Position numbers and translations under genes: made by a program
Notes under the pieces: generated by a model
What the model was told of the DNA's origin: nothing
Database searches by the model: none
Seen by the model: only the letters and a program-made list of their open reading frames with translations
Shown: positions 1 to 64,000 of the stretch, piece after piece
Numbering within the stretch: the first letter of the stretch is position 1
Layout: every line of letters begins with the position of its first letter
From: Ectothiorhodospira shaposhnikovii
GTDB taxonomy: Bacteria > Pseudomonadota > Gammaproteobacteria > Ectothiorhodospirales > Ectothiorhodospiraceae
Reading direction: 5' to 3'
Assembly (NCBI RefSeq): GCF_022227765.1
Contig: NZ_JAJMLZ010000010.1
Span: 62,001-126,000, forward strand
Length of the DNA: 64,000 nt

Positions 1-103
1 TGTCGTGTTCTTCAACCTGCATGGATCCAGTATCCTGTCGGGCACAAGCGCGATAGCTTCCTTTCGCGGAGAGTAATCCATTGACAGCCGATTGCGTAGT
101 CGC

Positions 104-772
104 ATGAACAGCACCAAGCAGGAAGACCCCCATGGCCTGATCCGCGACCAGGGCATGATTACCCGCTGTGCCCTGGAAGTCATCGACGCCATCCGTGTGC
201 AGCGCGGCCGACCCCTGCAGTCCCGGGACCGAATGGCCCTGAAACTGCTGACCCCGCGCAATGCCGCCCTGATGATGAAGGAAAACCGTCGACATCTGGC
301 CTGTCGTCAGGTGAGTTTCGAGATCCTTACCGATGACGTGGGCCTGGGTGCCTATCGCCTCCTCCCCGTCGGCGTGCATGTGCTCAATCCGGAACGGGGC
401 TGGTGGAACGATGACTACGGCGTCCGCCGTTTCCTGTGGAACCTGTATCTGGGGGAAGATCCCATCGAAGGCATGCAACGCATCCTGGAGCGCCTGTTCA
501 AGGTATCCCCCCAGGGCCTTCGCACCCTCTCCGGCAACCTGGACATGCACCAGGCGGAACAGGACATTGAGGCCACCGTCCGCCCCGACCTGAATCTTTA
601 CATCCGCCGTCACAAGGGCAGCGTGGAAACCTCCCTGCGCAGGCTCAACCAGGCCCAGGCCCTCCACCGGATCAAGGACCTGGGAATCGACACCCACGGA
701 CAGGGCCGCATGGCCCTGGTGTTCGGCAGCAACCGACGCTATGCGGTGAGTTTTGCGGTGGAGAGGGCTTGA
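104..772 (+). CDS. Hypothetical protein, family not recognised
   Basis: This is an open frame of about 222 residues with codon usage like its neighbours. I do not recognise its family. The ATG at 104 was chosen; a TTG at 92 in the same frame is possible, and neither has a clear Shine-Dalgarno sequence. The protein is rich in Arg and Leu, has no obvious signal peptide or membrane segment, and has an aromatic Gly-Trp-Trp-Asn-Asp patch near residue 110. It lies upstream of, and in the same direction as, the polyamine genes, but a 162-nt gap with a hairpin separates them, so a shared operon is not supported. Confidence 0.6.
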   Translation: MNSTKQEDPHGLIRDQGMITRCALEVIDAIRVQRGRPLQSRDRMALKLLTPRNAALMMKENRRHLACRQVSFEILTDDVGLGAYRLLPVGVHVLNPERGWWNDDYGVRRFLWNLYLGEDPIEGMQRILERLFKVSPQGLRTLSGNLDMHQAEQDIEATVRPDLNLYIRRHKGSVETSLRRLNQAQALHRIKDLGIDTHGQGRMALVFGSNRRYAVSFAVERA

Positions 773-875
773 TACCGGCGCCCATCAAGGGGCATCATCC
801 CCGGTCAAACGGGTTCGTGACACCGGAGTGTCATGGACCCGGTGCACAATTCATCCACTGCAACATGATCCTGTC

Positions 876-903
876 TCGGACCCCGGTCCGATCCGCCTTT
901 TTT
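876..903 (+). terminator. Hairpin plus T-run upstream of the polyamine genes
   Basis: A perfect 7-bp inverted repeat (TCGGACC, CC loop, GGTCCGA) is followed after six bases by six T residues. It lies between the stop at 772 and the next start at 935. It could terminate the upstream gene or act as a leader attenuator. The gap between stem and T-run makes it an imperfect intrinsic terminator. Confidence 0.35.
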
Positions 904-934
904 CTCACATCTTTCCCAGTTTGATTCGAGGCCT

Positions 935-2134
935 ATGAGCAAAGTCCTGATTATCGGCGCCGGCGGCGTTGGCGGAGTTGTCACCCACAAATGCGCGCAG
1001 CATCCGGAGGTCTTCACGGAGATCTGTCTGGCCAGCCGCAACGAGGCCAAGTGCCGCGCCATCGCGGCCCAGCTGGACCGTCCCATCCAGACCGCCCAGG
1101 TGGACGCGGACGACGTGGAGGCCCTGGTGGCCCTGATCGAGTCCTTCAAGCCTGATGTCCTCATCCATGTGGCCCTGCCCTACCAGGACCTGACCATCAT
1201 GGAAGCCTGCCTGCGCACCGGCACCCCCTACCTGGATACCGCCAACTACGAACACCCCGACGAGGCCAAGTTCGAGTACAAGGAGCAGTGGGCGTTCCAG
1301 GACCGCTACGCCAAGGCCAACCTCATGGCTACCCTGGGCTGCGGCTTCGATCCGGGGATGACCAACATCTACTGCGCCTGGGGTCAGAAGAACCTGTTCG
1401 ACGAAATCCACCGCATCGACATCCTGGATGCCAACGGCGGCGACCACGGCTACCCGTTCGCCACCAACTTCAACCCCGAGATCAACATCCGCGAGATCAC
1501 CGCCAACGGCCGCTATTGGGAGGAAGGCGAGTGGAAGGAAACCGCTCCCCTGGCGGAAAAGCGGGTGTTCGACTTCGACGGCATCGGTCCCAAGGATATC
1601 TACCTGCTCTACCATGAGGAGCTGGAGTCCCTGTGCCGCAACATCAAGGGTCTCAAGCGCATCCGTTTCTGGATGACCTTCTCCGAAAAGTACATCACCC
1701 ACCTGAAGGTGCTGGAGAACGTGGGCATGACCTCCATCGAGCCCATCCGCTTCGAAGGCAAGGAGATCATCCCCCTGCAGTTCCTCAAGGCCATCCTGCC
1801 CGACCCGGCTTCCCTGGGGCCTCGCACCAAGGGCAAGACCAACATCGGCGTGATCCTGGACGGCATCAAGGACGGCAAGCGGCGCAAGGTCTACATCTAC
1901 AACATCTGCGACCACGAGGCCTGCTACCGGGAAGTGCAGTCCCAGGCCATTTCCTACACCACCGGCGTGCCCGCCGTCACCGGCGCCATGCTCATGGTAC
2001 AGGGCATCTGGCAGGGTGCCGGCGTGTTCAACGTGGAGCAGCTGGACCCGGATCCGTTCATGGAGCGCATCGGCGACATGGGCCTGCCCTGGCAGATGGT
2101 GGAACTGGATCCCGACAGCGATCCCCTGGCCTGA
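935..2134 (+). CDS. Carboxynorspermidine/carboxyspermidine dehydrogenase
   Basis: This 399-residue protein belongs to the saccharopine dehydrogenase-like family that joins a diamine (or diaminopropane) and aspartate semialdehyde reductively to form carboxy(nor)spermidine, the alternative bacterial spermidine route. The N-terminus carries a Rossmann nucleotide-binding loop (IGAGGVGG, about residues 7-14). The central region has the family's GCGFDPGMTN stretch. The next gene encodes the matching decarboxylase six bases downstream, which strongly supports this assignment over lysine-pathway saccharopine dehydrogenases. The start has a short GAGG upstream. Whether the product is norspermidine or spermidine cannot be told from sequence. 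Confidence 0.9.
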   Translation: MSKVLIIGAGGVGGVVTHKCAQHPEVFTEICLASRNEAKCRAIAAQLDRPIQTAQVDADDVEALVALIESFKPDVLIHVALPYQDLTIMEACLRTGTPYLDTANYEHPDEAKFEYKEQWAFQDRYAKANLMATLGCGFDPGMTNIYCAWGQKNLFDEIHRIDILDANGGDHGYPFATNFNPEINIREITANGRYWEEGEWKETAPLAEKRVFDFDGIGPKDIYLLYHEELESLCRNIKGLKRIRFWMTFSEKYITHLKVLENVGMTSIEPIRFEGKEIIPLQFLKAILPDPASLGPRTKGKTNIGVILDGIKDGKRRKVYIYNICDHEACYREVQSQAISYTTGVPAVTGAMLMVQGIWQGAGVFNVEQLDPDPFMERIGDMGLPWQMVELDPDSDPLA

Positions 2135-2140
2135 TCGCCC

Positions 2141-3301
<1,161 letters not shown>

Positions 3302-3357
3302 CGGATTCTCCGGGACGACAGGAACCCGGACACGCCGAAACCAGAAAGACAGGCACG

Positions 3358-3386
3358 AAAAAGGGCGGGATATCCCGCCCTTTTTT
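3358..3386. terminator. Bidirectional intrinsic terminator
   Basis: A 9-bp perfect inverted repeat (GGGCGGGAT/ATCCCGCCC) is flanked by five A residues on the left and six T residues on the right. It lies between the convergent nspC and bchH genes and can stop transcription from both sides. Confidence 0.9.
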
Positions 3387-3410
3387 CATACTACTTCCCT
3401 TTTCACCCCA

Positions 3411-6400
3411 TCATGCCGCCGGGGGCTGCTCGTAGGTACCTTCCAGACGGTCTTCCAGCTCCTCGCCGGCACGGCGCAGCGCCTCCAGGGTCTCCTCGTC
3501 GGGCTGCCAGTAGTTGCGCTCCGAAGCCTCCAGCAAACGATTGGCCATCTTGGCCGAGGCAGTGGGGTTGAGGGCGGCCAGACGCTCGCGCATCTCCGGA
3601 TCCAGCATGAAGGTCTCGGACAGCTTCTGGTAGACCCAGGGCTGCACCTGACCGGTGGTGGCGGACCATCCCATGGTATTGGTGATATGCACCTCGATCT
3701 GGCGCACGCCCTCATAGCCATGCTTGAGGGCCCCTTCATACCATTTGGGATTGAGCATCCGGGTTCGGGTTTCCAGGGCGACCTGTTCCGACAGGGTGCG
3801 GACGGTCCCGTCACCCTTGGTCTGGTCACCGATGTATACCGGGGTATCCTGGCCGCCCCGGGCCTGACGCACTGCCCGGCTGATACCGCCCAGGGTATCG
3901 AAGTAATTGTCCACCGTGGTGATGCCCAGCTCCACCGAATCCAGGTTCTGGTAGGTGAGCTGTACGTCCGCCAGCATGCTCTTGAGCAGGGCGTCCTGCT
4001 TCACCGGACGGCCGGACAGGCCGTAGGCAAAGCCCTTGCGCTGGGTGTAAGTGTCGGCCAGTTCGTCCTCGTCGTTCCAGCGGCCGTTCTCCACCAGGTT
4101 GTTGACGTTGGAGCCGTAGGCACCATCGGCGTTGCCGTAGACCCGCAGGGCGGCGGTTTCCAGATCGCAGCCGTGCTTCTCCTGGTAGGCCAGGGCATGG
4201 GCACGGACGAAGTTCTGATCCAGCGGTTCATCGGCGCTGGCGGCCAGGAAGGTGGCCTCGGCCAGCAGCTTGATCTGCAGCGGCAGCAGGTCGCGGAAGA
4301 TGCCCGACAGGGTGATCACCACGTCGACCCGGGGACGCCCCAGCTCCTCCAGGGGAATCAGGGTGGCGCCAGCCAGGCGACCATAATTGTCGAACCGGGG
4401 TCTGGCACCCACCAGGGCCAGGGCCTGACCGATCTGGCTGCCCTCGGTCTTGAGGTTGTCACTGCCCCACAGCACCAGGGCGATGGACTCCGGCAGCGGG
4501 TTGCCTTCTTCCACATGGCGGGCCAGCAGGCGTTCCGCCTGGCGGGCGCCATCCTTGAGGGCATAGGCACTGGGGATCCGGAAGGGATCGAAGCCGTGCA
4601 GGTTGCGGCCGGTGGGCAGCACCTCGGGGGTACGCATGACGTCACCGCCCGGGGCCGGGCGCAGGTAGCGTCCGTCCAGGGCCTTGAGGATGCCTTCCAG
4701 CTCAGTTTCCTGGGCCAGCAGATGGTCGGCATTGGCCAATTCACGCAGACGCTCCAGGGTGGCGTCGTCCACCTGGGCGCCGGTCTGCTTCACCGCCTTG
4801 TCGGCGGAACCGGTGCGGACCAGTGCCTCGATCAGGTCACGGTCGGGCCGACTCTCGTCGGTGGCCTCGGCCATGGACAGGAGCATGTCCACCCGCTCCT
4901 CTTCGGACAGGGGCTGCCCCACCACGTGCAGGCCGTGGGGAATGAGGGTGTACTCCAGTTCCAGGATCTGTTCGTTCAGCTTGAGGATCTGCGTGTCCGC
5001 ATCCCCGGCATCGGAGACATCCCACAGGGGCTCGGCCTTGCACAGCTCCAGCTCGGCGGCCTGGGACTGGATCAGGGCCGCCAGTTCCTCCCTCTGATGG
5101 GCCTGCTCGGGCTCCAGACCGCGCCAGCGCTCCAGGGAGCTCTTCAGGTCCAGCAAGCCGCGATACAGCCCCGCATGGGCCACCGGCGGGGTCAGGTAGC
5201 TGATCAGGGTGGCACCGGCGCGGCGCTTGGCAATGGCCCCTTCCGAGGGGTTGTTGGAAGCGTACAGGTACAGGTTGGGCAGATCGCCGATGAGACGGTC
5301 CGGCCAGCAGGTGCCGGACATGCCCACCTGCTTGCCGGGCATGAACTCCAGGGCGCCGTGGGTACCGAAATGCAGCACCGCGTGAGCCTTGAAATCCTCC
5401 CGCAGGTAGCGATAGAAGGCGGAGAAGGCATGGGTGGGGGCAAAGCCGTGCTCGAACAGCAGGCGCATGGGGTCGCCTTCGTAGCCGAAGGACGGCTGCA
5501 CGGCCACCAGCACGTTGCCGAACTGCCGTCCCTGGACCAGGATGGAGCTGCCGTTGCTGAGCAGCTTGCCCGGCGCGGCGCCCCACTGGGATTCGATCTG
5601 CTTGAGCCAGCGCTCCCGGCGCACGTGCTCTTCGGCGGGGATCAGGGTATGGACGTTGGCATCGGAGCCGTACTGCTCCCGGTTGCCGTTGATCACCGCC
5701 TCGCGCAGGGCGTCGGCGTTCTCGGGCAAATCCACCTGGTACCCTTCCGCCTTCATGGCCTTGAGGGTATTGAAGAGGGATTCGAACACCGCCAGGTAGG
5801 CGGCGGTGCCGGTATTGCCCGCATTGGGCGGGAAGTTGAACAGGACGATGGCCACCTTGCGCTGGGCGCGCTCGGAGCGGCGCAACGCCACCAGCTTGCG
5901 CACCCGGGCCACCAGCATGGCGGTACGCTCCTTGCAGGTGGACATGTCCTGCGGGTTCTCGATCTGGCTGAAGGTGCAGGGGGTGTCGCAACCCTGGCAG
6001 ACCGCCCCTTCACCACCAGGACGTCCCCCATAGACCATGGGCACGGTGCTGCCGTCCAGCTCCGGGATGGCCACCATGATGGTACTTTCCACCGGCAACA
6101 GGCCGCGGTCCGAGTTGCCCCACTGGTCCAGGGTCTGGAATTCCACCGGATGGGCGGCCACATAGGGCACGTCCAGCTTGGACAGGATCTCCTCGGCGGC
6201 GCGGGCATCGTTGTAGGCAGGACCGCCCACCAGGGAAAAACCGGTCAGGGACACCACGGCATCCACCGTGGGACGGCCATCCTTCATGAAGAACTTTTCG
6301 ATGGCGGGACGGGAGTCCAGGCCGGAGGCGAAGGCCGGCACCACCTGCATGCCTTCCTCTTCCAGGCTGCGGATGACCGGATCGTAGTGGCCGGCATTAC

Positions 6401-7199
6401 CCGCCAGGACATAGGAGCGCAGCACCAATACCCCGACCCGACCCTTGGCATTCTTGTCGGACCAGCGGACCGGCAGATCCTGCAGACGGTCGGAGATGCG
6501 CGGTTTCATGTCCGGGTGATAGATGCCGGTCTCGGGATATTCCACCGGCATGGAGGACGGCACCTTGCCCTTGAGGGCGGCGCGAGGGCCGGAGGCATAG
6601 CGGTCGACGAGGAAGCGAATCATGTTGCTCATGTTCTCTTCCGAACCGCCCAGCCAGTACTGCAGGGTGAGGAAATAGGCGCGGACGTCCTGGGCGGTGC
6701 CCGGGATGAAGCGCAGAAGCTGGGGAATGCGCCGCAGCATCTTCATCTGCTGGGCGCCGGCGGTCCCGCCGGATTCCTTGTCCTTGTTGCCCCGCAGGCG
6801 CTTGAGCAGGGTCATGGGGCCGCTGCTGGGCTTGGACATGTCGAAGCTGCCCATGTGGGTCAGCTTGGTCACATCGGCGGCGGACATGGCGCAGACCAAG
6901 GCATCGCAGTTGTCACGGCGGGCTTCCAGGGCCGGCACGATGGGCTTGTACTGGTCTTCCAGGAACAGCATGGTGGCGATAATGATGTCCGCCTTCTCGA
7001 TGTCCGACCGGCAGGCCTCCAGGGCCTCCTGGTCGCCCTGCCACTCGGAGGCGGCATGCAGGCTCAGCGTCAGGCCCGGCAGGTCTTTCTGGAGCTTGAT
7101 CCGTGCCCGGTCCGTGGCACTGGCCAGATGAGTGTCCATGGTCACGATGACAACCCGGACGGGAGTATGATCAACTGTGGACTTGGGCTTTGTTGCCAT
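3411..7199 (-). CDS. bchH: Magnesium chelatase subunit H
   Basis: This is the large porphyrin-binding subunit of magnesium protoporphyrin IX chelatase, which with BchI and BchD inserts Mg2+ in the first committed step of bacteriochlorophyll synthesis. The N-terminus has the BchH-typical VVIVTMDTHLAS stretch, and the length (about 1262 residues from the ATG at 7199; 1281 from an upstream GTG at 7256) fits BchH. The related cobaltochelatase CobN differs at the N-terminus. No other bch, crt or puf gene is in the window, so this copy lies outside a photosynthesis gene cluster or at its far edge. A PpsR/CrtJ-type operator lies upstream, divergent from the DUF502 gene. A second bchH paralogue elsewhere is possible. 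Confidence 0.93.
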   Translation of the reverse strand: MATKPKSTVDHTPVRVVIVTMDTHLASATDRARIKLQKDLPGLTLSLHAASEWQGDQEALEACRSDIEKADIIIATMLFLEDQYKPIVPALEARRDNCDALVCAMSAADVTKLTHMGSFDMSKPSSGPMTLLKRLRGNKDKESGGTAGAQQMKMLRRIPQLLRFIPGTAQDVRAYFLTLQYWLGGSEENMSNMIRFLVDRYASGPRAALKGKVPSSMPVEYPETGIYHPDMKPRISDRLQDLPVRWSDKNAKGRVGVLVLRSYVLAGNAGHYDPVIRSLEEEGMQVVPAFASGLDSRPAIEKFFMKDGRPTVDAVVSLTGFSLVGGPAYNDARAAEEILSKLDVPYVAAHPVEFQTLDQWGNSDRGLLPVESTIMVAIPELDGSTVPMVYGGRPGGEGAVCQGCDTPCTFSQIENPQDMSTCKERTAMLVARVRKLVALRRSERAQRKVAIVLFNFPPNAGNTGTAAYLAVFESLFNTLKAMKAEGYQVDLPENADALREAVINGNREQYGSDANVHTLIPAEEHVRRERWLKQIESQWGAAPGKLLSNGSSILVQGRQFGNVLVAVQPSFGYEGDPMRLLFEHGFAPTHAFSAFYRYLREDFKAHAVLHFGTHGALEFMPGKQVGMSGTCWPDRLIGDLPNLYLYASNNPSEGAIAKRRAGATLISYLTPPVAHAGLYRGLLDLKSSLERWRGLEPEQAHQREELAALIQSQAAELELCKAEPLWDVSDAGDADTQILKLNEQILELEYTLIPHGLHVVGQPLSEEERVDMLLSMAEATDESRPDRDLIEALVRTGSADKAVKQTGAQVDDATLERLRELANADHLLAQETELEGILKALDGRYLRPAPGGDVMRTPEVLPTGRNLHGFDPFRIPSAYALKDGARQAERLLARHVEEGNPLPESIALVLWGSDNLKTEGSQIGQALALVGARPRFDNYGRLAGATLIPLEELGRPRVDVVITLSGIFRDLLPLQIKLLAEATFLAASADEPLDQNFVRAHALAYQEKHGCDLETAALRVYGNADGAYGSNVNNLVENGRWNDEDELADTYTQRKGFAYGLSGRPVKQDALLKSMLADVQLTYQNLDSVELGITTVDNYFDTLGGISRAVRQARGGQDTPVYIGDQTKGDGTVRTLSEQVALETRTRMLNPKWYEGALKHGYEGVRQIEVHITNTMGWSATTGQVQPWVYQKLSETFMLDPEMRERLAALNPTASAKMANRLLEASERNYWQPDEETLEALRRAGEELEDRLEGTYEQPPAA

Positions 7200-7271
7200 G
7201 ATGCTCTTGGTGCCTGTTGATAGATTGGGCCGGGTGAGGCGGTCGGACGAATTCACCCTGGAATGCGTGTC

Positions 7272-7300
7272 AAATTAGATCGCCCTGCCCCGGGTGTCAA
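7272..7300 (-). promoter_or_regulatory. Possible bchH sigma-70 promoter
   Basis: On the minus strand a perfect -35 box TTGACA (7295-7300) is followed at 17 bp by TAATTT (7272-7277); an overlapping TCTAAT gives a better -10 but with a 15-bp spacer. The -35 box lies within one arm of the TGT-N12-ACA operator, which would let a bound repressor block RNA polymerase. The promoter is inferred from sequence only. Confidence 0.45.
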
Positions 7301-7312
7301 CCAAGCTAGACA
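7295..7312. promoter_or_regulatory. PpsR/CrtJ-type operator
   Basis: The sequence TGTCAACCAAGCTAGACA is an exact TGT-N12-ACA match, the known target of the light/redox repressor PpsR (CrtJ) of purple bacteria. It sits 96 bp upstream of the bchH start and overlaps its likely -35 box. No second, closely spaced copy was found, although these repressors often bind paired sites. Confidence 0.65.
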
Positions 7313-7368
7313 ACAACCCGGGGTATAGTTGAGCTTTATCGTGTTGTCAGTTCAAGTGGAGACCTGTC

Positions 7369-7965
7369 TTGAAAGGAATTACCCGAACCTTCCTCACCGG
7401 CCTGGCGGCCATTCTGCCACTCCTGGTCACCATCGTCCTGCTGTTATGGCTGGGCAACACCCTGGAAAACCTGCTGGGCGCGGTACTGCAGTGGGTATTG
7501 CCCGACATTCTCTATTTCCCGGGCCTGGGGCTCGTCACCGGACTGGGCCTGATCTTCGTGCTGGGACTCCTGATGCGGGCCTATGTGGTGCAGGGGATCT
7601 TCAACTGGGTGGAAGGCTGGATGCAGCGCATCCCGGTGGTGAAGACCATTCACGGCACGGTGCGGGACGTGACCCGGCTCTTTTCCAGCGACATCCAGAA
7701 GCGCTTCGGTGAGGCGGTGCTGGTCACCCTGCCGGGGCTGGAAGGCAAGCTGGTGGGATTCGTCACCCGGGAGGATTTTACCGGACTGCCCGACAACCTG
7801 GGCGGCAAAGGGATGATCGCCGTCTACCTGCCCATGAGCTATCAGATCGGCGGCTACACCCTGATGTTGCCGCGGGAGCGGGTGGAACCGCTGGATCTGT
7901 CCCTGGAAGATGCCATGCGCTATACCCTCACCGCCGGTGTCTCCGCCCACAAGAACGATGACTGA
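7369..7965 (+). CDS. DUF502 family membrane protein
   Basis: This 198-residue protein starts with TTG at 7369, preceded by an AGTGGAGA ribosome site. Two hydrophobic helices (about residues 7-30 and 48-72) are followed by a conserved VVKTIHGTVRD segment and a soluble beta-rich domain with GFVTRE and MLPRE motifs, as in the DUF502 family. The function is unknown. It is divergent from bchH, and the intergenic region contains the PpsR-type operator, so the operator could affect both genes. The stop is 24 bp from the convergent sppA stop. Confidence 0.85.
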   Translation: MKGITRTFLTGLAAILPLLVTIVLLLWLGNTLENLLGAVLQWVLPDILYFPGLGLVTGLGLIFVLGLLMRAYVVQGIFNWVEGWMQRIPVVKTIHGTVRDVTRLFSSDIQKRFGEAVLVTLPGLEGKLVGFVTREDFTGLPDNLGGKGMIAVYLPMSYQIGGYTLMLPRERVEPLDLSLEDAMRYTLTAGVSAHKNDD

Positions 7966-7989
7966 TCCTGCACACTCCCGCTGCCGGCG

Positions 7990-8961
7990 CTATCTCAAGG
8001 TGCCCTGGAACCCGTCCTGGAACACCCTCAGGGCAGCCACCCCAAGGCCTTCCGCCAGACGGGTGAACAGATCCTGGCGCCGGGTGAAGTCCACGATCCG
8101 CTCCTCGCCGACCACCTCCCGGGCGACATAACCGGCACTGCCCAGGCCGTCGATCAGACCCAGCTCAACGCCTTCCTCGCCGGTCCAGATCAGGCCGGTG
8201 AAGAGGCGGGGATCATCCGCCAGCCGATCGCCACGACCGGTCTTCACCGCCTCCACGAATTGCATGTGGATGCGATCCAGCATGGCCTGGACATGGGCCT
8301 TTTCATCCGCCTGCACGGGCATGAAGGGATCCAGCAGCCCCTTGTTGCCGCCCGCCGTCATCAGACGGCGTTCGATGCCGAGGCGGTCGATGGCGTCCAC
8401 AAAGCCGAAGCTGTCCATGCGCACCCCGATGGAACCGATGATGCTGGCCCTGTCGGCATAGATCCGGTCCGCGGAAACGGCCACATAGTAGCCACCGGAA
8501 GCCCCCACATCGGAGATCACCGCATAGAGCGGGATATCGGGATGCTGCTCCCGCAGGTGCCGGATGGCGTCATTGATGTAACCGGCCTGTACCGGACTGC
8601 CGCCCGGGCTGTTGATGCGCAGGATCACCGCCACGGTATTGCGGTTCTCGAAGGCGGCCCGCAAGCCCCTCACCACCAGGTCGGCACTGGCGGCACTCCC
8701 CTCGGCAATGATGCCCTGGACATCCACCAGGGCGGTGTGGGGCGCCTTGCGATCCGCGTCCCGGCCCGGCATGGAGTCCATCACCGCAAACAGGATGAAG
8801 AAGAGATAGGCAAAGCCCAGCAGTTTGAAAAAGATGCCCCAGCGGCGGGCGGCGCGACGCTCCTTGACGCCCGCCAGGGCAATCTCGCGCAGCGCCTCCC
8901 GCTCCCAATTCTCCGGGGCGGAACGGCGCTGGCCGTCATCGGGATCCATTGAAGCATTCAT
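7990..8961 (-). CDS. sppA: Signal peptide peptidase SppA (S49 family)
   Basis: This membrane-anchored serine peptidase (about 323 residues, short SppA type) degrades cleaved signal peptides at the cytoplasmic membrane. After a charged N-terminus there is one transmembrane helix at about residues 40-65, then the S49 fold with INSPGGSP and the VGASGGYY motif that carries the catalytic serine; SIIGSIGV follows. The ATG at 8961 has an AAGGA about 10 bases upstream and is preferred over a GTG at 8985. It follows the HAD phosphatase gene on the same strand, an order (rluC-HAD-sppA beside rne) common in gammaproteobacteria. Confidence 0.9.
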   Translation of the reverse strand: MNASMDPDDGQRRSAPENWEREALREIALAGVKERRAARRWGIFFKLLGFAYLFFILFAVMDSMPGRDADRKAPHTALVDVQGIIAEGSAASADLVVRGLRAAFENRNTVAVILRINSPGGSPVQAGYINDAIRHLREQHPDIPLYAVISDVGASGGYYVAVSADRIYADRASIIGSIGVRMDSFGFVDAIDRLGIERRLMTAGGNKGLLDPFMPVQADEKAHVQAMLDRIHMQFVEAVKTGRGDRLADDPRLFTGLIWTGEEGVELGLIDGLGSAGYVAREVVGEERIVDFTRRQDLFTRLAEGLGVAALRVFQDGFQGTLR

Positions 8962-9007
8962 CGGTTGAAGTATCCTTGATTGCACATGATGTTTTCGACC
9001 ACAGGCC

Positions 9008-9688
9008 CTATGAGGACCACCCCTGGCACCGGCGTTTCAGCCACTCCGGCAATTGCGCCACCCCTTCCAGCAGGCCCCTGGGCGCATGGGATTGCAGTTC
9101 CCGGGCGGAATGGACACCGGAGGTGACACCCAGGGCGTCGGTACCGGCATTGCGGGCCATCAGCAGATCGTGAGTGCTGTCGCCGATCATCAATGTCCGC
9201 GCCGGCATGACGCCCAGCTCGTCCATGATGCCCAGCAACATCTGGGGATGGGGCTTGGAGAGTGTCTCGTCCGCGCAACGGGTCGTCAGAAAGCGAGGCC
9301 CCAGGCCCGTTTCCTCCAGCACCCGATCCAGTCCCATCCGTGACTTGCCGGTGGCCACGGCACACCAGTATCCCTGTCCACGCAGGTCATCCAGCAGTTC
9401 CGGCACACCCGCAAACAGGGGCATGGGGGTGTCGTCGGTGAACAGGAACCGTTCCCGATAGGCCTGGGTGAAGGCATGGAACAGATCCTCGTCCGCGTCC
9501 GGATAGAGCTGCAGGATGGCTTCCCGCATGCCCAGGCCGATCACGTGACGCAGACGCTGTTCCGGCAACGGGGCAATACCCAGGACCTCGATGGTGGACT
9601 GCATACAGGTCACAATGCGCGCCACCGAATCCATCAGGGTGCCGTCCCAGTCGAAGACCAGCAGTTGATAGGGGTTTTCAGATGTCAC
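9008..9688 (-). CDS. HAD-superfamily phosphatase, phosphoglycolate phosphatase-like
   Basis: This 226-residue HAD subfamily IA hydrolase has motif I DWDGTLMDS (catalytic Asp nucleophile, about residues 14-22), motif II ATGKS, a conserved Lys in SKPHP and motif III GDSTHD. The substrate is unknown; phosphoglycolate phosphatase-like is a family label. It starts with GTG and has no clear ribosome site. It lies 12 bp after the rluC stop, so it probably shares the rluC transcript. Confidence 0.87.
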   Translation of the reverse strand: MTSENPYQLLVFDWDGTLMDSVARIVTCMQSTIEVLGIAPLPEQRLRHVIGLGMREAILQLYPDADEDLFHAFTQAYRERFLFTDDTPMPLFAGVPELLDDLRGQGYWCAVATGKSRMGLDRVLEETGLGPRFLTTRCADETLSKPHPQMLLGIMDELGVMPARTLMIGDSTHDLLMARNAGTDALGVTSGVHSARELQSHAPRGLLEGVAQLPEWLKRRCQGWSS

Positions 9689-9700
9689 GGGGAAAAGACC

Positions 9701-10672
9701 TCAATCCAGCGATGCAAGCCGCTTCAGCACCTGCGCCAGCTCCGGTTCCAGCGGGGCTTCGACGGCATAGGTGCGGCCGCTGCCCGGCAGCGTGAAATGC
9801 AGGGCACGGGCATGCAGAAATTGGCGCCTGAGCCCCAGTGTCTTCAACCGGCGATTGAACTCGAAATCACCGTAGTGCCGATCGCCCGCCACCGGATGTC
9901 CCTCATGGGCGGCGTGCACACGGATCTGATGGGTTCGCCCCGTGCCGATACGGATATCCATCAGGGTGGCTTGGTCAAAACGCCGCACCGGGATGAACAG
10001 GCTGTCCGCGTCACGGCCCTCCTCCTCATCCACCTGTACCAGACGGATGCCACCGCGACGGACATTACGGGCCAGACCCGCGTTCACCCGACGCTCCCCC
10101 CCCGGCCACCGCCCCGCCAGCAGGGCCAGGTAGATCTTGTCGATCCCACCGCCACGCAGAAGTTCATGAAAGGCCAGCAACGCCTGGCGGTTGCGGGCCA
10201 GAACCAGGCAGCCGCTGGTCTCCCGGTCAAGGCGATGGGCCAGTTCCAGGAAGGGCTCGCCACGGCCCATCTTGCGCAAGGCCTCGATGACCCCCAAGGC
10301 CACGCCACTGCCCCCATGCACCGGCAGACCGGCGGGCTTGTTGATCACCAGCAGGTCGTCGTCTTCCAGCAGCACCGACCGTTCCAGCAGATCCACCAGC
10401 CCCGGGGGTAGCGGCCGGTCGTCCTGACGCGGCTCACTGCGGCTGACCGGCGGAATCCTTACACTATCCCCGGTCACAACCCGGTAATCGGGCTTGGCGC
10501 GGCCCTTGTTGACTCGCACCTCACCCTTGCGCAGCAGCCGGTAGACCCGGGTACGAGGCACGCCCTTGAGATGGCGCAGGAGGAAATTGTCCAGGCGCTG
10601 TCCGGCATCGGCCGCGCTGACCTGGACGTGGACAACCGTCGAAGGGCTGGATTCGGGGCTTTTGGACATCAT
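9701..10672 (-). CDS. rluC: 23S rRNA pseudouridine synthase RluC
   Basis: This enzyme converts uridines 955, 2504 and 2580 (E. coli numbering) of 23S rRNA to pseudouridine. An N-terminal S4 RNA-binding domain (VDAGQRLDN-like stretch through RVNKGRAKPDYRV) is followed by the catalytic RluA-type domain with HRLDRETSG, in which the Asp is catalytic. The ATG pair at 10672/10669 is preferred over an upstream GTG at 10690. It is divergent from rne, the usual arrangement in gammaproteobacteria, which supports RluC rather than RluD or RluA. Confidence 0.92.
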   Translation of the reverse strand: MMSKSPESSPSTVVHVQVSAADAGQRLDNFLLRHLKGVPRTRVYRLLRKGEVRVNKGRAKPDYRVVTGDSVRIPPVSRSEPRQDDRPLPPGLVDLLERSVLLEDDDLLVINKPAGLPVHGGSGVALGVIEALRKMGRGEPFLELAHRLDRETSGCLVLARNRQALLAFHELLRGGGIDKIYLALLAGRWPGGERRVNAGLARNVRRGGIRLVQVDEEEGRDADSLFIPVRRFDQATLMDIRIGTGRTHQIRVHAAHEGHPVAGDRHYGDFEFNRRLKTLGLRRQFLHARALHFTLPGSGRTYAVEAPLEPELAQVLKRLASLD

Positions 10673-10698
10673 CGAATAATAACAGGTCACTCAAAGGT

Positions 10699-10727
10699 TT
10701 GATGGAATTTTACCGGATTGCTATCAT
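10699..10727 (+). promoter_or_regulatory. Probable rne sigma-70 promoter
   Basis: A -35 box TTGATG (10699-10704), a 17-bp spacer and a -10 box TATCAT (10722-10727) match the sigma-70 consensus well. Transcription would start near 10734. It lies in the rluC-rne divergent region. Confidence 0.5.
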
Positions 10728-10733
10728 GACGTG

Positions 10734-11099
10734 TCGCGCTGGGTTGACTCGGCAGATATCGGAGCGGCCCCCGCAGCCTCGTGGTTGCCGCAAACCCTCC
10801 CGAATCGCCCACCTCCCGCGACCGACAGAACACCAAACGGAGAATGCCTGCCCAGAGGGCATGTGTCGTTCCCCGTCATGGATATCCACGCTCTAGAAAA
10901 AAGATCCTTTTGAATATTCTGAGCGGTTTTTTGGACAATCTTGCCCCCACGCCCCCATGCCCTGCACATGCGGGCGTCGTGCTCCCATGGCTGTTCGCAT
11001 GCGCCCTGATGATCGGCGGCGCGCGCCCCCTCCATGCAGCACCGCCGACGCCGTGTGACCGCCGGGGCGTGGCCGGGCATTGCACCCGAGACACACTTC
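10734..11099 (+). promoter_or_regulatory. Long 5' untranslated leader of rne
   Basis: No convincing gene lies between rluC and rne. From the predicted start near 10734 the rne leader would be about 366 nt, close to the known 361-nt E. coli rne leader that mediates feedback cleavage by RNase E. It contains hairpins, for example TGCC/GGCA near 10845-10860, and an AU-rich single-stranded-looking patch at about 10895-10940 (CTAGAAAAAAGATCCTTTTG) that would suit RNase E. The autoregulatory role is inferred from E. coli. Confidence 0.5.
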
Positions 11100-14024
11100 A
11101 TGAAACGAATCCTAGTCAATGCCACGCAGCCGGAAGAGCTGCGTGTGGCCATGGTGGACGGCCAGAAACTCTACGATCTGGACATCGAACTGCCTTCCCG
11201 CGAACAGAAAAAGGCCAACGTCTACAAGGGTGTCGTCACCCGCGTCGAACCCAGCCTTGAAGCCGCCTTCGTCAACTATGGTTCGGAGCGCCACGGCTTC
11301 CTGCCCTTCAAGGAAATTGCCCGCGGCTATCTGAACCAGCCCGACAGCCCCGAAGCCTCGCCGAAAACCTCCCTCAAGGAGGGCATGGAACTCATCGTCC
11401 AGGTGGAAAAAGAGGAACGGGGCAACAAGGGCGCCGCCCTGACCACCTTCGTCAGCCTGGCAGGGCGTTATCTGGTGCTCATGCCGAACAACCCCCGGGC
11501 CGGCGGCGTGTCACGCCGCATCGAGGGCGAGGAACGCAGCGAGATCCGCGAATCCCTGGCCCAGCTGGACGTCCCTCAGGGCATGGGCCTGATCGCCCGC
11601 ACCGCCGGTGTCGGCCGCACCGTGGAAGAACTGCAGTGGGATCTGGAATACCTCAAGACCCTCTGGAACTCCATCGCCGAGGCTGCCGAAAGCCGCAAGG
11701 CCCCGTTCCTGATCTATCAGGAAAGCAACGTGATCATCCGTACCCTGCGGGATCACATGCGTAACGACATCGCCGAAGTCATCATCGATGATGCCAAGGT
11801 CTTCGGTCAGGCGCGGGATTTCGTCCAGCAGGTGATGCCCAACAGTCTGCGCAAGCTCAAGCTCTACGAAGATCATGTCCCCCTCTTCAACCGCTATCAG
11901 ATCGAAAGCCAGATCGAAGCCGCTTTCCAGCGGGAGGTGACACTGCCCTCCGGCGGTGCCATCGTCATCGACCACACCGAGGCGCTGATCTCCATCGACG
12001 TCAACTCCGCCCGCGCCACCAAGGGCAGCGACATCGAGGAAACCGCCCTCAACACCAACCTGGAAGCCGCCGAGGAGATTGCCAGGCAACTGCGCCTGCG
12101 GGACTTGGGCGGCCTGATCGTCATCGATTTCATCGACATGGCCCCCAACAAGAACCAGCGCGAGGTGGAAAACCGTCTACGCTCGGCTCTGGAAATGGAC
12201 CGGGCCAGGGTCCAGGTGGGACGCATCTCCCGCTTCGGCCTGCTGGAGATGTCCCGCCAGCGCCTACGTCCCTCCCTGGGGGAATCCAGCCAGATCGTCT
12301 GTCCCCGCTGCAATGGTCACGGCCATATCCGCAGCGTGGAGTCGCTGTCCCTGTCCGTGCTGCGACTGGTGGAAGAAGAGGCCATGAAGGAGAAAACCGG
12401 ACGCGTGCTGGCTCACCTGCCGGTGGATGTGGCCACCTTCCTGCTGAACGAAAAAAGGGACGTGATCTCCACCATCGAGAGCCGTTACAAAGTGGACATC
12501 ACCCTGGTGCCCACTCCCAACATGCTGACGCCCCATTTCACGGTACGGCGCATGCGCGGCGAGGAAGTGACGGAAGAACTCGAAGGCAAGAGCAGCTATC
12601 AGATCCTGACCGAAGATGAACCGGAACTGGTGAATCAGACCCGCAAGAGCCGGCTGGAGAAGGCGCTGGTGCAGACCATTGCCCCCTCGGCCCCGGTGCA
12701 ACCGGACATGCAGCCCCGGGCTAGGCCACTCGCCCCTCAGGATCGCCGTGGTGTCTCTCCGGTGTCCCTGCCCGGCCTGTTCAGCCGCATCTGGAGCAGC
12801 CTGTTCTCCAATGAAGAGCGCCCGGTGGCGCCGCAGGCCACGCCACCTCGCCCGGCGCAACGCAGTCAACCTGTCCGCGGCTCTGAGTCACAGGGCGGCC
12901 AGGCCCACGGCGAACACGCTGACAGCGGCACGCCTCCCGCTCGGCGTGAGCGCCAGCCCCAGGAGAGTGATGCCGAGACGGGCAGGGGACGCTCTCGTCG
13001 CAACCCCCGTTCCCGCCGCGGTCGGGATACGGGCAACGATGAGCGCTCGCGCGGCAATGGCGGTCAGCGCCCGGAATCGTCCAGGCGCGTCGAAGAATCC
13101 GACGCCGGCAAAACCGTGGAATCCAGAGCGGCCGAGACACCATCGGCGGCCACCGTCGAGGAATCCCGCCCGAGCGAAACCACCCAGCCCCCAGCTCAGG
13201 AGCGTCGGGACCGGGACGGTGCCACCGGTAGCGGCACCCGCAGCCGGGGACGCCGTGGTGGGCGCCGTCGTCGCCGCGGCACAGGCTCGGGTGATGAGAC
13301 GCGCGGCGCGGAAAACAATCGTCAGGGCGATGCTCAGACCACCACGGAGCCGACACAGGAAGGCCGCAAGGCGCCTTCCGACGGTGCGGAGCAACGTTCC
13401 GGAGAGGGTGAGGACAGCCGCGCCAGGGATCGGCGCCCGCGTCAGGCAGAAACCGGAGCGACCACGCCCAAAACAGAGCAACCCGGACAGGAATCCCCGG
13501 TAGCCGCCCCCCCCGCCGACCCTGACCACCGGCTGCCCCCGCCGCCGGCGGCCAAGCCCTTGGTCGTCTCGACGGAACCCCAGTCTGCCGGGCAACCGGC
13601 ACCCAAGGTGGAGCCGGCCCGTGAGGCTGCCCAGCCCACCCAGGAGAAGGCGTCACCGGTAAAGGAGACCGCAGGGGAGAAGGATCTGCAGGCCGCCCCC
13701 TCGGCCAAGCCGGACGAGGGTGGCAAGGGCGTGGCGGAAGACGCCCGGGAACCCCGTCGCTCGGGTTCCGTCAAGGCCCAGAGACCGGCCGGCAATCGCC
13801 GCGGGGAAGGCCGACGCACGACGGCCGGCACCAGCAAGGAAGAGGCCGCCAGGACGGCGAAGGAACATGCCGGCACGGTCGCTACTGCCACCGCTCCGGA
13901 ACCATCGGCCGCGACTGACAAATCCGCGCCCACCGACAAACCGGCGCCCGCCGGTCCGGTGAACAACGGCAAGGAAACACCGACGACGGACAGCGGCAAG
14001 GGCCAGGAAACGACGGATCGCTGA
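11100..14024 (+). CDS. rne: Ribonuclease E
   Basis: This 974-residue endoribonuclease processes rRNA and tRNA, decays mRNA and scaffolds the degradosome on the inner membrane. It starts [10 protein letters not shown], followed by the S1 RNA-binding domain (about residues 35-120), 5'-sensor/RNase H regions, the DNase I-like catalytic region with conserved acidic residues (IDVNSA, IDFIDM) and the zinc-link CPRCNGHG (two Cys). Beyond about residue 520 the protein becomes a long, Arg/Glu/Pro-rich low-complexity tail with RSRRGR-like basic patches, typical of degradosome scaffolds. The ATG at 11100 is fixed by homology. Confidence 0.95.
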
Positions 14025-14047
14025 CGGCGAGGCCCGATCCGCCACCC

Positions 14048-14072
14048 GGGCCGGGGGGACTACCCCCGGCCC
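14048..14072. terminator. GC-rich hairpin between rne and the tyrosine phosphatase gene
   Basis: A 10-bp perfect stem (GGGCCGGGGG / CCCCCGGCCC) with a five-base loop lies between convergent genes and overlaps the last codons of the phosphatase gene. It has no T-run, so it may work with Rho or as an mRNA end-stabiliser. Confidence 0.45.
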
Positions 14073-14557
14073 TTCAACGGAAGATCGTGAGCCTGACAGA
14101 GGTGCAACAACAATCCTCTTGAAGCGTCTTCCACCATGTCCATGACCCGCTCAAAGCCGGTGGAACCACCATAGTAAGGGTCCGGCACCTCCCGCTCGGA
14201 CCAGTGGTTGCCGAACTCCATGAACAGGGACAGACGCATGCCGGGACGCCCCTCGCCCATCAGGCGGACGTTCTCCAGATTGTCCCGGTCCATTACCATC
14301 ACGTAATCAAACCGTTCCAGATCCGCGCGCTCGATGCGCCGAGCCCGTTGCCCGGACAGGTCAATCCCCCGAGCCTGGGCCGTGCGCCGCGCCCGCTCGT
14401 CCGGTGGCTCGCCCACGTGATAGGCATGGGTCCCCGCGGAATCCACATGAAGCAGATCCGCAAGACCGGCCTGTGCCACATGATGTTCGAAGACACCCTG
14501 AGCCATGGGGGATCGGCAAATATTCCCCATGCAAACGAACAGGACATTCACTTTCAT
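14060..14557 (-). CDS. Low-molecular-weight protein tyrosine phosphatase
   Basis: This LMW-PTP of about 165 residues has the P-loop CMGNICRS (CX5R with catalytic Cys and Arg) within the first 20 residues and the general-acid Asp in VPDPYYGG near the C-terminus. Such enzymes dephosphorylate protein tyrosines, often on exopolysaccharide-control kinases; the partner here is unknown. The ATG at 14557 is preceded by a GGAG; a longer reading to 14617 adds a basic extension that the family lacks. No wzc-like kinase is nearby. Confidence 0.9.
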   Translation of the reverse strand: MKVNVLFVCMGNICRSPMAQGVFEHHVAQAGLADLLHVDSAGTHAYHVGEPPDERARRTAQARGIDLSGQRARRIERADLERFDYVMVMDRDNLENVRLMGEGRPGMRLSLFMEFGNHWSEREVPDPYYGGSTGFERVMDMVEDASRGLLLHLCQAHDLPLKGRG

Positions 14558-14673
14558 CTTGAAATCTCCGTCAACAGGCCCGGATTGCCTGCGCCGCTGA
14601 AACCATTTCTTGATCATTCATCATCCATCCCGACACTCTCCAGGCACGTTGCCAGGGCGCATCGACGCAGGCT

Positions 14674-15972
14674 ATGGTTAGACCATCCATGGAAACTTCC
14701 GCTCCCCAGCTGATTCGTCTCCCACCTGCCGACCTGCAGGCCGGCACGCTGAGCAATCTCCTGCAACGCCTACAGACCGGACAGATCCTCCAGGCCAGGG
14801 TTCTGACCGGCAGTCTGAATGCAGGAGATGCCGTCCAGTTACGGCTGGCGGGTGAAACCCTGGCACTGCGCCTGCCGGTGGTCGTGCGCGCCGGGGATAG
14901 CCTGCGGATGCAGGTCACCGCCGTCAACCCCAGACTGGAACTGTCCCTGCTGCGGGAAGCATCGTCGCCACAACCCTCCACACCGCAATCTCCGCTGCAG
15001 TCCGCGCCACACTCTCCATCGCCGAATACGCCGCAGGCAATCCTGCCGACCTTGCTCCGACAATGGGTGCCCCAGCAGTCGGGACAGGCTCCCCTGCTGG
15101 CAAGCCTGCATGCATTGAACCAGCCGGGACAGGCCGGTGCCGCCGGGATTCCCGAACCGCTGACCCAGGCCTTGCAACGTCTGTGGCAGGCCCTGCCCAC
15201 CCCCTCACACATTGCCACCCCGGAAGGTCTGCGCCAGGTGATGCTGGGGTCGGGCCTGTTCTACGAAGCCCGGCTTGCTCACCCCGCACCTTCGGCGCGC
15301 ACGGATCTCCCCCAGGACCTGAAGGCACGCCTGCTGTCCCTGGCCGAACAACTGCGCGCCCTGCCCCTGCAGCCGCGCACCTCGTTGCCCCGGGGCGGCC
15401 AAGTGACGGCGGATCTGCCGCCGCCCTTGCCCAACACCTTACCGACCGCCCAGCCTCGCGCTCCGGCGGCCGCCGGTACCGCACTCCTGCCCGCCCCTCT
15501 GTTGCTGGACGCACTGCGCCAGCAGGTGGAGCGATCCCTGGCCAGACTGGTGATCCACCAGCTTTCGTCCACGGAAAAACCGGACGAGGTTTCTCAGCCA
15601 CGGTGGCTGCTGGAACTGGCCCTGCGCGCAGAACAGGGGGTCGACATCGTCCATATGCGTCTGGAACGGGAGGCTCGCCAAGGTCACGGGGATGATGCCC
15701 GTGAACATGCCTGGAAGGCGGATCTGGCCCTGGATCTGCCGGAACTGGGACCGGTGCATGTCAGGATCGTAGTCCGGGGACAGGATGTCAGCACCCACTT
15801 CCGGGTCGGCTCGGAAGAGACACGTCGACGCCTTGAAGACGCGCTACCCCGGCTCAAGGACAACCTGGAAGCCAGGAATCTTCAGGTTCACAGCCTGAAC
15901 TGCCGCACCGGAACACCCCCGGAACCCTCGCCCACCGCCGCGGACGGCCCCTGGATCGACAGCCACGCCTGA
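14674..15972 (+). CDS. FliK-like flagellar hook-length control family protein
   Basis: This 432-residue protein has a Gln/Pro/Ala-rich N-terminal half (with a SPQPSTPQSPLQ-like stretch at about residues 97-125). Its C-terminal domain (about residues 330-410) resembles the Flg_hook domain of FliK, including a PELGPVHVRI segment. A second, canonical fliK lies in the main flagellar cluster at 36280-37356, so this is a paralogue. Its stop overlaps the start of the FlhB-like gene (TGATG), so the two are translationally coupled, as in the ylqG-ylqH type pair. Start ATG 14674; ATG 14689 is an alternative. It may modulate export-substrate switching, but this is not shown. Confidence 0.75.
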   Translation: MVRPSMETSAPQLIRLPPADLQAGTLSNLLQRLQTGQILQARVLTGSLNAGDAVQLRLAGETLALRLPVVVRAGDSLRMQVTAVNPRLELSLLREASSPQPSTPQSPLQSAPHSPSPNTPQAILPTLLRQWVPQQSGQAPLLASLHALNQPGQAGAAGIPEPLTQALQRLWQALPTPSHIATPEGLRQVMLGSGLFYEARLAHPAPSARTDLPQDLKARLLSLAEQLRALPLQPRTSLPRGGQVTADLPPPLPNTLPTAQPRAPAAAGTALLPAPLLLDALRQQVERSLARLVIHQLSSTEKPDEVSQPRWLLELALRAEQGVDIVHMRLEREARQGHGDDAREHAWKADLALDLPELGPVHVRIVVRGQDVSTHFRVGSEETRRRLEDALPRLKDNLEARNLQVHSLNCRTGTPPEPSPTAADGPWIDSHA

Positions 15973-16280
15973 TGAAGACACCCATCGAACACAAGCAGGG
16001 CCGGCGGCAGGCAATTGCGTTGCACTACGGCGGCAGCGGCGCCCCACGCCTGACGGCCAAGGGTGAAGGGGAGCTGGCGGAGCGGATACTGGACATCGCC
16101 AGGGCCCATGATGTGCCCGTTCATCGGGATGCCGCCCTGAGCATGACCCTTTCCCGCGTCCCCCTGGGTGAGGAGATTCCGGAAAATCTCTATGTGGCGG
16201 TGGCGGAAGTCCTGGCCTTCATCTACCTGCTCAGCGGCAGGACGCCCGCCGATGCCGGCAGACATCAGGACACGGACTGA
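15972..16280 (+). CDS. Stand-alone FlhB C-terminal-domain protein
   Basis: This 102-residue protein aligns with the cytoplasmic FlhBC domain: APRLTAKGEGELAERI, then a VP..RDAALS segment and EEIPENLYVAVAEVLAF, the FlhB C-terminal signature. It lacks the four transmembrane helices and the self-cleaving NPTH motif found in the true FlhB at 30508-31665. Similar short proteins (FhlB/YlqH type) can partly replace the FlhB C-terminal part in some bacteria. It is coupled to the FliK-like gene, suggesting both act at the export gate. Its 3' end overlaps the convergent DUF2802 gene by 16 bp. Confidence 0.85.
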   Translation: MKTPIEHKQGRRQAIALHYGGSGAPRLTAKGEGELAERILDIARAHDVPVHRDAALSMTLSRVPLGEEIPENLYVAVAEVLAFIYLLSGRTPADAGRHQDTD

Positions 16281-16657
16281 TCGCGATGCATGGCCAGCAG
16301 CAGTTCCGCCTCCCCCGATGAGAGCCCGCAACTGGCCACTAGGTCATCCCGGGTCGCCCCCTGTCTGACCATGCGCATGGCCTGCCGGTAAGGGCCTTCG
16401 TCCACATCGCGCATGAGCACCTGTTCCTGCTGCTCCGCCAGACGCCGCAGTTGCTGATCCACCTTCTTGCGATAAGCCTCGAACTGCTGTTCCTCGCTGT
16501 GCAGCGCACTGAGTGCGCCCCTCAGGGCCAGCACGGAGGTTTCCTGCAGGCTCAGGCGCTTGCGCACGCCATCCAGTTGGTGCTTGAGCCAGAAACAGGC
16601 CGCGGCACTTGCCATGGCAATCAGCAAGGCCAGGGTCATGACGATGTAAGGAATCAT
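16265..16657 (-). CDS. DUF2802 family protein
   Basis: This 130-residue protein has one N-terminal transmembrane helix (about residues 4-24), a coiled-coil-like Gln/Glu-rich middle and a C-terminal helix-turn-helix-like segment (ATRDDLVASCGLSSGEAELLL). DUF2802 proteins are typically the last gene of polar flagellar/chemotaxis clusters in gammaproteobacteria; the function is unknown. Its start overlaps the stop of the upstream small gene by ATGA, so it ends the chemotaxis operon. Confidence 0.8.
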   Translation of the reverse strand: MIPYIVMTLALLIAMASAAACFWLKHQLDGVRKRLSLQETSVLALRGALSALHSEEQQFEAYRKKVDQQLRRLAEQQEQVLMRDVDEGPYRQAMRMVRQGATRDDLVASCGLSSGEAELLLAMHRDQSVS

Positions 16658-16878
16658 GCGTATTCGTCTATGTGGTTGGGGTCATCATCCCGGTCAGACC
16701 TGCGCGGCGGCCCGGAGGGCGGCTTGCCGTCATCCTGACTCTCGTCGTCCGCATCGTCTTCCGGTCGCTTGCGACGGGGCGGAGAACGGGGAAACCGCCC
16801 CCGCTCGTCCCCTTCCTCGGGCACGGGGCGCCCCGGCACCAGTGGGTGGGCAGGCGGAATCGGGAGATCTGCGGCCAT
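16654..16878 (-). CDS. Small acidic/proline-rich hypothetical protein
   Basis: This 74-residue protein has alternating Pro-rich, Arg-rich and Asp-rich stretches (RRKRPEDDADDES) and is probably disordered. A good ribosome site (GGAGG seven bases upstream) supports the ATG at 16878. Its stop overlaps the DUF2802 start, and it follows cheW by 31 bp. Short low-complexity ORFs at this place are common in polar flagellar clusters; no function is assigned. Confidence 0.6.
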   Translation of the reverse strand: MAADLPIPPAHPLVPGRPVPEEGDERGRFPRSPPRRKRPEDDADDESQDDGKPPSGPPRRSDRDDDPNHIDEYA

Positions 16879-16909
16879 GGCGTGCCTCCGGAAAAGAAGG
16901 TCATCCCTC

Positions 16910-17380
16910 TTAAAGGGTTGCCACCTCGGCCCACTCATCATCGGTGAGCAGCTTGTTGAGGTCAACCACGATGGTCAGCTCGCCGTCACGACTGGCCACG
17001 CCCTGGATGTACTTGGAGCTTTCATCGTTGCCCACGTTCGGAGCCGGCTCCACATCCCGGGCCGCCAGCTCGATGACTTCGGCCACGCTGTCCACCATGA
17101 TGCCCACCACCTGTCCACCCACCTCGATGATGACGATCCTGGAGGCATCATCGGACTCCTTGTCCATCAGCCCCATGCGACGACGGGCATCAATCACCGT
17201 GACCACATTGCCGCGCAGGTTGATGATACCGAGCACATAATGGGGTGCCCCGGGTACCGGCGCGATCTCCGTCACCCGCAGCACTTCCTGCACCTGCATG
17301 ACGTTGATGGCATAGGTCTCCTCCGCAAGCCGGAAGGTGACGTACTGAGTGGCAGCTGCCGCCTGGGATTCTTTTGCCAT
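16910..17380 (-). CDS. cheW: Chemotaxis coupling protein CheW
   Basis: This 156-residue CheW couples methyl-accepting receptors to CheA at polar arrays. A short Ala-rich lead is followed by the CheW domain with YVTFRLAEETYAI, the receptor/CheA-contact region VLGIINLRGNVVTVID and VGIMVDSVAEVIEL. A frayed 89-bp gap separates it from the upstream CheW-like gene, with no clear promoter seen. Confidence 0.95.
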   Translation of the reverse strand: MAKESQAAAATQYVTFRLAEETYAINVMQVQEVLRVTEIAPVPGAPHYVLGIINLRGNVVTVIDARRRMGLMDKESDDASRIVIIEVGGQVVGIMVDSVAEVIELAARDVEPAPNVGNDESSKYIQGVASRDGELTIVVDLNKLLTDDEWAEVATL

Positions 17381-17469
17381 GAAATGAAACCTCTGTTCGG
17401 GCCGGGTGCATCATGTCATGTGACCGGCAATGGATCTTGATATTGGAATTCAGGCTGCAGGAAATGCCT

Positions 17470-18171
17470 TCAGCCCCAGGTCCCCTGTTCCAGGCTCCGG
17501 GCCAGATAATCCGCATCCAGTATCGCACACAGATGCTTGATCACCGTGCCGGAGAGCCAGGGCCGCTTGCCGCTGGGCGAACGCCAGCGCACCAGCTCGG
17601 GAGACAGGGTCAGGGTCTCTTCCACCCGGTCACAGACCAGTCCCCAACGCCCCTCGTCGATGAGAATCAGGTTGCCGGGAGGCGGCCTTTGCGCCAGACG
17701 ATCCGGTGGCAGTACATGGGGGCTGATATCCACCACCTTCACCTTGCGGCCGTGGTGCTCCGTCAGTCCCAGAAACAGGGCACTGTGACCGGGCATGGGG
17801 GTAATGTCCCTGGGCATCGCCAGAATGCCGGTCAGTTTGACCAGTGGAATCGCCAGCGTCACCCCGCCCAGCCGGAACAGCAGACACTGAAAGGGCTTCC
17901 GTGCCCAGGCCGGGGGGTGATCCTGCACCGGTGCCGTCGGGGGCGGCGGCGGTGCGACAGGTACCGGCTTGATCGGGGTCACCAGGGCGCGTGCCGGGGC
18001 GGCGGGCGCGGTCTTGACGACGGCCGGCGGTGCCTCCGGCGCGGACGGCCGTGGCGTGACTTCCGCAATTTCCTGCAGCAGGTCATCCAGATAGGCGGTG
18101 AGTGCCTGGGGTTCATCCACCACCGTGATCCGTTGCTTGCGCGCCTCCGGCCTGTCATCCCGCTGGTTCAT
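17470..18171 (-). CDS. CheW-domain protein
   Basis: This 233-residue protein has an N-terminal Pro/Ala-rich linker (about residues 40-95) and a C-terminal CheW-like domain (about residues 100-230: FQCLLFRLGGVTLAIPL, GLVCDRVEETLTL). This second, tailed CheW-like protein between ParC and CheW is usual in Pseudomonas/Vibrio-type clusters. There the homologous ParP-like proteins link ParC to CheA at the pole; the linker-plus-CheW architecture fits that role but residue-level proof is missing. It overlaps parC by ATGA. Confidence 0.85.
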   Translation of the reverse strand: MNQRDDRPEARKQRITVVDEPQALTAYLDDLLQEIAEVTPRPSAPEAPPAVVKTAPAAPARALVTPIKPVPVAPPPPPTAPVQDHPPAWARKPFQCLLFRLGGVTLAIPLVKLTGILAMPRDITPMPGHSALFLGLTEHHGRKVKVVDISPHVLPPDRLAQRPPPGNLILIDEGRWGLVCDRVEETLTLSPELVRWRSPSGKRPWLSGTVIKHLCAILDADYLARSLEQGTWG

Positions 18172-18965
18172 GATGCGGCCCTTTGACGAAAGTCGTCCTG
18201 TCCCAGTAGGCTCGCCAGCAGGCGTGCGTAGGCCTCCGTCCCCCGGGCGTCCGGCGCCATGATGGGCAGGGGCATGCCGGCAATGGCCGCTTCCCTGAAC
18301 TTGGTATCCACCGTGATCACGCCTTGCCAGAGGCAGTCGCTGTAATTGTCACGCAGCTCCCACAGCGCCTGGGTGGAGGCGCGGGTACGGCGATCGAACA
18401 GGGTGGGTACCACCACGTATTCCAGGCTGTCCTTGCGGGAACGCTGGATCATCTTCAATGTCTGCAGCATGCGGTCCAGCCCGCGAATGGCCAGATATTC
18501 CGTCTGTACCGGGATGAGCAGCTTGCTGCAGGCCGCCAGTGCATTCACCATCAACACCCCCAGCATGGGCGGACAATCCAGCAGGACGTATTCAAAGCGC
18601 CCCTGGAGTCCCTGGATCGCCCGTTTGATAACCAGCCCCATGCCTTCCCGGGTCCCCAGCTGACGATCCAGCGTGGCCTGGGCCGTCGATGCGGGCAGGA
18701 TGTACAGGTGATCGAAGCGGGTGGCGCGTACCGCCCCGGCCGCCTGGATCGGCCGGCCTTCCGCGGCCTGGTGAAACAGGCTGTAGACGCCGCCGGTCGC
18801 GCCTTCCGGATCACCGCCGAAATAAGCGGTCAGGGAACCGTGCGGGTCCAGGTCCACCAGCAGGGTCTCATGCCCCCTGGCTGCCAGCAGCCCGCCCAGG
18901 GATACCGTGGAGGTGGTCTTGCCCACCCCCCCCTTCTGATTGGCGACAGCCCATACTACGGTCAT
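18168..18965 (-). CDS. parC: ParA-family ATPase of the chemotaxis cluster (ParC-like)
   Basis: This 265-residue deviant-Walker ParA/Soj ATPase has Walker A KGGVGKTT (about residues 11-18), the LLVDLDPHGSLT motif and LLDCPPMLG. Its position between motD and the CheW-domain gene matches ParC (also called ParA-like of polar clusters), which places and partitions chemosensory arrays at the cell pole. There is no parB in the window, so it is not a chromosome partitioning pair. Start and stop overlap both neighbours by four bases. Confidence 0.88.
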   Translation of the reverse strand: MTVVWAVANQKGGVGKTTSTVSLGGLLAARGHETLLVDLDPHGSLTAYFGGDPEGATGGVYSLFHQAAEGRPIQAAGAVRATRFDHLYILPASTAQATLDRQLGTREGMGLVIKRAIQGLQGRFEYVLLDCPPMLGVLMVNALAACSKLLIPVQTEYLAIRGLDRMLQTLKMIQRSRKDSLEYVVVPTLFDRRTRASTQALWELRDNYSDCLWQGVITVDTKFREAAIAGMPLPIMAPDARGTEAYARLLASLLGQDDFRQRAAS

Positions 18966-19852
18966 GGCTGATCCTCCAAAGTACGTCGTCCCTGGTGCAA
19001 CAGTATCTGGATATCCTCGCGCAGCATCTCCGGCGGGGCACCCTCTCCCATGCCGGGACGACGCCCCGCCAGCACCACGATGTTGACACGACGATTCCGC
19101 AGACGCCCTTCCGGTGTCGCATTGTCGGCCTTGGGGCGGTATTCACCGAATCCGATGGCCGCCATCTGCTCCGGATCCACCCCGTTGCGGGCAAACAGGT
19201 TGACCACGGTGGCGGCCCGCCCGGATGACAGCTCCCAATTGGAAGGATAGACCGGCGTGCTGATGGGTATATTGTCGGTATGACCTTCCACATGGATGCG
19301 CGCGGGAAACTGGGCCAGGATGGCGGCCAGTCTCTCCAGTATCGGCACCGCTTCCGATGCCAGTTCGGCACTGCCGCTGGCGAACAGGATGCTGGTATTG
19401 ATCTGGACCTCGATCCAGAGTCGATCCCGTCCTACCTCGATCAGGCCTGCCTCGATCAATGGCGCCATGGCCACCTCGATCTGGTCCGCCATGGCATTGA
19501 TGCCCTCGATGGCTACCGACAGTCCGTCCAGATCCATGTCCACCAGAATCTCTTCCAGGCTGCGGGTCATCTGCCCCAGTTCCGCAGGAGAGGTGATGGG
19601 CGGCGGCTCCACCACGGAAGGACGTGGTGAGCGGGTCAGATCACCCACCTGAACCGGCTCGATGGTTCTGGGGGTAGCCCTGAAGGCCTCGACCAGAGAC
19701 TCGGAAAGGATCCGGTACTTACCTTCGTTGAGCGACGAGATCGCATACATCACCACGAAGAAGGCCAACAGGAGGGTCAGCAGATCCGCATAGGGGATCG
19801 CCCAGGCCTCGTGATTGACATGATCCTCGTGTTTTTTGCGACGTCTCGACAT
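18962..19852 (-). CDS. motD: Flagellar motor stator protein MotD (MotB family)
   Basis: This 296-residue protein has a short cytoplasmic basic start, one transmembrane helix with the ion-binding Asp in PYADLLTLLLAFF (about residue 23), a periplasmic linker and an OmpA-like peptidoglycan-binding domain with HTDNIPI and the R..VNI ending. With MotC it forms the stator that couples ion flow to rotation. The MotC/MotD name follows the position in a cheB-motC-motD-parC gene order as in Pseudomonas. The coupling ion (proton or sodium) cannot be read from the sequence alone. Confidence 0.92.
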   Translation of the reverse strand: MSRRRKKHEDHVNHEAWAIPYADLLTLLLAFFVVMYAISSLNEGKYRILSESLVEAFRATPRTIEPVQVGDLTRSPRPSVVEPPPITSPAELGQMTRSLEEILVDMDLDGLSVAIEGINAMADQIEVAMAPLIEAGLIEVGRDRLWIEVQINTSILFASGSAELASEAVPILERLAAILAQFPARIHVEGHTDNIPISTPVYPSNWELSSGRAATVVNLFARNGVDPEQMAAIGFGEYRPKADNATPEGRLRNRRVNIVVLAGRRPGMGEGAPPEMLREDIQILLHQGRRTLEDQP

Positions 19853-19907
19853 GACAGGCTTCCAGCAACCTCCTCAGAGCCGCGGCCATGGTGCATGGCC
19901 CAACGGA

Positions 19908-20648
19908 TCAGTGCAGATACCCCTGCAGTTTGGTTTCGATATTGCGCGGGTTCTCACCCTCGGCAATGGAGATGATTCCTTCAATGATCATTTCCCGATA
20001 AGACCCCTGATTCTGGATGATGGCCTTGAGCTTGTTGGCCACGGGCAGGAAAAACAGGTTGGCCGAGGCAATCCCGTAGATGGTGGCCACAAAGGCCGCC
20101 GCGATGCCGGCACCCAGGCGACTGGGATCGGCCAGGTTCTGCATCACTGCCATCAGGCCCATCACCGCGCCGATGATGCCCATGGTCGGTGCATAGATGC
20201 CCATGCTTTCATAGACCTTGGCGGCCTGGGTGTGAAAATCTTCACGGGTCTGGCTGTCCACTTCCAGAATCGTGCGGATGGTCTCGGGCTCCGTGCCGTC
20301 CACCAACAGCTGCAGGCCCTTGCGGGCGAACGGGTCTTCCTCGGTTTCCGCCAGCGACTCAAGCCCCAGCAGGCCCTCCTTGCGGGCCACCTGACTCCAG
20401 CCGATGATCCGCTCGATGATCGCCTCCGGATCCAGACGCGGCGGCATGAAGGCCCAAGGCAGGATCTTCATGGACTGCAGGAACACCGCCGGCCGGGCCT
20501 GGATCAGGGCGGCGGCGATGGTACCGATCACCACAATCACGAACGCGGCCAGATTCCACAGAGCTGCCAGGCCACTGCCCTTGGCAATGGTGCCACCGAA
20601 AATGGCCACCAGGGCCAGCAGTACACCGATCAGCGTCAGGATATCCAT
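19908..20648 (-). CDS. motC: Flagellar motor stator protein MotC (MotA family)
   Basis: This 246-residue MotA/TolQ/ExbB-family protein has hydrophobic helices near residues 2-20, 30-48, 150-170 and 180-200 and a cytoplasmic loop. It forms the ring of the stator with MotD. It starts just three bases after the cheB stop. The upstream bases contain no separate promoter that I can recognise. Confidence 0.92.
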   Translation of the reverse strand: MDILTLIGVLLALVAIFGGTIAKGSGLAALWNLAAFVIVVIGTIAAALIQARPAVFLQSMKILPWAFMPPRLDPEAIIERIIGWSQVARKEGLLGLESLAETEEDPFARKGLQLLVDGTEPETIRTILEVDSQTREDFHTQAAKVYESMGIYAPTMGIIGAVMGLMAVMQNLADPSRLGAGIAAAFVATIYGIASANLFFLPVANKLKAIIQNQGSYREMIIEGIISIAEGENPRNIETKLQGYLH

Positions 20649-20651
20649 GGG

Positions 20652-21791
20652 TCAGCTCCCCTCCGCCAGCAACCTGCCGATCTGAGAGAGCGGCAGAATC
20701 CGATCCGCAAGCCCCGCATCCACCACCGCGGCCGGCATGCCGTACACCACGCAGCTCTCCTCATCTTGGGCCCAGATCTTCGAACCGCAGCGTTTCAGGA
20801 GTCGCGCTCCCTCCCGACCGTCGGCACCCATGCCGGTCATGATGATGGCCAGGGCATCGCCGCGAAACACCGCGGCAGCGGAATTGAAAGTGACATCCAC
20901 GCTGGGGCGATAGTGTTGCTCGGGTGAACTGTCGGTGATCCTGATCCGTTGCTGGCCTGAACGGGCCTCCACCAGCATCTGCCTGCCGCCGGGGGCCAGC
21001 AGGGCCAGTCCCGGGGCCAGCACATCGCCGTCGGCCGCTTCCTTGACCCGGATCCGGCACAGCTGATCCAGGCGCTGAGCGAAGGCCGGCGTGAAGGTGC
21101 CCGGCATATGCTGCACCAACAACAACGGAAGTGGAAAATGGGCGGGCAGTTCGGACAGCACCTTCTGCAGTGCCAAAGGCCCTCCCGTGGAGGTCCCGAT
21201 AAGAACCACCCGAAAATCCCTGAGCTGGATCGGGGTGCGATCCGGGACGCTCCTGGCCGATCGGGGTACCGGCGTACCGGCAGGCGGCACGACCATCACC
21301 GGCCTGCCCGACAGTGGCGGCGCCGGCGTCACGCGAGAAGCGGCGCCGGATGGCGAGGCAACCGCCGTGGTTGAGGTCGTGGGCCGGGAGAAGCGCCGCC
21401 GACCCACTGCCTTGACACGCCGTCGCAGCACTTCCTTGGCGTGCTCCTGGTCACGGGCAATCTCCTCGAATTTCTTCGGCAGGAAATCCACCGCCCCGGC
21501 CTCCAGGGCATCCAGGGTGGCCTTGGCCCCTTCGGTGGTGATGGAGGAAAACATCAGGATCGGCACCGGATGACGGGCCATGATGCGCTTGACGGCGGTG
21601 ATGCCGTCCATCACCGGCATCTCGATATCCATGGTGATCACGTCCGGACCCAGACTGGCGGCCAGTTCCACCGCCTCCTGGCCGTTGCCGGCAGTCCCCA
21701 CCACCTCAATGGACGGATCGGCATTCAGGATTTCCACGATGCGACGCCGGAAGAATCCGGAATCGTCCACCACCAGAACGCGAACCGCCAT
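20652..21791 (-). CDS. cheB: Chemotaxis protein-glutamate methylesterase CheB
   Basis: This protein of about 379 residues has an N-terminal receiver domain (VLVVDDSGFFRRR, phospho-Asp in TMDIEMPVMDG), a Pro/Ser-rich linker and the C-terminal methylesterase domain with GTSTGGPLAL (catalytic Ser), a His in LLVQHMPG and an Asp in MGADGREG. It removes receptor methyl groups and deamidates receptors. The ATG at 21791 has GGAGAG upstream; a longer frame to 21818 has no such site. No cheR is in the window. Confidence 0.95.
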   Translation of the reverse strand: MAVRVLVVDDSGFFRRRIVEILNADPSIEVVGTAGNGQEAVELAASLGPDVITMDIEMPVMDGITAVKRIMARHPVPILMFSSITTEGAKATLDALEAGAVDFLPKKFEEIARDQEHAKEVLRRRVKAVGRRRFSRPTTSTTAVASPSGAASRVTPAPPLSGRPVMVVPPAGTPVPRSARSVPDRTPIQLRDFRVVLIGTSTGGPLALQKVLSELPAHFPLPLLLVQHMPGTFTPAFAQRLDQLCRIRVKEAADGDVLAPGLALLAPGGRQMLVEARSGQQRIRITDSSPEQHYRPSVDVTFNSAAAVFRGDALAIIMTGMGADGREGARLLKRCGSKIWAQDEESCVVYGMPAAVVDAGLADRILPLSQIGRLLAEGS

Positions 21792-21865
21792 CAAGTCTCT
21801 CCGTCTTTTCCAGGTCATGGGCCCTCGCGTCCGAGTCGATCGGGATGATGCGAGAGCAGGTCAGA

Positions 21866-23926
21866 TCAATGCCTTCTGGCGTAATTCTTCAAAAGCCCAG
21901 GCACGTCAAGAATCAGCGCAATGCCACCATCACCGGTGATGGTCGCCCCCGCCAGACCGGGAACGCCGTGCAGCATGTTGCCCAGGGGCTTGATGACCAC
22001 CTCTTCCTGGCCGATCAGGCTGTCCACCACGAAGCCCACGCGCTGATTACCGCTGAACACCACCACCACATGCCCCATGCCCCGGTATTCATCGCTGCTG
22101 CCGGGCACAAGCCACCGCCGCAGATAGTAAAGCGGCAGGGAGCGATTACGCACCATGATGACCTCCTGGTCATCCACGCGGTTGGTCCGGGACAGATCCA
22201 GGTCGAAAATTTCACTCACATTGGCCAACGGCAACGCAAAACGCTGCCGGCCCAGCACCACCATCAAGGTGGGCAGGATGGCCAGGGTCAGCGGCAGACG
22301 GATGCTCAGGGTACTGCCCTTGCCCAGTTCGGAAGTGACTTCCACCCGCCCATTGAGCTGGGCAATCCGGGTCTTGACCACATCCATGCCGACACCGCGA
22401 CCGGAGACGTCGGAAATTTCGGTCTTGGTGGAAAAGCCCGCCCTGAAGATGAGATTGAAGGCATCGTGATCGGAAAGCCGTGATGCCGCATCTTCATCCA
22501 TCAGTCCCTTTTCCACCGCCTTCCCGCGCAACACCTCCGGGTCCATGCCCTTGCCGTCATCGGAGATGGTCAGCAGGATATGATCACCCTCCTGGGCTGC
22601 GGACAGGACCACGTGACCGGCACGGGGCTTACCGGCGGCCAGGCGCTCCTCCGGCGACTCGATGCCGTGATCGACCGCATTTCGCACCAGATGCACCAGG
22701 GGGTCGGCCAGGGCCTCCACCAGGTTCTTGTCAAGATCGGTGTCCTCCCCCCACAGTTCCAGATTGACCTCCTTTTTCAGGCTGCGGGCCAGATCCCGGA
22801 CCACCCGGGGAAAGCGCCCGAACACCTTCTTGATCGGCTGCATCCGGGTCTTCATCACCGCGGCCTGCAGATCCGCCGTGACCACGTCCAGGTTGGTCAC
22901 GGCCTTGGATACCTGTTCATCCCGCATCCGGGAGCGCAGGGTCGCCAGGCGGTTGCGCACCAGCACCAGTTCCCCCACCAGATTCATGATGTCATCCAGA
23001 CGCTTGGTATCCACCCGGACCGAGGTATCAGCCAGAGCGGCGGGCTTGGCTCCCTTGTCGACACCACCGACCGGCGTCTCCGTCGGCGGCGCAGGCCTGG
23101 CAGCGGACGGCGCCGGAGCGGCGGGTGTCACGGGTTTGGGCGCCGCCCCCTTGCCATGGAGATTATCCAGCAGGTTTTCAAACTCATCATCGGTGATGAT
23201 GTCCCCCGCCCCCGGGGAGGATGCCGGCTGGGCAGAGGCCGCCCCCGGCTTTCTGCCCTGCAGCGCATCCAGGAGTTGGTCAAACTCTTCATCACTGATG
23301 GTGTCACCCTCGGCCCGATGCGTGCCGGCGGACATCGGCGATGGTACGGCGGCGGCGGGCGACGGTTGCGGGCCGCCATTCTGCTTCTGATCCTGCAGAG
23401 CGTCCAACAGGGCTTCAAACTCATCATCCGTAATGTCCCCCTGCAACTCCCCCGATGCCGATGCCGGTGCGGGCGGAGGCTCGGGTGCCGCGGGGATCGC
23501 TGGAGGGGGCGGCGGTGCCGATGCCTCCTCTTCTCCCTCGGGTAGCGTCAGGGGTTCCAAGGCAGCCATCAGCGGGTCCGGCGCGGGCGCCGGCTGCGTG
23601 CCGGAACGCACCTCGTCGAACATCCGATTCAGCACATCAACCACCTGAAGGATGATATCCATCAGGTTGCTGTCCACATGGCGCTGGCCCTGGCGCAGCA
23701 GGTTGAAGACATCCTCGGCGCGATGGCAGATCTTGACCAGGTTATCCAGACTCAGGAACCCGGCTCCGCCCTTGATGGTGTGAAAGCTGCGAAAGACCGC
23801 ATTGAGCAGGTCCTTGTCATCGGGGGTCTGTTCCAGCTGCACCAGCTGCTCACTGAGACCCTCCAGCAATTCGCCGGCCTCAACCAGAAAGTCCTGCAGG
23901 ATTTCGTCGTCGGTATCCAGACTCAT
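21866..23926 (-). CDS. cheA: Chemotaxis histidine kinase CheA
   Basis: This 686-residue kinase has an N-terminal Hpt domain with the phospho-His in SFHTIKGGAGF (His49), a long Pro/Ala-rich linker with three copies of a DDEFExLLDxL motif, the dimerisation domain (about 295-365), an HATPase domain with H...DHGIESPEER and DDGKGMD, and a C-terminal CheW-like domain. It phosphorylates CheY and CheB. No clear P2 CheY-binding domain is visible; the repeated acidic helices in the linker may serve instead. Confidence 0.95.
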   Translation of the reverse strand: MSLDTDDEILQDFLVEAGELLEGLSEQLVQLEQTPDDKDLLNAVFRSFHTIKGGAGFLSLDNLVKICHRAEDVFNLLRQGQRHVDSNLMDIILQVVDVLNRMFDEVRSGTQPAPAPDPLMAALEPLTLPEGEEEASAPPPPPAIPAAPEPPPAPASASGELQGDITDDEFEALLDALQDQKQNGGPQPSPAAAVPSPMSAGTHRAEGDTISDEEFDQLLDALQGRKPGAASAQPASSPGAGDIITDDEFENLLDNLHGKGAAPKPVTPAAPAPSAARPAPPTETPVGGVDKGAKPAALADTSVRVDTKRLDDIMNLVGELVLVRNRLATLRSRMRDEQVSKAVTNLDVVTADLQAAVMKTRMQPIKKVFGRFPRVVRDLARSLKKEVNLELWGEDTDLDKNLVEALADPLVHLVRNAVDHGIESPEERLAAGKPRAGHVVLSAAQEGDHILLTISDDGKGMDPEVLRGKAVEKGLMDEDAASRLSDHDAFNLIFRAGFSTKTEISDVSGRGVGMDVVKTRIAQLNGRVEVTSELGKGSTLSIRLPLTLAILPTLMVVLGRQRFALPLANVSEIFDLDLSRTNRVDDQEVIMVRNRSLPLYYLRRWLVPGSSDEYRGMGHVVVVFSGNQRVGFVVDSLIGQEEVVIKPLGNMLHGVPGLAGATITGDGGIALILDVPGLLKNYARRH

Positions 23927-24028
23927 GTCCGTCTCTCACGCCCGGTGCAAACGCACCCTGATATTCCGGTTTGGCGGCCGGAGCGGCGAAATCTGAAACC
24001 GGCGGGTGCTCCGATGACAGGCCCGGCC

Positions 24029-24799
24029 TTAAAATCCAAGACTGGACAACAGGTCATCCACATCATCCTGGCTTTTCACCACGTCACCATGATCCGAGGT
24101 CCCCTTGACCGCGGGACCCGTCGGCTGAACCCCCGCGTCCCTGTCCTTGCCCTCCGGCGTGGACAGGCGCTTGCCGGAAATCCGCACCAGCCCCACCAGG
24201 TTATCCTCCAGATCCTGCACCAGGGTCATGACGCGACGAATGACCTGCCCCGTCAGATCCTGGAAATCCTGGGCCATCAGCACTTCCGACAGCTGACTGC
24301 GCAGGGTTTCCGCGTCCCGTTCCGTATCCTGGAGAAAGTCGGCCAGGGCCTGACTCACCGACCGGAACTCGTCCACGGTCATTTCCCGCTGGCGAAAACG
24401 GGCCCAGTCGGCCCCGAGTATCCGTGCCCGATTTGCCAGTGCCTCGGAAACCGGCAATGCCGCCTCCACGGCATTGAGGGTGCGATGGGCCGCCTGATCG
24501 GTCATGGCAACCACATAGTTGAGGCGTTCCTTGGCATCGGGAATATCCTGGTGTGTCAGTTCGGAGAGCCGGGAATCCAGACGGAAACTGTTCAGAGCCT
24601 CGTGCAGATCACGGGTCAGCTTGCCCAGCTCCTGGAACAGCAGGCTCTCGTGCATGCGACCCATTTCCTCGATGAGACGCCCTGCCCCTTCCTCGTCCCC
24701 CGACTCCATGAGCGTGACCAGCTCCCGGGCACGTTCCAGCTGCTGCTGTCTGAACAGGGCTTCTTTGCTGTCTTCCTGGTTCTCCATGACGTTGTTCAC
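24029..24799 (-). CDS. cheZ: Chemotaxis phosphatase CheZ
   Basis: This 256-residue all-helical protein of the CheZ family speeds CheY-P dephosphorylation. The conserved catalytic stretch [15 protein letters not shown] contains the Gln that inserts into the CheY active site. The C-terminal end [12 protein letters not shown] is the CheY-binding peptide. Its start overlaps the cheY stop by ATGA, so the pair is translationally coupled. Confidence 0.95.
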
Positions 24800-25188
24800 C
24801 CTTTTTCCTGAAGCCGCTCGAAGATCTTGTTGATCTTCTCCTTCAGGGTTTCCGCGGTGAAAGGCTTGACGATATAGCCATTGACGCCGGCTTGGGCCGC
24901 TTCAACAATCTGCTCTCGCTTGGCTTCCGCCGTCACCATCAGGACGGGCATGTCCTTGAGGCGGGGATCGGCACGCACAGCCCGCAGCAGATCAATGCCG
25001 GGCATGCCGGGCATGTTCCAGTCGGTGACCAGGAAGTCATAGTTACCGTTCTGCAGCATGGGCAGCGCAGTGCTGCCGTCATCAGCCTCGGCGGTATTGT
25101 TGTATCCAAGATCCCGCAGCAAATTCTTGATAATGCGGCGCATCGTGGAAAAATCATCCACGATGAGGATCTTCATGTTCTTGTCCAC
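24796..25188 (-). CDS. cheY: Chemotaxis response regulator CheY
   Basis: This single-domain receiver of 130 residues starts [19 protein letters not shown]. The acidic pocket is DD at the start, the phospho-Asp is in VTDWNMPGM, the Thr in VTAEAK and the Lys in VKPF. When phosphorylated it binds FliM to change rotation. The GTG at 25188 has GGGAGG five bases upstream and is preferred over a longer frame to 25209 and the ATG at 25176. Confidence 0.95.
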
Positions 25189-25279
25189 AATAACCTCCCG
25201 ATTAAACACGTACCGAAGCGAGATCCCCGAACGGGGCGCTCCGGCATTCTGAAATCAAATTCTGCCGGCAAGCGGGGAA

Positions 25280-26002
25280 TCAGACCCGCTCACCGTCGGC
25301 CACCCAGTCGGCCATGCGGGCCCGGAGACGAACCAGCGCCTGACCATGGATCTGACACACCCGGGACTCACTGACACCGAGCACTTCACCGATCTCCCGC
25401 AGGTTCAGTTCGTCATCATAATACAGCGAGAGGATCAAACGCTCCCGTTCGGGCAAGGCATTGACGTGCTCGGCCAGGGCTGTCTGAAAATCCATCCGGG
25501 TGATGGACTCCAGGGGCGTCTGCCCCTGGGCCGGGAGGAAATTGTCCACATCACCATCCCCGTCGCAAAGATCATCAAAACCCAGCACCCGGCTGCCGGC
25601 GGCATCCCGCAGCATGTCGTGGTAGGTGTCCAGGTCCACGCCCAGGGCAGCCGCGATTTCCGCACCGCTTGCCTCGCGCCCTTCCCGGTTTTCAATTTCC
25701 CGGATCACCTCGCTGATGCGCCGGGCATTGCGATGCACGGAGCGGGGGGTCCAGTCACTGCGACGGACCTCGTCCAGCATGGCACCTCGGATCCGGATGC
25801 CGGCATAGGTCTCGAAACTGGCCCCCTGGGAAGGGTCATAATGACGGGCAGCCTCCAGCAGACCGATGACCCCGGACTGGATCAGGTCTTCCACCTGCAC
25901 ATTGGCAGGCAGGCGGGCGAGCAGATGGTAAGCGATTCGCTTGACCAAGGCGACATGCTCATCCACCAGTCGAGTATGATCTGACTCTGCGCTGGCATAC
26001 AT
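25280..26002 (-). CDS. fliA: Flagellar sigma factor FliA (sigma-28)
   Basis: This 240-residue sigma factor has regions 2 (VEDLIQSGVIGLLEAARHYDPSQG), 3 (NARRISEVIREIE) and 4 (LREIGEVLGVSESRVCQIHGQAL, the -35 recognition helix-turn-helix). It drives late flagellar and chemotaxis genes and is held by FlgM until the hook is done; flgM is not in the window. The ATG at 26002 is two bases after the flhG stop. A longer frame to 26107 is not needed. A plausible target promoter lies at 60738-60765. Confidence 0.95.
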   Translation of the reverse strand: MYASAESDHTRLVDEHVALVKRIAYHLLARLPANVQVEDLIQSGVIGLLEAARHYDPSQGASFETYAGIRIRGAMLDEVRRSDWTPRSVHRNARRISEVIREIENREGREASGAEIAAALGVDLDTYHDMLRDAAGSRVLGFDDLCDGDGDVDNFLPAQGQTPLESITRMDFQTALAEHVNALPERERLILSLYYDDELNLREIGEVLGVSESRVCQIHGQALVRLRARMADWVADGERV

Positions 26003-26004
26003 GG

Positions 26005-26883
26005 CTATGGCACTGATGTGACTGGCTCCAGGTCGTTTCGACCACTGTTGATCAACCTTTCCACAAAAAATTCGATCCCGCCCCGGGTGTTGCGGGGCAT
26101 GGGCCATTGATCGACGCGACCGGCAATGCTGCGAAAGGCACGGGCGGCAGGGCTGGAGGGATAGGCCTCCAGCACAGTCTGCCGACGCTGCACGGCCTTG
26201 CGCAACAGGTCGTCATGAGGAATGGCGCCGACGTAATCAAGGATCACGTCCTCCAGAAAACGGTCACAGACGGACACCAGCTTGCGAAACAGGGCCCTGC
26301 CCTCATCCTCATTGTCGTTACGGACCATGTTGGCGAGGATGCGAAACCGCATCAGGCCATGATCCCGGTGCAGCACCTTGATCAGGGCATAGGCATCGGT
26401 GATGGAGGCCGGCTCGTCGCACACCACCACCAGCACCTCCTGAGCCGCCCGGCAGAACCGGGTCACGCTGTCATGCAGGCCTGCCGCGGTATCCACCACC
26501 AGTACATCCAAGGGGTGAGACAGGGCGCTGAAGGCACGAATGATACCGACATGCTGTGCCGGTTCCAGATCCGCCATGCGGGCAATGCCCGAGGCCGCCG
26601 GCACGATCAGCATGCCGGCGGGGCCTTCCAGCAACACCTCTTCCAGCGTCTTTTCGCCGTTGAGGACATGGTACAGGTTGGCCTTGGGCTGCAACCCCAA
26701 CAACACGTCCACATTGGCCAACCCCAGATCCGCATCCAGCAGCATGACCCGCTTGCCGCCCTGGGCCAGGGCCGCGGACAGGTTCACCGACACATTGGTC
26801 TTGCCCACCCCGCCCTTGCCGCTGGACACCGCCAGCACGCGCACCGGGGACACCGCTCCCGCCGGCGGGGATAACCGGGCCAT
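26005..26883 (-). CDS. flhG: Flagellar number regulator FlhG (FleN, MinD-like ATPase)
   Basis: This MinD-family ATPase of about 292 residues has a deviant Walker A SSGKGGVGKTN, the switch LLDADLGLANVD and VVDTAAG. In polar flagellates it counters FlhF and restrains FleQ to limit flagellar number. The start is uncertain: ATG 26883 avoids overlap with flhF, and ATG 26907 would overlap flhF by 17 bases. It is followed directly by fliA, the usual flhF-flhG-fliA order. Confidence 0.93.
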   Translation of the reverse strand: MARLSPPAGAVSPVRVLAVSSGKGGVGKTNVSVNLSAALAQGGKRVMLLDADLGLANVDVLLGLQPKANLYHVLNGEKTLEEVLLEGPAGMLIVPAASGIARMADLEPAQHVGIIRAFSALSHPLDVLVVDTAAGLHDSVTRFCRAAQEVLVVVCDEPASITDAYALIKVLHRDHGLMRFRILANMVRNDNEDEGRALFRKLVSVCDRFLEDVILDYVGAIPHDDLLRKAVQRRQTVLEAYPSSPAARAFRSIAGRVDQWPMPRNTRGGIEFFVERLINSGRNDLEPVTSVP

Positions 26884-26890
26884 ATTGGGC

Positions 26891-28387
26891 TCACTGGCTG
26901 GAGGCATGGACATACCTGGCATTGGGCTGGTTGATGGGCTCGCGGAACATGGGAGAAACCACCTGGGCCTGACGGGCATCCGCCCGCTCGCCACCGGCAT
27001 CCGCCATCCTGGCGGCGGTGGCCACCAGTCGGGCGGCACGGGCCGGACGCAAATCATCGGGGATGCGCTGGCCTTCGCTGACGAAGGTCAGCGGCAGGCC
27101 TGCCCGGATCAGGGTCGACAGGGCCTCGCCCAACGAAGCGGCTTCATCCACCTTGGTCAGTACGCACCCCTCCGGCTGCAATCGGGCAAAGGATTTCACG
27201 GTCTCCGTCATCACGGCCTTCTGCACATTGGCGGCCATCACCAACAGGGTCCTGGCGGAAGGCAGTGCCGTCAGGGATTCCAGTTCGGCCAGCAGCTTCA
27301 TGTCCCGCTGATTGGTACCCGCCGTATCAATGATGACCAGCCGCTTGGATTTCAACCCCTCTAGCATATCGCCCAGCTGGCGTGCTGTCTGCGCCAGATA
27401 GACGGGAACCTCAAGGATCTGACCAAAGGTCTGCAACTGTCGATGAGCGCCGATGCGGTAGGCGTCCGTGGTGATCAGGGCCACCGAGTCATGGCCGTGC
27501 CTGAGGCTCTGCAACGCCGCCAGCTTGGCCACCGTCGTGGTCTTGCCCACGCCGCTCGGCCCCACCAGGGTGATGATGCCGGCCTGATCCAGGATACCGT
27601 CCGGAGTGACCGCCAGGCGACCGGACAGCTGGGTCAGGGCCTCCTGCCAGGCCTCCGCGGGGTCCTCGGGATGACTGACAGCCAAGGCAATCTCCTTGGC
27701 CAGCTCCGGCTCCAACCCCATGCGCTGTAACCGGGCCACCACGCCGGCCCGACCCGGATCACGGCGCATGAACTCCTGGCCCGCCAGACTGGCAAGCTGG
27801 TCCTGCAGCATGGCGCGCAACCCCTGAATTTCTTTCTGCATGGCCAGCAGCGTGGGCTCCTGGGACCATTCGATGTTGACGACCTTGCGGGCCTTGGCCG
27901 GTTTCACGGGCTCGGGTTCCGTGGCCGGAGGCGGCGGATCGACCACCGGCGTCATCAGGGCGGGCAGCCCCTCCTCCGCCCAACCATCATCACGACGGGC
28001 GCGCAGAGGCGGAAATTCCCCCGTCTGGACTCGGATGCCTTCCCGGAGTGCGGGAGCTTGTACCGCCTCGGGCCGAGGCGTCCCGGGACTGCGCGGGGCC
28101 TCCGGCCCGTCATCGGGCGCGCCGGAGCCGGCCCCCACGGCGGGAGAGACCGTCCGTTCGGCGGCAAGGGGTGAGGGTCTGGACAGGGGCGAGGGTCTGG
28201 ATACCGGCTCACCCGACTGGGCGGCCATCTCCATTACCGCCTCCTCGTCATAGTCCATGGCGGCGATCAACTCAATGCCGCCCTCCACGCTGCGGCTGGA
28301 AAGGATCACCGCATCCGGTCCCTGACTCTCCCGCACCAGGCGGATGGCCTGGCGCATATCCGGTGCAAAATAGCGTTTTATCTTCAT
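26891..28387 (-). CDS. flhF: Flagellar biosynthesis GTPase FlhF
   Basis: This 498-residue SRP-like GTPase has an N-terminal segment MKIKRYFAPDMRQAIRLV, a Pro-rich variable B region (about 60-185), then the NG domain with G1 GPSGVGKTTT, the VALITTDAYRIGAHRQL motif, IDTAGTNQRD and TKVDEA. It places the flagellum at the cell pole. It lies 26 bp after the flhA stop with flhG next. Confidence 0.95.
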   Translation of the reverse strand: MKIKRYFAPDMRQAIRLVRESQGPDAVILSSRSVEGGIELIAAMDYDEEAVMEMAAQSGEPVSRPSPLSRPSPLAAERTVSPAVGAGSGAPDDGPEAPRSPGTPRPEAVQAPALREGIRVQTGEFPPLRARRDDGWAEEGLPALMTPVVDPPPPATEPEPVKPAKARKVVNIEWSQEPTLLAMQKEIQGLRAMLQDQLASLAGQEFMRRDPGRAGVVARLQRMGLEPELAKEIALAVSHPEDPAEAWQEALTQLSGRLAVTPDGILDQAGIITLVGPSGVGKTTTVAKLAALQSLRHGHDSVALITTDAYRIGAHRQLQTFGQILEVPVYLAQTARQLGDMLEGLKSKRLVIIDTAGTNQRDMKLLAELESLTALPSARTLLVMAANVQKAVMTETVKSFARLQPEGCVLTKVDEAASLGEALSTLIRAGLPLTFVSEGQRIPDDLRPARAARLVATAARMADAGGERADARQAQVVSPMFREPINQPNARYVHASSQ

Positions 28388-28413
28388 GACGGTAACCCGT
28401 TACCCCCGTTGCA

Positions 28414-30507
28414 CTAACCCGTTTCCCTACCGACGGTGGCCACCACCCGGATCTGCTTGCTGTCCGGTATTTCCGTGTAGGCCAGGACATGGAGCCCGCG
28501 TACCGCCGAACGCAGCCAGCGGGACATCCAGGGCCGGATGTCCGGCGACACCACCAACACGGAAGGTTCGCCCGACATCTCCTGACGCTGGGAGGCCTCT
28601 GCGATGGAACGCTGCAGGCGTTCGGCCAGTCCGGGTTCGATCCCGAGTCCTGCGCCGCTGCCTCCCTGTGAGGATTTCTGCAATATCTGTTCCAACGCTG
28701 GATCAATGGCCAGCAAAGGCAGTTCCGATGCGGTTCCCACAATGTTTTGGACAATGGCCCGCGACAGGGAGACCCGGACCGCGGCCGTCAATGCGTCAGG
28801 ATCCTGACTCTTGGCACCATGCTCCGCCAATGTTTCGGCGATGGTGCGCATGTCCCGTACCGGGATCTGCTCCGCCAACAGGTTCTGCATCACCTTGAGC
28901 ACCACCCCCAGTGCCAGGGTCTTGGGCACCAGGTTTTCCACCAGCTTGGGTGAATGCTTGGCCAAGGTGTCCAGCAGGTGCTGGACCTCCTCGTGGCCCA
29001 GCAGTTCATGGGCATGGTCACGCAGGATCTGAGACAGATGGGTGGCAATCACCGTCCCCGCGTCCACCACCGTATAGCCCAGCCCCTGGGCCTCCTCCCG
29101 CTGCGCCGGATCGATCCAGAGCGCATCCAGACCGAAGGTCGGGTCCTTGGTGGGCGTCCCCTTCACCTGACCGAAGACCTGTCCGGGATTGATGGCCAGT
29201 TCTCGGTCCGGGAACACCTCGCCCTCCCCCGTGGTCACGCCCATCAGGGTGAGCCGATAGTGATTAGGCCCCAGGTCCAGGTTGTCGCGGATGTGCACCG
29301 GCTGAATCAGGAAACCCAGTTCCTGGGACAACTTGCGCCGCACGCCCTTGATCCGGGCCATCAGCTGCCCCCCCTGGGAACGGTCCACCAGCGGGATCAG
29401 GCGATATCCCACCTCCAGACCCACCAGATCCACCGGCGGCACGTCATCCCAGGTCAATTCCTTCATCTCCGGACTGGTGGGGGGCGGCGCCTCCTCATCC
29501 AGCGCCCGGGCCACGGCGGCCTCCTCGGCGACGCGCTGCTGGCTCATCAGGTAGGCGCCGGCGCCCATCAGGGCCCCCAGACTCAGAAACACCATATTTG
29601 GCATACCGGGCACCAGTCCCAGGGCACCAACGATGCCGCCCGCCACATAGAGGGCGCGGGGAGAACCGAACAACTGCTTGACGACCTGCTGGCCCATGTC
29701 CTGGGCGGTCGACACCCGGGTCACGATAATGGCCGTGGCCGATGACAGCACCAGCGAAGGAATCTGTGCCACCAGGCCGTCGCCGATGGTCAGCAGAACG
29801 TAGTTGGTGGCCGCATCCCCCACACTCATGCCGTGTTGCAGGGTACCGATCACCAAGCCACCGACGATGTTGATGAACAGGATCAGGATGCCGGCGATGG
29901 CATCCCCCCGGACAAACTTGCTGGCACCGTCCATGGAACCGTAGAAGTCGGCCTCCTGGGCCACCTCCTCCCGGCGCTTACGGGCCTCGTCCTGGGAGAT
30001 CAGCCCCGAGTTGAGATCGGCGTCGATGGCCATCTGCTTGCCGGGCATGGCATCCAGGGTGAAGCGGGCGCTCACTTCGGAGACACGGCCGGCGCCCTTG
30101 GTCACCACCACGAAGTTGATGATCACGAGGATGGCAAACACCACCAGGCCCACGGCGTAGTTGCCGCCCACCACGAAATCGCCGAAGGCCTGGATCACAT
30201 TGCCCGCCGCATCGGTGCCGGTATGTCCTTCCAGCAGGATGACCCGGGTCGAGGCCACATTCAGGGCCAGGCGCAGCAGGGTGGCCACCAGCAGTATGGT
30301 GGGGAACACCGCGAATTCCAGCGGGCGCGGGGTGTATACCGCCACCAGGATCACCACCAGGGAAAGGGCGATGTTGAAGGTGAACAGCAGATCCAGGGCC
30401 AGCGGCGGCAGCGGGATGACCATCATGGCCAGCAACGCCATCAGCAGCAACGGCGCTCCCAGCCCCATGCGGTTCACATTCTTCAGACTGTCTGCAAAGC
30501 TCGCCAT
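28414..30507 (-). CDS. flhA: Flagellar export gate protein FlhA
   Basis: This 697-residue protein has seven to eight transmembrane helices in the first about 320 residues, including the FHIPEP-family region (VNFVVVTKGAGRVSEVSARFTLDAMPGKQMAID). The soluble cytoplasmic domain that docks chaperone-substrate complexes follows. It forms the nonameric ring of the export gate. Its ATG follows the flhB stop without any gap. Confidence 0.96.
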   Translation of the reverse strand: MASFADSLKNVNRMGLGAPLLLMALLAMMVIPLPPLALDLLFTFNIALSLVVILVAVYTPRPLEFAVFPTILLVATLLRLALNVASTRVILLEGHTGTDAAGNVIQAFGDFVVGGNYAVGLVVFAILVIINFVVVTKGAGRVSEVSARFTLDAMPGKQMAIDADLNSGLISQDEARKRREEVAQEADFYGSMDGASKFVRGDAIAGILILFINIVGGLVIGTLQHGMSVGDAATNYVLLTIGDGLVAQIPSLVLSSATAIIVTRVSTAQDMGQQVVKQLFGSPRALYVAGGIVGALGLVPGMPNMVFLSLGALMGAGAYLMSQQRVAEEAAVARALDEEAPPPTSPEMKELTWDDVPPVDLVGLEVGYRLIPLVDRSQGGQLMARIKGVRRKLSQELGFLIQPVHIRDNLDLGPNHYRLTLMGVTTGEGEVFPDRELAINPGQVFGQVKGTPTKDPTFGLDALWIDPAQREEAQGLGYTVVDAGTVIATHLSQILRDHAHELLGHEEVQHLLDTLAKHSPKLVENLVPKTLALGVVLKVMQNLLAEQIPVRDMRTIAETLAEHGAKSQDPDALTAAVRVSLSRAIVQNIVGTASELPLLAIDPALEQILQKSSQGGSGAGLGIEPGLAERLQRSIAEASQRQEMSGEPSVLVVSPDIRPWMSRWLRSAVRGLHVLAYTEIPDSKQIRVVATVGRETG

Positions 30508-31665
30508 TTATGCATTCTCCGCAGGCGGCACATCACGTTTGAGAAACTCTTCCGGCACCGGCAGATCGGTAGGCGGTGTCGGCACCATCCCGCCTTCACG
30601 CAGCGCGGCACGCAACTGGTAGACATAGGCCAGCACCTGGGCCACGGCGACATAGAGTCCGGCGGGGATCTCCTGCTCCAGACGGGTGCTGTAGTACAGC
30701 GCCCGGGCCAGGGGCGGCGCCGACAGGAGGGTGACACCGGACTGTCTGGCCACCTCCCGGATCTCCCCCGCCACCAGATCCGCCCCCTTGGCCACCACCC
30801 GGGGCGCCCCGCCCTTCTGCTGGTCATACTTCAGGGCCACCGCAAAATGGGTCGGGTTGGTCACCACCACATCGGCCTTGGGCACCTCGGCCATCATGCG
30901 GCGCCGGGACACCTCGTACTGGAGCTGACGCACCTTGCTCTTGACCTCCGGCTTGCCTTCGGTCTCCTTGAACTCATCCTTGACCTCCTGCTTGGTCATG
31001 CGCAGCTGGCGCTGGTGATTCCACAACTGGAACGGCACATCAATCATGACCACCAGGATCAGGGCCACGCTCAGGGCGACGAAGGTCCAGGCGATCATGT
31101 AGCCGGCGCTCACCACGCCCGGCACCATCTCCTGCCCCCCCAACCCCAGCAGGCGATCGGAAAACTGCCAGAGGATGCCCATTGCCACCACCGCGATCAG
31201 GGAGAACTTGGCCAGGGTCTTGGCCAGTTCCATCAGTCCCTGGGGACCGAAGATGCGCTTGAGCCCCTTGATGGGGCTGAGCTTGTCCGGCTTGGGCTGG
31301 AGTCCCTTGAGACGAAAGCGCCCCCCGCCCATGACCACCGGCCCGGTGATGGCGGCAATCACCAGGACCAGGAACATGGGGGCTAGGATCATCAGTGCCT
31401 CGCCGATGCGTGCCTGCAGCGCCACCATCATGAAGGAGGGATCAAAGATGCGATCCCGATCGATGATCAGGCTATTTCGGATCAGGGCCTGGATATGATT
31501 GAGAAACGCTCCGCCGAACAGCAGCAAGGTGGTGGACCCGGTGAGCAGTACCAAGGTGGTGTTGAGTTCCTTGGAACTGGCCACCTGCCCTTTGTCCTGG
31601 GCGTCCCGCAGGCGTTTGGGCGTCGGTTGTTCTGTTTTTTCCTGTGAGGATTCATTCTCGGCCAT
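30508..31665 (-). CDS. flhB: Flagellar export switch protein FlhB
   Basis: This 385-residue protein has four transmembrane helices (about residues 30-210) and a cytoplasmic domain with the autocleavage motif NPTHFAVALKYD, followed by GAPRVVAKG and a LARALYYS region. Cleavage at Asn-Pro switches export from rod/hook to filament substrates with FliK. A shorter, cleavage-motif-lacking relative is at 15972-16280. It starts three bases after fliR. Confidence 0.96.
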   Translation of the reverse strand: MAENESSQEKTEQPTPKRLRDAQDKGQVASSKELNTTLVLLTGSTTLLLFGGAFLNHIQALIRNSLIIDRDRIFDPSFMMVALQARIGEALMILAPMFLVLVIAAITGPVVMGGGRFRLKGLQPKPDKLSPIKGLKRIFGPQGLMELAKTLAKFSLIAVVAMGILWQFSDRLLGLGGQEMVPGVVSAGYMIAWTFVALSVALILVVMIDVPFQLWNHQRQLRMTKQEVKDEFKETEGKPEVKSKVRQLQYEVSRRRMMAEVPKADVVVTNPTHFAVALKYDQQKGGAPRVVAKGADLVAGEIREVARQSGVTLLSAPPLARALYYSTRLEQEIPAGLYVAVAQVLAYVYQLRAALREGGMVPTPPTDLPVPEEFLKRDVPPAENA

Positions 31666-31668
31666 GGC

Positions 31669-32445
31669 CTAGCCTCCCAGGATGCGCTGGATGAGTCCGA
31701 ACCCGGCCATGGCCAGATCACGGATACGGGGTTCCAGGGTGGGCAGATTAAGCATGATGAGGACGAAACCCAGCATGATCATCATGGGAAAGCCCACCGC
31801 GAAGATGTTGAGTTGGGGCGAGGCCCGGGTGATCACGCCCATGGACAGGTTCACCATCAGCATGGCCGCCACGATGGGCAGCCCCACCAGCAAGGCCCCC
31901 ACGTACATGGCGGACCCGAAGCTCGCCACGCCCCAGAAATCCACCCGGGTCAGCCCATCGACACCGATGGGCATGAGGTAGAAGCTCTGCAACAACATGT
32001 CCAGCAGCGCGACATGGCCGTTCATGGCCAGGAACATCAGGGTACCCATGATCACGAAGAACTGGGACACCACCGGCACCTGGACCCCCATGGCGGGATC
32101 CACCATGGAGGCATAGCCCAGCCCCATGGACAGGGCGATGGACTCACCGGCCATGGTCAGGGCGCTCATGACCATCTGAAAGATGAACCCCATGGTCACC
32201 CCGATCAGCACCTGCTGGAGGGTGACGATCAACCCTTCCATGCTCAGGGGCTGCACGGCGGGCGCCGCCGGCAGCAGAGGAGCGATCAGCAGGGCCAGGA
32301 CCATGGCAAGGACCAGACGCACCCGCAACGGCACCGTCCCCGCGCCGAAGATCGGCGCCGCCATCAGCATCGCGCCGATGCGCACGAACGGCCACAGGAA
32401 GGCGGTGACCAGGGCGATGAGTTCGGTGTCGGTGAAATTGAACAT
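31669..32445 (-). CDS. fliR: Flagellar export gate protein FliR
   Basis: This 258-residue, highly hydrophobic protein has six predicted transmembrane segments and the SMGLGYASMVDP stretch characteristic of FliR/SctT. With FliP5 and FliQ4 it makes the helical export gate. It lies 12 bp after the fliQ stop. Confidence 0.95.
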   Translation of the reverse strand: MFNFTDTELIALVTAFLWPFVRIGAMLMAAPIFGAGTVPLRVRLVLAMVLALLIAPLLPAAPAVQPLSMEGLIVTLQQVLIGVTMGFIFQMVMSALTMAGESIALSMGLGYASMVDPAMGVQVPVVSQFFVIMGTLMFLAMNGHVALLDMLLQSFYLMPIGVDGLTRVDFWGVASFGSAMYVGALLVGLPIVAAMLMVNLSMGVITRASPQLNIFAVGFPMMIMLGFVLIMLNLPTLEPRIRDLAMAGFGLIQRILGG

Positions 32446-32457
32446 GACCGATGACGC

Positions 32458-32727
32458 CTACCCGATCAGCCCGGGGATGCTCTCATAGAGCCGCAGGCAG
32501 TAATCCACCAACAGATCCAGCATCCAGCCGCCGGCGATCACCAGGGCCGCAAACATGCCCAGCAGCTTGGGAATGAAGGACAGGGTCATTTCCTGGATCG
32601 AGGTGGCGGCCTGGATCATGCCAATGAACAGACCGATGGCCAGGGCGGTCAGCAGCACCGGCGCGGCGATCAGCACGATGACCCACACGGCCTGCTGCCC
32701 CACTTCCACCACGGTATCCGGCGTCAT
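32458..32727 (-). CDS. fliQ: Flagellar export gate protein FliQ
   Basis: This 89-residue protein has two transmembrane helices and the family motif QAATSIQEMTLSFIPK. The ATG at 32727 has GAGGAG seven bases upstream and gives the usual MTPDTVVE start; an ATG two codons earlier is too close to that site. Confidence 0.95.
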   Translation of the reverse strand: MTPDTVVEVGQQAVWVIVLIAAPVLLTALAIGLFIGMIQAATSIQEMTLSFIPKLLGMFAALVIAGGWMLDLLVDYCLRLYESIPGLIG

Positions 32728-32745
32728 CGGCATGCTCCTCGCGGT

Positions 32746-33495
32746 TCAGACAAAGAAACTGGTGGCCAGGGTGCTCATGATCATCGCCCAGCCGTCCACC
32801 AGCACGAACAGCATGATCTTGAACGGCAGGGAGATGATCAGCGGGGAGAGCATCATCATGCCCATGGACATGAGCACGCTGGCCACCACCAGGTCGATGA
32901 TCAGAAATGGAATCAGGATCAGGAAGCCGATCTGGAAGGCGGTCTTGAGTTCACTGGTGATGAACGAGGGTACCAGGACGGAAAAAGGTACATCCTCGGG
33001 TCCCTCGAAACCGTCATGCCCGGCAATGCGGGCAAACATGGCAATGTCCGTCTCCCGGGTCTGCTCCAGCATGAAGTCCCGCAGCGGCACCCAGGCCCGC
33101 TTGACCATCTCCTCCTGACCGATCTCCTCGGCCATGAAGGGCTGGATGGCCTGCTCGTTCACCGCCTGAAAGACCGGCGCCATGATGAAGAAGGTCAGGA
33201 AAAGGGCCAGTCCGATCAGGATCTGATTGGAAGGGGTCTGAGTGGTGCCGATGCCCTGGCGCAGGATCCCCAGCACGATAATGATCCGGGTGAAGGAGGT
33301 CATCATGATGAGGGCTGCCGGCAGCACGCTCATCAGGGTCATGAGGATCAGGATCTGCAGCGTGACCGAATAGGTCTGAGTACCGCCCGGATCCGTGTCC
33401 ACCGACAGCAGCGGGATACCGGCCTGCGCCATCACCGGAGCGGCCGGCCACAGGAGCAGCAGCAGCGCCAGGGGTGACAGCAGCAGCGCCCTCAT
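32746..33495 (-). CDS. fliP: Flagellar export gate protein FliP
   Basis: This 249-residue protein has a cleavable signal peptide (about residues 1-23), then four transmembrane helices and the FliP signature in [20 protein letters not shown] and the C-terminal [12 protein letters not shown]. It is the main gate component. Its start overlaps the fliO stop by ATGA. Confidence 0.96.
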
Positions 33496-33947
33496 GACGT
33501 CCCTCCCTGCCGGCCCATGGCTTGACGCAGGCGCTCGGCAAAACCGCCGCCATGACGGCCCTGGGTCGCGACACCCTCCCCGGTCCGGACCGGCGCATCC
33601 AGGACATGCAGGGTCTGCACCCGGCCCGGCGCCACCCCCAGCAACAACTGGGTCTCGCCCACCTGGACCAGGACCATGCGCTCGCGGGCCCCCAGGGAGA
33701 CCGCACCGAGCACCCGCAGCTCTCCGGACACCCCGCTGTGCATGCCGCCCATGCGGCGCATCATGAAGCCCAGCAACAGGATGGCGAAGATCACCAGGAT
33801 CAGGCCCATCACCAGTTGTCCCAGATAGGCAGCGCCATCCCCCGTGATGCCCGGTCCGGGCACCCCCCCTCCCGACTCACCCGCCGACACGGCCAGGGGC
33901 ATGAGCAGAAGCAGCACCACACCGATGAAGGGCTTGAGTAGGGACAT
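33492..33947 (-). CDS. fliO: Flagellar protein FliO
   Basis: This protein of about 151 residues has an N-terminal signal-like hydrophobic segment, a short Gly-rich periplasmic stretch, one transmembrane helix (about residues 40-60) and a cytoplasmic domain with [22 protein letters not shown]. It helps assemble the FliP ring. The ATG at 33947 has GAGG seven bases upstream and is preferred over the GTG at 33959. Confidence 0.9.
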
Positions 33948-33955
33948 GGGACGCC

Positions 33956-34486
33956 TCACTTGAGCTTGCGAACCCGTTCCGCCGGGCTGATCACGTCGGT
34001 CAGGCGGATACCGAACTTCTCGTTCACCACCACCACCTCGCCATGGGCCACCAGGGTGCCGTTGACCATCACGTCCAGGGGTTCTCCGGCCAGGCGATCC
34101 AGTTCCACCACGGAACCCTGGTTGAGCTGCAGCAGGTTACGGATGGGGATCCTGGTCCGCCCGATTTCCATGGAGATGGTCACGGGCACATCCAGGATCA
34201 CACCCAGGTTGACCTCGGCACCGCCCTCGGCACCCCGACCGGGGGTGGCTTCGGCACCCAGATCCTCAAAGGACATTCTGGGCGTGGGATCCTTCCAGGC
34301 ATTACCCTTGTTGGCGGCCTCGCCACTCGCGGCACCGCCTGCATCCTGTGCGCCCCCGGCGGCCTCATCGGCGGCCGGGGCACTCCCTCCGGCCTTCTGG
34401 TCCGCCTCGGCCTGTTCGGCCAGGGCCGCCGCCCAGATATCCTCTTCTTCGGCTTCGGGTTTGTTGTCCTGATCTTTGTCACTCAT
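33956..34486 (-). CDS. fliN: Flagellar motor switch protein FliN
   Basis: This protein of about 176 residues has an acidic, Ala/Gly-rich N-terminal extension (about residues 1-85) and the C-terminal SpoA domain with ILDVPVTISMEIGRTRIPIRNLL and GEVVVVNEKFGIRLTDVISP. It forms the lower switch C-ring. The extension is longer than in E. coli FliN (137 residues). The ATG at 34486 has GAGGA upstream; a longer reading reaches 34510 and overlaps fliM. Confidence 0.94.
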   Translation of the reverse strand: MSDKDQDNKPEAEEEDIWAAALAEQAEADQKAGGSAPAADEAAGGAQDAGGAASGEAANKGNAWKDPTPRMSFEDLGAEATPGRGAEGGAEVNLGVILDVPVTISMEIGRTRIPIRNLLQLNQGSVVELDRLAGEPLDVMVNGTLVAHGEVVVVNEKFGIRLTDVISPAERVRKLK

Positions 34487-34506
34487 GGAGGTCATCCTCG
34501 CTGTAT

Positions 34507-35487
34507 TCATTCACTGAGCCGGATCGGCCCGGTAATCTTGATGGCATTGAAACCGTCCGACGTGCCGAAACGACCGCGAAACACGGGGATGCCCTCGGCC
34601 CGGATCGTGACTTCCTCGGGAATTTCCACCGGAATGATGTCACCGGGCTTGAGGTTGATCATGTCGGCCACGGTGAGCTCGGTCTCCGTCAGCTTGGCGG
34701 TGAGTTCCACCTGCACCATCTTGAGTTCCTCGCGCAGAGCCTTGACCCAGCGGTCATCCACGTCCGCCCGATCGCTCTGCAACCCCGTGTCCAGCTGTTC
34801 ACGGATGGGCTCGATCATGGAATACGGCATGGTCACGTGCATTTCACCGCCACCGCCGTCCAGTTCCACGTGAAAGGAGCAGACCACCACCACCTCGGTG
34901 GGGCTGACGATATTGGCGAACTGGGGATTGACCTCGGAGCGGTTGTATTCAAAGTCCAGATCCATCACCGGTGCCCAGGCCTTTTTCAGATCCGTAAAGG
35001 ACTGGTCCAGCAACATGCGGATCACCCGCAGTTCCGTCGGGGTGAACTCCCGCCCTTCGATCTTGGCGTGATAGCGACCGTCCCCGCCGAAGAAATTGTC
35101 CACCAGGATGAACACCAGCTTGGGGTCGAGCACGAACAGTGCGGTACCCCGCAGCGGCCGGACCCGGACCATGTTGAGGCTGGTGGGCACATACAGGGAG
35201 TGCACGTATTCCCCGAACTTCATCATCTTGACCCCGCCCACGGAAATCTCCGCCGAGCGACGCAGGAGTTCGAACAGCCCGATGCGCATGTAACGGGCAA
35301 AGCGCTCGTTGATCATCTCCAGGGTGGGCATGCGCCCCCGGACGATACGATCCTGGGTGGTCAGGTCGTATTCCCTGGCCACGCCATCGTGAGCGAGCAA
35401 CTGATCCTCGGTCTCCACCGCACCGCTGTCCACCCCGTGCAGCAGGGCATCAATCTCGTCCTGGGAAAGAAGATCACTGGTGGCCAT
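34507..35487 (-). CDS. fliM: Flagellar motor switch protein FliM
   Basis: This 326-residue protein starts MATSDLLSQDEIDALLHGV, the CheY-P binding helix, followed by the CheC-like middle domain and a C-terminal SpoA domain. It reverses the motor when CheY-P binds. It lies 9 bp after the fliL stop. Confidence 0.96.
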   Translation of the reverse strand: MATSDLLSQDEIDALLHGVDSGAVETEDQLLAHDGVAREYDLTTQDRIVRGRMPTLEMINERFARYMRIGLFELLRRSAEISVGGVKMMKFGEYVHSLYVPTSLNMVRVRPLRGTALFVLDPKLVFILVDNFFGGDGRYHAKIEGREFTPTELRVIRMLLDQSFTDLKKAWAPVMDLDFEYNRSEVNPQFANIVSPTEVVVVCSFHVELDGGGGEMHVTMPYSMIEPIREQLDTGLQSDRADVDDRWVKALREELKMVQVELTAKLTETELTVADMINLKPGDIIPVEIPEEVTIRAEGIPVFRGRFGTSDGFNAIKITGPIRLSE

Positions 35488-35496
35488 CACTCTGCC

Positions 35497-35994
35497 TCAC
35501 TGCATCACAAGACTGTTGAAGTACACCGCTTCCACCTGGGTGCGTTCTCCCCGCGTGCCCAGCACGTTGATCACTTCCTCCAGCACTTCGGCGCGAACCT
35601 GTTCCTTGCCTGCCTCGGTGATCAGATCGTCATAGGTCTTGTTGCCGATGAGGATCATCAGGTTATTGCGGATGACCGGCATGTGGCGGTTCACCCCGTC
35701 CAGCACGGCCTGATCCCGCGCCATGACCACGATGCCCACCTGCACGAAGCGTATCCGGCCCGAGCCCTGGAAATTCACCACCAGCGGAGGGTCCAGAGGC
35801 AGATAAATGGCCGGCCGCACCGGCTCCGGACGATCCTGCCCCGGCTCGCTACCGCCCAGCAGATACCAGGCAATCCCGCCGCCGGCCCCGGCGGCCACCA
35901 AGGTGGTCAGCAGAATGATCACTATCAGCTTCAGCATGCCGCCCTTGCCCTTGGTGGGCTTGGGGGCGGCGGTTTTTTCAGGTTTTTTGGCCAT
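35497..35994 (-). CDS. fliL: Flagellar basal body-associated protein FliL
   Basis: This 165-residue protein has a Lys/Pro-rich cytoplasmic start, one transmembrane helix (about residues 20-42) and a periplasmic FliL domain with FVQVGIVVMARD. It surrounds and supports the stators. It is the first gene of fliLMNOPQR-flhBA and has a sigma-54 promoter 33 bp upstream. Confidence 0.94.
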   Translation of the reverse strand: MAKKPEKTAAPKPTKGKGGMLKLIVIILLTTLVAAGAGGGIAWYLLGGSEPGQDRPEPVRPAIYLPLDPPLVVNFQGSGRIRFVQVGIVVMARDQAVLDGVNRHMPVIRNNLMILIGNKTYDDLITEAGKEQVRAEVLEEVINVLGTRGERTQVEAVYFNSLVMQ

Positions 35995-36026
35995 GACTGC
36001 CTGGGCCTCCGTTTTTCATGGAAAGA

Positions 36027-36042
36027 AGCAACACCCGTGCCA
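36027..36042 (-). promoter_or_regulatory. Sigma-54 promoter of the fliL operon
   Basis: The minus strand reads TGGCACGGGTGTTGCT, a full match to the sigma-54 consensus TGGCACG-N4-TTGCW with GG at -24 and GC at -12. Transcription would start near 36015, about 20 bases before fliL. The rest of the 285-bp gap up to the fliK stop has no gene; it holds a GC-rich hairpin near 36211-36232. Confidence 0.88.
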
Positions 36043-36279
36043 GATAAAAAAGAAACACAAAGTGCCATAAAATCAATTACCTGAGAACCAGGAACACCAG
36101 GACGTGACGAAATATTGACGACCGACGACAGCCACGGGACGACGGGCCGACACGGCCCGCCGGAAAGGCAAGGTGTACAGGGAGGGAATTATACGGTGGT
36201 CGGACAGGAGACGCCGCCCCGAAGAGGCGCGGCATCGACGACGGCACCTTCCGCGGCCGCTAGAGGCCGGGAAAGGTGA

Positions 36280-37356
36280 TCAGGCATAGGCATCCAGAAG
36301 GCCGGTACCGTTCGGATCGGCGGCGCCCGCGGTCCCGTCTCCGGCGACACGCGGATCGACACCGTCGGGATCATCCGGACGCAATCCGGCCTCGTCCCGA
36401 GCCATCTCGTCCTGTCCGCCGGCCTCGCGACCGGAAACATCCACATCACCCAACTGCACGCCGCTGTCGGCAAACATCTCCCGCAGCCTGGGCATGGCGG
36501 CATCCAGTGCCTCGCGGGCCTGGGGATGATGGGCCAGGAACTGAATATTGGCACGATCGCCCTCCATGGTGATGCGCACCTCCAGCGGCCCCAGGTGGGG
36601 TGGGCTCAACCTCAGTTCCGCCCCCTGCATGTTCTGGTTCACCATCCACAGGACCCGGCTGCCCACCGCCTGCCCCCAGTTGGGGCGTGACATCGGCACG
36701 TCCACATCCAGGGCACGCAGGGGGAGGGGCTGCGTCGGGGAATGGGGCTGGGCCTGACCGGCAGGCAATGTCTCGGCACTGGTCGGCGCCAGGGGAGCGG
36801 CCGCGTCACGCCCGCCCTCCCCGCCCAACCGGGCCACCAGGGCATGCAACGCCTGAGGCATGATCGGGCTCCCGTCCTGTTGTGCCGCTCCCGCGCCCTG
36901 CTGCCCGTGCAACACCTGGGTCAACGCCGCCGTCAGCGCGGTGAGCCCGCCCCCTTCCGGGCGACGATCCCCCCCGGGATTGAAGGATTCCCCGGCAATT
37001 CCCGGCAATCCCCGGCCCGTCTCGGCCAGTTGCTGCCATGCCGCCAGCAGGGAGGCCATTGCGGTATCGTCCCCCTCCTGCCGCAGATCCTCCAGGGTGA
37101 TGCCGGCCTCATCCATGAGCCGAGCCAGCCAGTCGGGCGGGAAAATCATCGCCGTCGGATCCTGCGCCAGCAAGGCATCCAGGGCCACGGACTGCATCGG
37201 GTCCGGATGGCCGCCCGTCAGCTGCTGCAACTGTCCCAGCAGGCTCAGGTGAAAATCGGCGCCCTCCCCGGTCAGGGCAGCGACAGGACTGCGCGAATCC
37301 CCCCCCAGGGCAGGCAGGGCGTTCAGTGCAGAAAAGGGCATGAATGACATGTTCAT
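36280..37356 (-). CDS. fliK: Flagellar hook-length control protein FliK
   Basis: This protein of about 358 residues has a variable Gly/Gln-rich N-terminal ruler part and a C-terminal Flg_hook domain (about 245-330) with LRLSPPHLGPLEVRITMEGDRANIQF, followed by an acidic tail. It measures hook length and signals FlhB. The ATG at 37356 (or 37350) was chosen; a frame running to 37575 would overlap fliJ and the sigma-54 promoter. It is transcribed from its own sigma-54 promoter. Confidence 0.9.
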   Translation of the reverse strand: MNMSFMPFSALNALPALGGDSRSPVAALTGEGADFHLSLLGQLQQLTGGHPDPMQSVALDALLAQDPTAMIFPPDWLARLMDEAGITLEDLRQEGDDTAMASLLAAWQQLAETGRGLPGIAGESFNPGGDRRPEGGGLTALTAALTQVLHGQQGAGAAQQDGSPIMPQALHALVARLGGEGGRDAAAPLAPTSAETLPAGQAQPHSPTQPLPLRALDVDVPMSRPNWGQAVGSRVLWMVNQNMQGAELRLSPPHLGPLEVRITMEGDRANIQFLAHHPQAREALDAAMPRLREMFADSGVQLGDVDVSGREAGGQDEMARDEAGLRPDDPDGVDPRVAGDGTAGAADPNGTGLLDAYA

Positions 37357-37406
37357 GGCCAGACCCTCGACAGTATCAGGTGAGTCCCGAAATGATGATA
37401 AACGTT

Positions 37407-37422
37407 TGCAATATACGGGCCA
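37407..37422 (-). promoter_or_regulatory. Sigma-54 promoter of fliK
   Basis: The minus strand reads TGGCCCGTATATTGCA, which differs from the consensus TGGCACG-N4-TTGCW only at the fifth base and keeps GG (-24) and GC (-12) with correct spacing. It starts five bases past the fliJ stop and 50 bp before the fliK start. Confidence 0.75.
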
Positions 37423-37426
37423 GGAA

Positions 37427-37867
37427 TCACTCGATGTCATGTCGCCGGCGACCGTTACGGTCGTCCTGCTCCGCCTGTTCCCGTCGGTCCTGCGCCCTGC
37501 GCTCTTCGTGCTGGAACTGTTCGACCACACGATTGAGGGCCTCGGTCTTGCCCCGGGCCTCCACCCAACGCCCACGGCTCATTTCCAGTTCGCGCCGAGC
37601 GGCGGCCACCAGCCTCGCCTGCTGTTCGATCGCTTCATTGAGACGGTGCAGAAACAGGCGGTAGTCCCGCACCGACATGCCGGTCATGCCCACCCCGCTT
37701 TGGGACTCGAAGCGCTGGGCATACTCGTCACGGTAGCTGCTCAGCTCCTCCAGACGCGCGACGCGCTCTTCCAGGGCCTGCTGTGATTGACCCAGGCGCT
37801 GTGCGGCCAGTTGCTGGCGGTTATCCGCCACCTGTACCACGGGTTCCATGCGTTTGGATCGATTCAT
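37427..37867 (-). CDS. fliJ: Flagellar export chaperone FliJ
   Basis: This 146-residue, highly charged coiled-coil protein belongs to the FliJ family (RLEELSSYRDEYAQRF stretch). It connects the FliI ATPase to FlhA. An AGAGGTAGG ribosome site precedes the ATG at 37867. It is the last gene of the fliE-fliJ group. Confidence 0.9.
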   Translation of the reverse strand: MNRSKRMEPVVQVADNRQQLAAQRLGQSQQALEERVARLEELSSYRDEYAQRFESQSGVGMTGMSVRDYRLFLHRLNEAIEQQARLVAAARRELEMSRGRWVEARGKTEALNRVVEQFQHEERRAQDRREQAEQDDRNGRRRHDIE

Positions 37868-37892
37868 GACCTACCTCTCTGGTTACAGCCCA

Positions 37893-39314
37893 TCAACGGA
37901 TCAGCTGCCTGCCCCGCTCGTCACCGCCGGTCGGGGGCGGCGGCGGTTCCATCAGTCCATCCAGTGCCTTCAGGCTGTCCTTGAACGTCACCGACTGGCG
38001 CATGTCCTGCTGCAGGTACTGTTCCAGCCTGGGCTGCATGGCAACGGCCTCGTCCACCCGAGGATCGGCACCGCGCTGATAGGCACCCACGCTGATGAGA
38101 TCCCGATTCTGCTGATAGTGGGAATACAGTTGTTTGAAGCGGCGGGCGGCCTGGATATGCCCGGGGTCCACGATCTCGTTCATCACCCGTGACACGGAGG
38201 CCTCGATATCGATGGCCGGATACCGTCCCGTGTCGGCAATCCGTCGCGACAGGACCACATGGCCGTCAAGGATCGCCCGGGCGGCGTCGGCGATGGGATC
38301 ATTGGTGTCGTCCCCTTCGGCCAGCACCGTATAGAAAGCCGTGATGGACCCACTACCCTGATCCCCGTTTCCGGCCCGTTCCACCAGTTGGGGCAACTTG
38401 GCAAAGACCGACGGGGTATACCCCTTGGTCGCCGGCGGCTCGCCAATGGCCAGGGAGATCTCCCGCTGGGCCTGGGCAAACCGGGTCAGGGAATCCATCA
38501 GCAACAATACGTCATGCCCCTTGTCGCGGAAGTATTCCGCAATGCTGGTGGCCAGCATGGCCCCGTGCAAACGCATCAGGGGAGGATGATCCGCCGGCAC
38601 CGCCACCACCACGGCCCGCGCCATGCCCTCGGGACCGAGGATGTTCTGGACGAATTCGTTCACTTCCCTGCCCCGTTCCCCGATCAGGCCCACCACCGTG
38701 ATGTCCGCCGTGGTGTAACGGGTCATCATGCCAAGAAGCACGCTCTTGCCCACGCCGCTACCGGCGAACAGCCCCATGCGCTGACCCCGGCCCACCGTCA
38801 ACAAGCCGTTGATGGCCCTGACTCCCACGTCCAGGGGTTCGTGGATGGGGCGCCTGGCCAGGGGGTTGATGCTGCGACCGTTAAGGGAGACATGCGCATC
38901 GCACTGGGGCGCGGGGCGACCATCCAGCGGCCGCCCGGAACCGTCCAGGACCCGCCCCAGCAAGGCGTCACCCACCTGGGTGTCGCGGGCATGACGGGTG
39001 GGAATCACCCGGGCGCCCGGCGTCAGGCCACTGACGTCGCCCACCGGCATCAGGAAGGTACGTTCCGCGGAAAAACCCACCACTTCCGCCTCCACCTCGT
39101 GGCCGCCGGCACTGATGACCCGGCAGCGCCCACCGATGGAGGCCTGACAACCTTCCGCCTCCAACGTCAGGCCCACCATCCGGACCAGACGCCCCTCCGC
39201 GACAACCGGTTGGGCACGGGCCGCCCGTGCCCGATACCGGGCCAGTGTCTCCGCCAGCAGGCTGGAACGCACGTCGGGACGGAGCGCGGGCGGCAACCGG
39301 CGGGTGTCAGTCAT
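37893..39314 (-). CDS. fliI: Flagellar export ATPase FliI
   Basis: This F1-beta-like ATPase of about 473 residues has Walker [12 protein letters not shown], the [13 protein letters not shown] motif and Walker [14 protein letters not shown]. It powers substrate unfolding at the export gate with FliH and FliJ. The ATG at 39314 overlaps the fliH stop; an upstream frame adds residues that the family lacks. Confidence 0.96.
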
Positions 39315-40071
39315 CGCCGCCGCCTCCCCCCTGATCGGTGCTGCGCTCCCCGCCCCATACCGAGGCAATGACGGCATTCAGACGGGATTCCAGGGTGGCA
39401 TCCACCCGTGATGTTTCGGTGATCACCCGCACCCCGCCGCGACTGAGAGTGGGATCTTCGACAATGGACCAGGGACGTTCCAGATCATCCAGCCGCAGGG
39501 TTTCCCGGACCAGCTTGCTGTCATCCGGATGCAGGTGCAGATGCAGCTTGCGTTCGGCGCTGGGCAGGGCTTCCAGGGCCTCCCTGAGCACCGCGACGAT
39601 CGCCCCGGGGTCGGTCTTCAACTCGCGGCGGACCAGCTGGCGGGCTACCGCCATGGCCAGTTGCACCAGTTCGTCCTCCACTGCGGCATCCAGCGCCGCA
39701 TAGGGCTGCTCAAGCCCCTGGATCAGATGGTCCAGCAGCGCCAGGCGCTCCTTCACGGCGGCCTCGGCGGCCTTCAGGCCATCCGCCTGTCCCTTGGCAA
39801 ATCCTTCCTTGCGACCCTGCTCCAGCCCCAGTCGGCGCCCCTCCTCCTGTCCCGCCCGCAGGCCTTCTTCACGGGCCTGGCGCTCGATGTCCATGATGCG
39901 GTCGGCGGTGGGCAAACCGGGCGCCGAATCCAGCGCCTCGTCTTCCGCCTCTGTCTCCGGCGCCGACGGTTCGGGATCAGATGCCTGATCCGCCAGGGGC
40001 GCATGGATATCGGGCAGTTCCCAGCGCCTGGCACCAGTCCCCTTTTCCGATGTGATAATGCGTTCGATCAT
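39307..40071 (-). CDS. fliH: Flagellar export stator protein FliH
   Basis: This 254-residue protein has an acidic N-terminus, a Gly/Glu repeat region ([25 protein letters not shown], with the glycine heptads typical of FliH) and a C-terminal domain like the V-type ATPase E subunit. It binds and inhibits FliI. It lies 18 bp after the fliG stop. Confidence 0.93.
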
Positions 40072-40089
40072 TCAGTGTCTCCGTCCGGA

Positions 40090-41097
40090 CTAGACCATCT
40101 GCTCGGCGCCCTTGTTGCCGAGCACGATCTCGCCGGACTCGGCCATGCGCCGGGCGATGCTCAGGATTTCCTTCTGCGCGACCTCCACCTCGCTCAGACG
40201 CACCGGCCCCTTCGCCTCCAGGTCGTCCTGCAGCATCTCGGCGGCGCGCTTGGACATGTTCCGGAGGATCTTGTCCTTGACCGCGTCGTCGGCACCCTTG
40301 AGGGCCAGAACCAGGGAGTCGGTGGACACCTCCCGCAACAGGGACTGGATACCGCGATCGTCCACATCCACCAGGTTGGCGAACACGAACATGAGATCCT
40401 GGATCTTCTGCCCCAGGCCCTCGTCCAGATCCCGGACCTTGTCCATGATCATGCCTTCCTTGGTGGAGTCCATGAAATTGAGGATGTTGGCGGCACTCTT
40501 CACGCCGCCCACCGACGAGGACTTGACGTTCAGGTTGCCGGCAAACTGACGTTCCAGGATCTCGTCCAGTTCCATCAGTGCCGCCGGCTGTACTCCATCC
40601 AGGGTGGCAATGCGCATCAGAATGTCCGGCTGGGTACGATCCGGCAGGAAGGACAGCACGGCGGCGGCATGGTCCGGATCCAGGTAGGACAGGACGATGG
40701 CGATGATCTGCGGATGTTCCAGCCGGATGACCTCGGCCACGGCGCGGGGGTCCATCCACTTCAGGGATTCAAGCCCCTTGGAGTTGCGTCCCAGCAGGAT
40801 CCGGTCGATCACCCCGTCCGCCTTGTCCTTGCCCAGGGCGGAGGTGAGCACGCTGCGGATGTACTCGTCCGACCCCATGCCCAGCGCGGTCTGCTCCTCC
40901 ACCACGGCGATGAAGTCATCCAGCACCTCTCCCACCTCCTTCTTGGAGACATTGGACAGGGAGGCCATGGCGGTCCCGATCCGCTGCACTTCCTTGGGAC
41001 CCATGTGCTTGAGGACCTGGGCGGCCGATTCCTCGCCCAGGCTCATCAGGAAAACCGCGGCCCGGTCGGGCCCGGACAGTTTGCTCTTAGGATCCAT
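40090..41097 (-). CDS. fliG: Flagellar motor switch protein FliG
   Basis: This 335-residue protein has the three-domain FliG fold: an N-terminal FliF-binding part (SGPDRAAVFLMSLGEE), a middle part, and a C-terminal torque domain with the charged helix DDRGIQSLLREVSTDSLVLALKG that faces the stator. Its ATG overlaps the fliF 3' end by 11 bases. Confidence 0.96.
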   Translation of the reverse strand: MDPKSKLSGPDRAAVFLMSLGEESAAQVLKHMGPKEVQRIGTAMASLSNVSKKEVGEVLDDFIAVVEEQTALGMGSDEYIRSVLTSALGKDKADGVIDRILLGRNSKGLESLKWMDPRAVAEVIRLEHPQIIAIVLSYLDPDHAAAVLSFLPDRTQPDILMRIATLDGVQPAALMELDEILERQFAGNLNVKSSSVGGVKSAANILNFMDSTKEGMIMDKVRDLDEGLGQKIQDLMFVFANLVDVDDRGIQSLLREVSTDSLVLALKGADDAVKDKILRNMSKRAAEMLQDDLEAKGPVRLSEVEVAQKEILSIARRMAESGEIVLGNKGAEQMV

Positions 41098-42748
41098 CTT
41101 CAGCCACCCAGTTCTTCACCACTTGAGCCACCAGTTTGGGATCTTCCTTGATCAGTTCGCGCACCCGCTGCAGATTTTCTTCATAGCTTGCCGGCTTCTT
41201 ACCCGGCAGGGCCTGAGGTTCACCGGCGCCCTCGTGGGTCAGGCTGAGTTGATCTTCTCCCAGCCCTTCACCTTCCAGGCGCTTGCGCTCCTCCGCTTCT
41301 TCCTCCGTTTCCGGCGCACCCTTGGCGGCCAGTCCCTTGAGCATGGGACGGACCACCAGGAGGATCAGCAGCAGGGCCACCAGTGCCACCAGCGCCATTC
41401 TTGCCAGATCCTGAGCCCAGGGCTCCTGCCAGATCACCGGCGCGGGGAAGGGATCAGGCTCGGCCACGGCGCGGAACGGGGCGTTCATGACATTGACACT
41501 GTCGCCGCGACGGGCATCAAAGCCCACCGCCTCGCGCACCAGGTTCTCGATGCGCTGCAGTTCTTCCTGGGGGATGGGCTCGCGCACCATCTCCCCATCC
41601 TCATTCAACTGTTCACGGAAATCCAGTACCACCGCCACCGACAGGCGACGCACGGTACCGGGCGCCTCGCGGACGTGGCTGATGGTGCGATCCACTTCGT
41701 AATTACGGGTCATGCGGCGACTGCTGGAGCCGGGCATGGCGGCGGCATCAGGCCCCAGCACACCCTCCCCTTCGGCATCGAGCACGCCACCCGCGGGCGG
41801 CTGATTGGTCAGGGCACCGGGGATACCCATCATGCCCAGACTGCCGCGGGATTCCTCCTCCGCAAGTTGCTCGCTGCGCAGGGCCGTGAGTTCGGGGTCA
41901 TAGTTCTCGATCGTGCGTTCGATGCGGGAAAAGTCCAGGTCGGCGGACACCTGGGCGCGCACCCCGTCGGGTCCGACAATGGGCGAGACGATGTCCATGA
42001 TGCGTCGGACATAGCTCTCTTCCATGCGGCGGGTGAATTCCAGGTTACGGGTGGAGAGATTCATGCCCTCATCCTCGTCCCTGGGGGTCAGCAACTGACC
42101 TCGCTGATCCACCACGGTCACCCGCTCCGGCTCCAGATCGGGAATGCTGGACGAAACCAGATGGACAATGCCGGCCACCTGACGTTCCGTCAGCGTCCTG
42201 CCGGGGTGGAGATTGACCAGCACCGAGGCACTGGGCTTGGTGCGGTCACGCACAAACACGGTTTCCCGGGGCATGGCCAGATGCACCCGAGCCGTCTCCA
42301 CGCTGGCCAGGGTCGATACCGAACGGGCCAGTTCTCCTTCCAGGGCACGGTGATAACGGGCCGTCTCCACCAGGCGACTGGTTCCGATCCCCTGATCCTG
42401 TTCCATCAGCTCGAAACCGAATCCCCCCGTGCGCGGCAATCCTTCCGTCGCCATCTGCAGGCGGGCTTCATGCACCCGTCCCGCGGGCACCGTCAGGGCG
42501 CCGGTCATGGGGTCGATCCGGTAGTTGATGCCCTGACGCCCCAGTGCCTCCATCACCTGAGCCGACTCCCGTTCTCCCAACCCGGGGAAGAGCACGGCAT
42601 AGGATGGCCGGGTGACCCACAGGAACAGACTCGCCACCAGGGCGACCACCGCCGCCACCCCGACCAGCAAGCCGACCTGGCTCTGCCGGGGCAGACTGGT
42701 GAAACCCTGCATCTGCTGATTGAACGTCGTGGTCAGTGAAGTGGCCAT
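41087..42748 (-). CDS. fliF: Flagellar MS-ring protein FliF
   Basis: This 553-residue protein has transmembrane helices near residues 27-45 and 445-465, a YscJ-like ring-building domain (VLFPGLGERESAQVMEAL) and a C-terminal tail that binds FliG. It is the base on which the rotor is built. Confidence 0.96.
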   Translation of the reverse strand: MATSLTTTFNQQMQGFTSLPRQSQVGLLVGVAAVVALVASLFLWVTRPSYAVLFPGLGERESAQVMEALGRQGINYRIDPMTGALTVPAGRVHEARLQMATEGLPRTGGFGFELMEQDQGIGTSRLVETARYHRALEGELARSVSTLASVETARVHLAMPRETVFVRDRTKPSASVLVNLHPGRTLTERQVAGIVHLVSSSIPDLEPERVTVVDQRGQLLTPRDEDEGMNLSTRNLEFTRRMEESYVRRIMDIVSPIVGPDGVRAQVSADLDFSRIERTIENYDPELTALRSEQLAEEESRGSLGMMGIPGALTNQPPAGGVLDAEGEGVLGPDAAAMPGSSSRRMTRNYEVDRTISHVREAPGTVRRLSVAVVLDFREQLNEDGEMVREPIPQEELQRIENLVREAVGFDARRGDSVNVMNAPFRAVAEPDPFPAPVIWQEPWAQDLARMALVALVALLLILLVVRPMLKGLAAKGAPETEEEAEERKRLEGEGLGEDQLSLTHEGAGEPQALPGKKPASYEENLQRVRELIKEDPKLVAQVVKNWVAEDGS

Positions 42749-42767
42749 GATGCTTCCTTAAAAGGAC

Positions 42768-43091
42768 CTACACCTGCATGTTCATGATGTCCTGATAGGC
42801 GGACACCAGACGATTGCGCACCTGCATGGTGGCCTCGAAGGAGATGCTGGCCTTTTGCGTGGCGATCATCACCTGGGCCAGATCCACGTCAGGGTCCCCC
42901 ATCTCGAACCGGGTGGCCAGCTGATTGCCCTTCTGCTGGGCACTGTTCACCTTGTCCATGGATTGCTTCAGCGCCGCGGCAAAATTGGGCTGCGCCGGTG
43001 GTGGCACCGCGGCCTTGGGCCCTTCCAGACCGGCACTGGCCGCCAGCACGCGCATCTGCTGAAGCACCTGGTTGATCTGCATGTCACTCAT
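42768..43091 (-). CDS. fliE: Flagellar MS-ring/rod adaptor FliE
   Basis: This protein of about 107 residues ends with the family motif ATQKASISFEATMQVRNRLVSAYQDIMNMQV-like segment and joins the MS ring to the rod. The ATG at 43091 has GGGAGGG upstream; a longer frame to 43142 overlaps the flrC-like stop. No separate sigma-54 promoter was found in the 47 bp before it. Confidence 0.94.
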   Translation of the reverse strand: MSDMQINQVLQQMRVLAASAGLEGPKAAVPPPAQPNFAAALKQSMDKVNSAQQKGNQLATRFEMGDPDVDLAQVMIATQKASISFEATMQVRNRLVSAYQDIMNMQV

Positions 43092-43138
43092 CTCGATACC
43101 CTCCCGGCCCGCATCGGCGGACCAAGCATCAATGCATG

Positions 43139-44164
43139 TCAATAGGGAATGGTCACGCCGGCATCGCGCAGTCTGGCCAGCTTGTAGCGCAGGGTGCGCG
43201 GGCTGATGCCCAGACGGGCGGCGGCGTCCTTGCGGCTGCCCTCTTCCACCCTGAGAGCATCCAGAATCAGTTGTTCTTCCCGGGACCTCAGCCTGTCACC
43301 CAGGCGCTGGGTGGCGGCGGACGTCGGCTCCGAGACAGGGGCATGGAGAGAAGCATGGGGCGCGGCATCGACCTTCCCCATGGCCTCGAACTGGATGGAG
43401 GCGGCATCCAGTTCCTCTCCGTCGCGCAGGATCATGGCCCGCTGGATGACGTTGTCCAGCTCGCGCACGTTGCCCGGCCAGGTGTGATCCATCAGCCGTG
43501 CCGCGGCGGCGGTGGTGAGATTGGCCTGGTCGATGGCGCGACCGTGGATATAGATCAGTCGTCGGGCCAGGGGCAGGATGTCGCCGGGACGCTCCCGGAG
43601 CGGGGGAATGACCAGGGGGAAGACATTGAGCCGGTAGAACAGGTCCTCGCGGAACTTGCCCTCCGCCACCGCCTGCATGAGATTGCGGTTGGACGTGGCC
43701 AGCACCCGGACATCCATCTGCATGGGACGCCGTCCGCCGAGCCTCTCCACCTCCCGCTCCTGCAGCACACGCAGCAATTTCGCCTGCAGGGAGAGATCCA
43801 TCTCGGAGATCTCGTCCAGCAGCAGGGTCCCCCCTTCCGCCAGCTCGAACTTGCCGGGACGGGATTCATAGGCCCCCGTGAATGCCCCCCGCTCATGACC
43901 GAAGAGCATGGCTTCCAGCATGTTTTCGGGAATGGCTGCGCAGTTGACCGCCACGAAGGGACCGTCGGCGCGGGGAGAGTGGGCATGAATGAATCTGGCA
44001 TAGACTTCCTTGCCCACCCCCGACTCGCCGTTGAGCATCACGGTCGCTTCCGAGGCGGCAACACGACGCGCAAGCTCCACCAGTTCCCGGCTCCGCGGGT
44101 CCTCCGCGACCAGCTCGAAGGCCCCGCCGGAAGGGTCCATTGTCAGAAGTGTTGCCTGGGTCAT
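43139..44164 (-). CDS. Sigma-54 activator of the FlrC/FleR group lacking a receiver domain
   Basis: This 341-residue protein has the AAA+ domain with Walker A GESGVGKE (about residue 46), the sigma-54 contact loop GAFTGA (about residue 93) and Walker [13 protein letters not shown], then a Fis-type helix-turn-helix ([19 protein letters not shown]). The first about 20 residues hold no receiver domain, whereas FleR and FlrC have one of about 120 residues. It is placed where fleS-fleR (flrB-flrC) lies in Pseudomonas/Vibrio, but no histidine kinase gene is present. It probably activates the fliL, fliK and other sigma-54 promoters (inference). Confidence 0.9.
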
Positions 44165-44250
44165 CTCACCTGCTCCGAAATGTGGTCCGGTTGTCGGCCC
44201 TCCCGGCGGTGACGTAACACCGGCGATGGAGTGGCCTGCAACCTTCCAGA

Positions 44251-44266
44251 AGCAGGTAACGTGCCA
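44251..44266 (-). promoter_or_regulatory. Sigma-54 promoter of the flrC-like gene
   Basis: The minus strand reads TGGCACGTTACCTGCT; it matches TGGCACG-N4-TTGCW except one T to C and keeps GG at -24 and GC at -12. Transcription would start near 44239, 75 bp before the gene. Just upstream (44267-44316) is an unusually A/T-rich stretch that could bend or bind a regulator. FleQ is the natural activator. Confidence 0.82.
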
Positions 44267-44318
44267 GAAAATAAAAACAATTAAAAACAGATACTTAAAA
44301 ACAAAAAACAGAACTGCG

Positions 44319-45797
44319 TCAGGATTCCGTCGTCATATCATCCCGCTGGACGCCGTATTTCCGCATCTTTTCCACCAGCGTGGTCCGGCGCATGCCCAGT
44401 AACTTGGCGGCATGGGCCACCACCCCGTCGGAGCGATCAAGGGCCTGCCGGATCAGCTGGGTCTCCAGATCGCTGATGTACTCCTTGAGATCCAGCCCGG
44501 ACTCGGGCAACCCGGCCTCCAGGGTGACGGGAGCATCGACCTCGGCCGCACTGATGGTCTGCAGATCCTGTTCACTCAGGCCGGCCCTGAATTTGCCGGG
44601 CAGGTCATCAGGCGACACGGTTTCTCCCGGAAACATGATGGAGAGACGTTCCACCAGGTTGGCCAGCTCACGAACATTGCCGGGCCAGTCATAACGGGAC
44701 AGTACCCGCAGGGCAGCGGGAGAAAACCGCACCCCGGAGCGTCCCTCGGCCTCCATCCGGGTCACCAGCTCATCGATCAGCAAGGGCAGGTCCCTGAGCC
44801 GATCCCGCAGCGGCGGTACCTCGATGGGGAATACATTGAGTCGATAATACAGATCTTCCCGGAAGGTGCCTTCCTGGATCGCCACCTCCAGATCCCGATG
44901 GGTCGCGGCAATGATGCGTGCATCGGTGGTCAGCGTCTTGGTGCTGCCCACACGCTCGAAAGTACGTTCCTGCAGTACCCGCAGGATCTTCACCTGCATG
45001 GGCAGCGGCATGTCACCGATCTCGTCCAGGAACAGGGTGCCGCCCTGGGCCAGCTCGAAGCGACCGGGACGGGCGGTGATGGCGCCGGTGAAGGCCCCCT
45101 TTTCATGACCGAACAGCTCGCTTTCCAGCAATTCTCCGGGAATGGCGCCACAGTTCACCGCCACGAAGGGCTTGCCGCCACGGGACGAGCACTGGTGAAC
45201 ATTGCGGGCCACCACCTCCTTGCCGGTCCCGGTCTCGCCCAGAATCAGCACATTGGCATCGGTCATCGCCACCTGCTGGATCAGCTCACGGATACGCTGC
45301 ATGGTCCGGTGATACCCCACCAGGGAATGGTAGAGCGCCTGATGCCGGACCTTGTCCGGCGAGACCCCGTTGACCACCAGATGACGCGCCGTCTGCAGAC
45401 TGCCCGACAAGGCGGGATAACGCAGGGGGAAGTCCAGGCGACCCAGCACCCGGGGATGCATCGCATCCGGCAGGGATGAAAATTCCTCGGCGGCACCCGC
45501 CAGGATCAGTGGGGGCAATCCATCAAGCGCCGACAGGGGTTCCACCAGCTCGGCCCCATGCGCCACGGCGCAACCGCTGACCAGAATCGCCAGCCAGTCC
45601 CCCCGGGTCTGCTCCCGCAGATGAGCGCCGCACTCCCGTGGCGACATCACCCGTGGACGACAGCCCAGAAAGTCCAGGATGGTTTCCATGCGTTCGGCGC
45701 GCCGGGCATCCCCCGCCACCACCAGGACGACATCGGGCAACAGTGGAGGCTGTCCGTCCGCGTCTTCGGTTGTCGATAATGGGTCTTGAAGTGTCAT
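44319..45797 (-). CDS. fleQ: Flagellar master regulator FleQ (FlrA)
   Basis: This 492-residue sigma-54 activator has an N-terminal receiver-like FleQ domain without the phosphorylation Asp pattern, a AAA+ domain with Walker A GETGTGKE, the GAFTGA loop and [12 protein letters not shown], and a C-terminal Fis helix-turn-helix ([21 protein letters not shown]). It heads the flagellar cascade and in Pseudomonas binds c-di-GMP and is restrained by FleN (FlhG here). The neighbouring PilZ-like gene fits a c-di-GMP link. Confidence 0.93.
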
Positions 45798-45886
45798 AAA
45801 TATACGCCCTGGACCGTTCCATGGGTCCGAAACAATAACCGCTTTTTGAAAAGGCTCAGTTGACCTGCGCCGCCGTCCCGACCCGT

Positions 45887-46459
45887 TCAGTTCGGGGTTT
45901 CATCACGCCTGGACCGGCTCTGGGCGATGCTGCGTCGATGGCGCCGGAACACCATTTTCTGAATGCCGTCTTCGAGTGCCGGACTCATTCCCTGGAACAG
46001 CACGCTCAGATCATAGCCCGATTCCGCGGCCTCGCACGAGGTCACCCGGGCATACAGCGTCAGCGGCCGGGGAAACTGGGGACACAGATAAAAGCTCAGG
46101 CACAGGGCCTGCCCGGGCGGCAGGGACTCCGGCTGGACCCAGCCCAGGCCTTCGGCGGAAATCCGCAAAGGAACCGGCGGCGGAATCCGCGCATGGGCAT
46201 GCAGCAACAGACTCACCATTTCCACCAGCAGGTTGACCTTCGACTCGATTCTGAGCAGTTCCTGGGTCACCTCACCGGCGTCATCGATCCGTCGCGGCTG
46301 AACATCATCCATGCCTGCGCAGACCCGGAGCAGGCTTTCATTGGCTTCATTGATCCGGGCCAGCTCTTCAGCCGGAGGAATCCCGTCCACCGGTTCCATC
46401 GCCAGGGGGAGTCGATCCCTGATCACCAGCACATCCTTGAAGGGATCGTCTGTCGTCAT
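45887..46459 (-). CDS. PilZ-like (atypical PilZ) protein
   Basis: This 190-residue protein has an N-terminal helical region and a C-terminal PilZ-like beta-barrel (about residues 90-175: [26 protein letters not shown]..), ending in a basic helix [17 protein letters not shown]. The canonical RxxxR and D/NxSxxG c-di-GMP motifs are not clear, so it fits the atypical PilZ class. It lies immediately upstream of fleQ in the same direction, 89 bp away, a common arrangement. Confidence 0.65.
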
Positions 46460-46522
46460 GATCTCATTTCAGCATAACCGCAAAGTGACAGGCAAAACCC
46501 GGATATCCCGGATCCGCCCCGA

Positions 46523-48013
46523 TCAAGTACCGCAGAAAGTCTGGTACACCCGCTCCGCCGGGTCCGGAGGCCGGGCATAGGCCTGGTCGTCCTCCGCCAG
46601 TGCCCAGGGATTGCGCACCACCTTGAGCAACCGCCGAAAAGGCCCGAAATCCCCCGCCTCCACGGCCGCCGCAATCACCTGTTCCACCCGATGATTGCGG
46701 GGAATACAGGCCGGGTTGATCCGTCGCATGCGCGCGGCCCGCGCCCCGGGAGACATCGCTCCCTCCCGGCGCAGGCGTGACCGCCACTGCCGCGCCCAGG
46801 CATCGAAGGCCTCGGGCTGCGTGAACAGGCGACGAACCGGCTCATCCTGCCCCTCGTCCTCGGCCGCATCACACAGATGACGAAAACACAGGGTGAAATC
46901 CGCCTGGCCCTGCTGCATGGCCTGCAGCAACCCCTGAATCAGGGCAATGTCCCCCTTATCGGCCGTGCTCAGCCCCAGCTTGAGGCCCATCACGTCAATC
47001 CAGTGACGCGCAAACCGTTCGGAGAAGGAATTTACCAGATCCGTGGCCGATTCCAGCGCCTGATTTTCGTCGGAGCCGATCAACGGCAGCAATGTCTCGG
47101 CCAATCGGGCCAGATTCCACTGGGCCATGGCCGGCTGATTGGCATAGGCATAACGCCCCCGGCTATCGATGGCACTGAAGACCTGATCCGGATGATAGAC
47201 GTCCATGAAGGCGCAAGGACCGAAATCGATGGTCTGTCCGGACACGGCCATGTTGTCCGTGTTCATCACCCCGTGGATAAACCCCACCCCCATCCACAGG
47301 GCCACCAGCCTTGCCTGGGCTTCCACGATGGCCTCCAGCAAGGCCAGACCGGGCTGGTCCGCCTCACGGGTCCAGGGGTAATGACGATCCGCGACATGGT
47401 CCGCCAGTTGCCCCAGCGCCGCCCGATCGCCACGCATGGCGAAATACTGAAATGTCCCCACCCGCACATGACTGGCTGCCACCCGGGTCAGCACAGCCCC
47501 CGGCAGGACCGTTTCCCGCAGCACCGGTTCTCCGGTGGAGACGGCGGCCAGGGCCCGGGTCGAAGGGATGCCCAGGGCATGCATGGCCTCGCTGACCAGA
47601 TACTCACGCAACACCGGACCGAGGGCGGCACGGCCATCGCCTCCCCGGGAAAACGGGGTACGGCCCGATCCCTTGAGCTGGATATCCCGACGCTGCCCCC
47701 GCACATCCACCACTTCCCCCAGCAGGATGGCCCGCCCATCCCCCAGCCGGGGCACGAAATGCCCGAACTGATGGCCGGCATAGGCCATGGCCAGGGGCTC
47801 CGAGCCGGGCAGTACGCGGTTACCCGCAAACACCTGGGCCCAGACTTCCGGCGTCAGGGACAGGGGATCGATGCCCAGCTCCCGACACAGGTCGTGATTG
47901 AGTTCTATCAGGGAGGGGGCAGGCACCGGATCCGGGTCAAGCCGGACATGGAAGGTCTCCGGCAGGCGGGCATAGGTGTTGGAAAACGGGATCGGATCAG
48001 GCACCGGGGACAC
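46523..48013 (-). CDS. selO: SelO/YdiU family protein AMPylase
   Basis: This pseudokinase-fold protein of about 496 residues belongs to the SelO family, which transfers AMP from ATP to protein Ser/Thr/Tyr residues, with a role in redox stress. Family motifs include AYAGHQFGHFVPRLGDGRA, LKGSGRTPFSR and GVMNTDNM. It ends in FCGT: the redox position is Cys here, not selenocysteine as in animal SelO. The GTG at 48013 has AAGGAGG ten bases upstream; a longer frame to 48124 would cover the FNR-like box and adds only a basic, low-complexity stretch. Being next to a selenocysteine locus is probably a coincidence of genes, not function. Confidence 0.93.
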   Translation of the reverse strand: MSPVPDPIPFSNTYARLPETFHVRLDPDPVPAPSLIELNHDLCRELGIDPLSLTPEVWAQVFAGNRVLPGSEPLAMAYAGHQFGHFVPRLGDGRAILLGEVVDVRGQRRDIQLKGSGRTPFSRGGDGRAALGPVLREYLVSEAMHALGIPSTRALAAVSTGEPVLRETVLPGAVLTRVAASHVRVGTFQYFAMRGDRAALGQLADHVADRHYPWTREADQPGLALLEAIVEAQARLVALWMGVGFIHGVMNTDNMAVSGQTIDFGPCAFMDVYHPDQVFSAIDSRGRYAYANQPAMAQWNLARLAETLLPLIGSDENQALESATDLVNSFSERFARHWIDVMGLKLGLSTADKGDIALIQGLLQAMQQGQADFTLCFRHLCDAAEDEGQDEPVRRLFTQPEAFDAWARQWRSRLRREGAMSPGARAARMRRINPACIPRNHRVEQVIAAAVEAGDFGPFRRLLKVVRNPWALAEDDQAYARPPDPAERVYQTFCGT

Positions 48014-48110
48014 AGGGTTCAAACCTCCTTCATTGGGCCGGCGGGCACACCGCCACAGCAATCCGACCACGCGCCGCCGTCGGGGTTCGCGCCGACGGCG
48101 GCAAGGAATA

Positions 48111-48151
48111 TTGACCATACTCAATTCCGGGTCTACGCTCTAGCTTATATA
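48111..48151 (+). promoter_or_regulatory. FNR/ANR-like box and -10 element of the formate dehydrogenase operon
   Basis: TTGACCATACTCAA (48111-48124) has the TTGA-N6-TCAA core of FNR/ANR sites, with one C for T and one C for A in the inner positions. A -10 element TATATA is at 48146-48151, so transcription would start near 48158. The box centre is then about -41, the class II FNR activation position. It indicates anaerobic activation (inference). Confidence 0.55.
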
Positions 48152-48257
48152 CCTATTACAAAAATGAAAATCATCGTTGCCGACCCCACAGCGACCCTCA
48201 TCGTCCGCGATGTGCAAGGGCCCACATACCACAACAGGCCCGGAGGAGAACCGATCG

Positions 48258-51200
48258 ATGCAAGTCACCAGACGCCAGTTCATGAAGCTCTGCGGCGTCG
48301 GGCTGGGATCATCCAGCCTGGCGGTCATGGGCTTCTCCCCCACCGAGCTGCAGGCTTCGGTGCGCCAGTTCAAACTGGCCCGCACCAGGGAGACCCGCAG
48401 CACCTGTCCCTACTGCTCCGTCAGCTGCGGCGTGATCCTCTATACCCGGGGTTCCGGCGCCAAGAATGCCAAGGCCGCCCTGGTGCACGTGGAAGGCGAC
48501 CCGGACAACCCGGTGAACCGGGGCACCCTCTGCCCCAAGGGTGCCGGGCTCATGGACATGATCAACAGCGACAGCCGCTTGCGTCAGCCCCAGTACCGGG
48601 CACCCGGTTCGGATCAGTGGCAGACCCTTTCCTGGGATGAGGCCATCACCCGCATCGCCCGTCTGATGAAGGATGACCGCGATGCCAACTTCATGGAATT
48701 CAATGACCAGGGGCAGCGGGTCAACCGCTGGAACACCACCGGTTTTCTGGCCAGCTCCGCCGCCGCCAATGAAAGCGGCTACCTGACCGCCAAGACCGCC
48801 CGTGCCTACGGCATGACGGCGGTGGATACCCAGGCACGCATCTGACACGCCCCGACGGTGGCCAGTCTGGCCCCGACGTTCGGCAGAGGTGCAATGACCA
48901 ATCACTGGGTCGACATCAAAAATGCCGACCTGATCCTCATCATGGGCGGCAACGCAGCCGAGGCCCATCCCTGCGGCTTCAAGTGGGTCACCGAGGCCAA
49001 GGCCAACCGGGGCGCAAAACTGGTGGTGGTGGATCCCCGCTTCACCCGCTCCGCCGCTGTCTCCGACTACTACGCTCCCGTGCGGGTAGGCTCCGATATT
49101 GCCTTCCTCGGCGGTGTCATCCGCTACCTGCTGGAGACCGGACAGATCAATCACGAATACGTGGCCCATTACACCAATGCGGCCCTGATCGTGAAGGAGG
49201 AGTACAGTTTTGCGGACGGTCTGTTCTCCGGCTACGACGAGGTCAACCGCCGCTATGACCGCAGTTCCTGGGGTTACGAGCTGGGCGAGGACGGCTACGT
49301 GCGGGCGGATGAGACCCTGCAGCACCCCCGCTGCGTCTACCAGCTGATGAAGACCCACTTCGATCGCTATACCCCCGAGGTGGTCAGTCGCATCACCGGC
49401 ACACCGGAAGACCGTTTCCTGAAGATCTGCGAGATGATCGGCGAAACGTCCCGGCCCGACAAGGTGATGACCATCATGTACGCCCTGGGCTGGACCCAGC
49501 ACAGCGTCGGCTCCCAGAACATCCGCACCATGGCCATGATCCAGCTGTTGCTGGGCAACATGGGCATGCCGGGCGGCGGCGTCAACGCGCTACGGGGCCA
49601 TGCCAACGTGCAGGGCATCACGGACATGAACCTGGTCACCACCAACCTGCCCGGCTACCTGGGACTGCCCGGCGATGACGACCAGAGCTTTGAGGGCTTC
49701 ATGGACAAGCGCGCCCTCAAGCCCGTGCGCCCGGGCCAGATGAGCTTCTGGCAGAACTATCCCAAGTTCCATGTCAGCCTGATGAAAGCCTGGTGGGGCG
49801 AACACGCCAACGCCGACAACGGCTTCGCCTGGGACTACCTGCCCCACGTGGACAAGCCCTATGACGTGCTGCAGATGTTCGAACTGATGCACGCCGGGCA
49901 GATGAACGGGTTCCTCTGTCAGGGCTTCAACCCGCTGGCGGCGGTGTCCCACAAGGCCAAGATGAGCACCGCCCTGGCACGCCTGAAATACATGGTGGTG
50001 ATGGACCCCCTGGCCACGGAGACGTCGGAATTCTGGCGCAATTTCGGCGAGTTCAATCCGGTCAATACCCGCCAGATCCAGACCGAGGTCTTCCGCCTGC
50101 CCACCACCCTGTTTGCCGAGGAAGACGGCACCTTCACCAACTCCGGACGGGTCATCGCCTGGAAGGAGAAGGCAGTGGATCCTCCGGGCGTCGCCCGCAC
50201 CGACCGGCGCATCATCGCCGGACTGTACCTGGAACTGAAGCGACTCTACGAGGAGGAAGGCGGCGCCTACCCGGACCCCATCGTCCACCTGCACTGGCCC
50301 TACGGCAATCCGGACGAACCCTCGGCGCCGGAACTGCTGCGGGAGATCTCCGGCCGGGCGCTGCAGGACATCGGCGATATACCCGCCGGGCGCCAGCTGG
50401 CCGGTTTCGGCCAGCTCAGGGACGACGGCGGCACCGCCTGCGGCAACTGGCTCTACAGCGGCTGCTGGTCGGCGGAGGGCAACCTCACCGCCCGCCGCGA
50501 CACCGCGGACCCCTCCGGCCTGGGCATCTACCCCGGCTGGGGCTTTGCCTGGCCGGCCAATCGGCGCATCCTTTACAACCGCGCCGCCTGCGACACCCAG
50601 GGCAAGCCCTGGGATCCCCGCCGGGCTCCCATTGCCTGGGACGGCAGTCGCTGGAGCGGGCCGGACATCCCCGACATGCGGCCCACCGCCGCCCCCGGGG
50701 AACAGGTCAGTCCCTTCATCATGCTGCCCGAAGGGGTGGCGCGACTGTTTGCGGGCATGAACGACGGTCCCTTCCCCGAGCATTACGAACCCTTCGAAAG
50801 TCCCCTGGGCTACAACCCGCTCCATCCCGACCAGCCCGCGGTGACCAGCAACCCGGCGGCCCGGGTGTTCGCCAACGACTGGGCCAGTTTCGGCACCGCC
50901 CGGGACTTCCCCTACGCCGCCACCACCTACCGGCTCACGGAGCACATGCACTTCTGGACCAAGCATTCCCTGGCCAACGCCATCGTCCAGCCGTCCCAGT
51001 TCATCGAGATCGGCGAAGCCCTGGCGCGGGAAAAGGGGATCGCCAACGGCGACCAGGTCACGGTGGAGTCCAACCGGGGGGAGATCACCGCCACCGCAGT
51101 GGTCACCAAACGCATCAAGCCCCTGCGGGTGGAGGGCCGCACGGTACACACGGTGGGCATTCCCATCCACTGGGGCTTCACCGGCGTGGCCAACAAGGGC

Positions 51201-51293
51201 TACCTGGCGAACGTGCTCACGCCGTTCGTGGGCGATGCCAACTCCCAGACGCCTGAGTTCAAGGCGTTCCTCGTCAACATCGAGAAGGCCTGA
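48258..51293 (+). CDS. fdnG: Selenocysteine-containing formate dehydrogenase, catalytic alpha subunit
   Basis: Read through the UGA at codon 196 (48843-48845) the protein is 1011 residues, like E. coli FdnG/FdoG. A twin-arginine signal (TRRQFMK, residues 4-10) sends it folded to the periplasm. It then has a CPYCSVSCG...CPKG [4Fe-4S] motif and bis-molybdopterin guanine dinucleotide-binding domains. After the UGA come [21 protein letters not shown] residues, nearly the same as in E. coli. It oxidises formate and passes electrons to FdnH. GGAGGAG precedes the ATG. Reading the UGA as a stop would give two broken halves, which is not supported because the full selenocysteine machinery follows. Confidence 0.96.
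48843..48885 (+). promoter_or_regulatory. UGA selenocysteine codon with SECIS-like hairpin
   Basis: Right after the UGA (codon 196) a hairpin can form with stem GGCC (48860-48863) / GGCC (48869-48872), loop AGTCT and lower stem pairs from CGACGG/CCGACG flanks. The E. coli fdnG SECIS has the same AGTCT loop and a G/U motif that SelB recognises. The stem lies 14-29 bases from the UGA, the bacterial spacing. Confidence 0.85.
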
Positions 51294-51304
51294 GGAGGTG
51301 CGCC

Positions 51305-52225
51305 ATGGCATCCATGCAAAGTCTTGATATCAAGAACCGCTCGGCCACCAGCCTGCCCTCCCCCAGCGTGCGCAGTCACACGGAACTGGCCAAGCTCATC
51401 GACGTGTCCAAGTGCATCGGTTGCAAGGCCTGTCAGGTGGCCTGCATGGAATGGAATGACCTGCGGGGACCGGTGGGGGAAAACACCGGCGTCTACGACA
51501 ACCCCCAGGACCTGAACGAGCACACCTGGACCCTGATGCGCTTCTCGGAAGTGGAACCGGATGATTTCTCCTTTGAATGGCTCATCCGCAAGGACGGCTG
51601 CATGCACTGCGACGACCCGGGCTGCCTCAAGGCCTGCCCGGCCCCCGGAGCCATCGTGCAGTATGCCAACGGCATCGTGGACTTCATCTCGGAGAAATGC
51701 ATCGGCTGCGGCTACTGCATCGCCGGCTGTCCCTTCGACATCCCGCGCCTGTCCCGGGCGGACAACCGGGCCTACAAGTGCACCCTGTGTTCCGACCGGG
51801 TGGCCGTGGGCCTGGAACCGGCCTGCGTCACCACCTGCCCCACCGGCTGCATCACCTTCGGCACCAAGGAGGACATGAAACAGCAGGCGGTCCTGCGCAT
51901 TGCGGACCTCAACAGCCGGGGTTACGACAACGCCGGACTCTACGACCCGCCCGGCGTGGGCGGCACCCATGTCATGTACGTGCTGCAGCATGCGGATCGA
52001 CCCGGGCTATACCATGGCCTGCCCGAAGACCCGCGCATCAGTCCCATGGTGGGATTCTGGCAGGGCATCACCAAACCCCTGGCCATCGGTGCCCTGGCCC
52101 TGCTGGCCATGGCGTCCTTCCTGCACTTCATCAAGCACGGCCCCAATGTGGCGGAGGAGGACGACGACGCCCCCTCCCGCGACAAGACCCGGGACCGCAA
52201 GGAGGAATCCAGCCATGTCGAATAA
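51305..52225 (+). CDS. fdnH: Formate dehydrogenase iron-sulfur beta subunit
   Basis: This 306-residue protein has four Cys clusters for four [4Fe-4S] centres: [37 protein letters not shown] and CTLC..CVTTCP. A single C-terminal transmembrane helix (about residues 253-278) anchors it. It passes electrons from FdnG to FdnI. A GAGGTG ribosome site lies seven bases before the ATG, and its 3' end overlaps fdnI by 11 bases. Confidence 0.96.
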
Positions 52226-52847
52226 AGACGATATCCGGCGCTACAAGGACGGGGAAAGACTGCACCACTGGATCGTGGCCGTCACCTTCATCCTCCTGGC
52301 CATGTCGGGGCTGGCCCTGTTCCATCCGTCCCTGTACTGGCTCACCAACCTCTTCGGCGGCGGCCAGTGGACCCGCATCCTGCACCCCTTCATCGGCCTG
52401 GTGATGTTCGTGTCGGTGATGGTGCTGATGGTGCGATTCTGGCGTCACAATCTCGTCAACCGGGATGACCTGCGCTGGATCCGCTACCTGCCCGACGCCC
52501 TGCACAAGCGGGAAGGCCGCCTGCCCCCGGTGGGTCGCTACAACGCCGGCCAGAAGATCATCTACTGGTCCACGGTCATCGGCATGTTCCTGCTGCTGTT
52601 CTCCGGGCTGATCATGTGGCAACCCTACTTCGCCCCGGTCTTCCCCATCGGTCTGGTGCGGTTCGCCATCCTGGTGCATGCCTTCAGCGCCATCCTGCTG
52701 ATGATGGTCATCATCCTGCACATCTATGCCGCCATCTGGGTCAAGGGCAGCCTGCAGGCCATGGTCAAGGGCACGGTGAGCCGGACCTGGGCGAAGAAGC
52801 ACCACCCCCTGTGGTACCGGGAAGTCACCCAGGAGGAGCGTAAATGA
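52215..52847 (+). CDS. fdnI: Formate dehydrogenase cytochrome b gamma subunit
   Basis: This 210-residue membrane protein has four transmembrane helices, with His residues in [11 protein letters not shown] and later helices ([24 protein letters not shown]) for two haems b. It donates electrons to quinone. GGAGG lies seven bases before the ATG at 52215. The chemistry together with FdnGH conserves energy by a redox loop in E. coli; in a phototroph it could feed formate electrons into the quinone pool. Confidence 0.94.
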
Positions 52848-53761
52848 CCACCATCCTGCGGCCGGGAGAGATCCAGGGTCCCGGCACCCCGGCACCATTC
52901 CTGAAACTGCCCGACCCGGACAGCCTGTTCACCCGGCGGGCGGAACGGTTCCAGGGACTGGCACAGGATCATCCGGTGGAGGCCTTCCTGCTGTTCATGG
53001 CCGCCCTGACCCAGGCCCAGCACCGCCTGGTGGAGACGCTGACCGGCAGGGCCCCGGACACCCTGCCCCGCCCCGCCCCCCGGGGACTGCCCTTCCCGGC
53101 GGCCGGGCTGCCGGACATCCGTCACTGGCAACCCGGTCTACGGTCATTGCTGGAAGAGATCGAACCATCGGCTCCGGCCCCCACCCGGGCCGCCATCCGG
53201 CGGCTGCGGCACATGTCCGACCCGGATCGGGTCGCCATGGCCAGGGAGATCCTCCGTGGCCATGGCAGTGCCCGGGACCCGGCCGCCGCCCCACTGCTGG
53301 CGGCGGCCCTGCAGGCCCACTGGACTGTGTGGATTGGACAGACGGCAGTGGAGGGCATCCCGGCGCAGACCGAGGCCACCCACTGTCCCGTCTGCGGCAG
53401 CCCCCCGGTGGCGGGGGTGATCCACAGCGGCGGCGGCATCCATGGTCGCCGCACCCTGCACTGCAGCCTGTGCCAGAGCCAGTGGCATCTGGAGCGGCTC
53501 AAATGCAGCCACTGCCATGCCACCACCGATCTGGAGTATCCGGGTCTGGAAGGCCATCACCCGGCCGTCAAGGCCGAAGTCTGCGGCCACTGTCGCAGCT
53601 ATCTCAAGCTCATCAACCTGGAAACCGATCCCCGGGCCGACCCGGTGGCCGACCATCTGGCCACCCTCGCCCTGGACCTGCTGCTGGGGGAGGAAGGCTA
53701 CACCCCCAGCGGCATCAATCTGCTGCTCTATCTGGAAGAGGCACCCGCCACCACAGCCTGA
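52844..53761 (+). CDS. fdhE: Formate dehydrogenase accessory protein FdhE
   Basis: This 305-residue protein has four C-x2-C motifs in its C-terminal half (CPVC, CSLC, CSHC, CGHC) that bind iron in the rubredoxin-like FdhE family. It is needed for respiratory formate dehydrogenase activity and probably acts on the FdnG/FdnH pair before Tat export. It overlaps fdnI by ATGA. FdhD, the sulfur transferase for the cofactor, is not in this window. Confidence 0.93.
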
Positions 53762-53873
53762 TGCAACCCCAAAAACCCCGCGGGAGCGGGCCTGCCCGCA
53801 AACAGCGCCGCTGAAAGCACAACCGTCGCTCCCCACAGTAACCCAGTGCCGCGTGACGGCCGAGTCAAGGACC

Positions 53874-55310
53874 ATGACCACCAGAACAGACACCGAATGC
53901 TCCCCATCACCCACCAGCATCGACCCCAGCCACCGCCCTCCCGCGGTGGAACGGCTGCTCACCCATCCCCGGGCCGTCCCCCTACAGAACCGACACGGTC
54001 GCCGCTCCCTGATCCAGGCCCTGCGCCTGGTACTGGATCAGTGGCGGGGCGACCCCCGACCCTCACCCACCCCCGACCACTTCCTCGATCGTGCCGAAGC
54101 CGTGCTGGAGGCCGCCGCCACCCCGCGCCTGCGCCCTGTGTTCAACCTCACGGGCACCGTCCTGCACACCAACCTGGGCCGCGCCCTGCTGCCGGAGGAG
54201 GCCATGACCGCCGTGATCCAGGCCGCCACCCGTCCCGGCAATCTGGAGTTCGACCTGGCCACCGGCAAGCGCGGCGACCGGGACACCCTCATCAACGGCC
54301 TGATCCGGGAACTCACCGGTGCCGAGGCCGCCACCGTGGTCAACAACAACGCCGCCGCCGTGCTGCTGGCCCTCAACACCCTGGCCCTGCGCAAGGAAGT
54401 GATCATCTCCCGGGGGGAACTGGTGGAGATCGGCGGCGCCTTCCGCATCCCCGAGGTGATGAGCCGGGCCGGTTGCAAGCTGGTGGAGGTGGGCGCCACC
54501 AACCGCACCCACGCCCGTGACTTCCAGCAAGCCCTCACCGAACGCACCCGCCTCATTCTCAAGGCCCATACCAGCAACTATGCCATCGAGGGCTTCACCC
54601 ACACGGTTCCCGAACCGGAACTGGCCGCCCTGGCCCACGCCCACGCACTGCCCTTCATGGTGGACCTGGGCAGCGGCACCCTCACCGACCTGAGTCGCCA
54701 CGGGCTGCCCCGGGAACCCACGGTGCAGGACACCCTGGCCCATGGCGCCGACGTGGTTACCTTCAGCGGTGACAAGCTGCTGGGCGGCCCCCAGGCGGGG
54801 CTGATCGTGGGCCGAGCCGACCTCATCGACCGCATCAAGAAAAACCCCCTCAAGCGCGCCCTGCGGGTGGACAAGATGACCCTGGCCGCCCTGGAGGCCG
54901 TGCTTCGTCTCTACCGGGACCCGGACCGATTGGGAGAACGACTCACCACCCTGCGCCTGCTCAGCCGCCCCGTCGAACGGATCCGCACCCAGGCCGAACG
55001 CCTGCTGCCGGCCCTGCAGGCGGCCCTGGGGGACGGCATGACGGTCACCAGCCGTCCCTGCCGAAGCCAGATCGGCAGCGGCGCCCTGCCGGTGGACCGA
55101 CTGCCCAGCCAGGCCCTGGTCATCCAGCCCACCCAACGGGGACGGGGCGCCGGCACCACCCTCAAAGGCCTGGAACAGCGGCTGCGGGACCTGCCCGTGC
55201 CGGTGATCGGCCGGCTGCACGACGGGGCCCTGTGGCTGGACCTGCGCTGCCTGGAGGATGAGGCCGATTTCGTATCCCAGCTACCTCGCCTGCGGGAGAT
55301 CGCATCATGA
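53874..55310 (+). CDS. selA: L-seryl-tRNA(Sec) selenium transferase SelA
   Basis: This 478-residue PLP enzyme converts seryl-tRNA(Sec) to selenocysteyl-tRNA(Sec) with selenophosphate. The PLP lysine is in [11 protein letters not shown]. The N-terminal tRNA-binding part has PAVERLL. AAGGACC precedes the ATG at 53874. A frame extending to 53442 overlaps fdhE and is not real. It sits 112 bp after fdhE and overlaps selB by ATGA. Confidence 0.96.
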
Positions 55311-57223
55311 TCATCGGTACCGCCGGCCATATCGACCACGGCAAGACCGCCCTGGTGAAGGCCCTCACCGGCGTTGACGCCGACCGCTGGAAGGAGGAAC
55401 AGGCACGGGGCATCACCCTGGACCTGGGCTATGCCTACCAGACCCTGGATGACGGCCTCAGCCTGGGCTTCGTGGATGTGCCCGGGCATGAAAGGCTCAT
55501 CCACAACATGCTGGCCGGGGCCACCGGCATCGACCACGTCCTGCTGGTGATTGCCGCCGATGACGGTCCCATGCCCCAGACCCTGGAACACCTGCAAATC
55601 CTTTCCCTGCTGGGACTGGAGCGGGGCACGGTGGCCCTGAACAAATGCGACCGGGTGGACGAGGACCGACTGGCCCGGGTCCTCTCCCGGGTCCAGGCCC
55701 TGCTACGGGATTCCGCCCTGGCCGATGCCCCCGTCCTGCCGGTTTCCGCCATCACCGGCCGGGGTCTGGCGGCCCTCAAGGATCATCTGCACCGGCAGGC
55801 CCGCCTTCAGGGCGAACGGCGGCATGAGGGCCGTTTCCGGCTGGCGGTGGATCGCTGCTTCACCCTCGGCGGGACCGGCACCGTGGTCACCGGCACCGTC
55901 CACGCCGGACAGGTCAGGGTCGGCGACCACCTGTGCCTGAGTCCTTCCGGCCTGAACGTGCGGGTCCGCGGCCTGCATGCCCAGAACCGGCCGGCGGAAC
56001 GGGGCCTGACCGGCCAGCGCTGCGCCCTCAACCTCACCGGCCCCCATCTGACCCGGGAGGCCGTCAGCCGGGGCGACTGGGTGGTGGACCCGGACCTTCA
56101 CCACCCCGCCGTGCGCCTGGATGCCCGACTGCGGGTGCTGGCGGACGCGCCCGGCCCGCTGACCCACTGGACACCGGTCCACCTGCACCTGGGGGCCGCC
56201 CGGCTCATGGCCCGGGTGGCGGTCCTGGAGGGAGAGGCCATCCCGCCGGGAGCCGACGGTCTGGTGCAACTGGTCCTGTCCCAGGAGACCCACGCCCTGC
56301 GGGGGGACCGCTTCGTGCTGCGGGACGTCTCCGCCCGCCGCAATCTGGGGGGCGGCCTGATCCTGGATCCCTGGGGACCCGCCCGGGGCAGGCGCACGGC
56401 CTCGCGTCTGGCCCTGCTGCGGGCCTGGGAACAGAACGATCCCCTGGCGGCATTACGCCAGGCCCTGCCCCAGGCGCCGGGCGGCCTGAATCTGGAAACA
56501 CTGTCCCGCCAGTGGAACCTGGACCCGACCGAGCAGACACGACTGGCGGACACGCCGGATCTGCTGACCCTCGAAACCCCGGCGGGTCCAGTGGCCTTTG
56601 ATCCCGGACTCTGGCAGGACCTGAAGACACGGACACTCAAGCAACTGGGGGAAGAGCATGCCCATCACCCCGACCGCCTGGGTCCCGACCGGGAACGCCT
56701 GCGGCGCCGGGTGGCCCCTGCCCTGGCCCGCCCTGTATTCGCCGCCCTGGTGGATGAACTGCTAGCGGCAGGTGCCGTACGGCAACAGGCCCCCTGGCTG
56801 CACCTGCCCGACCATTGTCTGCACCTGTCCCCGGATCAGGAAACACTCTGGCAGAACCAAATCCTGCCCCTGGTCCAGGCCGACCCCTTCAATCCCCCCC
56901 GGGTGCGGGACATTGCCCGCGCCCTGTCCCAGGATGAGACCCACATCCGGGCCCTGATGCAGCAGCTCACCGCCATGGGGCAGGTCTGCCGCATCGCCCA
57001 TGATCACTATTTCCACCGGGAGGCAGTGGCCGAACTGGAAGCCATCGTCCGCGAGTTGTCCGACACCGAGGGGGCGGCCCTGGCGGCTCCGTTCCGGGAC
57101 CGCATCGGCACCGGCCGCAAGGTGGCCATCCAGATCCTGGAGTATTTTGATCGCATCGGCTACTGCCGCCGGGTAGGCGATGAACACCGGGTATTCCGGG
57201 ACTCCCTATGGCGCATGCGCTGA
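55307..57223 (+). CDS. selB: Selenocysteine-specific elongation factor SelB
   Basis: This 638-residue GTPase has G1 GHIDHGKT, the switch I/II DVPGHE and NKCD motifs, then EF-Tu-like domains II and III and a C-terminal series of winged helices that bind the SECIS hairpin. It brings selenocysteyl-tRNA(Sec) to the in-frame UGA. Start overlaps selA stop. Confidence 0.97.
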
Positions 57224-57268
57224 ACACCCGTTCCGTATCCATCGGCACCCATTGCAAGGAATCCAATC

Positions 57269-58318
57269 ATGTCCACCACCGACCACATCCCCCTCACCAC
57301 CCTCTCCCACGGCGGCGGCTGCGGCTGCAAGATCGCCCCAGCCGTCCTTCAGGAGGCCCTGCGGGGACTGACCCAGGGGGTGTTTCAGCCGGACCTGCTG
57401 GTGGGCAATGCCGGCAGCGACGATGCCGCCGTCTACCGGCTCAACGACCAGCAGGCCCTGGTGGCCACCACCGATTTCTTCATGCCCATCGTGGATGATC
57501 CCTTCGACTTCGGCCGCATCGCCGCCACCAACGCCCTGTCCGACGTCTATGCCATGGGCGCCACCCCCATCCTGGCCCTGGCCATCCTGGGCATGCCCCT
57601 GGACAAACTGCCGGTGTCCACCATCCGCCGGATCATGGCGGGGGGGGCGGCAATCTGCGCCGAGGCGGGCATCAACGTGGCGGGCGGTCATTCCATCGAC
57701 AGTCCGGAACCCATCTATGGCCTCGCCGCCCTGGGGCTGGTCCACCCGGACAGGGTCAAACGCAACGATCAGGCCCGGGACGGAGACGTGCTGATCCTGG
57801 GCAAGCCCCTGGGCATCGGTGTGCTGAGCAGTGCCTTGAAGAAAGGCCTGCTGGACGCCGCCGGCTACCAGGCCATGCTGAGCACCACCACCCGCCTCAA
57901 TCGGGTGGGCATCCCCCTGGGGGAACTGCCCGGTGTCCACGCCATGACCGATGTCACAGGCTTCGGCCTGCTGGGGCATCTGCTGGAGATCTGCCGGGGA
58001 TCGGGCCTGGCGGCCCGGGTGGAGTTCTCCCGGCTACCCATCCTGGACGCGGCCCGTCCCCTGGCGGAACAGGGTCTGGGGCCGGGGGCCATGGAGCGCA
58101 ACTGGGAGAGTTATGGGGCCGCGGTGAGGCTGGCGGACCATCTGCCGGACTGGGCCTGGCGCATCGGCACCGATCCGCAGACCAGCGGCGGCCTGCTGGT
58201 GGCCTGCGACGAACAGGCGGCGGCCACGGTACTGGCCCTGTTCAGAAGCCATGGGTTTGAAGCAGCGGCAACCATCGGCAGGCTGGAGGCAGGCACCCCG
58301 ACGGTGGATCTGGGCTGA
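57269..58318 (+). CDS. selD: Selenide, water dikinase SelD
   Basis: This 349-residue selenophosphate synthetase has LSHGGGCGCKIAP near residues 11-23; the catalytic position is Cys (not selenocysteine). The downstream motif VGNAGSDDAAVY and a Gly-rich loop follow. It makes selenophosphate for SelA. AAGGAATCC lies just before the ATG. It lies 45 bp after selB and probably shares its transcript. Confidence 0.96.
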   Translation: MSTTDHIPLTTLSHGGGCGCKIAPAVLQEALRGLTQGVFQPDLLVGNAGSDDAAVYRLNDQQALVATTDFFMPIVDDPFDFGRIAATNALSDVYAMGATPILALAILGMPLDKLPVSTIRRIMAGGAAICAEAGINVAGGHSIDSPEPIYGLAALGLVHPDRVKRNDQARDGDVLILGKPLGIGVLSSALKKGLLDAAGYQAMLSTTTRLNRVGIPLGELPGVHAMTDVTGFGLLGHLLEICRGSGLAARVEFSRLPILDAARPLAEQGLGPGAMERNWESYGAAVRLADHLPDWAWRIGTDPQTSGGLLVACDEQAAATVLALFRSHGFEAAATIGRLEAGTPTVDLG

Positions 58319-58328
58319 ACGCCCCCCT

Positions 58329-58347
58329 TAGCGGCCAAGGGCCGCTA
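58329..58347. terminator. Hairpin between selD and selC
   Basis: A perfect 8-bp stem TAGCGGCC / GGCCGCTA with a three-base loop lies 11 bp past the selD stop and eight bp from the selC 3' end. It has no T-run, so it may be a Rho-assisted or RNA-end hairpin shared by both directions. Confidence 0.45.
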
Positions 58348-58354
58348 CGGACAA

Positions 58355-58450
58355 TGGCGGAAGGGCGTGGGAGTCGAACCCACCCGGGACCGCCTGACGG
58401 CCCCAACCGGTTTTGAAGACCGGCCGCACCACCGGGCACGAAGCCCTTCC
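58355..58450 (-). tRNA. selC: tRNA-Sec (anticodon UCA)
   Basis: On the minus strand the sequence GGAAGGGC...GCCCTTCCGCCA has an 8-bp acceptor stem, a long variable arm and TTCAA in the anticodon loop (anticodon UCA). The GTTCGACTCC T-loop region and GGTCCCGGG variable arm resemble E. coli selC. With its encoded CCA it is 96 nt. It is convergent with selD. Confidence 0.97.
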
Positions 58451-58487
58451 CATGTCCTTTCCCTAAAAGGCCTCCCCGTGTCCCTAC

Positions 58488-58583
58488 ACGACGTCTTCCT
58501 TGAACGACGTCTTCCTTGAACGACGTCTTCCTTGAACGACGTCTTCCTTGAACGGCGCCTTCCTTACACGACGCCTTCCTTAC
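58488..58583. repeat. Six tandem copies of a 16-bp repeat
   Basis: The unit ACGACGTCTTCCTTGA is repeated exactly four times (58488-58551), followed by two variant copies (ACGGCGCCTTCCTTAC and ACGACGCCTTCCTTAC). A seventh partial copy, ACGACGTCATTCC, runs directly into the palindromic element at 58589. It lies downstream of the selC 5' end and encodes no gene. Confidence 0.92.
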
Positions 58584-58588
58584 ACGAC

Positions 58589-58658
58589 GTCATTCCCGCG
58601 AAAGCGGGAATCCAGTCCGCGCTGAAAAATCCCGGACTCCCGCTTTCGCGGGAGTGAC
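58589..58658. repeat. REP-like palindromic element, copy 1
   Basis: Two hairpins, one of GTCATTCCCGCG/CGCGGGAAT type (58589-58611) and one CTCCCGC/GCGGGAG (58637-58654), face each other; the ends GTCA and TGAC make the whole an inverted repeat. A third, decayed palindrome (CCGCTTCCGCGGAAGC) is near 58700. The rest of the interval to 58878 has no gene or other clear feature. Confidence 0.85.
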
Positions 58659-58878
58659 GACAGCGGTGCCGCGGAACAAACGAAGATCAGGAGAACAACC
58701 CGCTTCCGCGGAAGCAACAACGGCGAAATGATGGAAATGATTGTAAGGCCACATGACCACCAGTACCATCCTCCCCCGTCCGAACCATCAGTAACATATC
58801 CCCCGCCCGACACAACCGAAACCGATCTCGGCCAGGACTGAAAACCAGAGTCGCCAGACAAAACCCGGGGCCAATCCC

Positions 58879-60501
58879 TCACTGCCGCCAGCCCGAAATC
58901 ACCCGGGGGCTACCATCCACAAACCGGGCCCACTCCGGCGTCCGGTGTACCCGCCCCTGATCATCCACGGTCAGGGTGCCCGTCAGACCATGGAGACGCT
59001 CCCCGCCTCCCTGTTGCAAAGTGCCCAGCCGCATCCCCAGCCGATAGGCATCATAGCCAAAGGCCCCCATGCGCGGCCATCGCTGCAGGGAGGCATCCAG
59101 CGATGTCTCCAGGCCGGCCCGGGGACCGGTCTGGCCAAGCAACCAGGGCATGTCGGCCACCAGCACACCCTCCATATCCCGGTCCACACCCGGATCCATA
59201 CGCCCGGAGAAGACGTGGGAGGTGGCAAAAACCGGCAGATCACCCGCCTGATGGAAACGCAACTGGGGCACGATCAGCCGGGCATGACGGGGTTCGCCGG
59301 AGATGAACACCATGTCCACATCCCGACGCCCGCGCCCCTGTTCATCCGCCATCACACCGGCACGGATCACATCGCCAAAGTCCGTGGCCTGATGGGGAAA
59401 GGTCTGCACTGATCGCACTTCCCCGCCCAGGGCTTCAAACCGGGCACGAAAGGCGACCCGCAGCCGCTCGCCCAGATCCGTGCGCGGCACCATCACCACC
59501 GCCCGTCGGTGCCCCTGGGCAAAGGCCCGCTGGGCCGCTTCGACCGCTTCATCCTCGGGATTGAGGCCGAAACGGAAAAAATGCGCCGGATACTGCCTGC
59601 GTCCTTCCCCATGATTCAGGGCCAGCACCGGCACTGGCAACGCGCCGGGACGAGCAGCCAGCCGGTCCACGGCCTCCCGGGACAAGGGGCCGATGACCAG
59701 ATCCGCCCCCTCGCGCACGGCTTCCTCGTAATGACGCAGCACATCGCCGGCATCCTCACCCATATCGTGGACACGCAACACGACGGACGAGGCGACGCCG
59801 GCGTCCTCGTGGGCCGCCTCAATCCCCTGCAGGATGCCGCGGGCGACGCTGCCGTAACGCCCGGTCAGGGGCAGGATGACCGCGATCCGGCGCGGCGGCG
59901 AGCCACTGCCCGCCATGCCCGTCCGCTGTGAAATCGGTGTTCCCGCACCGGTGACCGTGCCAGGCAGGGAGCCGGTCGAAGACGGCGCGACCGGCCGTGT
60001 GGGCACCAAGGCCACCCGCACTGCAGAGGGCGGCTCGATCCCCCGTGAGCGCAATGCCTCATCCAGACGATTCACCGTATCCGGGCTGGATGCCCGGCTT
60101 CTCAGGGCCCGTAATTCAGCGGTATCCAGCCCTTGCAGCCAGTGCATCAGTTGCTGCCGTGCCCATGCCTGCGAAGCGGCATCCTCCGCCAGGGCATGGG
60201 CACGATTCCAGGTGGTGATCGCATCCAGATGACGTCCCAGCGCCGCCTCGGCCTGGGCACGGATGGCCAAGGACTGCAGCGCCAGGGTCGTGGACAGACG
60301 ATGGGATTCCAGCGGCAGATGACGCAATGCCTGCAGGGGATCCTGCTGCTCCAGTGCCATCCTGGCCGCCTGGAGCCGGTCATCATCACCGGCCAGCGCG
60401 GGCATGAACGCCGTCACCAGCAACAGGCAAAGACCGAGGAGCAAACCATGCAACCCTGGCAGATGGGTGCATCGCCCCGACACAACGCCACTGCGCATCA
60501 T
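58879..60501 (-). CDS. LpoA/LppC family protein (penicillin-binding protein activator)
   Basis: This protein of about 540 residues has an N-terminal signal-like hydrophobic stretch, a helical TPR-like N-domain and a C-terminal periplasmic-binding-protein-like domain (IAVILPLTGRYGSVARGILQGIEAA from about residue 205). LpoA of E. coli stimulates PBP1A from the outer membrane. Here the leader (LLLVTAFMPALAGDD) has no lipobox Cys, so it may be soluble or membrane-held rather than a lipoprotein. The ATG pair at 60501/60498 has GGGTCAGGT upstream; an earlier ATG at 60531 does not. Confidence 0.82.
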   Translation of the reverse strand: MMRSGVVSGRCTHLPGLHGLLLGLCLLLVTAFMPALAGDDDRLQAARMALEQQDPLQALRHLPLESHRLSTTLALQSLAIRAQAEAALGRHLDAITTWNRAHALAEDAASQAWARQQLMHWLQGLDTAELRALRSRASSPDTVNRLDEALRSRGIEPPSAVRVALVPTRPVAPSSTGSLPGTVTGAGTPISQRTGMAGSGSPPRRIAVILPLTGRYGSVARGILQGIEAAHEDAGVASSVVLRVHDMGEDAGDVLRHYEEAVREGADLVIGPLSREAVDRLAARPGALPVPVLALNHGEGRRQYPAHFFRFGLNPEDEAVEAAQRAFAQGHRRAVVMVPRTDLGERLRVAFRARFEALGGEVRSVQTFPHQATDFGDVIRAGVMADEQGRGRRDVDMVFISGEPRHARLIVPQLRFHQAGDLPVFATSHVFSGRMDPGVDRDMEGVLVADMPWLLGQTGPRAGLETSLDASLQRWPRMGAFGYDAYRLGMRLGTLQQGGGERLHGLTGTLTVDDQGRVHRTPEWARFVDGSPRVISGWRQ

Positions 60502-60609
60502 GACCTGACCCTTCGATGATCGAATTTCCATGGTGAATCCATGAGCGGATATCCCCCTGTGTCGGCTTCCCCCTCATTTTCTTGACCCGGCCATGGATGT
60601 TCCGAACCC

Positions 60610-60676
60610 GTCATTCCCGCGAACGCGGGAATCCAGTCACGGTGCCCCCATGGACTCCCGCTTTCGCGGGAGTGAC
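60610..60676. repeat. REP-like palindromic element, copy 2
   Basis: The same two-hairpin structure as at 58589-58658: GTCATTCCCGCG/CGCGGGAATCC then CTCCCGCTTTCGCGGGAG, ending in TGAC. The ends are inverted repeats. It lies between the divergent lpoA-like gene and the LPP20-like gene. Two copies within 2 kb show it is a dispersed family in this genome. Confidence 0.88.
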
Positions 60677-60737
60677 GGCTGATAAATACGGGAGTGACGC
60701 CGGGGAATAACGGCCGGAGACAGGGTCGGAATATTCC

Positions 60738-60765
60738 TAAAGAGTTCCATGCCCCCGGCCGATAC
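60738..60765 (+). promoter_or_regulatory. Sigma-28-like promoter of the FlgP/FlgT-like pair
   Basis: TAAAGAGT (60738-60745), a 12-bp spacer and GCCGATAC (60758-60765) resemble the sigma-28 consensus TAAAGTTT-N11-GCCGATAA, with the spacer one base longer. It lies 141 bp before the LPP20-like gene, in the same direction. FliA from this window would be the sigma factor. Confidence 0.6.
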
Positions 60766-60906
60766 GTTCAATGAAGGGGACATTCATCGGATATCCCACG
60801 AAGTGCCCGGGTATAGGCTGAGGCATGGCCGCGGCGAGGTCATGTCGGCAGATCGATGGGACACTGCAGGAATAACTAAGGCTGGTTCCATCTCAAGGAG
60901 ATAAAA

Positions 60907-61557
60907 ATGAAAAAAATGAGTCTGCTGTTGCTCGTGCTCATACTCTCGTTCGTCACTTCCGCCTGCGCACAGCACTACGCACATCCTCCCGTCGTCTACC
61001 ATGGACACTATGAAGACCGGGTCATTCGGGTCAGCGGCTACGGCGCGGTGACACCCAGCGTCCATCAGACCCAGGCACAACTCAAGCTCAATGCCATGCG
61101 CGCCAGCCGCCTGGATGCCTATCGCAATCTGGCCGAAAGTGTCTACGGCATCAACCTGGAAGGCAGCTCCACCGTCAGGGACATGGCGGCACGCCATGAC
61201 CAGATCCGAACCTATGTCAATGCCAAGGTCACCGGTGCCCGGGTGGTGGATGTCATCCTTGCCGATGACGACATCTACGAGACTGTCCTGGAGCTCACCG
61301 TCGGCCGCCAGTTCTACAGTTGTGTCACCCAGCCGCAAACCTGCATGGTGCCGGTGGGCGCGCCGGTCAGAAGCCCGGCTTATGTGGCTCCGGCGGCGCC
61401 TTATCACCCTGCCGTCGTACCCAACCAGTGCGGTGCCTGGGGCTGCGCCCCCATCCGCCGGGCCGCCCCGCGCCCCTACTGGCAACACTGCGCCGGATCC
61501 TACTGTGATTACGGCCCCGGCGGTTACAATGCACCTTACCATTACTATCCCCGTTGA
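60907..61557 (+). CDS. LPP20/FlgP-like lipoprotein
   Basis: This 216-residue protein has a signal peptide with a lipobox-like VTSAC (Cys near residue 21) and an LPP20-type domain (about residues 38-135: RVSGYGAVTPS.., with the LNAMRASRLDAYRNLAESVYGI helix). FlgP of polar flagellates, an outer-membrane ring lipoprotein, belongs to this family. The Cys-rich tail (about 160-216) ends in YNAPYHYYPR and is unlike FlgP. AAGGAGA precedes the ATG. A sigma-28-like promoter is upstream, and the FlgT-like gene follows. Confidence 0.65.
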   Translation: MKKMSLLLLVLILSFVTSACAQHYAHPPVVYHGHYEDRVIRVSGYGAVTPSVHQTQAQLKLNAMRASRLDAYRNLAESVYGINLEGSSTVRDMAARHDQIRTYVNAKVTGARVVDVILADDDIYETVLELTVGRQFYSCVTQPQTCMVPVGAPVRSPAYVAPAAPYHPAVVPNQCGAWGCAPIRRAAPRPYWQHCAGSYCDYGPGGYNAPYHYYPR

Positions 61558-61571
61558 CCGGGAGGTTCGCC

Positions 61572-62459
61572 GTGAAGGTGCTCTTGCTGCTGGCCCTGCT
61601 CTGTCTGCCCGGTGCAGTGCTGGCTGACGTGATCTTTGCCGAGGGCGTGGCGTCCTCGGCCGGAAGATCGATCACCGAAGCCCGGCGGGATGCCCTGGAA
61701 GACGCCCTATGGAACGCCTCTGCCCAGCTGGGCATCACGGTGAGGGGACGATCCCAGGTAGGTGAGGCCGCGGTGATCCAGGACGATACCCGCCTGGACA
61801 CCGCGGCCCGCATTTCACGGTATGACATTGTCGGGGAATGGCAGGAAGGGGACATCTACCATGTCCGCATCCGGGTGGACGCCGCACAGGCCCTGTGCGG
61901 TGACCCGGATGCCCGGATGGGCGCCGTCCACTTCCCACTTCTGCAACCCCATCAGCAGCTCACCAGCAGTCTCAACGGCATCGAACCCGGGGTGCCCAAT
62001 GAAATTCTTCACCGCCTTTCCATCCGTACGGGAACACCGCCACGGCGAGCGGAACATCGCCGGCTGCTGGAACCCCTGAACGGACTACCCAATCCCCACG
62101 CACCGGAGATCCGCGAACGGGCACGACGCCTGGCCCGGGAGATGGAGGTCAACTACCTGCTGGCCGGGGTGATCATCGACATCGGCTATGAAAACGTCGG
62201 CCTCATCCGCAACACCTACCTTCGTCGCAGTGAAGTGGAAATCTACGTGTTTGCCGGTGACACCGGAGAACTGCTCCTGCAGCGCCGAGCGGCCCGTGAA
62301 GCCAAGGGCGACGTACTCTACCCCACGCCGGTGGCCTTCGGCAGCCGGCGTTTTTATGAATCACGCTACGGAGAAGCCTTCGACTGGGTGCTGGACCGGC
62401 TCAGTCAGGAAATCAGCGGCCTGCTGGCCTGCCCACCGGGAGATCGGGCTTTCGATTGA
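61572..62459 (+). CDS. FlgT-like flagellar assembly protein
   Basis: This protein of about 295 residues starts with GTG at 61572, with GGGAGG six bases before, and has a signal peptide (MKVLLLLALLCLPGAVLA). The mature N-terminal domain (FAEGVASSAGRSITEARRDALEDALWNAS) resembles the FlgT N-terminal domain, followed by a TolB-like middle domain (NYLLAGVIIDIGYENVG). FlgT builds the outer H ring of Vibrio polar flagella. A frame starting at TTG 61554 overlaps the previous gene and has no ribosome site. Confidence 0.65.
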   Translation: MKVLLLLALLCLPGAVLADVIFAEGVASSAGRSITEARRDALEDALWNASAQLGITVRGRSQVGEAAVIQDDTRLDTAARISRYDIVGEWQEGDIYHVRIRVDAAQALCGDPDARMGAVHFPLLQPHQQLTSSLNGIEPGVPNEILHRLSIRTGTPPRRAEHRRLLEPLNGLPNPHAPEIRERARRLAREMEVNYLLAGVIIDIGYENVGLIRNTYLRRSEVEIYVFAGDTGELLLQRRAAREAKGDVLYPTPVAFGSRRFYESRYGEAFDWVLDRLSQEISGLLACPPGDRAFD

Positions 62460-62465
62460 TCATTA

Positions 62466-62550
62466 TGGTGCCCGGAGCCGGACTCGAACCGGCACGGCCA
62501 AAGCCGAGGGATTTTAAATCCCTTGCGTCTACCAATTTCGCCATCCGGGC
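62466..62550 (-). tRNA. tRNA-Leu (anticodon UAA)
   Basis: On the minus strand GCCCGGATGGCGAAATTGG begins a tRNA with a 7-bp acceptor stem (GCCCGGA/TCCGGGC), the anticodon loop TTTAAAA (anticodon UAA), a long class II variable arm and an encoded CCA. It is 85 nt long and convergent with the FlgT-like gene. Confidence 0.96.
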
Positions 62551-62632
62551 AGGACAGGGCGAGAGTGCGAGGCACCGGATTATACCCGAAACAGGCACTG
62601 GAAGAATGTGCCCGACACGCTAAGATTCGGGA

Positions 62633-63913
62633 TTGACCTATTTCACATCGACGCCGCCCGTGTTTCCGACCCTCACATCCGTATCCACCCTGCTCCTGGG
62701 CATGGGCATCCTGCTCTGCGGCTCCGGCATGCTGGGTACCCTGCTGGGCCTGAGCGCCGCCCAGGAAGGCCTGCCGAGCTGGCTGATCGGCCTGGTCATG
62801 TCCGGCTTCTTCATGGGCTTCATCATCGGCTCGTTCCTCTGCCCCCGCCTGATCCGACGGGTGGGACACATCCGTGCCTTCGCCGCCCTGGCCGCCGTGT
62901 CGGCCATCGCCGCCCTGCTCCACGGTCTGATCTTCGATCCCTGGGTGTGGTGGGTGTTGCGCATCTTCAACGGCATCTCGGTGGTGGGGCTTTACATGGT
63001 CATCGAAAGCTGGCTCAACGAACGGGCACGACAGAACCGGGGCCAGATCTTCGCCTTCTACATGACGGTCTGCCTGGTGATGCTGGGCGTGGGACAGTTC
63101 CTGGTACTGATCTACGGACCGGGGCATCTGGCCAGCTATGCCCTGGTGGCCATTCTGTTCTCCCTGGGGCTGATCCCCATCGCCCTGACGCCGGCCTTGC
63201 AGCCCACGCCCATCAAGGCCCAGGCCCTGCCGCTGAAGACCCTCTATGGCAGGACGCCGGTGGGCGTGGTCGGAGCGCTGGTGGCGGGGATCGCCTCGGG
63301 CGGGTTCTGGGGGTTCGGAGCCATCTATGCCCAGCAGTCCGGCATCGAACCCCTGGGGGTGGCCGCCTTCGTCAGCGCCGTGATCCTGGGCGGCGCCCTG
63401 CTGCAATGGCCCATCGGCTTTTTCTCCGACCATCGGGACCGGCGCTGGGTGCTGGTCTTTGCCTGTGCCGGCGCGGCCCTGGCGGCCCTGAGCATCTTCA
63501 TGACCGTGGATCAGTCACTGCTGGTACTGCTGGTGGCGGCCCTGTTCTACGGCGGGTTTGCTTTCAGTCTCTACGCCCTGGCGGTGGCCCATACCCATGA
63601 CCGACTGGATGTCACCCAGGTGCTGGAAGGCACCCAGGGGCTGCTGTTGCTCAACGGCATCGGTGCCACCCTGGGGCCGTTGCTGGCCGGGATTGCGGTG
63701 AGTGTCGCATCCATCAGCGTGCTGCCCCTGCTGTTCGGGAGCATCATCCTGCTGCTGTCCCTGTTCGCGCTATGGCGAATCCTGCGGGAACCTCCGGTGG
63801 CGCCCGAGGAGAAGGCCGGCTTCGTGCCGGTCACCCGTACCTCGGCGGTGGCGGCCGAACTGGACCCCCGCACCGAACTGCAACCGGAGCTGGACCTGGA
63901 ACACAAGCCCTGA
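62633..63913 (+). CDS. MFS transporter (YcaD-like)
   Basis: This 426-residue major facilitator protein has 12 predicted transmembrane helices and the RRVGHIRAFA loop between helices 2 and 3. Members of this group (YcaD family) have no known substrate. TTG at 62633 was taken as start; GTG at 62660 is an alternative. The last about 35 residues are an acidic tail. The neighbouring genes give no clue to the substrate. Confidence 0.85.
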   Translation: MTYFTSTPPVFPTLTSVSTLLLGMGILLCGSGMLGTLLGLSAAQEGLPSWLIGLVMSGFFMGFIIGSFLCPRLIRRVGHIRAFAALAAVSAIAALLHGLIFDPWVWWVLRIFNGISVVGLYMVIESWLNERARQNRGQIFAFYMTVCLVMLGVGQFLVLIYGPGHLASYALVAILFSLGLIPIALTPALQPTPIKAQALPLKTLYGRTPVGVVGALVAGIASGGFWGFGAIYAQQSGIEPLGVAAFVSAVILGGALLQWPIGFFSDHRDRRWVLVFACAGAALAALSIFMTVDQSLLVLLVAALFYGGFAFSLYALAVAHTHDRLDVTQVLEGTQGLLLLNGIGATLGPLLAGIAVSVASISVLPLLFGSIILLLSLFALWRILREPPVAPEEKAGFVPVTRTSAVAAELDPRTELQPELDLEHKP

Positions 63914-63931
63914 CCGTTCTTCCCTACCCCC

Positions 63932-64000
63932 TCACCCGGTGACCACCGACCGCCCGCGGGTGCGCAGGCCGATCAGGGCGGCATGCCGGATACTCTGGAG
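63932..64000 (-). CDS. 3' end of a gene running off the window
   Basis: A minus-strand frame ends with TGA at 63932-63934 and reads IRHAALIGLRTRGRSVVTG before the stop, with good codon usage. It runs into the window edge, so the product cannot be named; it converges on the MFS gene. Confidence 0.4.
   Translation of the reverse strand, partial: LQSIRHAALIGLRTRGRSVVTG

Follow-up and report, generated by a model that had tools for sequence, protein, structure and literature searches.

A selenocysteine gene cluster beside its probable single client, a formate dehydrogenase, in Ectothiorhodospira shaposhnikovii, and its deletion in a sister genome

In Escherichia coli, fdnGHI encodes a formate dehydrogenase with selenocysteine (Sec) in its alpha subunit, a SECIS element after the UGA codon, and beta and gamma subunits; to our knowledge, the E. 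coli sel genes do not lie beside fdnGHI. A Sec cluster located beside a formate dehydrogenase is already a known arrangement. Indeed, among the 80 named SelA loci with the best scores, 54 carry fdnGHI-fdhE-selAB-selC, with selD being added in six more. Such a cluster, the presence of only one client and transfer of the cluster have all been covered in published surveys (PMC1794560, PMC5029168).

The locus considered here lies in a 64,000-nucleotide stretch of E. shaposhnikovii DNA, referred to in its entirety as the window, from a genome (G000) that is 99.96% complete. An earlier note on this DNA had described eight genes within some 10 kb, and profile, tRNA and frame calls recovered all of them in 10.2 kb (window 48258-58450). 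Seven are on the plus strand, namely fdnG, encoding the formate dehydrogenase-N alpha subunit (48258..51293; TIGR01553, 1467.8 bits, as compared to a cut-off of 814.2), fdnH, the iron-sulfur beta subunit (51305..52225; TIGR01582, 468.7 bits), fdnI, the cytochrome b gamma subunit (52215..52847; TIGR01583, 218.5 bits), fdhE, a formate dehydrogenase accessory protein (52844..53761; TIGR01562, 229.4 bits), selA, Sec synthase (53874..55310; TIGR00474, 583.9 bits), selB, the Sec-specific elongation factor (55307..57223; TIGR00475, 465.5 bits), and selD, selenophosphate synthetase, without an in-frame UGA (57269..58318; PRK00943, 518 bits). Each of fdnH, fdnI, fdhE, selA, selB and selD passed its curated NCBIfam cut-off, with fdnI and selA having been scored over extended frames that open at 51900 and 53442, respectively. 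The selA start codon is most likely the ATG at 53874, 112 nt past fdhE. The two ATGA overlaps that had been noted, fdnI/fdhE and selA/selB, are real (at 52844 and 55307), and fdnH and fdnI overlap by 11 nt (52215-52225). The eighth gene, selC, encoding tRNA-Sec (UCA), is on the minus strand (58355..58450; 81.1 bits, as compared to a cut-off of 47), where it converges on selD and therefore lies outside the selD transcript. Outside the unit are selO, a divergent neighbor encoding a protein adenylyltransferase (46523..48124, minus strand; PF02696, 394.9 bits), and, to the right, a gene for an LppC-family lipoprotein (58879..60531, minus strand; PF04348, 205.9 bits).

The fdnG frame spans 1011 amino acids and contains a single internal UGA, at codon 196 (48843-48845), just where it had been reported. 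The Rfam SECIS_3 profile matches directly at this UGA, inside the coding frame (48840..48898, plus strand; 66.6 bits, as compared to a gathering score of 63). As the fold energy of this stretch alone is unremarkable (z = -0.90; 30 of 200 shuffles were as good), the SECIS assignment is based on the Rfam profile and on position. The locus thus holds the components of a bacterial Sec-decoding trait, i.e., SelB, tRNA-Sec, SelA, SelD and an in-frame UGA followed by a SECIS, together with those of formate dehydrogenase-N, i.e., FdnG, FdnH and FdnI over curated cut-offs, with FdhE present. FdnGHI is predicted to act in respiration as a membrane-bound formate dehydrogenase that carries Sec at position 196. 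SelA, SelB, SelD and tRNA-Sec would make Sec and insert it at the fdnG UGA, as directed by the predicted SECIS hairpin just past this codon, while FdhE would assist FdnG maturation. We infer enzyme activity and SECIS function from the sequence.

Searches of the G000 genome yielded one SelB over cut-off, one SelD (at E 1e-30), one Sec-type FdnG and, with 150 of 1772 first-look candidates scored, one SECIS_3 over cut-off. What appeared to be a second tRNA-Sec (match C39; 47.9 bits, barely over the cut-off) is actually tRNA-Ser(UGA), such that one tRNA-Sec gene remains. The earlier suggestion to look for further sel genes thus revealed no second copy of SelB, SelD or tRNA-Sec. The selenouridine gene mnmH was not found in G000 at E 1e-20. 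SelO, which contains Sec in eukaryotes, was considered as a second selenoprotein and rejected, as the copy in the window ends with FCGT and then a UGA stop, without an in-frame UGA. Among 13 SelO loci, C-terminal ends were counted in seven (with L050, L052, L056, L058, L060 and L061 being left out), ending with FCGT in six and with SCSS in one. In a further close relative, G008, the SelO in-frame TGA is codon 17 of the match, upstream of the points where most relatives' matches start. FdnG is thus the only Sec client found in G000 by the profile searches run, and as neither another Sec client nor a selenouridine pathway was found, the machinery is probably kept for FdnG alone, and would stand or fall with this one probable client.

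Across the family, SelB was found in 8 of 47 genomes, and in the genus, in 2 of 10. With an FdnG threshold of E 1e-100, five of the 47 family genomes present both SelB and FdnG, three only SelB, three only FdnG and 36 neither (Fisher p 0.0017). When only the 38 good genomes are considered, these numbers are 5, 2, 0 and 31, respectively (p 4e-5). Two of the seven good SelB-bearing genomes (G036 and G041) lack FdnG at this threshold, and the machinery is therefore not always tied to FdnG; in G041, no SECIS match was found at E 0.5 in the 55 kb around its sel genes. The FdnG and SelA distance matrices of 69 genomes are correlated (r 0.889; none of 2000 permutations was as high), and the two trees, with row L084 (G032) left out of that for FdnG, agree closely. 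Comparing the locus and its phylogeny with the rest of the family, as had been proposed, thus revealed co-occurrence of client and machinery and congruent trees. One could still argue from G036 and G041 that clustering is incidental and that Sec is kept in G000 for several unrelated, unseen selenoproteins. We consider this very improbable, given the single SECIS_3 match among the candidates scored, the lack of an in-frame UGA in the neighboring SelO and SelD, and the description, in PMC1794560, of fdhA as the only selenoprotein wherever alpha-, beta- and Pseudomonadales genomes carry such a cluster.

The fate of the cluster can be followed in the sister genome G002, from which SelB, SelD and FdnG are all missing. 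At the same site, G002 holds a scrap of selD, corresponding to window 57699-57748 (88.7% identity over 53 columns), and a scrap of selC, corresponding to window 58424-58451 (28 of 28 identical), which are collinear with the G000 order. The best local alignment in G002, that of the selD piece, scores 77, as compared to 26.8 +/- 2.8 (maximum 42) for 200 shuffles and 24-31 for control comparisons (n = 16, from 8 overlapping window stretches on both strands). A third scrap, from the end of selB, is only 12 nt long, with an E of 0.13 when taken alone. The collinear selD and selC scraps at the same address indicate that G002 lost the unit by deletion; it is the order and number of deletions that we infer. 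A blastn gap had suggested an empty insertion site in G002, yet this was ruled out by the relics, such that this close relative lacks the clean, unoccupied site that would be expected for a recently mobile island. Elsewhere in the genus, no relics were detected by blastn-short at E 1e-3 among 11 loci, nor were any found in the G007 and G009 stretches. The G004 stretch contains one 19-nt match and that of G003 a 46-nt selB match within another, GTPase-like frame (34% to SelB), although all these stretches may not represent the address found in the window. We thus favor, with a probability of about 0.88, a self-contained Sec unit with its client that was ancestral to G000 and G002, where it would have been located between selO and lppC in their common ancestor, and that was deleted in G002.

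G008 carries the unit beside lppC, on two contigs, with the gap between contigs reaching into selA and the left junction of the unit being unseen. This genome bears on a different explanation, namely that the unit moved recently, arriving as one block in both G000 and G008 or passing between these two, with G002 being near the pre-insertion state. In a first contrast, G000 and G008 were 98% identical in the cluster, as compared to 81-86% elsewhere. At 4-fold sites, five cluster genes (selA in part) are 95.4-99.4% identical, while selO is 86.7%, lppC 82.3% and three genes left of selO 52-58% identical; nine frames of contig C36 show 61-87% (with three likely antisense frames dropped). Movement would also agree with the patchy distribution of SelB in the family, with family SelA being in three places on the tree (three label changes, at least two of them forced) and with the wide separation of SelB and SelO in G012, G013 and G045, where the unit therefore has a different address. 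Recent G000-G008 exchange was nonetheless given up as the main reading and kept as a rival, as the wider background proved to be that of a mosaic genome. Across window 1-20000, five pieces show identities of 75-96%, two genes past 62.6 kb are 96.0% and 91.4% identical at 4-fold sites, and the high identity of the unit extends into the N-terminal part of selO. For this background, 4 of 15 stretches (L113, L119, L122 and L123) gave alignments of at least 400 bases, and three open frames in L122 and another in L034 were set aside as likely antisense because they combine low amino-acid identity with high 4-fold identity (94-99%). Furthermore, no integrase was matched among the ten neighbor proteins searched (three of which had no match at all), and a six-row SelA clade of the family pairs by genus. 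G002 keeps its scraps in order at the window address, and the selD scrap is as diverged as the flanks (88.7% vs 87-89%), such that the site is not empty. Recent movement is thus unlikely, and ancestral presence followed by deletion remains the preferred reading. As to the proposal that so compact a unit could be moved as a whole, it had already been published (PMC1794560 and PMC5029168), while what is shown here is loss in G002 and differing addresses in other genera, not transfer.

The notion that every piece lies beside the client holds for the dedicated Sec machinery and its one client but fails for using the enzyme, as FdhD was not found. No match was obtained in G000 at E 1e-10, FdhD was over cut-off in none of the 47 family genomes, and it was not found at E 1e-10 in FdnG-bearing G000, G008, G012 and G045. 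With a distantly related FdhD-like sequence as query, matches were obtained at 6 of the 80 SelA loci, although this query is insensitive and absence cannot be read from the count. FdnG maturation is thus not fully explained. The assignment as formate dehydrogenase-N nonetheless stands, as FdhD is a maturation factor and not part of the enzyme. It is possible, although somewhat doubtful, that a Sec formate dehydrogenase-N has been kept active over long evolutionary spans without FdhD, a sulfurtransferase held to be essential in E. coli. Were this so, sulfuration of the molybdenum cofactor in the four FdnG-bearing genomes would rely on another donor or be dispensable. Conversely, the lack of FdhD in these genomes and the loss of the unit in G002 could reflect a decaying or silent cluster, with the enzyme being made but inactive. 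With the cluster frames in the window intact and five G000 and G008 cluster proteins (selA in part) 97.8-99.7% identical, we regard this as the least probable of the explanations considered.

What is new here is the fate of the cluster, namely deletion in G002, leaving scraps. Three close relatives offer a natural comparison, as the unit is whole in G000, on two contigs in G008 and in scraps in G002, and a rare amino acid can thus be lost from a lineage, along with its client, when a single locus is deleted. Such loss agrees with published accounts in which the Sec trait is sustained by formate dehydrogenase. The FdnG-bearing genomes apparently without FdhD, in turn, provide a set of organisms for testing the maturation question.

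When compared to known systems, the locus resembles E. coli fdnGHI in having Sec in the alpha subunit, a SECIS after the UGA, and beta and gamma subunits (as reflected in the TIGR01553 match), and differs from E. coli formate dehydrogenase-N, which needs FdhD according to PMC10609526 and PMC6239281, in that FdhD was not found. The order fdnG-H-I-fdhE-selA-selB and the UGA in fdnG are as in the Pseudomonadales and Betaproteobacteria clusters of Zhang et al. 2006 (PMC1794560). All seven proteins and selC were found within the fetched stretch in only 6 of the 80 named SelA loci, one of which has a selD only 44% identical; selD between selB and selC, as here, was seen in none of the 80, and an inverted selC in one. 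In its content, and in its patchy presence in sister genomes, the unit is similar to the horizontally moved Sec traits with selD near the only selenoprotein gene that are described in PMC5029168. Unlike the moved traits reported there, however, the direct evidence here is for deletion in a sister genome rather than for gain.

The earlier note described a complete selenocysteine system packed with its likely client, and fdnG, fdnH, fdnI, fdhE, selA, selB, selD and selC indeed lie within 48258-58450, on which the ORF list, NCBIfam, Rfam and ARAGORN are concordant. The fdnG frame holds one UGA, at codon 196, and is read through it to 1011 aa; an Rfam SECIS_3 match is located at 48840-48898 (66.6 bits, gathering 63). 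The ATGA overlaps fdnI-fdhE and selA-selB were each confirmed. Two corrections to the described layout are needed: fdnH and fdnI also overlap, by 11 nt, and selC lies on the minus strand and points towards selD. The selA start is most likely 53874, 112 nt past fdhE. G+C content is 69-70% in 54-58 kb, as compared to 61-68% in the rest of the window. The cluster is a real, complete and ordinary representative of a cluster type already known, with one maturation factor missing.

That factor, FdhD, deserves a look. FdhD (TIGR00129) was not found at E 1e-10 in four genomes that bear FdnG (G000, the window's own, and the family genomes G008, G012 and G045), and none of the 47 family genomes had a match over the cut-off, while 8 of 14 named control genomes, including E. 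coli, gave a positive result. Relatives below the cut-off, at 117-127 bits, occur in five genomes, including G013 and G036. The apparent absence of FdhD is notable but has precedent, and a diverged FdhD may be present.

It had also been proposed that this unit may be the sole reason for UGA recoding in the genome (3.34 Mb in 39 contigs, 99.96% complete). We found one SelB and one FdnG over the cut-off, one SelD at E 1e-30 and one SECIS_3 over the cut-off (150 of 1772 first-look candidates were scored), and mnmH, the 2-selenouridine synthase gene, was not found at E 1e-20. A second tRNA-Sec profile match over the cut-off (47.9 bits) was identified as tRNA-Ser and ruled out. Among these searches there is thus no second SelB, SelD, tRNA-Sec, Sec-type FdnG or SECIS_3, in line with the proposal.

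In the family, SelB (E 1e-70) is found in 8 of 47 genomes, two of them among the 10 of the genus, and FdnG (E 1e-100) likewise in 8 of 47. The two co-occur (Fisher p 0.0017 for all 47 genomes; for the 38 good genomes, with 5 having both, 2 SelB only, 0 FdnG only and 31 neither, p 4e-5), being found together in G000, G008, G012, G013 and G045. SelB without FdnG was seen in G036, G041 and G042, the last being 82% complete with a contig that stops beside fdhE. The near-complete G036 (stretch L032) and G041 (L033) have selA, selB and selC, with SelA proteins from other branches of the SelA tree; FdnG was not found at E 1e-100 in either. Conversely, G010, G027 and G032, all only 66-81% complete, have an fdnG with an in-frame TGA, yet SelB was not found. 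One internal TGA, as counted rather than placed per genome, is present in every family FdnG match that extends over both the start and codon 196. In G012, about 40 kb separate fdnG from selB, and the unit is therefore not compact everywhere. SelB and SelO are far apart in G012, G013 and G045, so that the address beside selO (46523-48124, minus strand) is seen only in the window's genus.

The SelA tree (88 rows, built by a quick method with SH-aLRT support only) places six family genomes, including G000, in one clade (99), paired by genus, while G036 groups with two Rhodocyclaceae (100) and G041 forms a very long branch far from the rest. The family label requires three changes on this tree, two of them forced by well-supported branches. 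Over the 69 genomes that have both genes, FdnG and SelA distances correlate at r 0.889, with 0 of 2000 permutations as high, and the trees of the two genes each group the five family members together as a single clade (100 and 99). It should be considered that the permutation ignores shared species history, and the congruence thus fits both joint vertical descent and joint transfer.

The sister genome G002 is a record of the cluster's loss. It is collinear with the window over 37895-48129 (87%) and resumes at 62513 (89%), with about 860 bases between the two blocks. The relics in this gap follow the order of the window: 12 identical nt of the selB end (57215-57226), a match that is weak alone (E 0.13), a selD piece (57699-57748, 88.7%) and 28 exact nt at the selC 5' end (58424-58451). 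The selD piece scores 77, as compared to 26.8 +/- 2.8 for 200 shuffles, the highest of which reached 42; scores of 24-31 came from 16 control comparisons (8 overlapping window stretches on both strands). As ordered relics remain at the site and SelB, SelD and FdnG were not found in G002 at the thresholds used, the unit was once present there and was then deleted. The right neighbour lppC (58879-60531, minus strand) is also absent at this site; its sole match in G002 lies on a different contig and is a relative at 44% identity. The stretches examined of G001, G005, G006, G007 and G009 yielded no relics of this kind; matches in G003 and G004 were judged to be another gene or chance.

In a comparison of G000 with its genus relative G008, identity at 4-fold sites is 95.4-99.4% for four genes of the cluster and part of selA, fdhE and fdnI being left out of the scoring. 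Seven neighbouring genes give 52-87% and nine frames of contig C36 61-87%, four frames having been left out as likely antisense; the gene at 62633-63910 and the next one reach 96.0% and 91.4%, and window 1-20000 matches at 75-96% in five pieces. In a sliding-window plot of identity, values are high between about 47.0 and 58.46 kb except for a drop within fdhE. On these comparisons, a recent exchange of the cluster between the two genomes is possible. The G008 unit is split between two contigs, the gap running from about 53762 to 54060; the contig with selO and the one with fdnG each stop near 48160, in sequence unmatched in the window, the left junction being out of view. In the flagellar block (window about 38146-46900), three genes are 52-58% identical at 4-fold sites to G008 and 70-78% to G002, a pattern as if the G008 block had been replaced.

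Further to the right, tRNA-Leu(UAA) of G002 (stretch L105, 10873-11185) and of G008 (stretch L028, 9985-10297) has its anticodon interrupted by a group I-like intron of 228 nt, as judged by ARAGORN; the G002 copy scores 32.7 bits against Rfam Intron_gpI (E 1.1e-6, below the gathering value of 50). The window's copy (62466-62550) has no intron. About 2.2 kb adjoining the G008 tRNA (L028 8004-10259) are not in the window and resemble an ABC ATPase gene by eye. REP-like palindromic repeats at 58585-58662 and 60603-60680 have further matches at several points of the G008 and G002 stretches, and a short tandem repeat, seen by eye at about 58483-58590, lies immediately ahead of the first.

To compare the cluster with known ones, we took the best 80 of at least 577 relatives confirmed in a contig scan with a six-row SelA alignment; several of these loci end at contig edges, and tight spacing was no requirement. 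Exactly fdnG-H-I-fdhE-selA-selB-selC in one direction is found in 54 of the 80, and six further loci have the same genes with selD in the fetched stretch, one selD being only 44% identical. An inverted selC occurs in one of the 80, and 14 have no fdnG in the fetched stretch. Among 66 named FdnG rows, 63 cover codon 196, each with one stop in the aligned stretch; the other three do not cover it. According to Zhang et al. 2006 (PMC1794560), the Sec decoders of the alpha-, beta- and Pseudomonadales groups carry a selA-selB-selC operon adjoining fdhA, their only selenoprotein gene, and transfer is proposed to require such a cluster plus its client. PMC5029168 places the genes of most donors and recipients, including selD and the only selenoprotein gene, very close together or in one operon, and according to PMC1273633, selD is seldom contiguous to selA-selB. 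With a single-client cluster and transfer proposals thus already published, the idea of a compact, movable unit is an established one.
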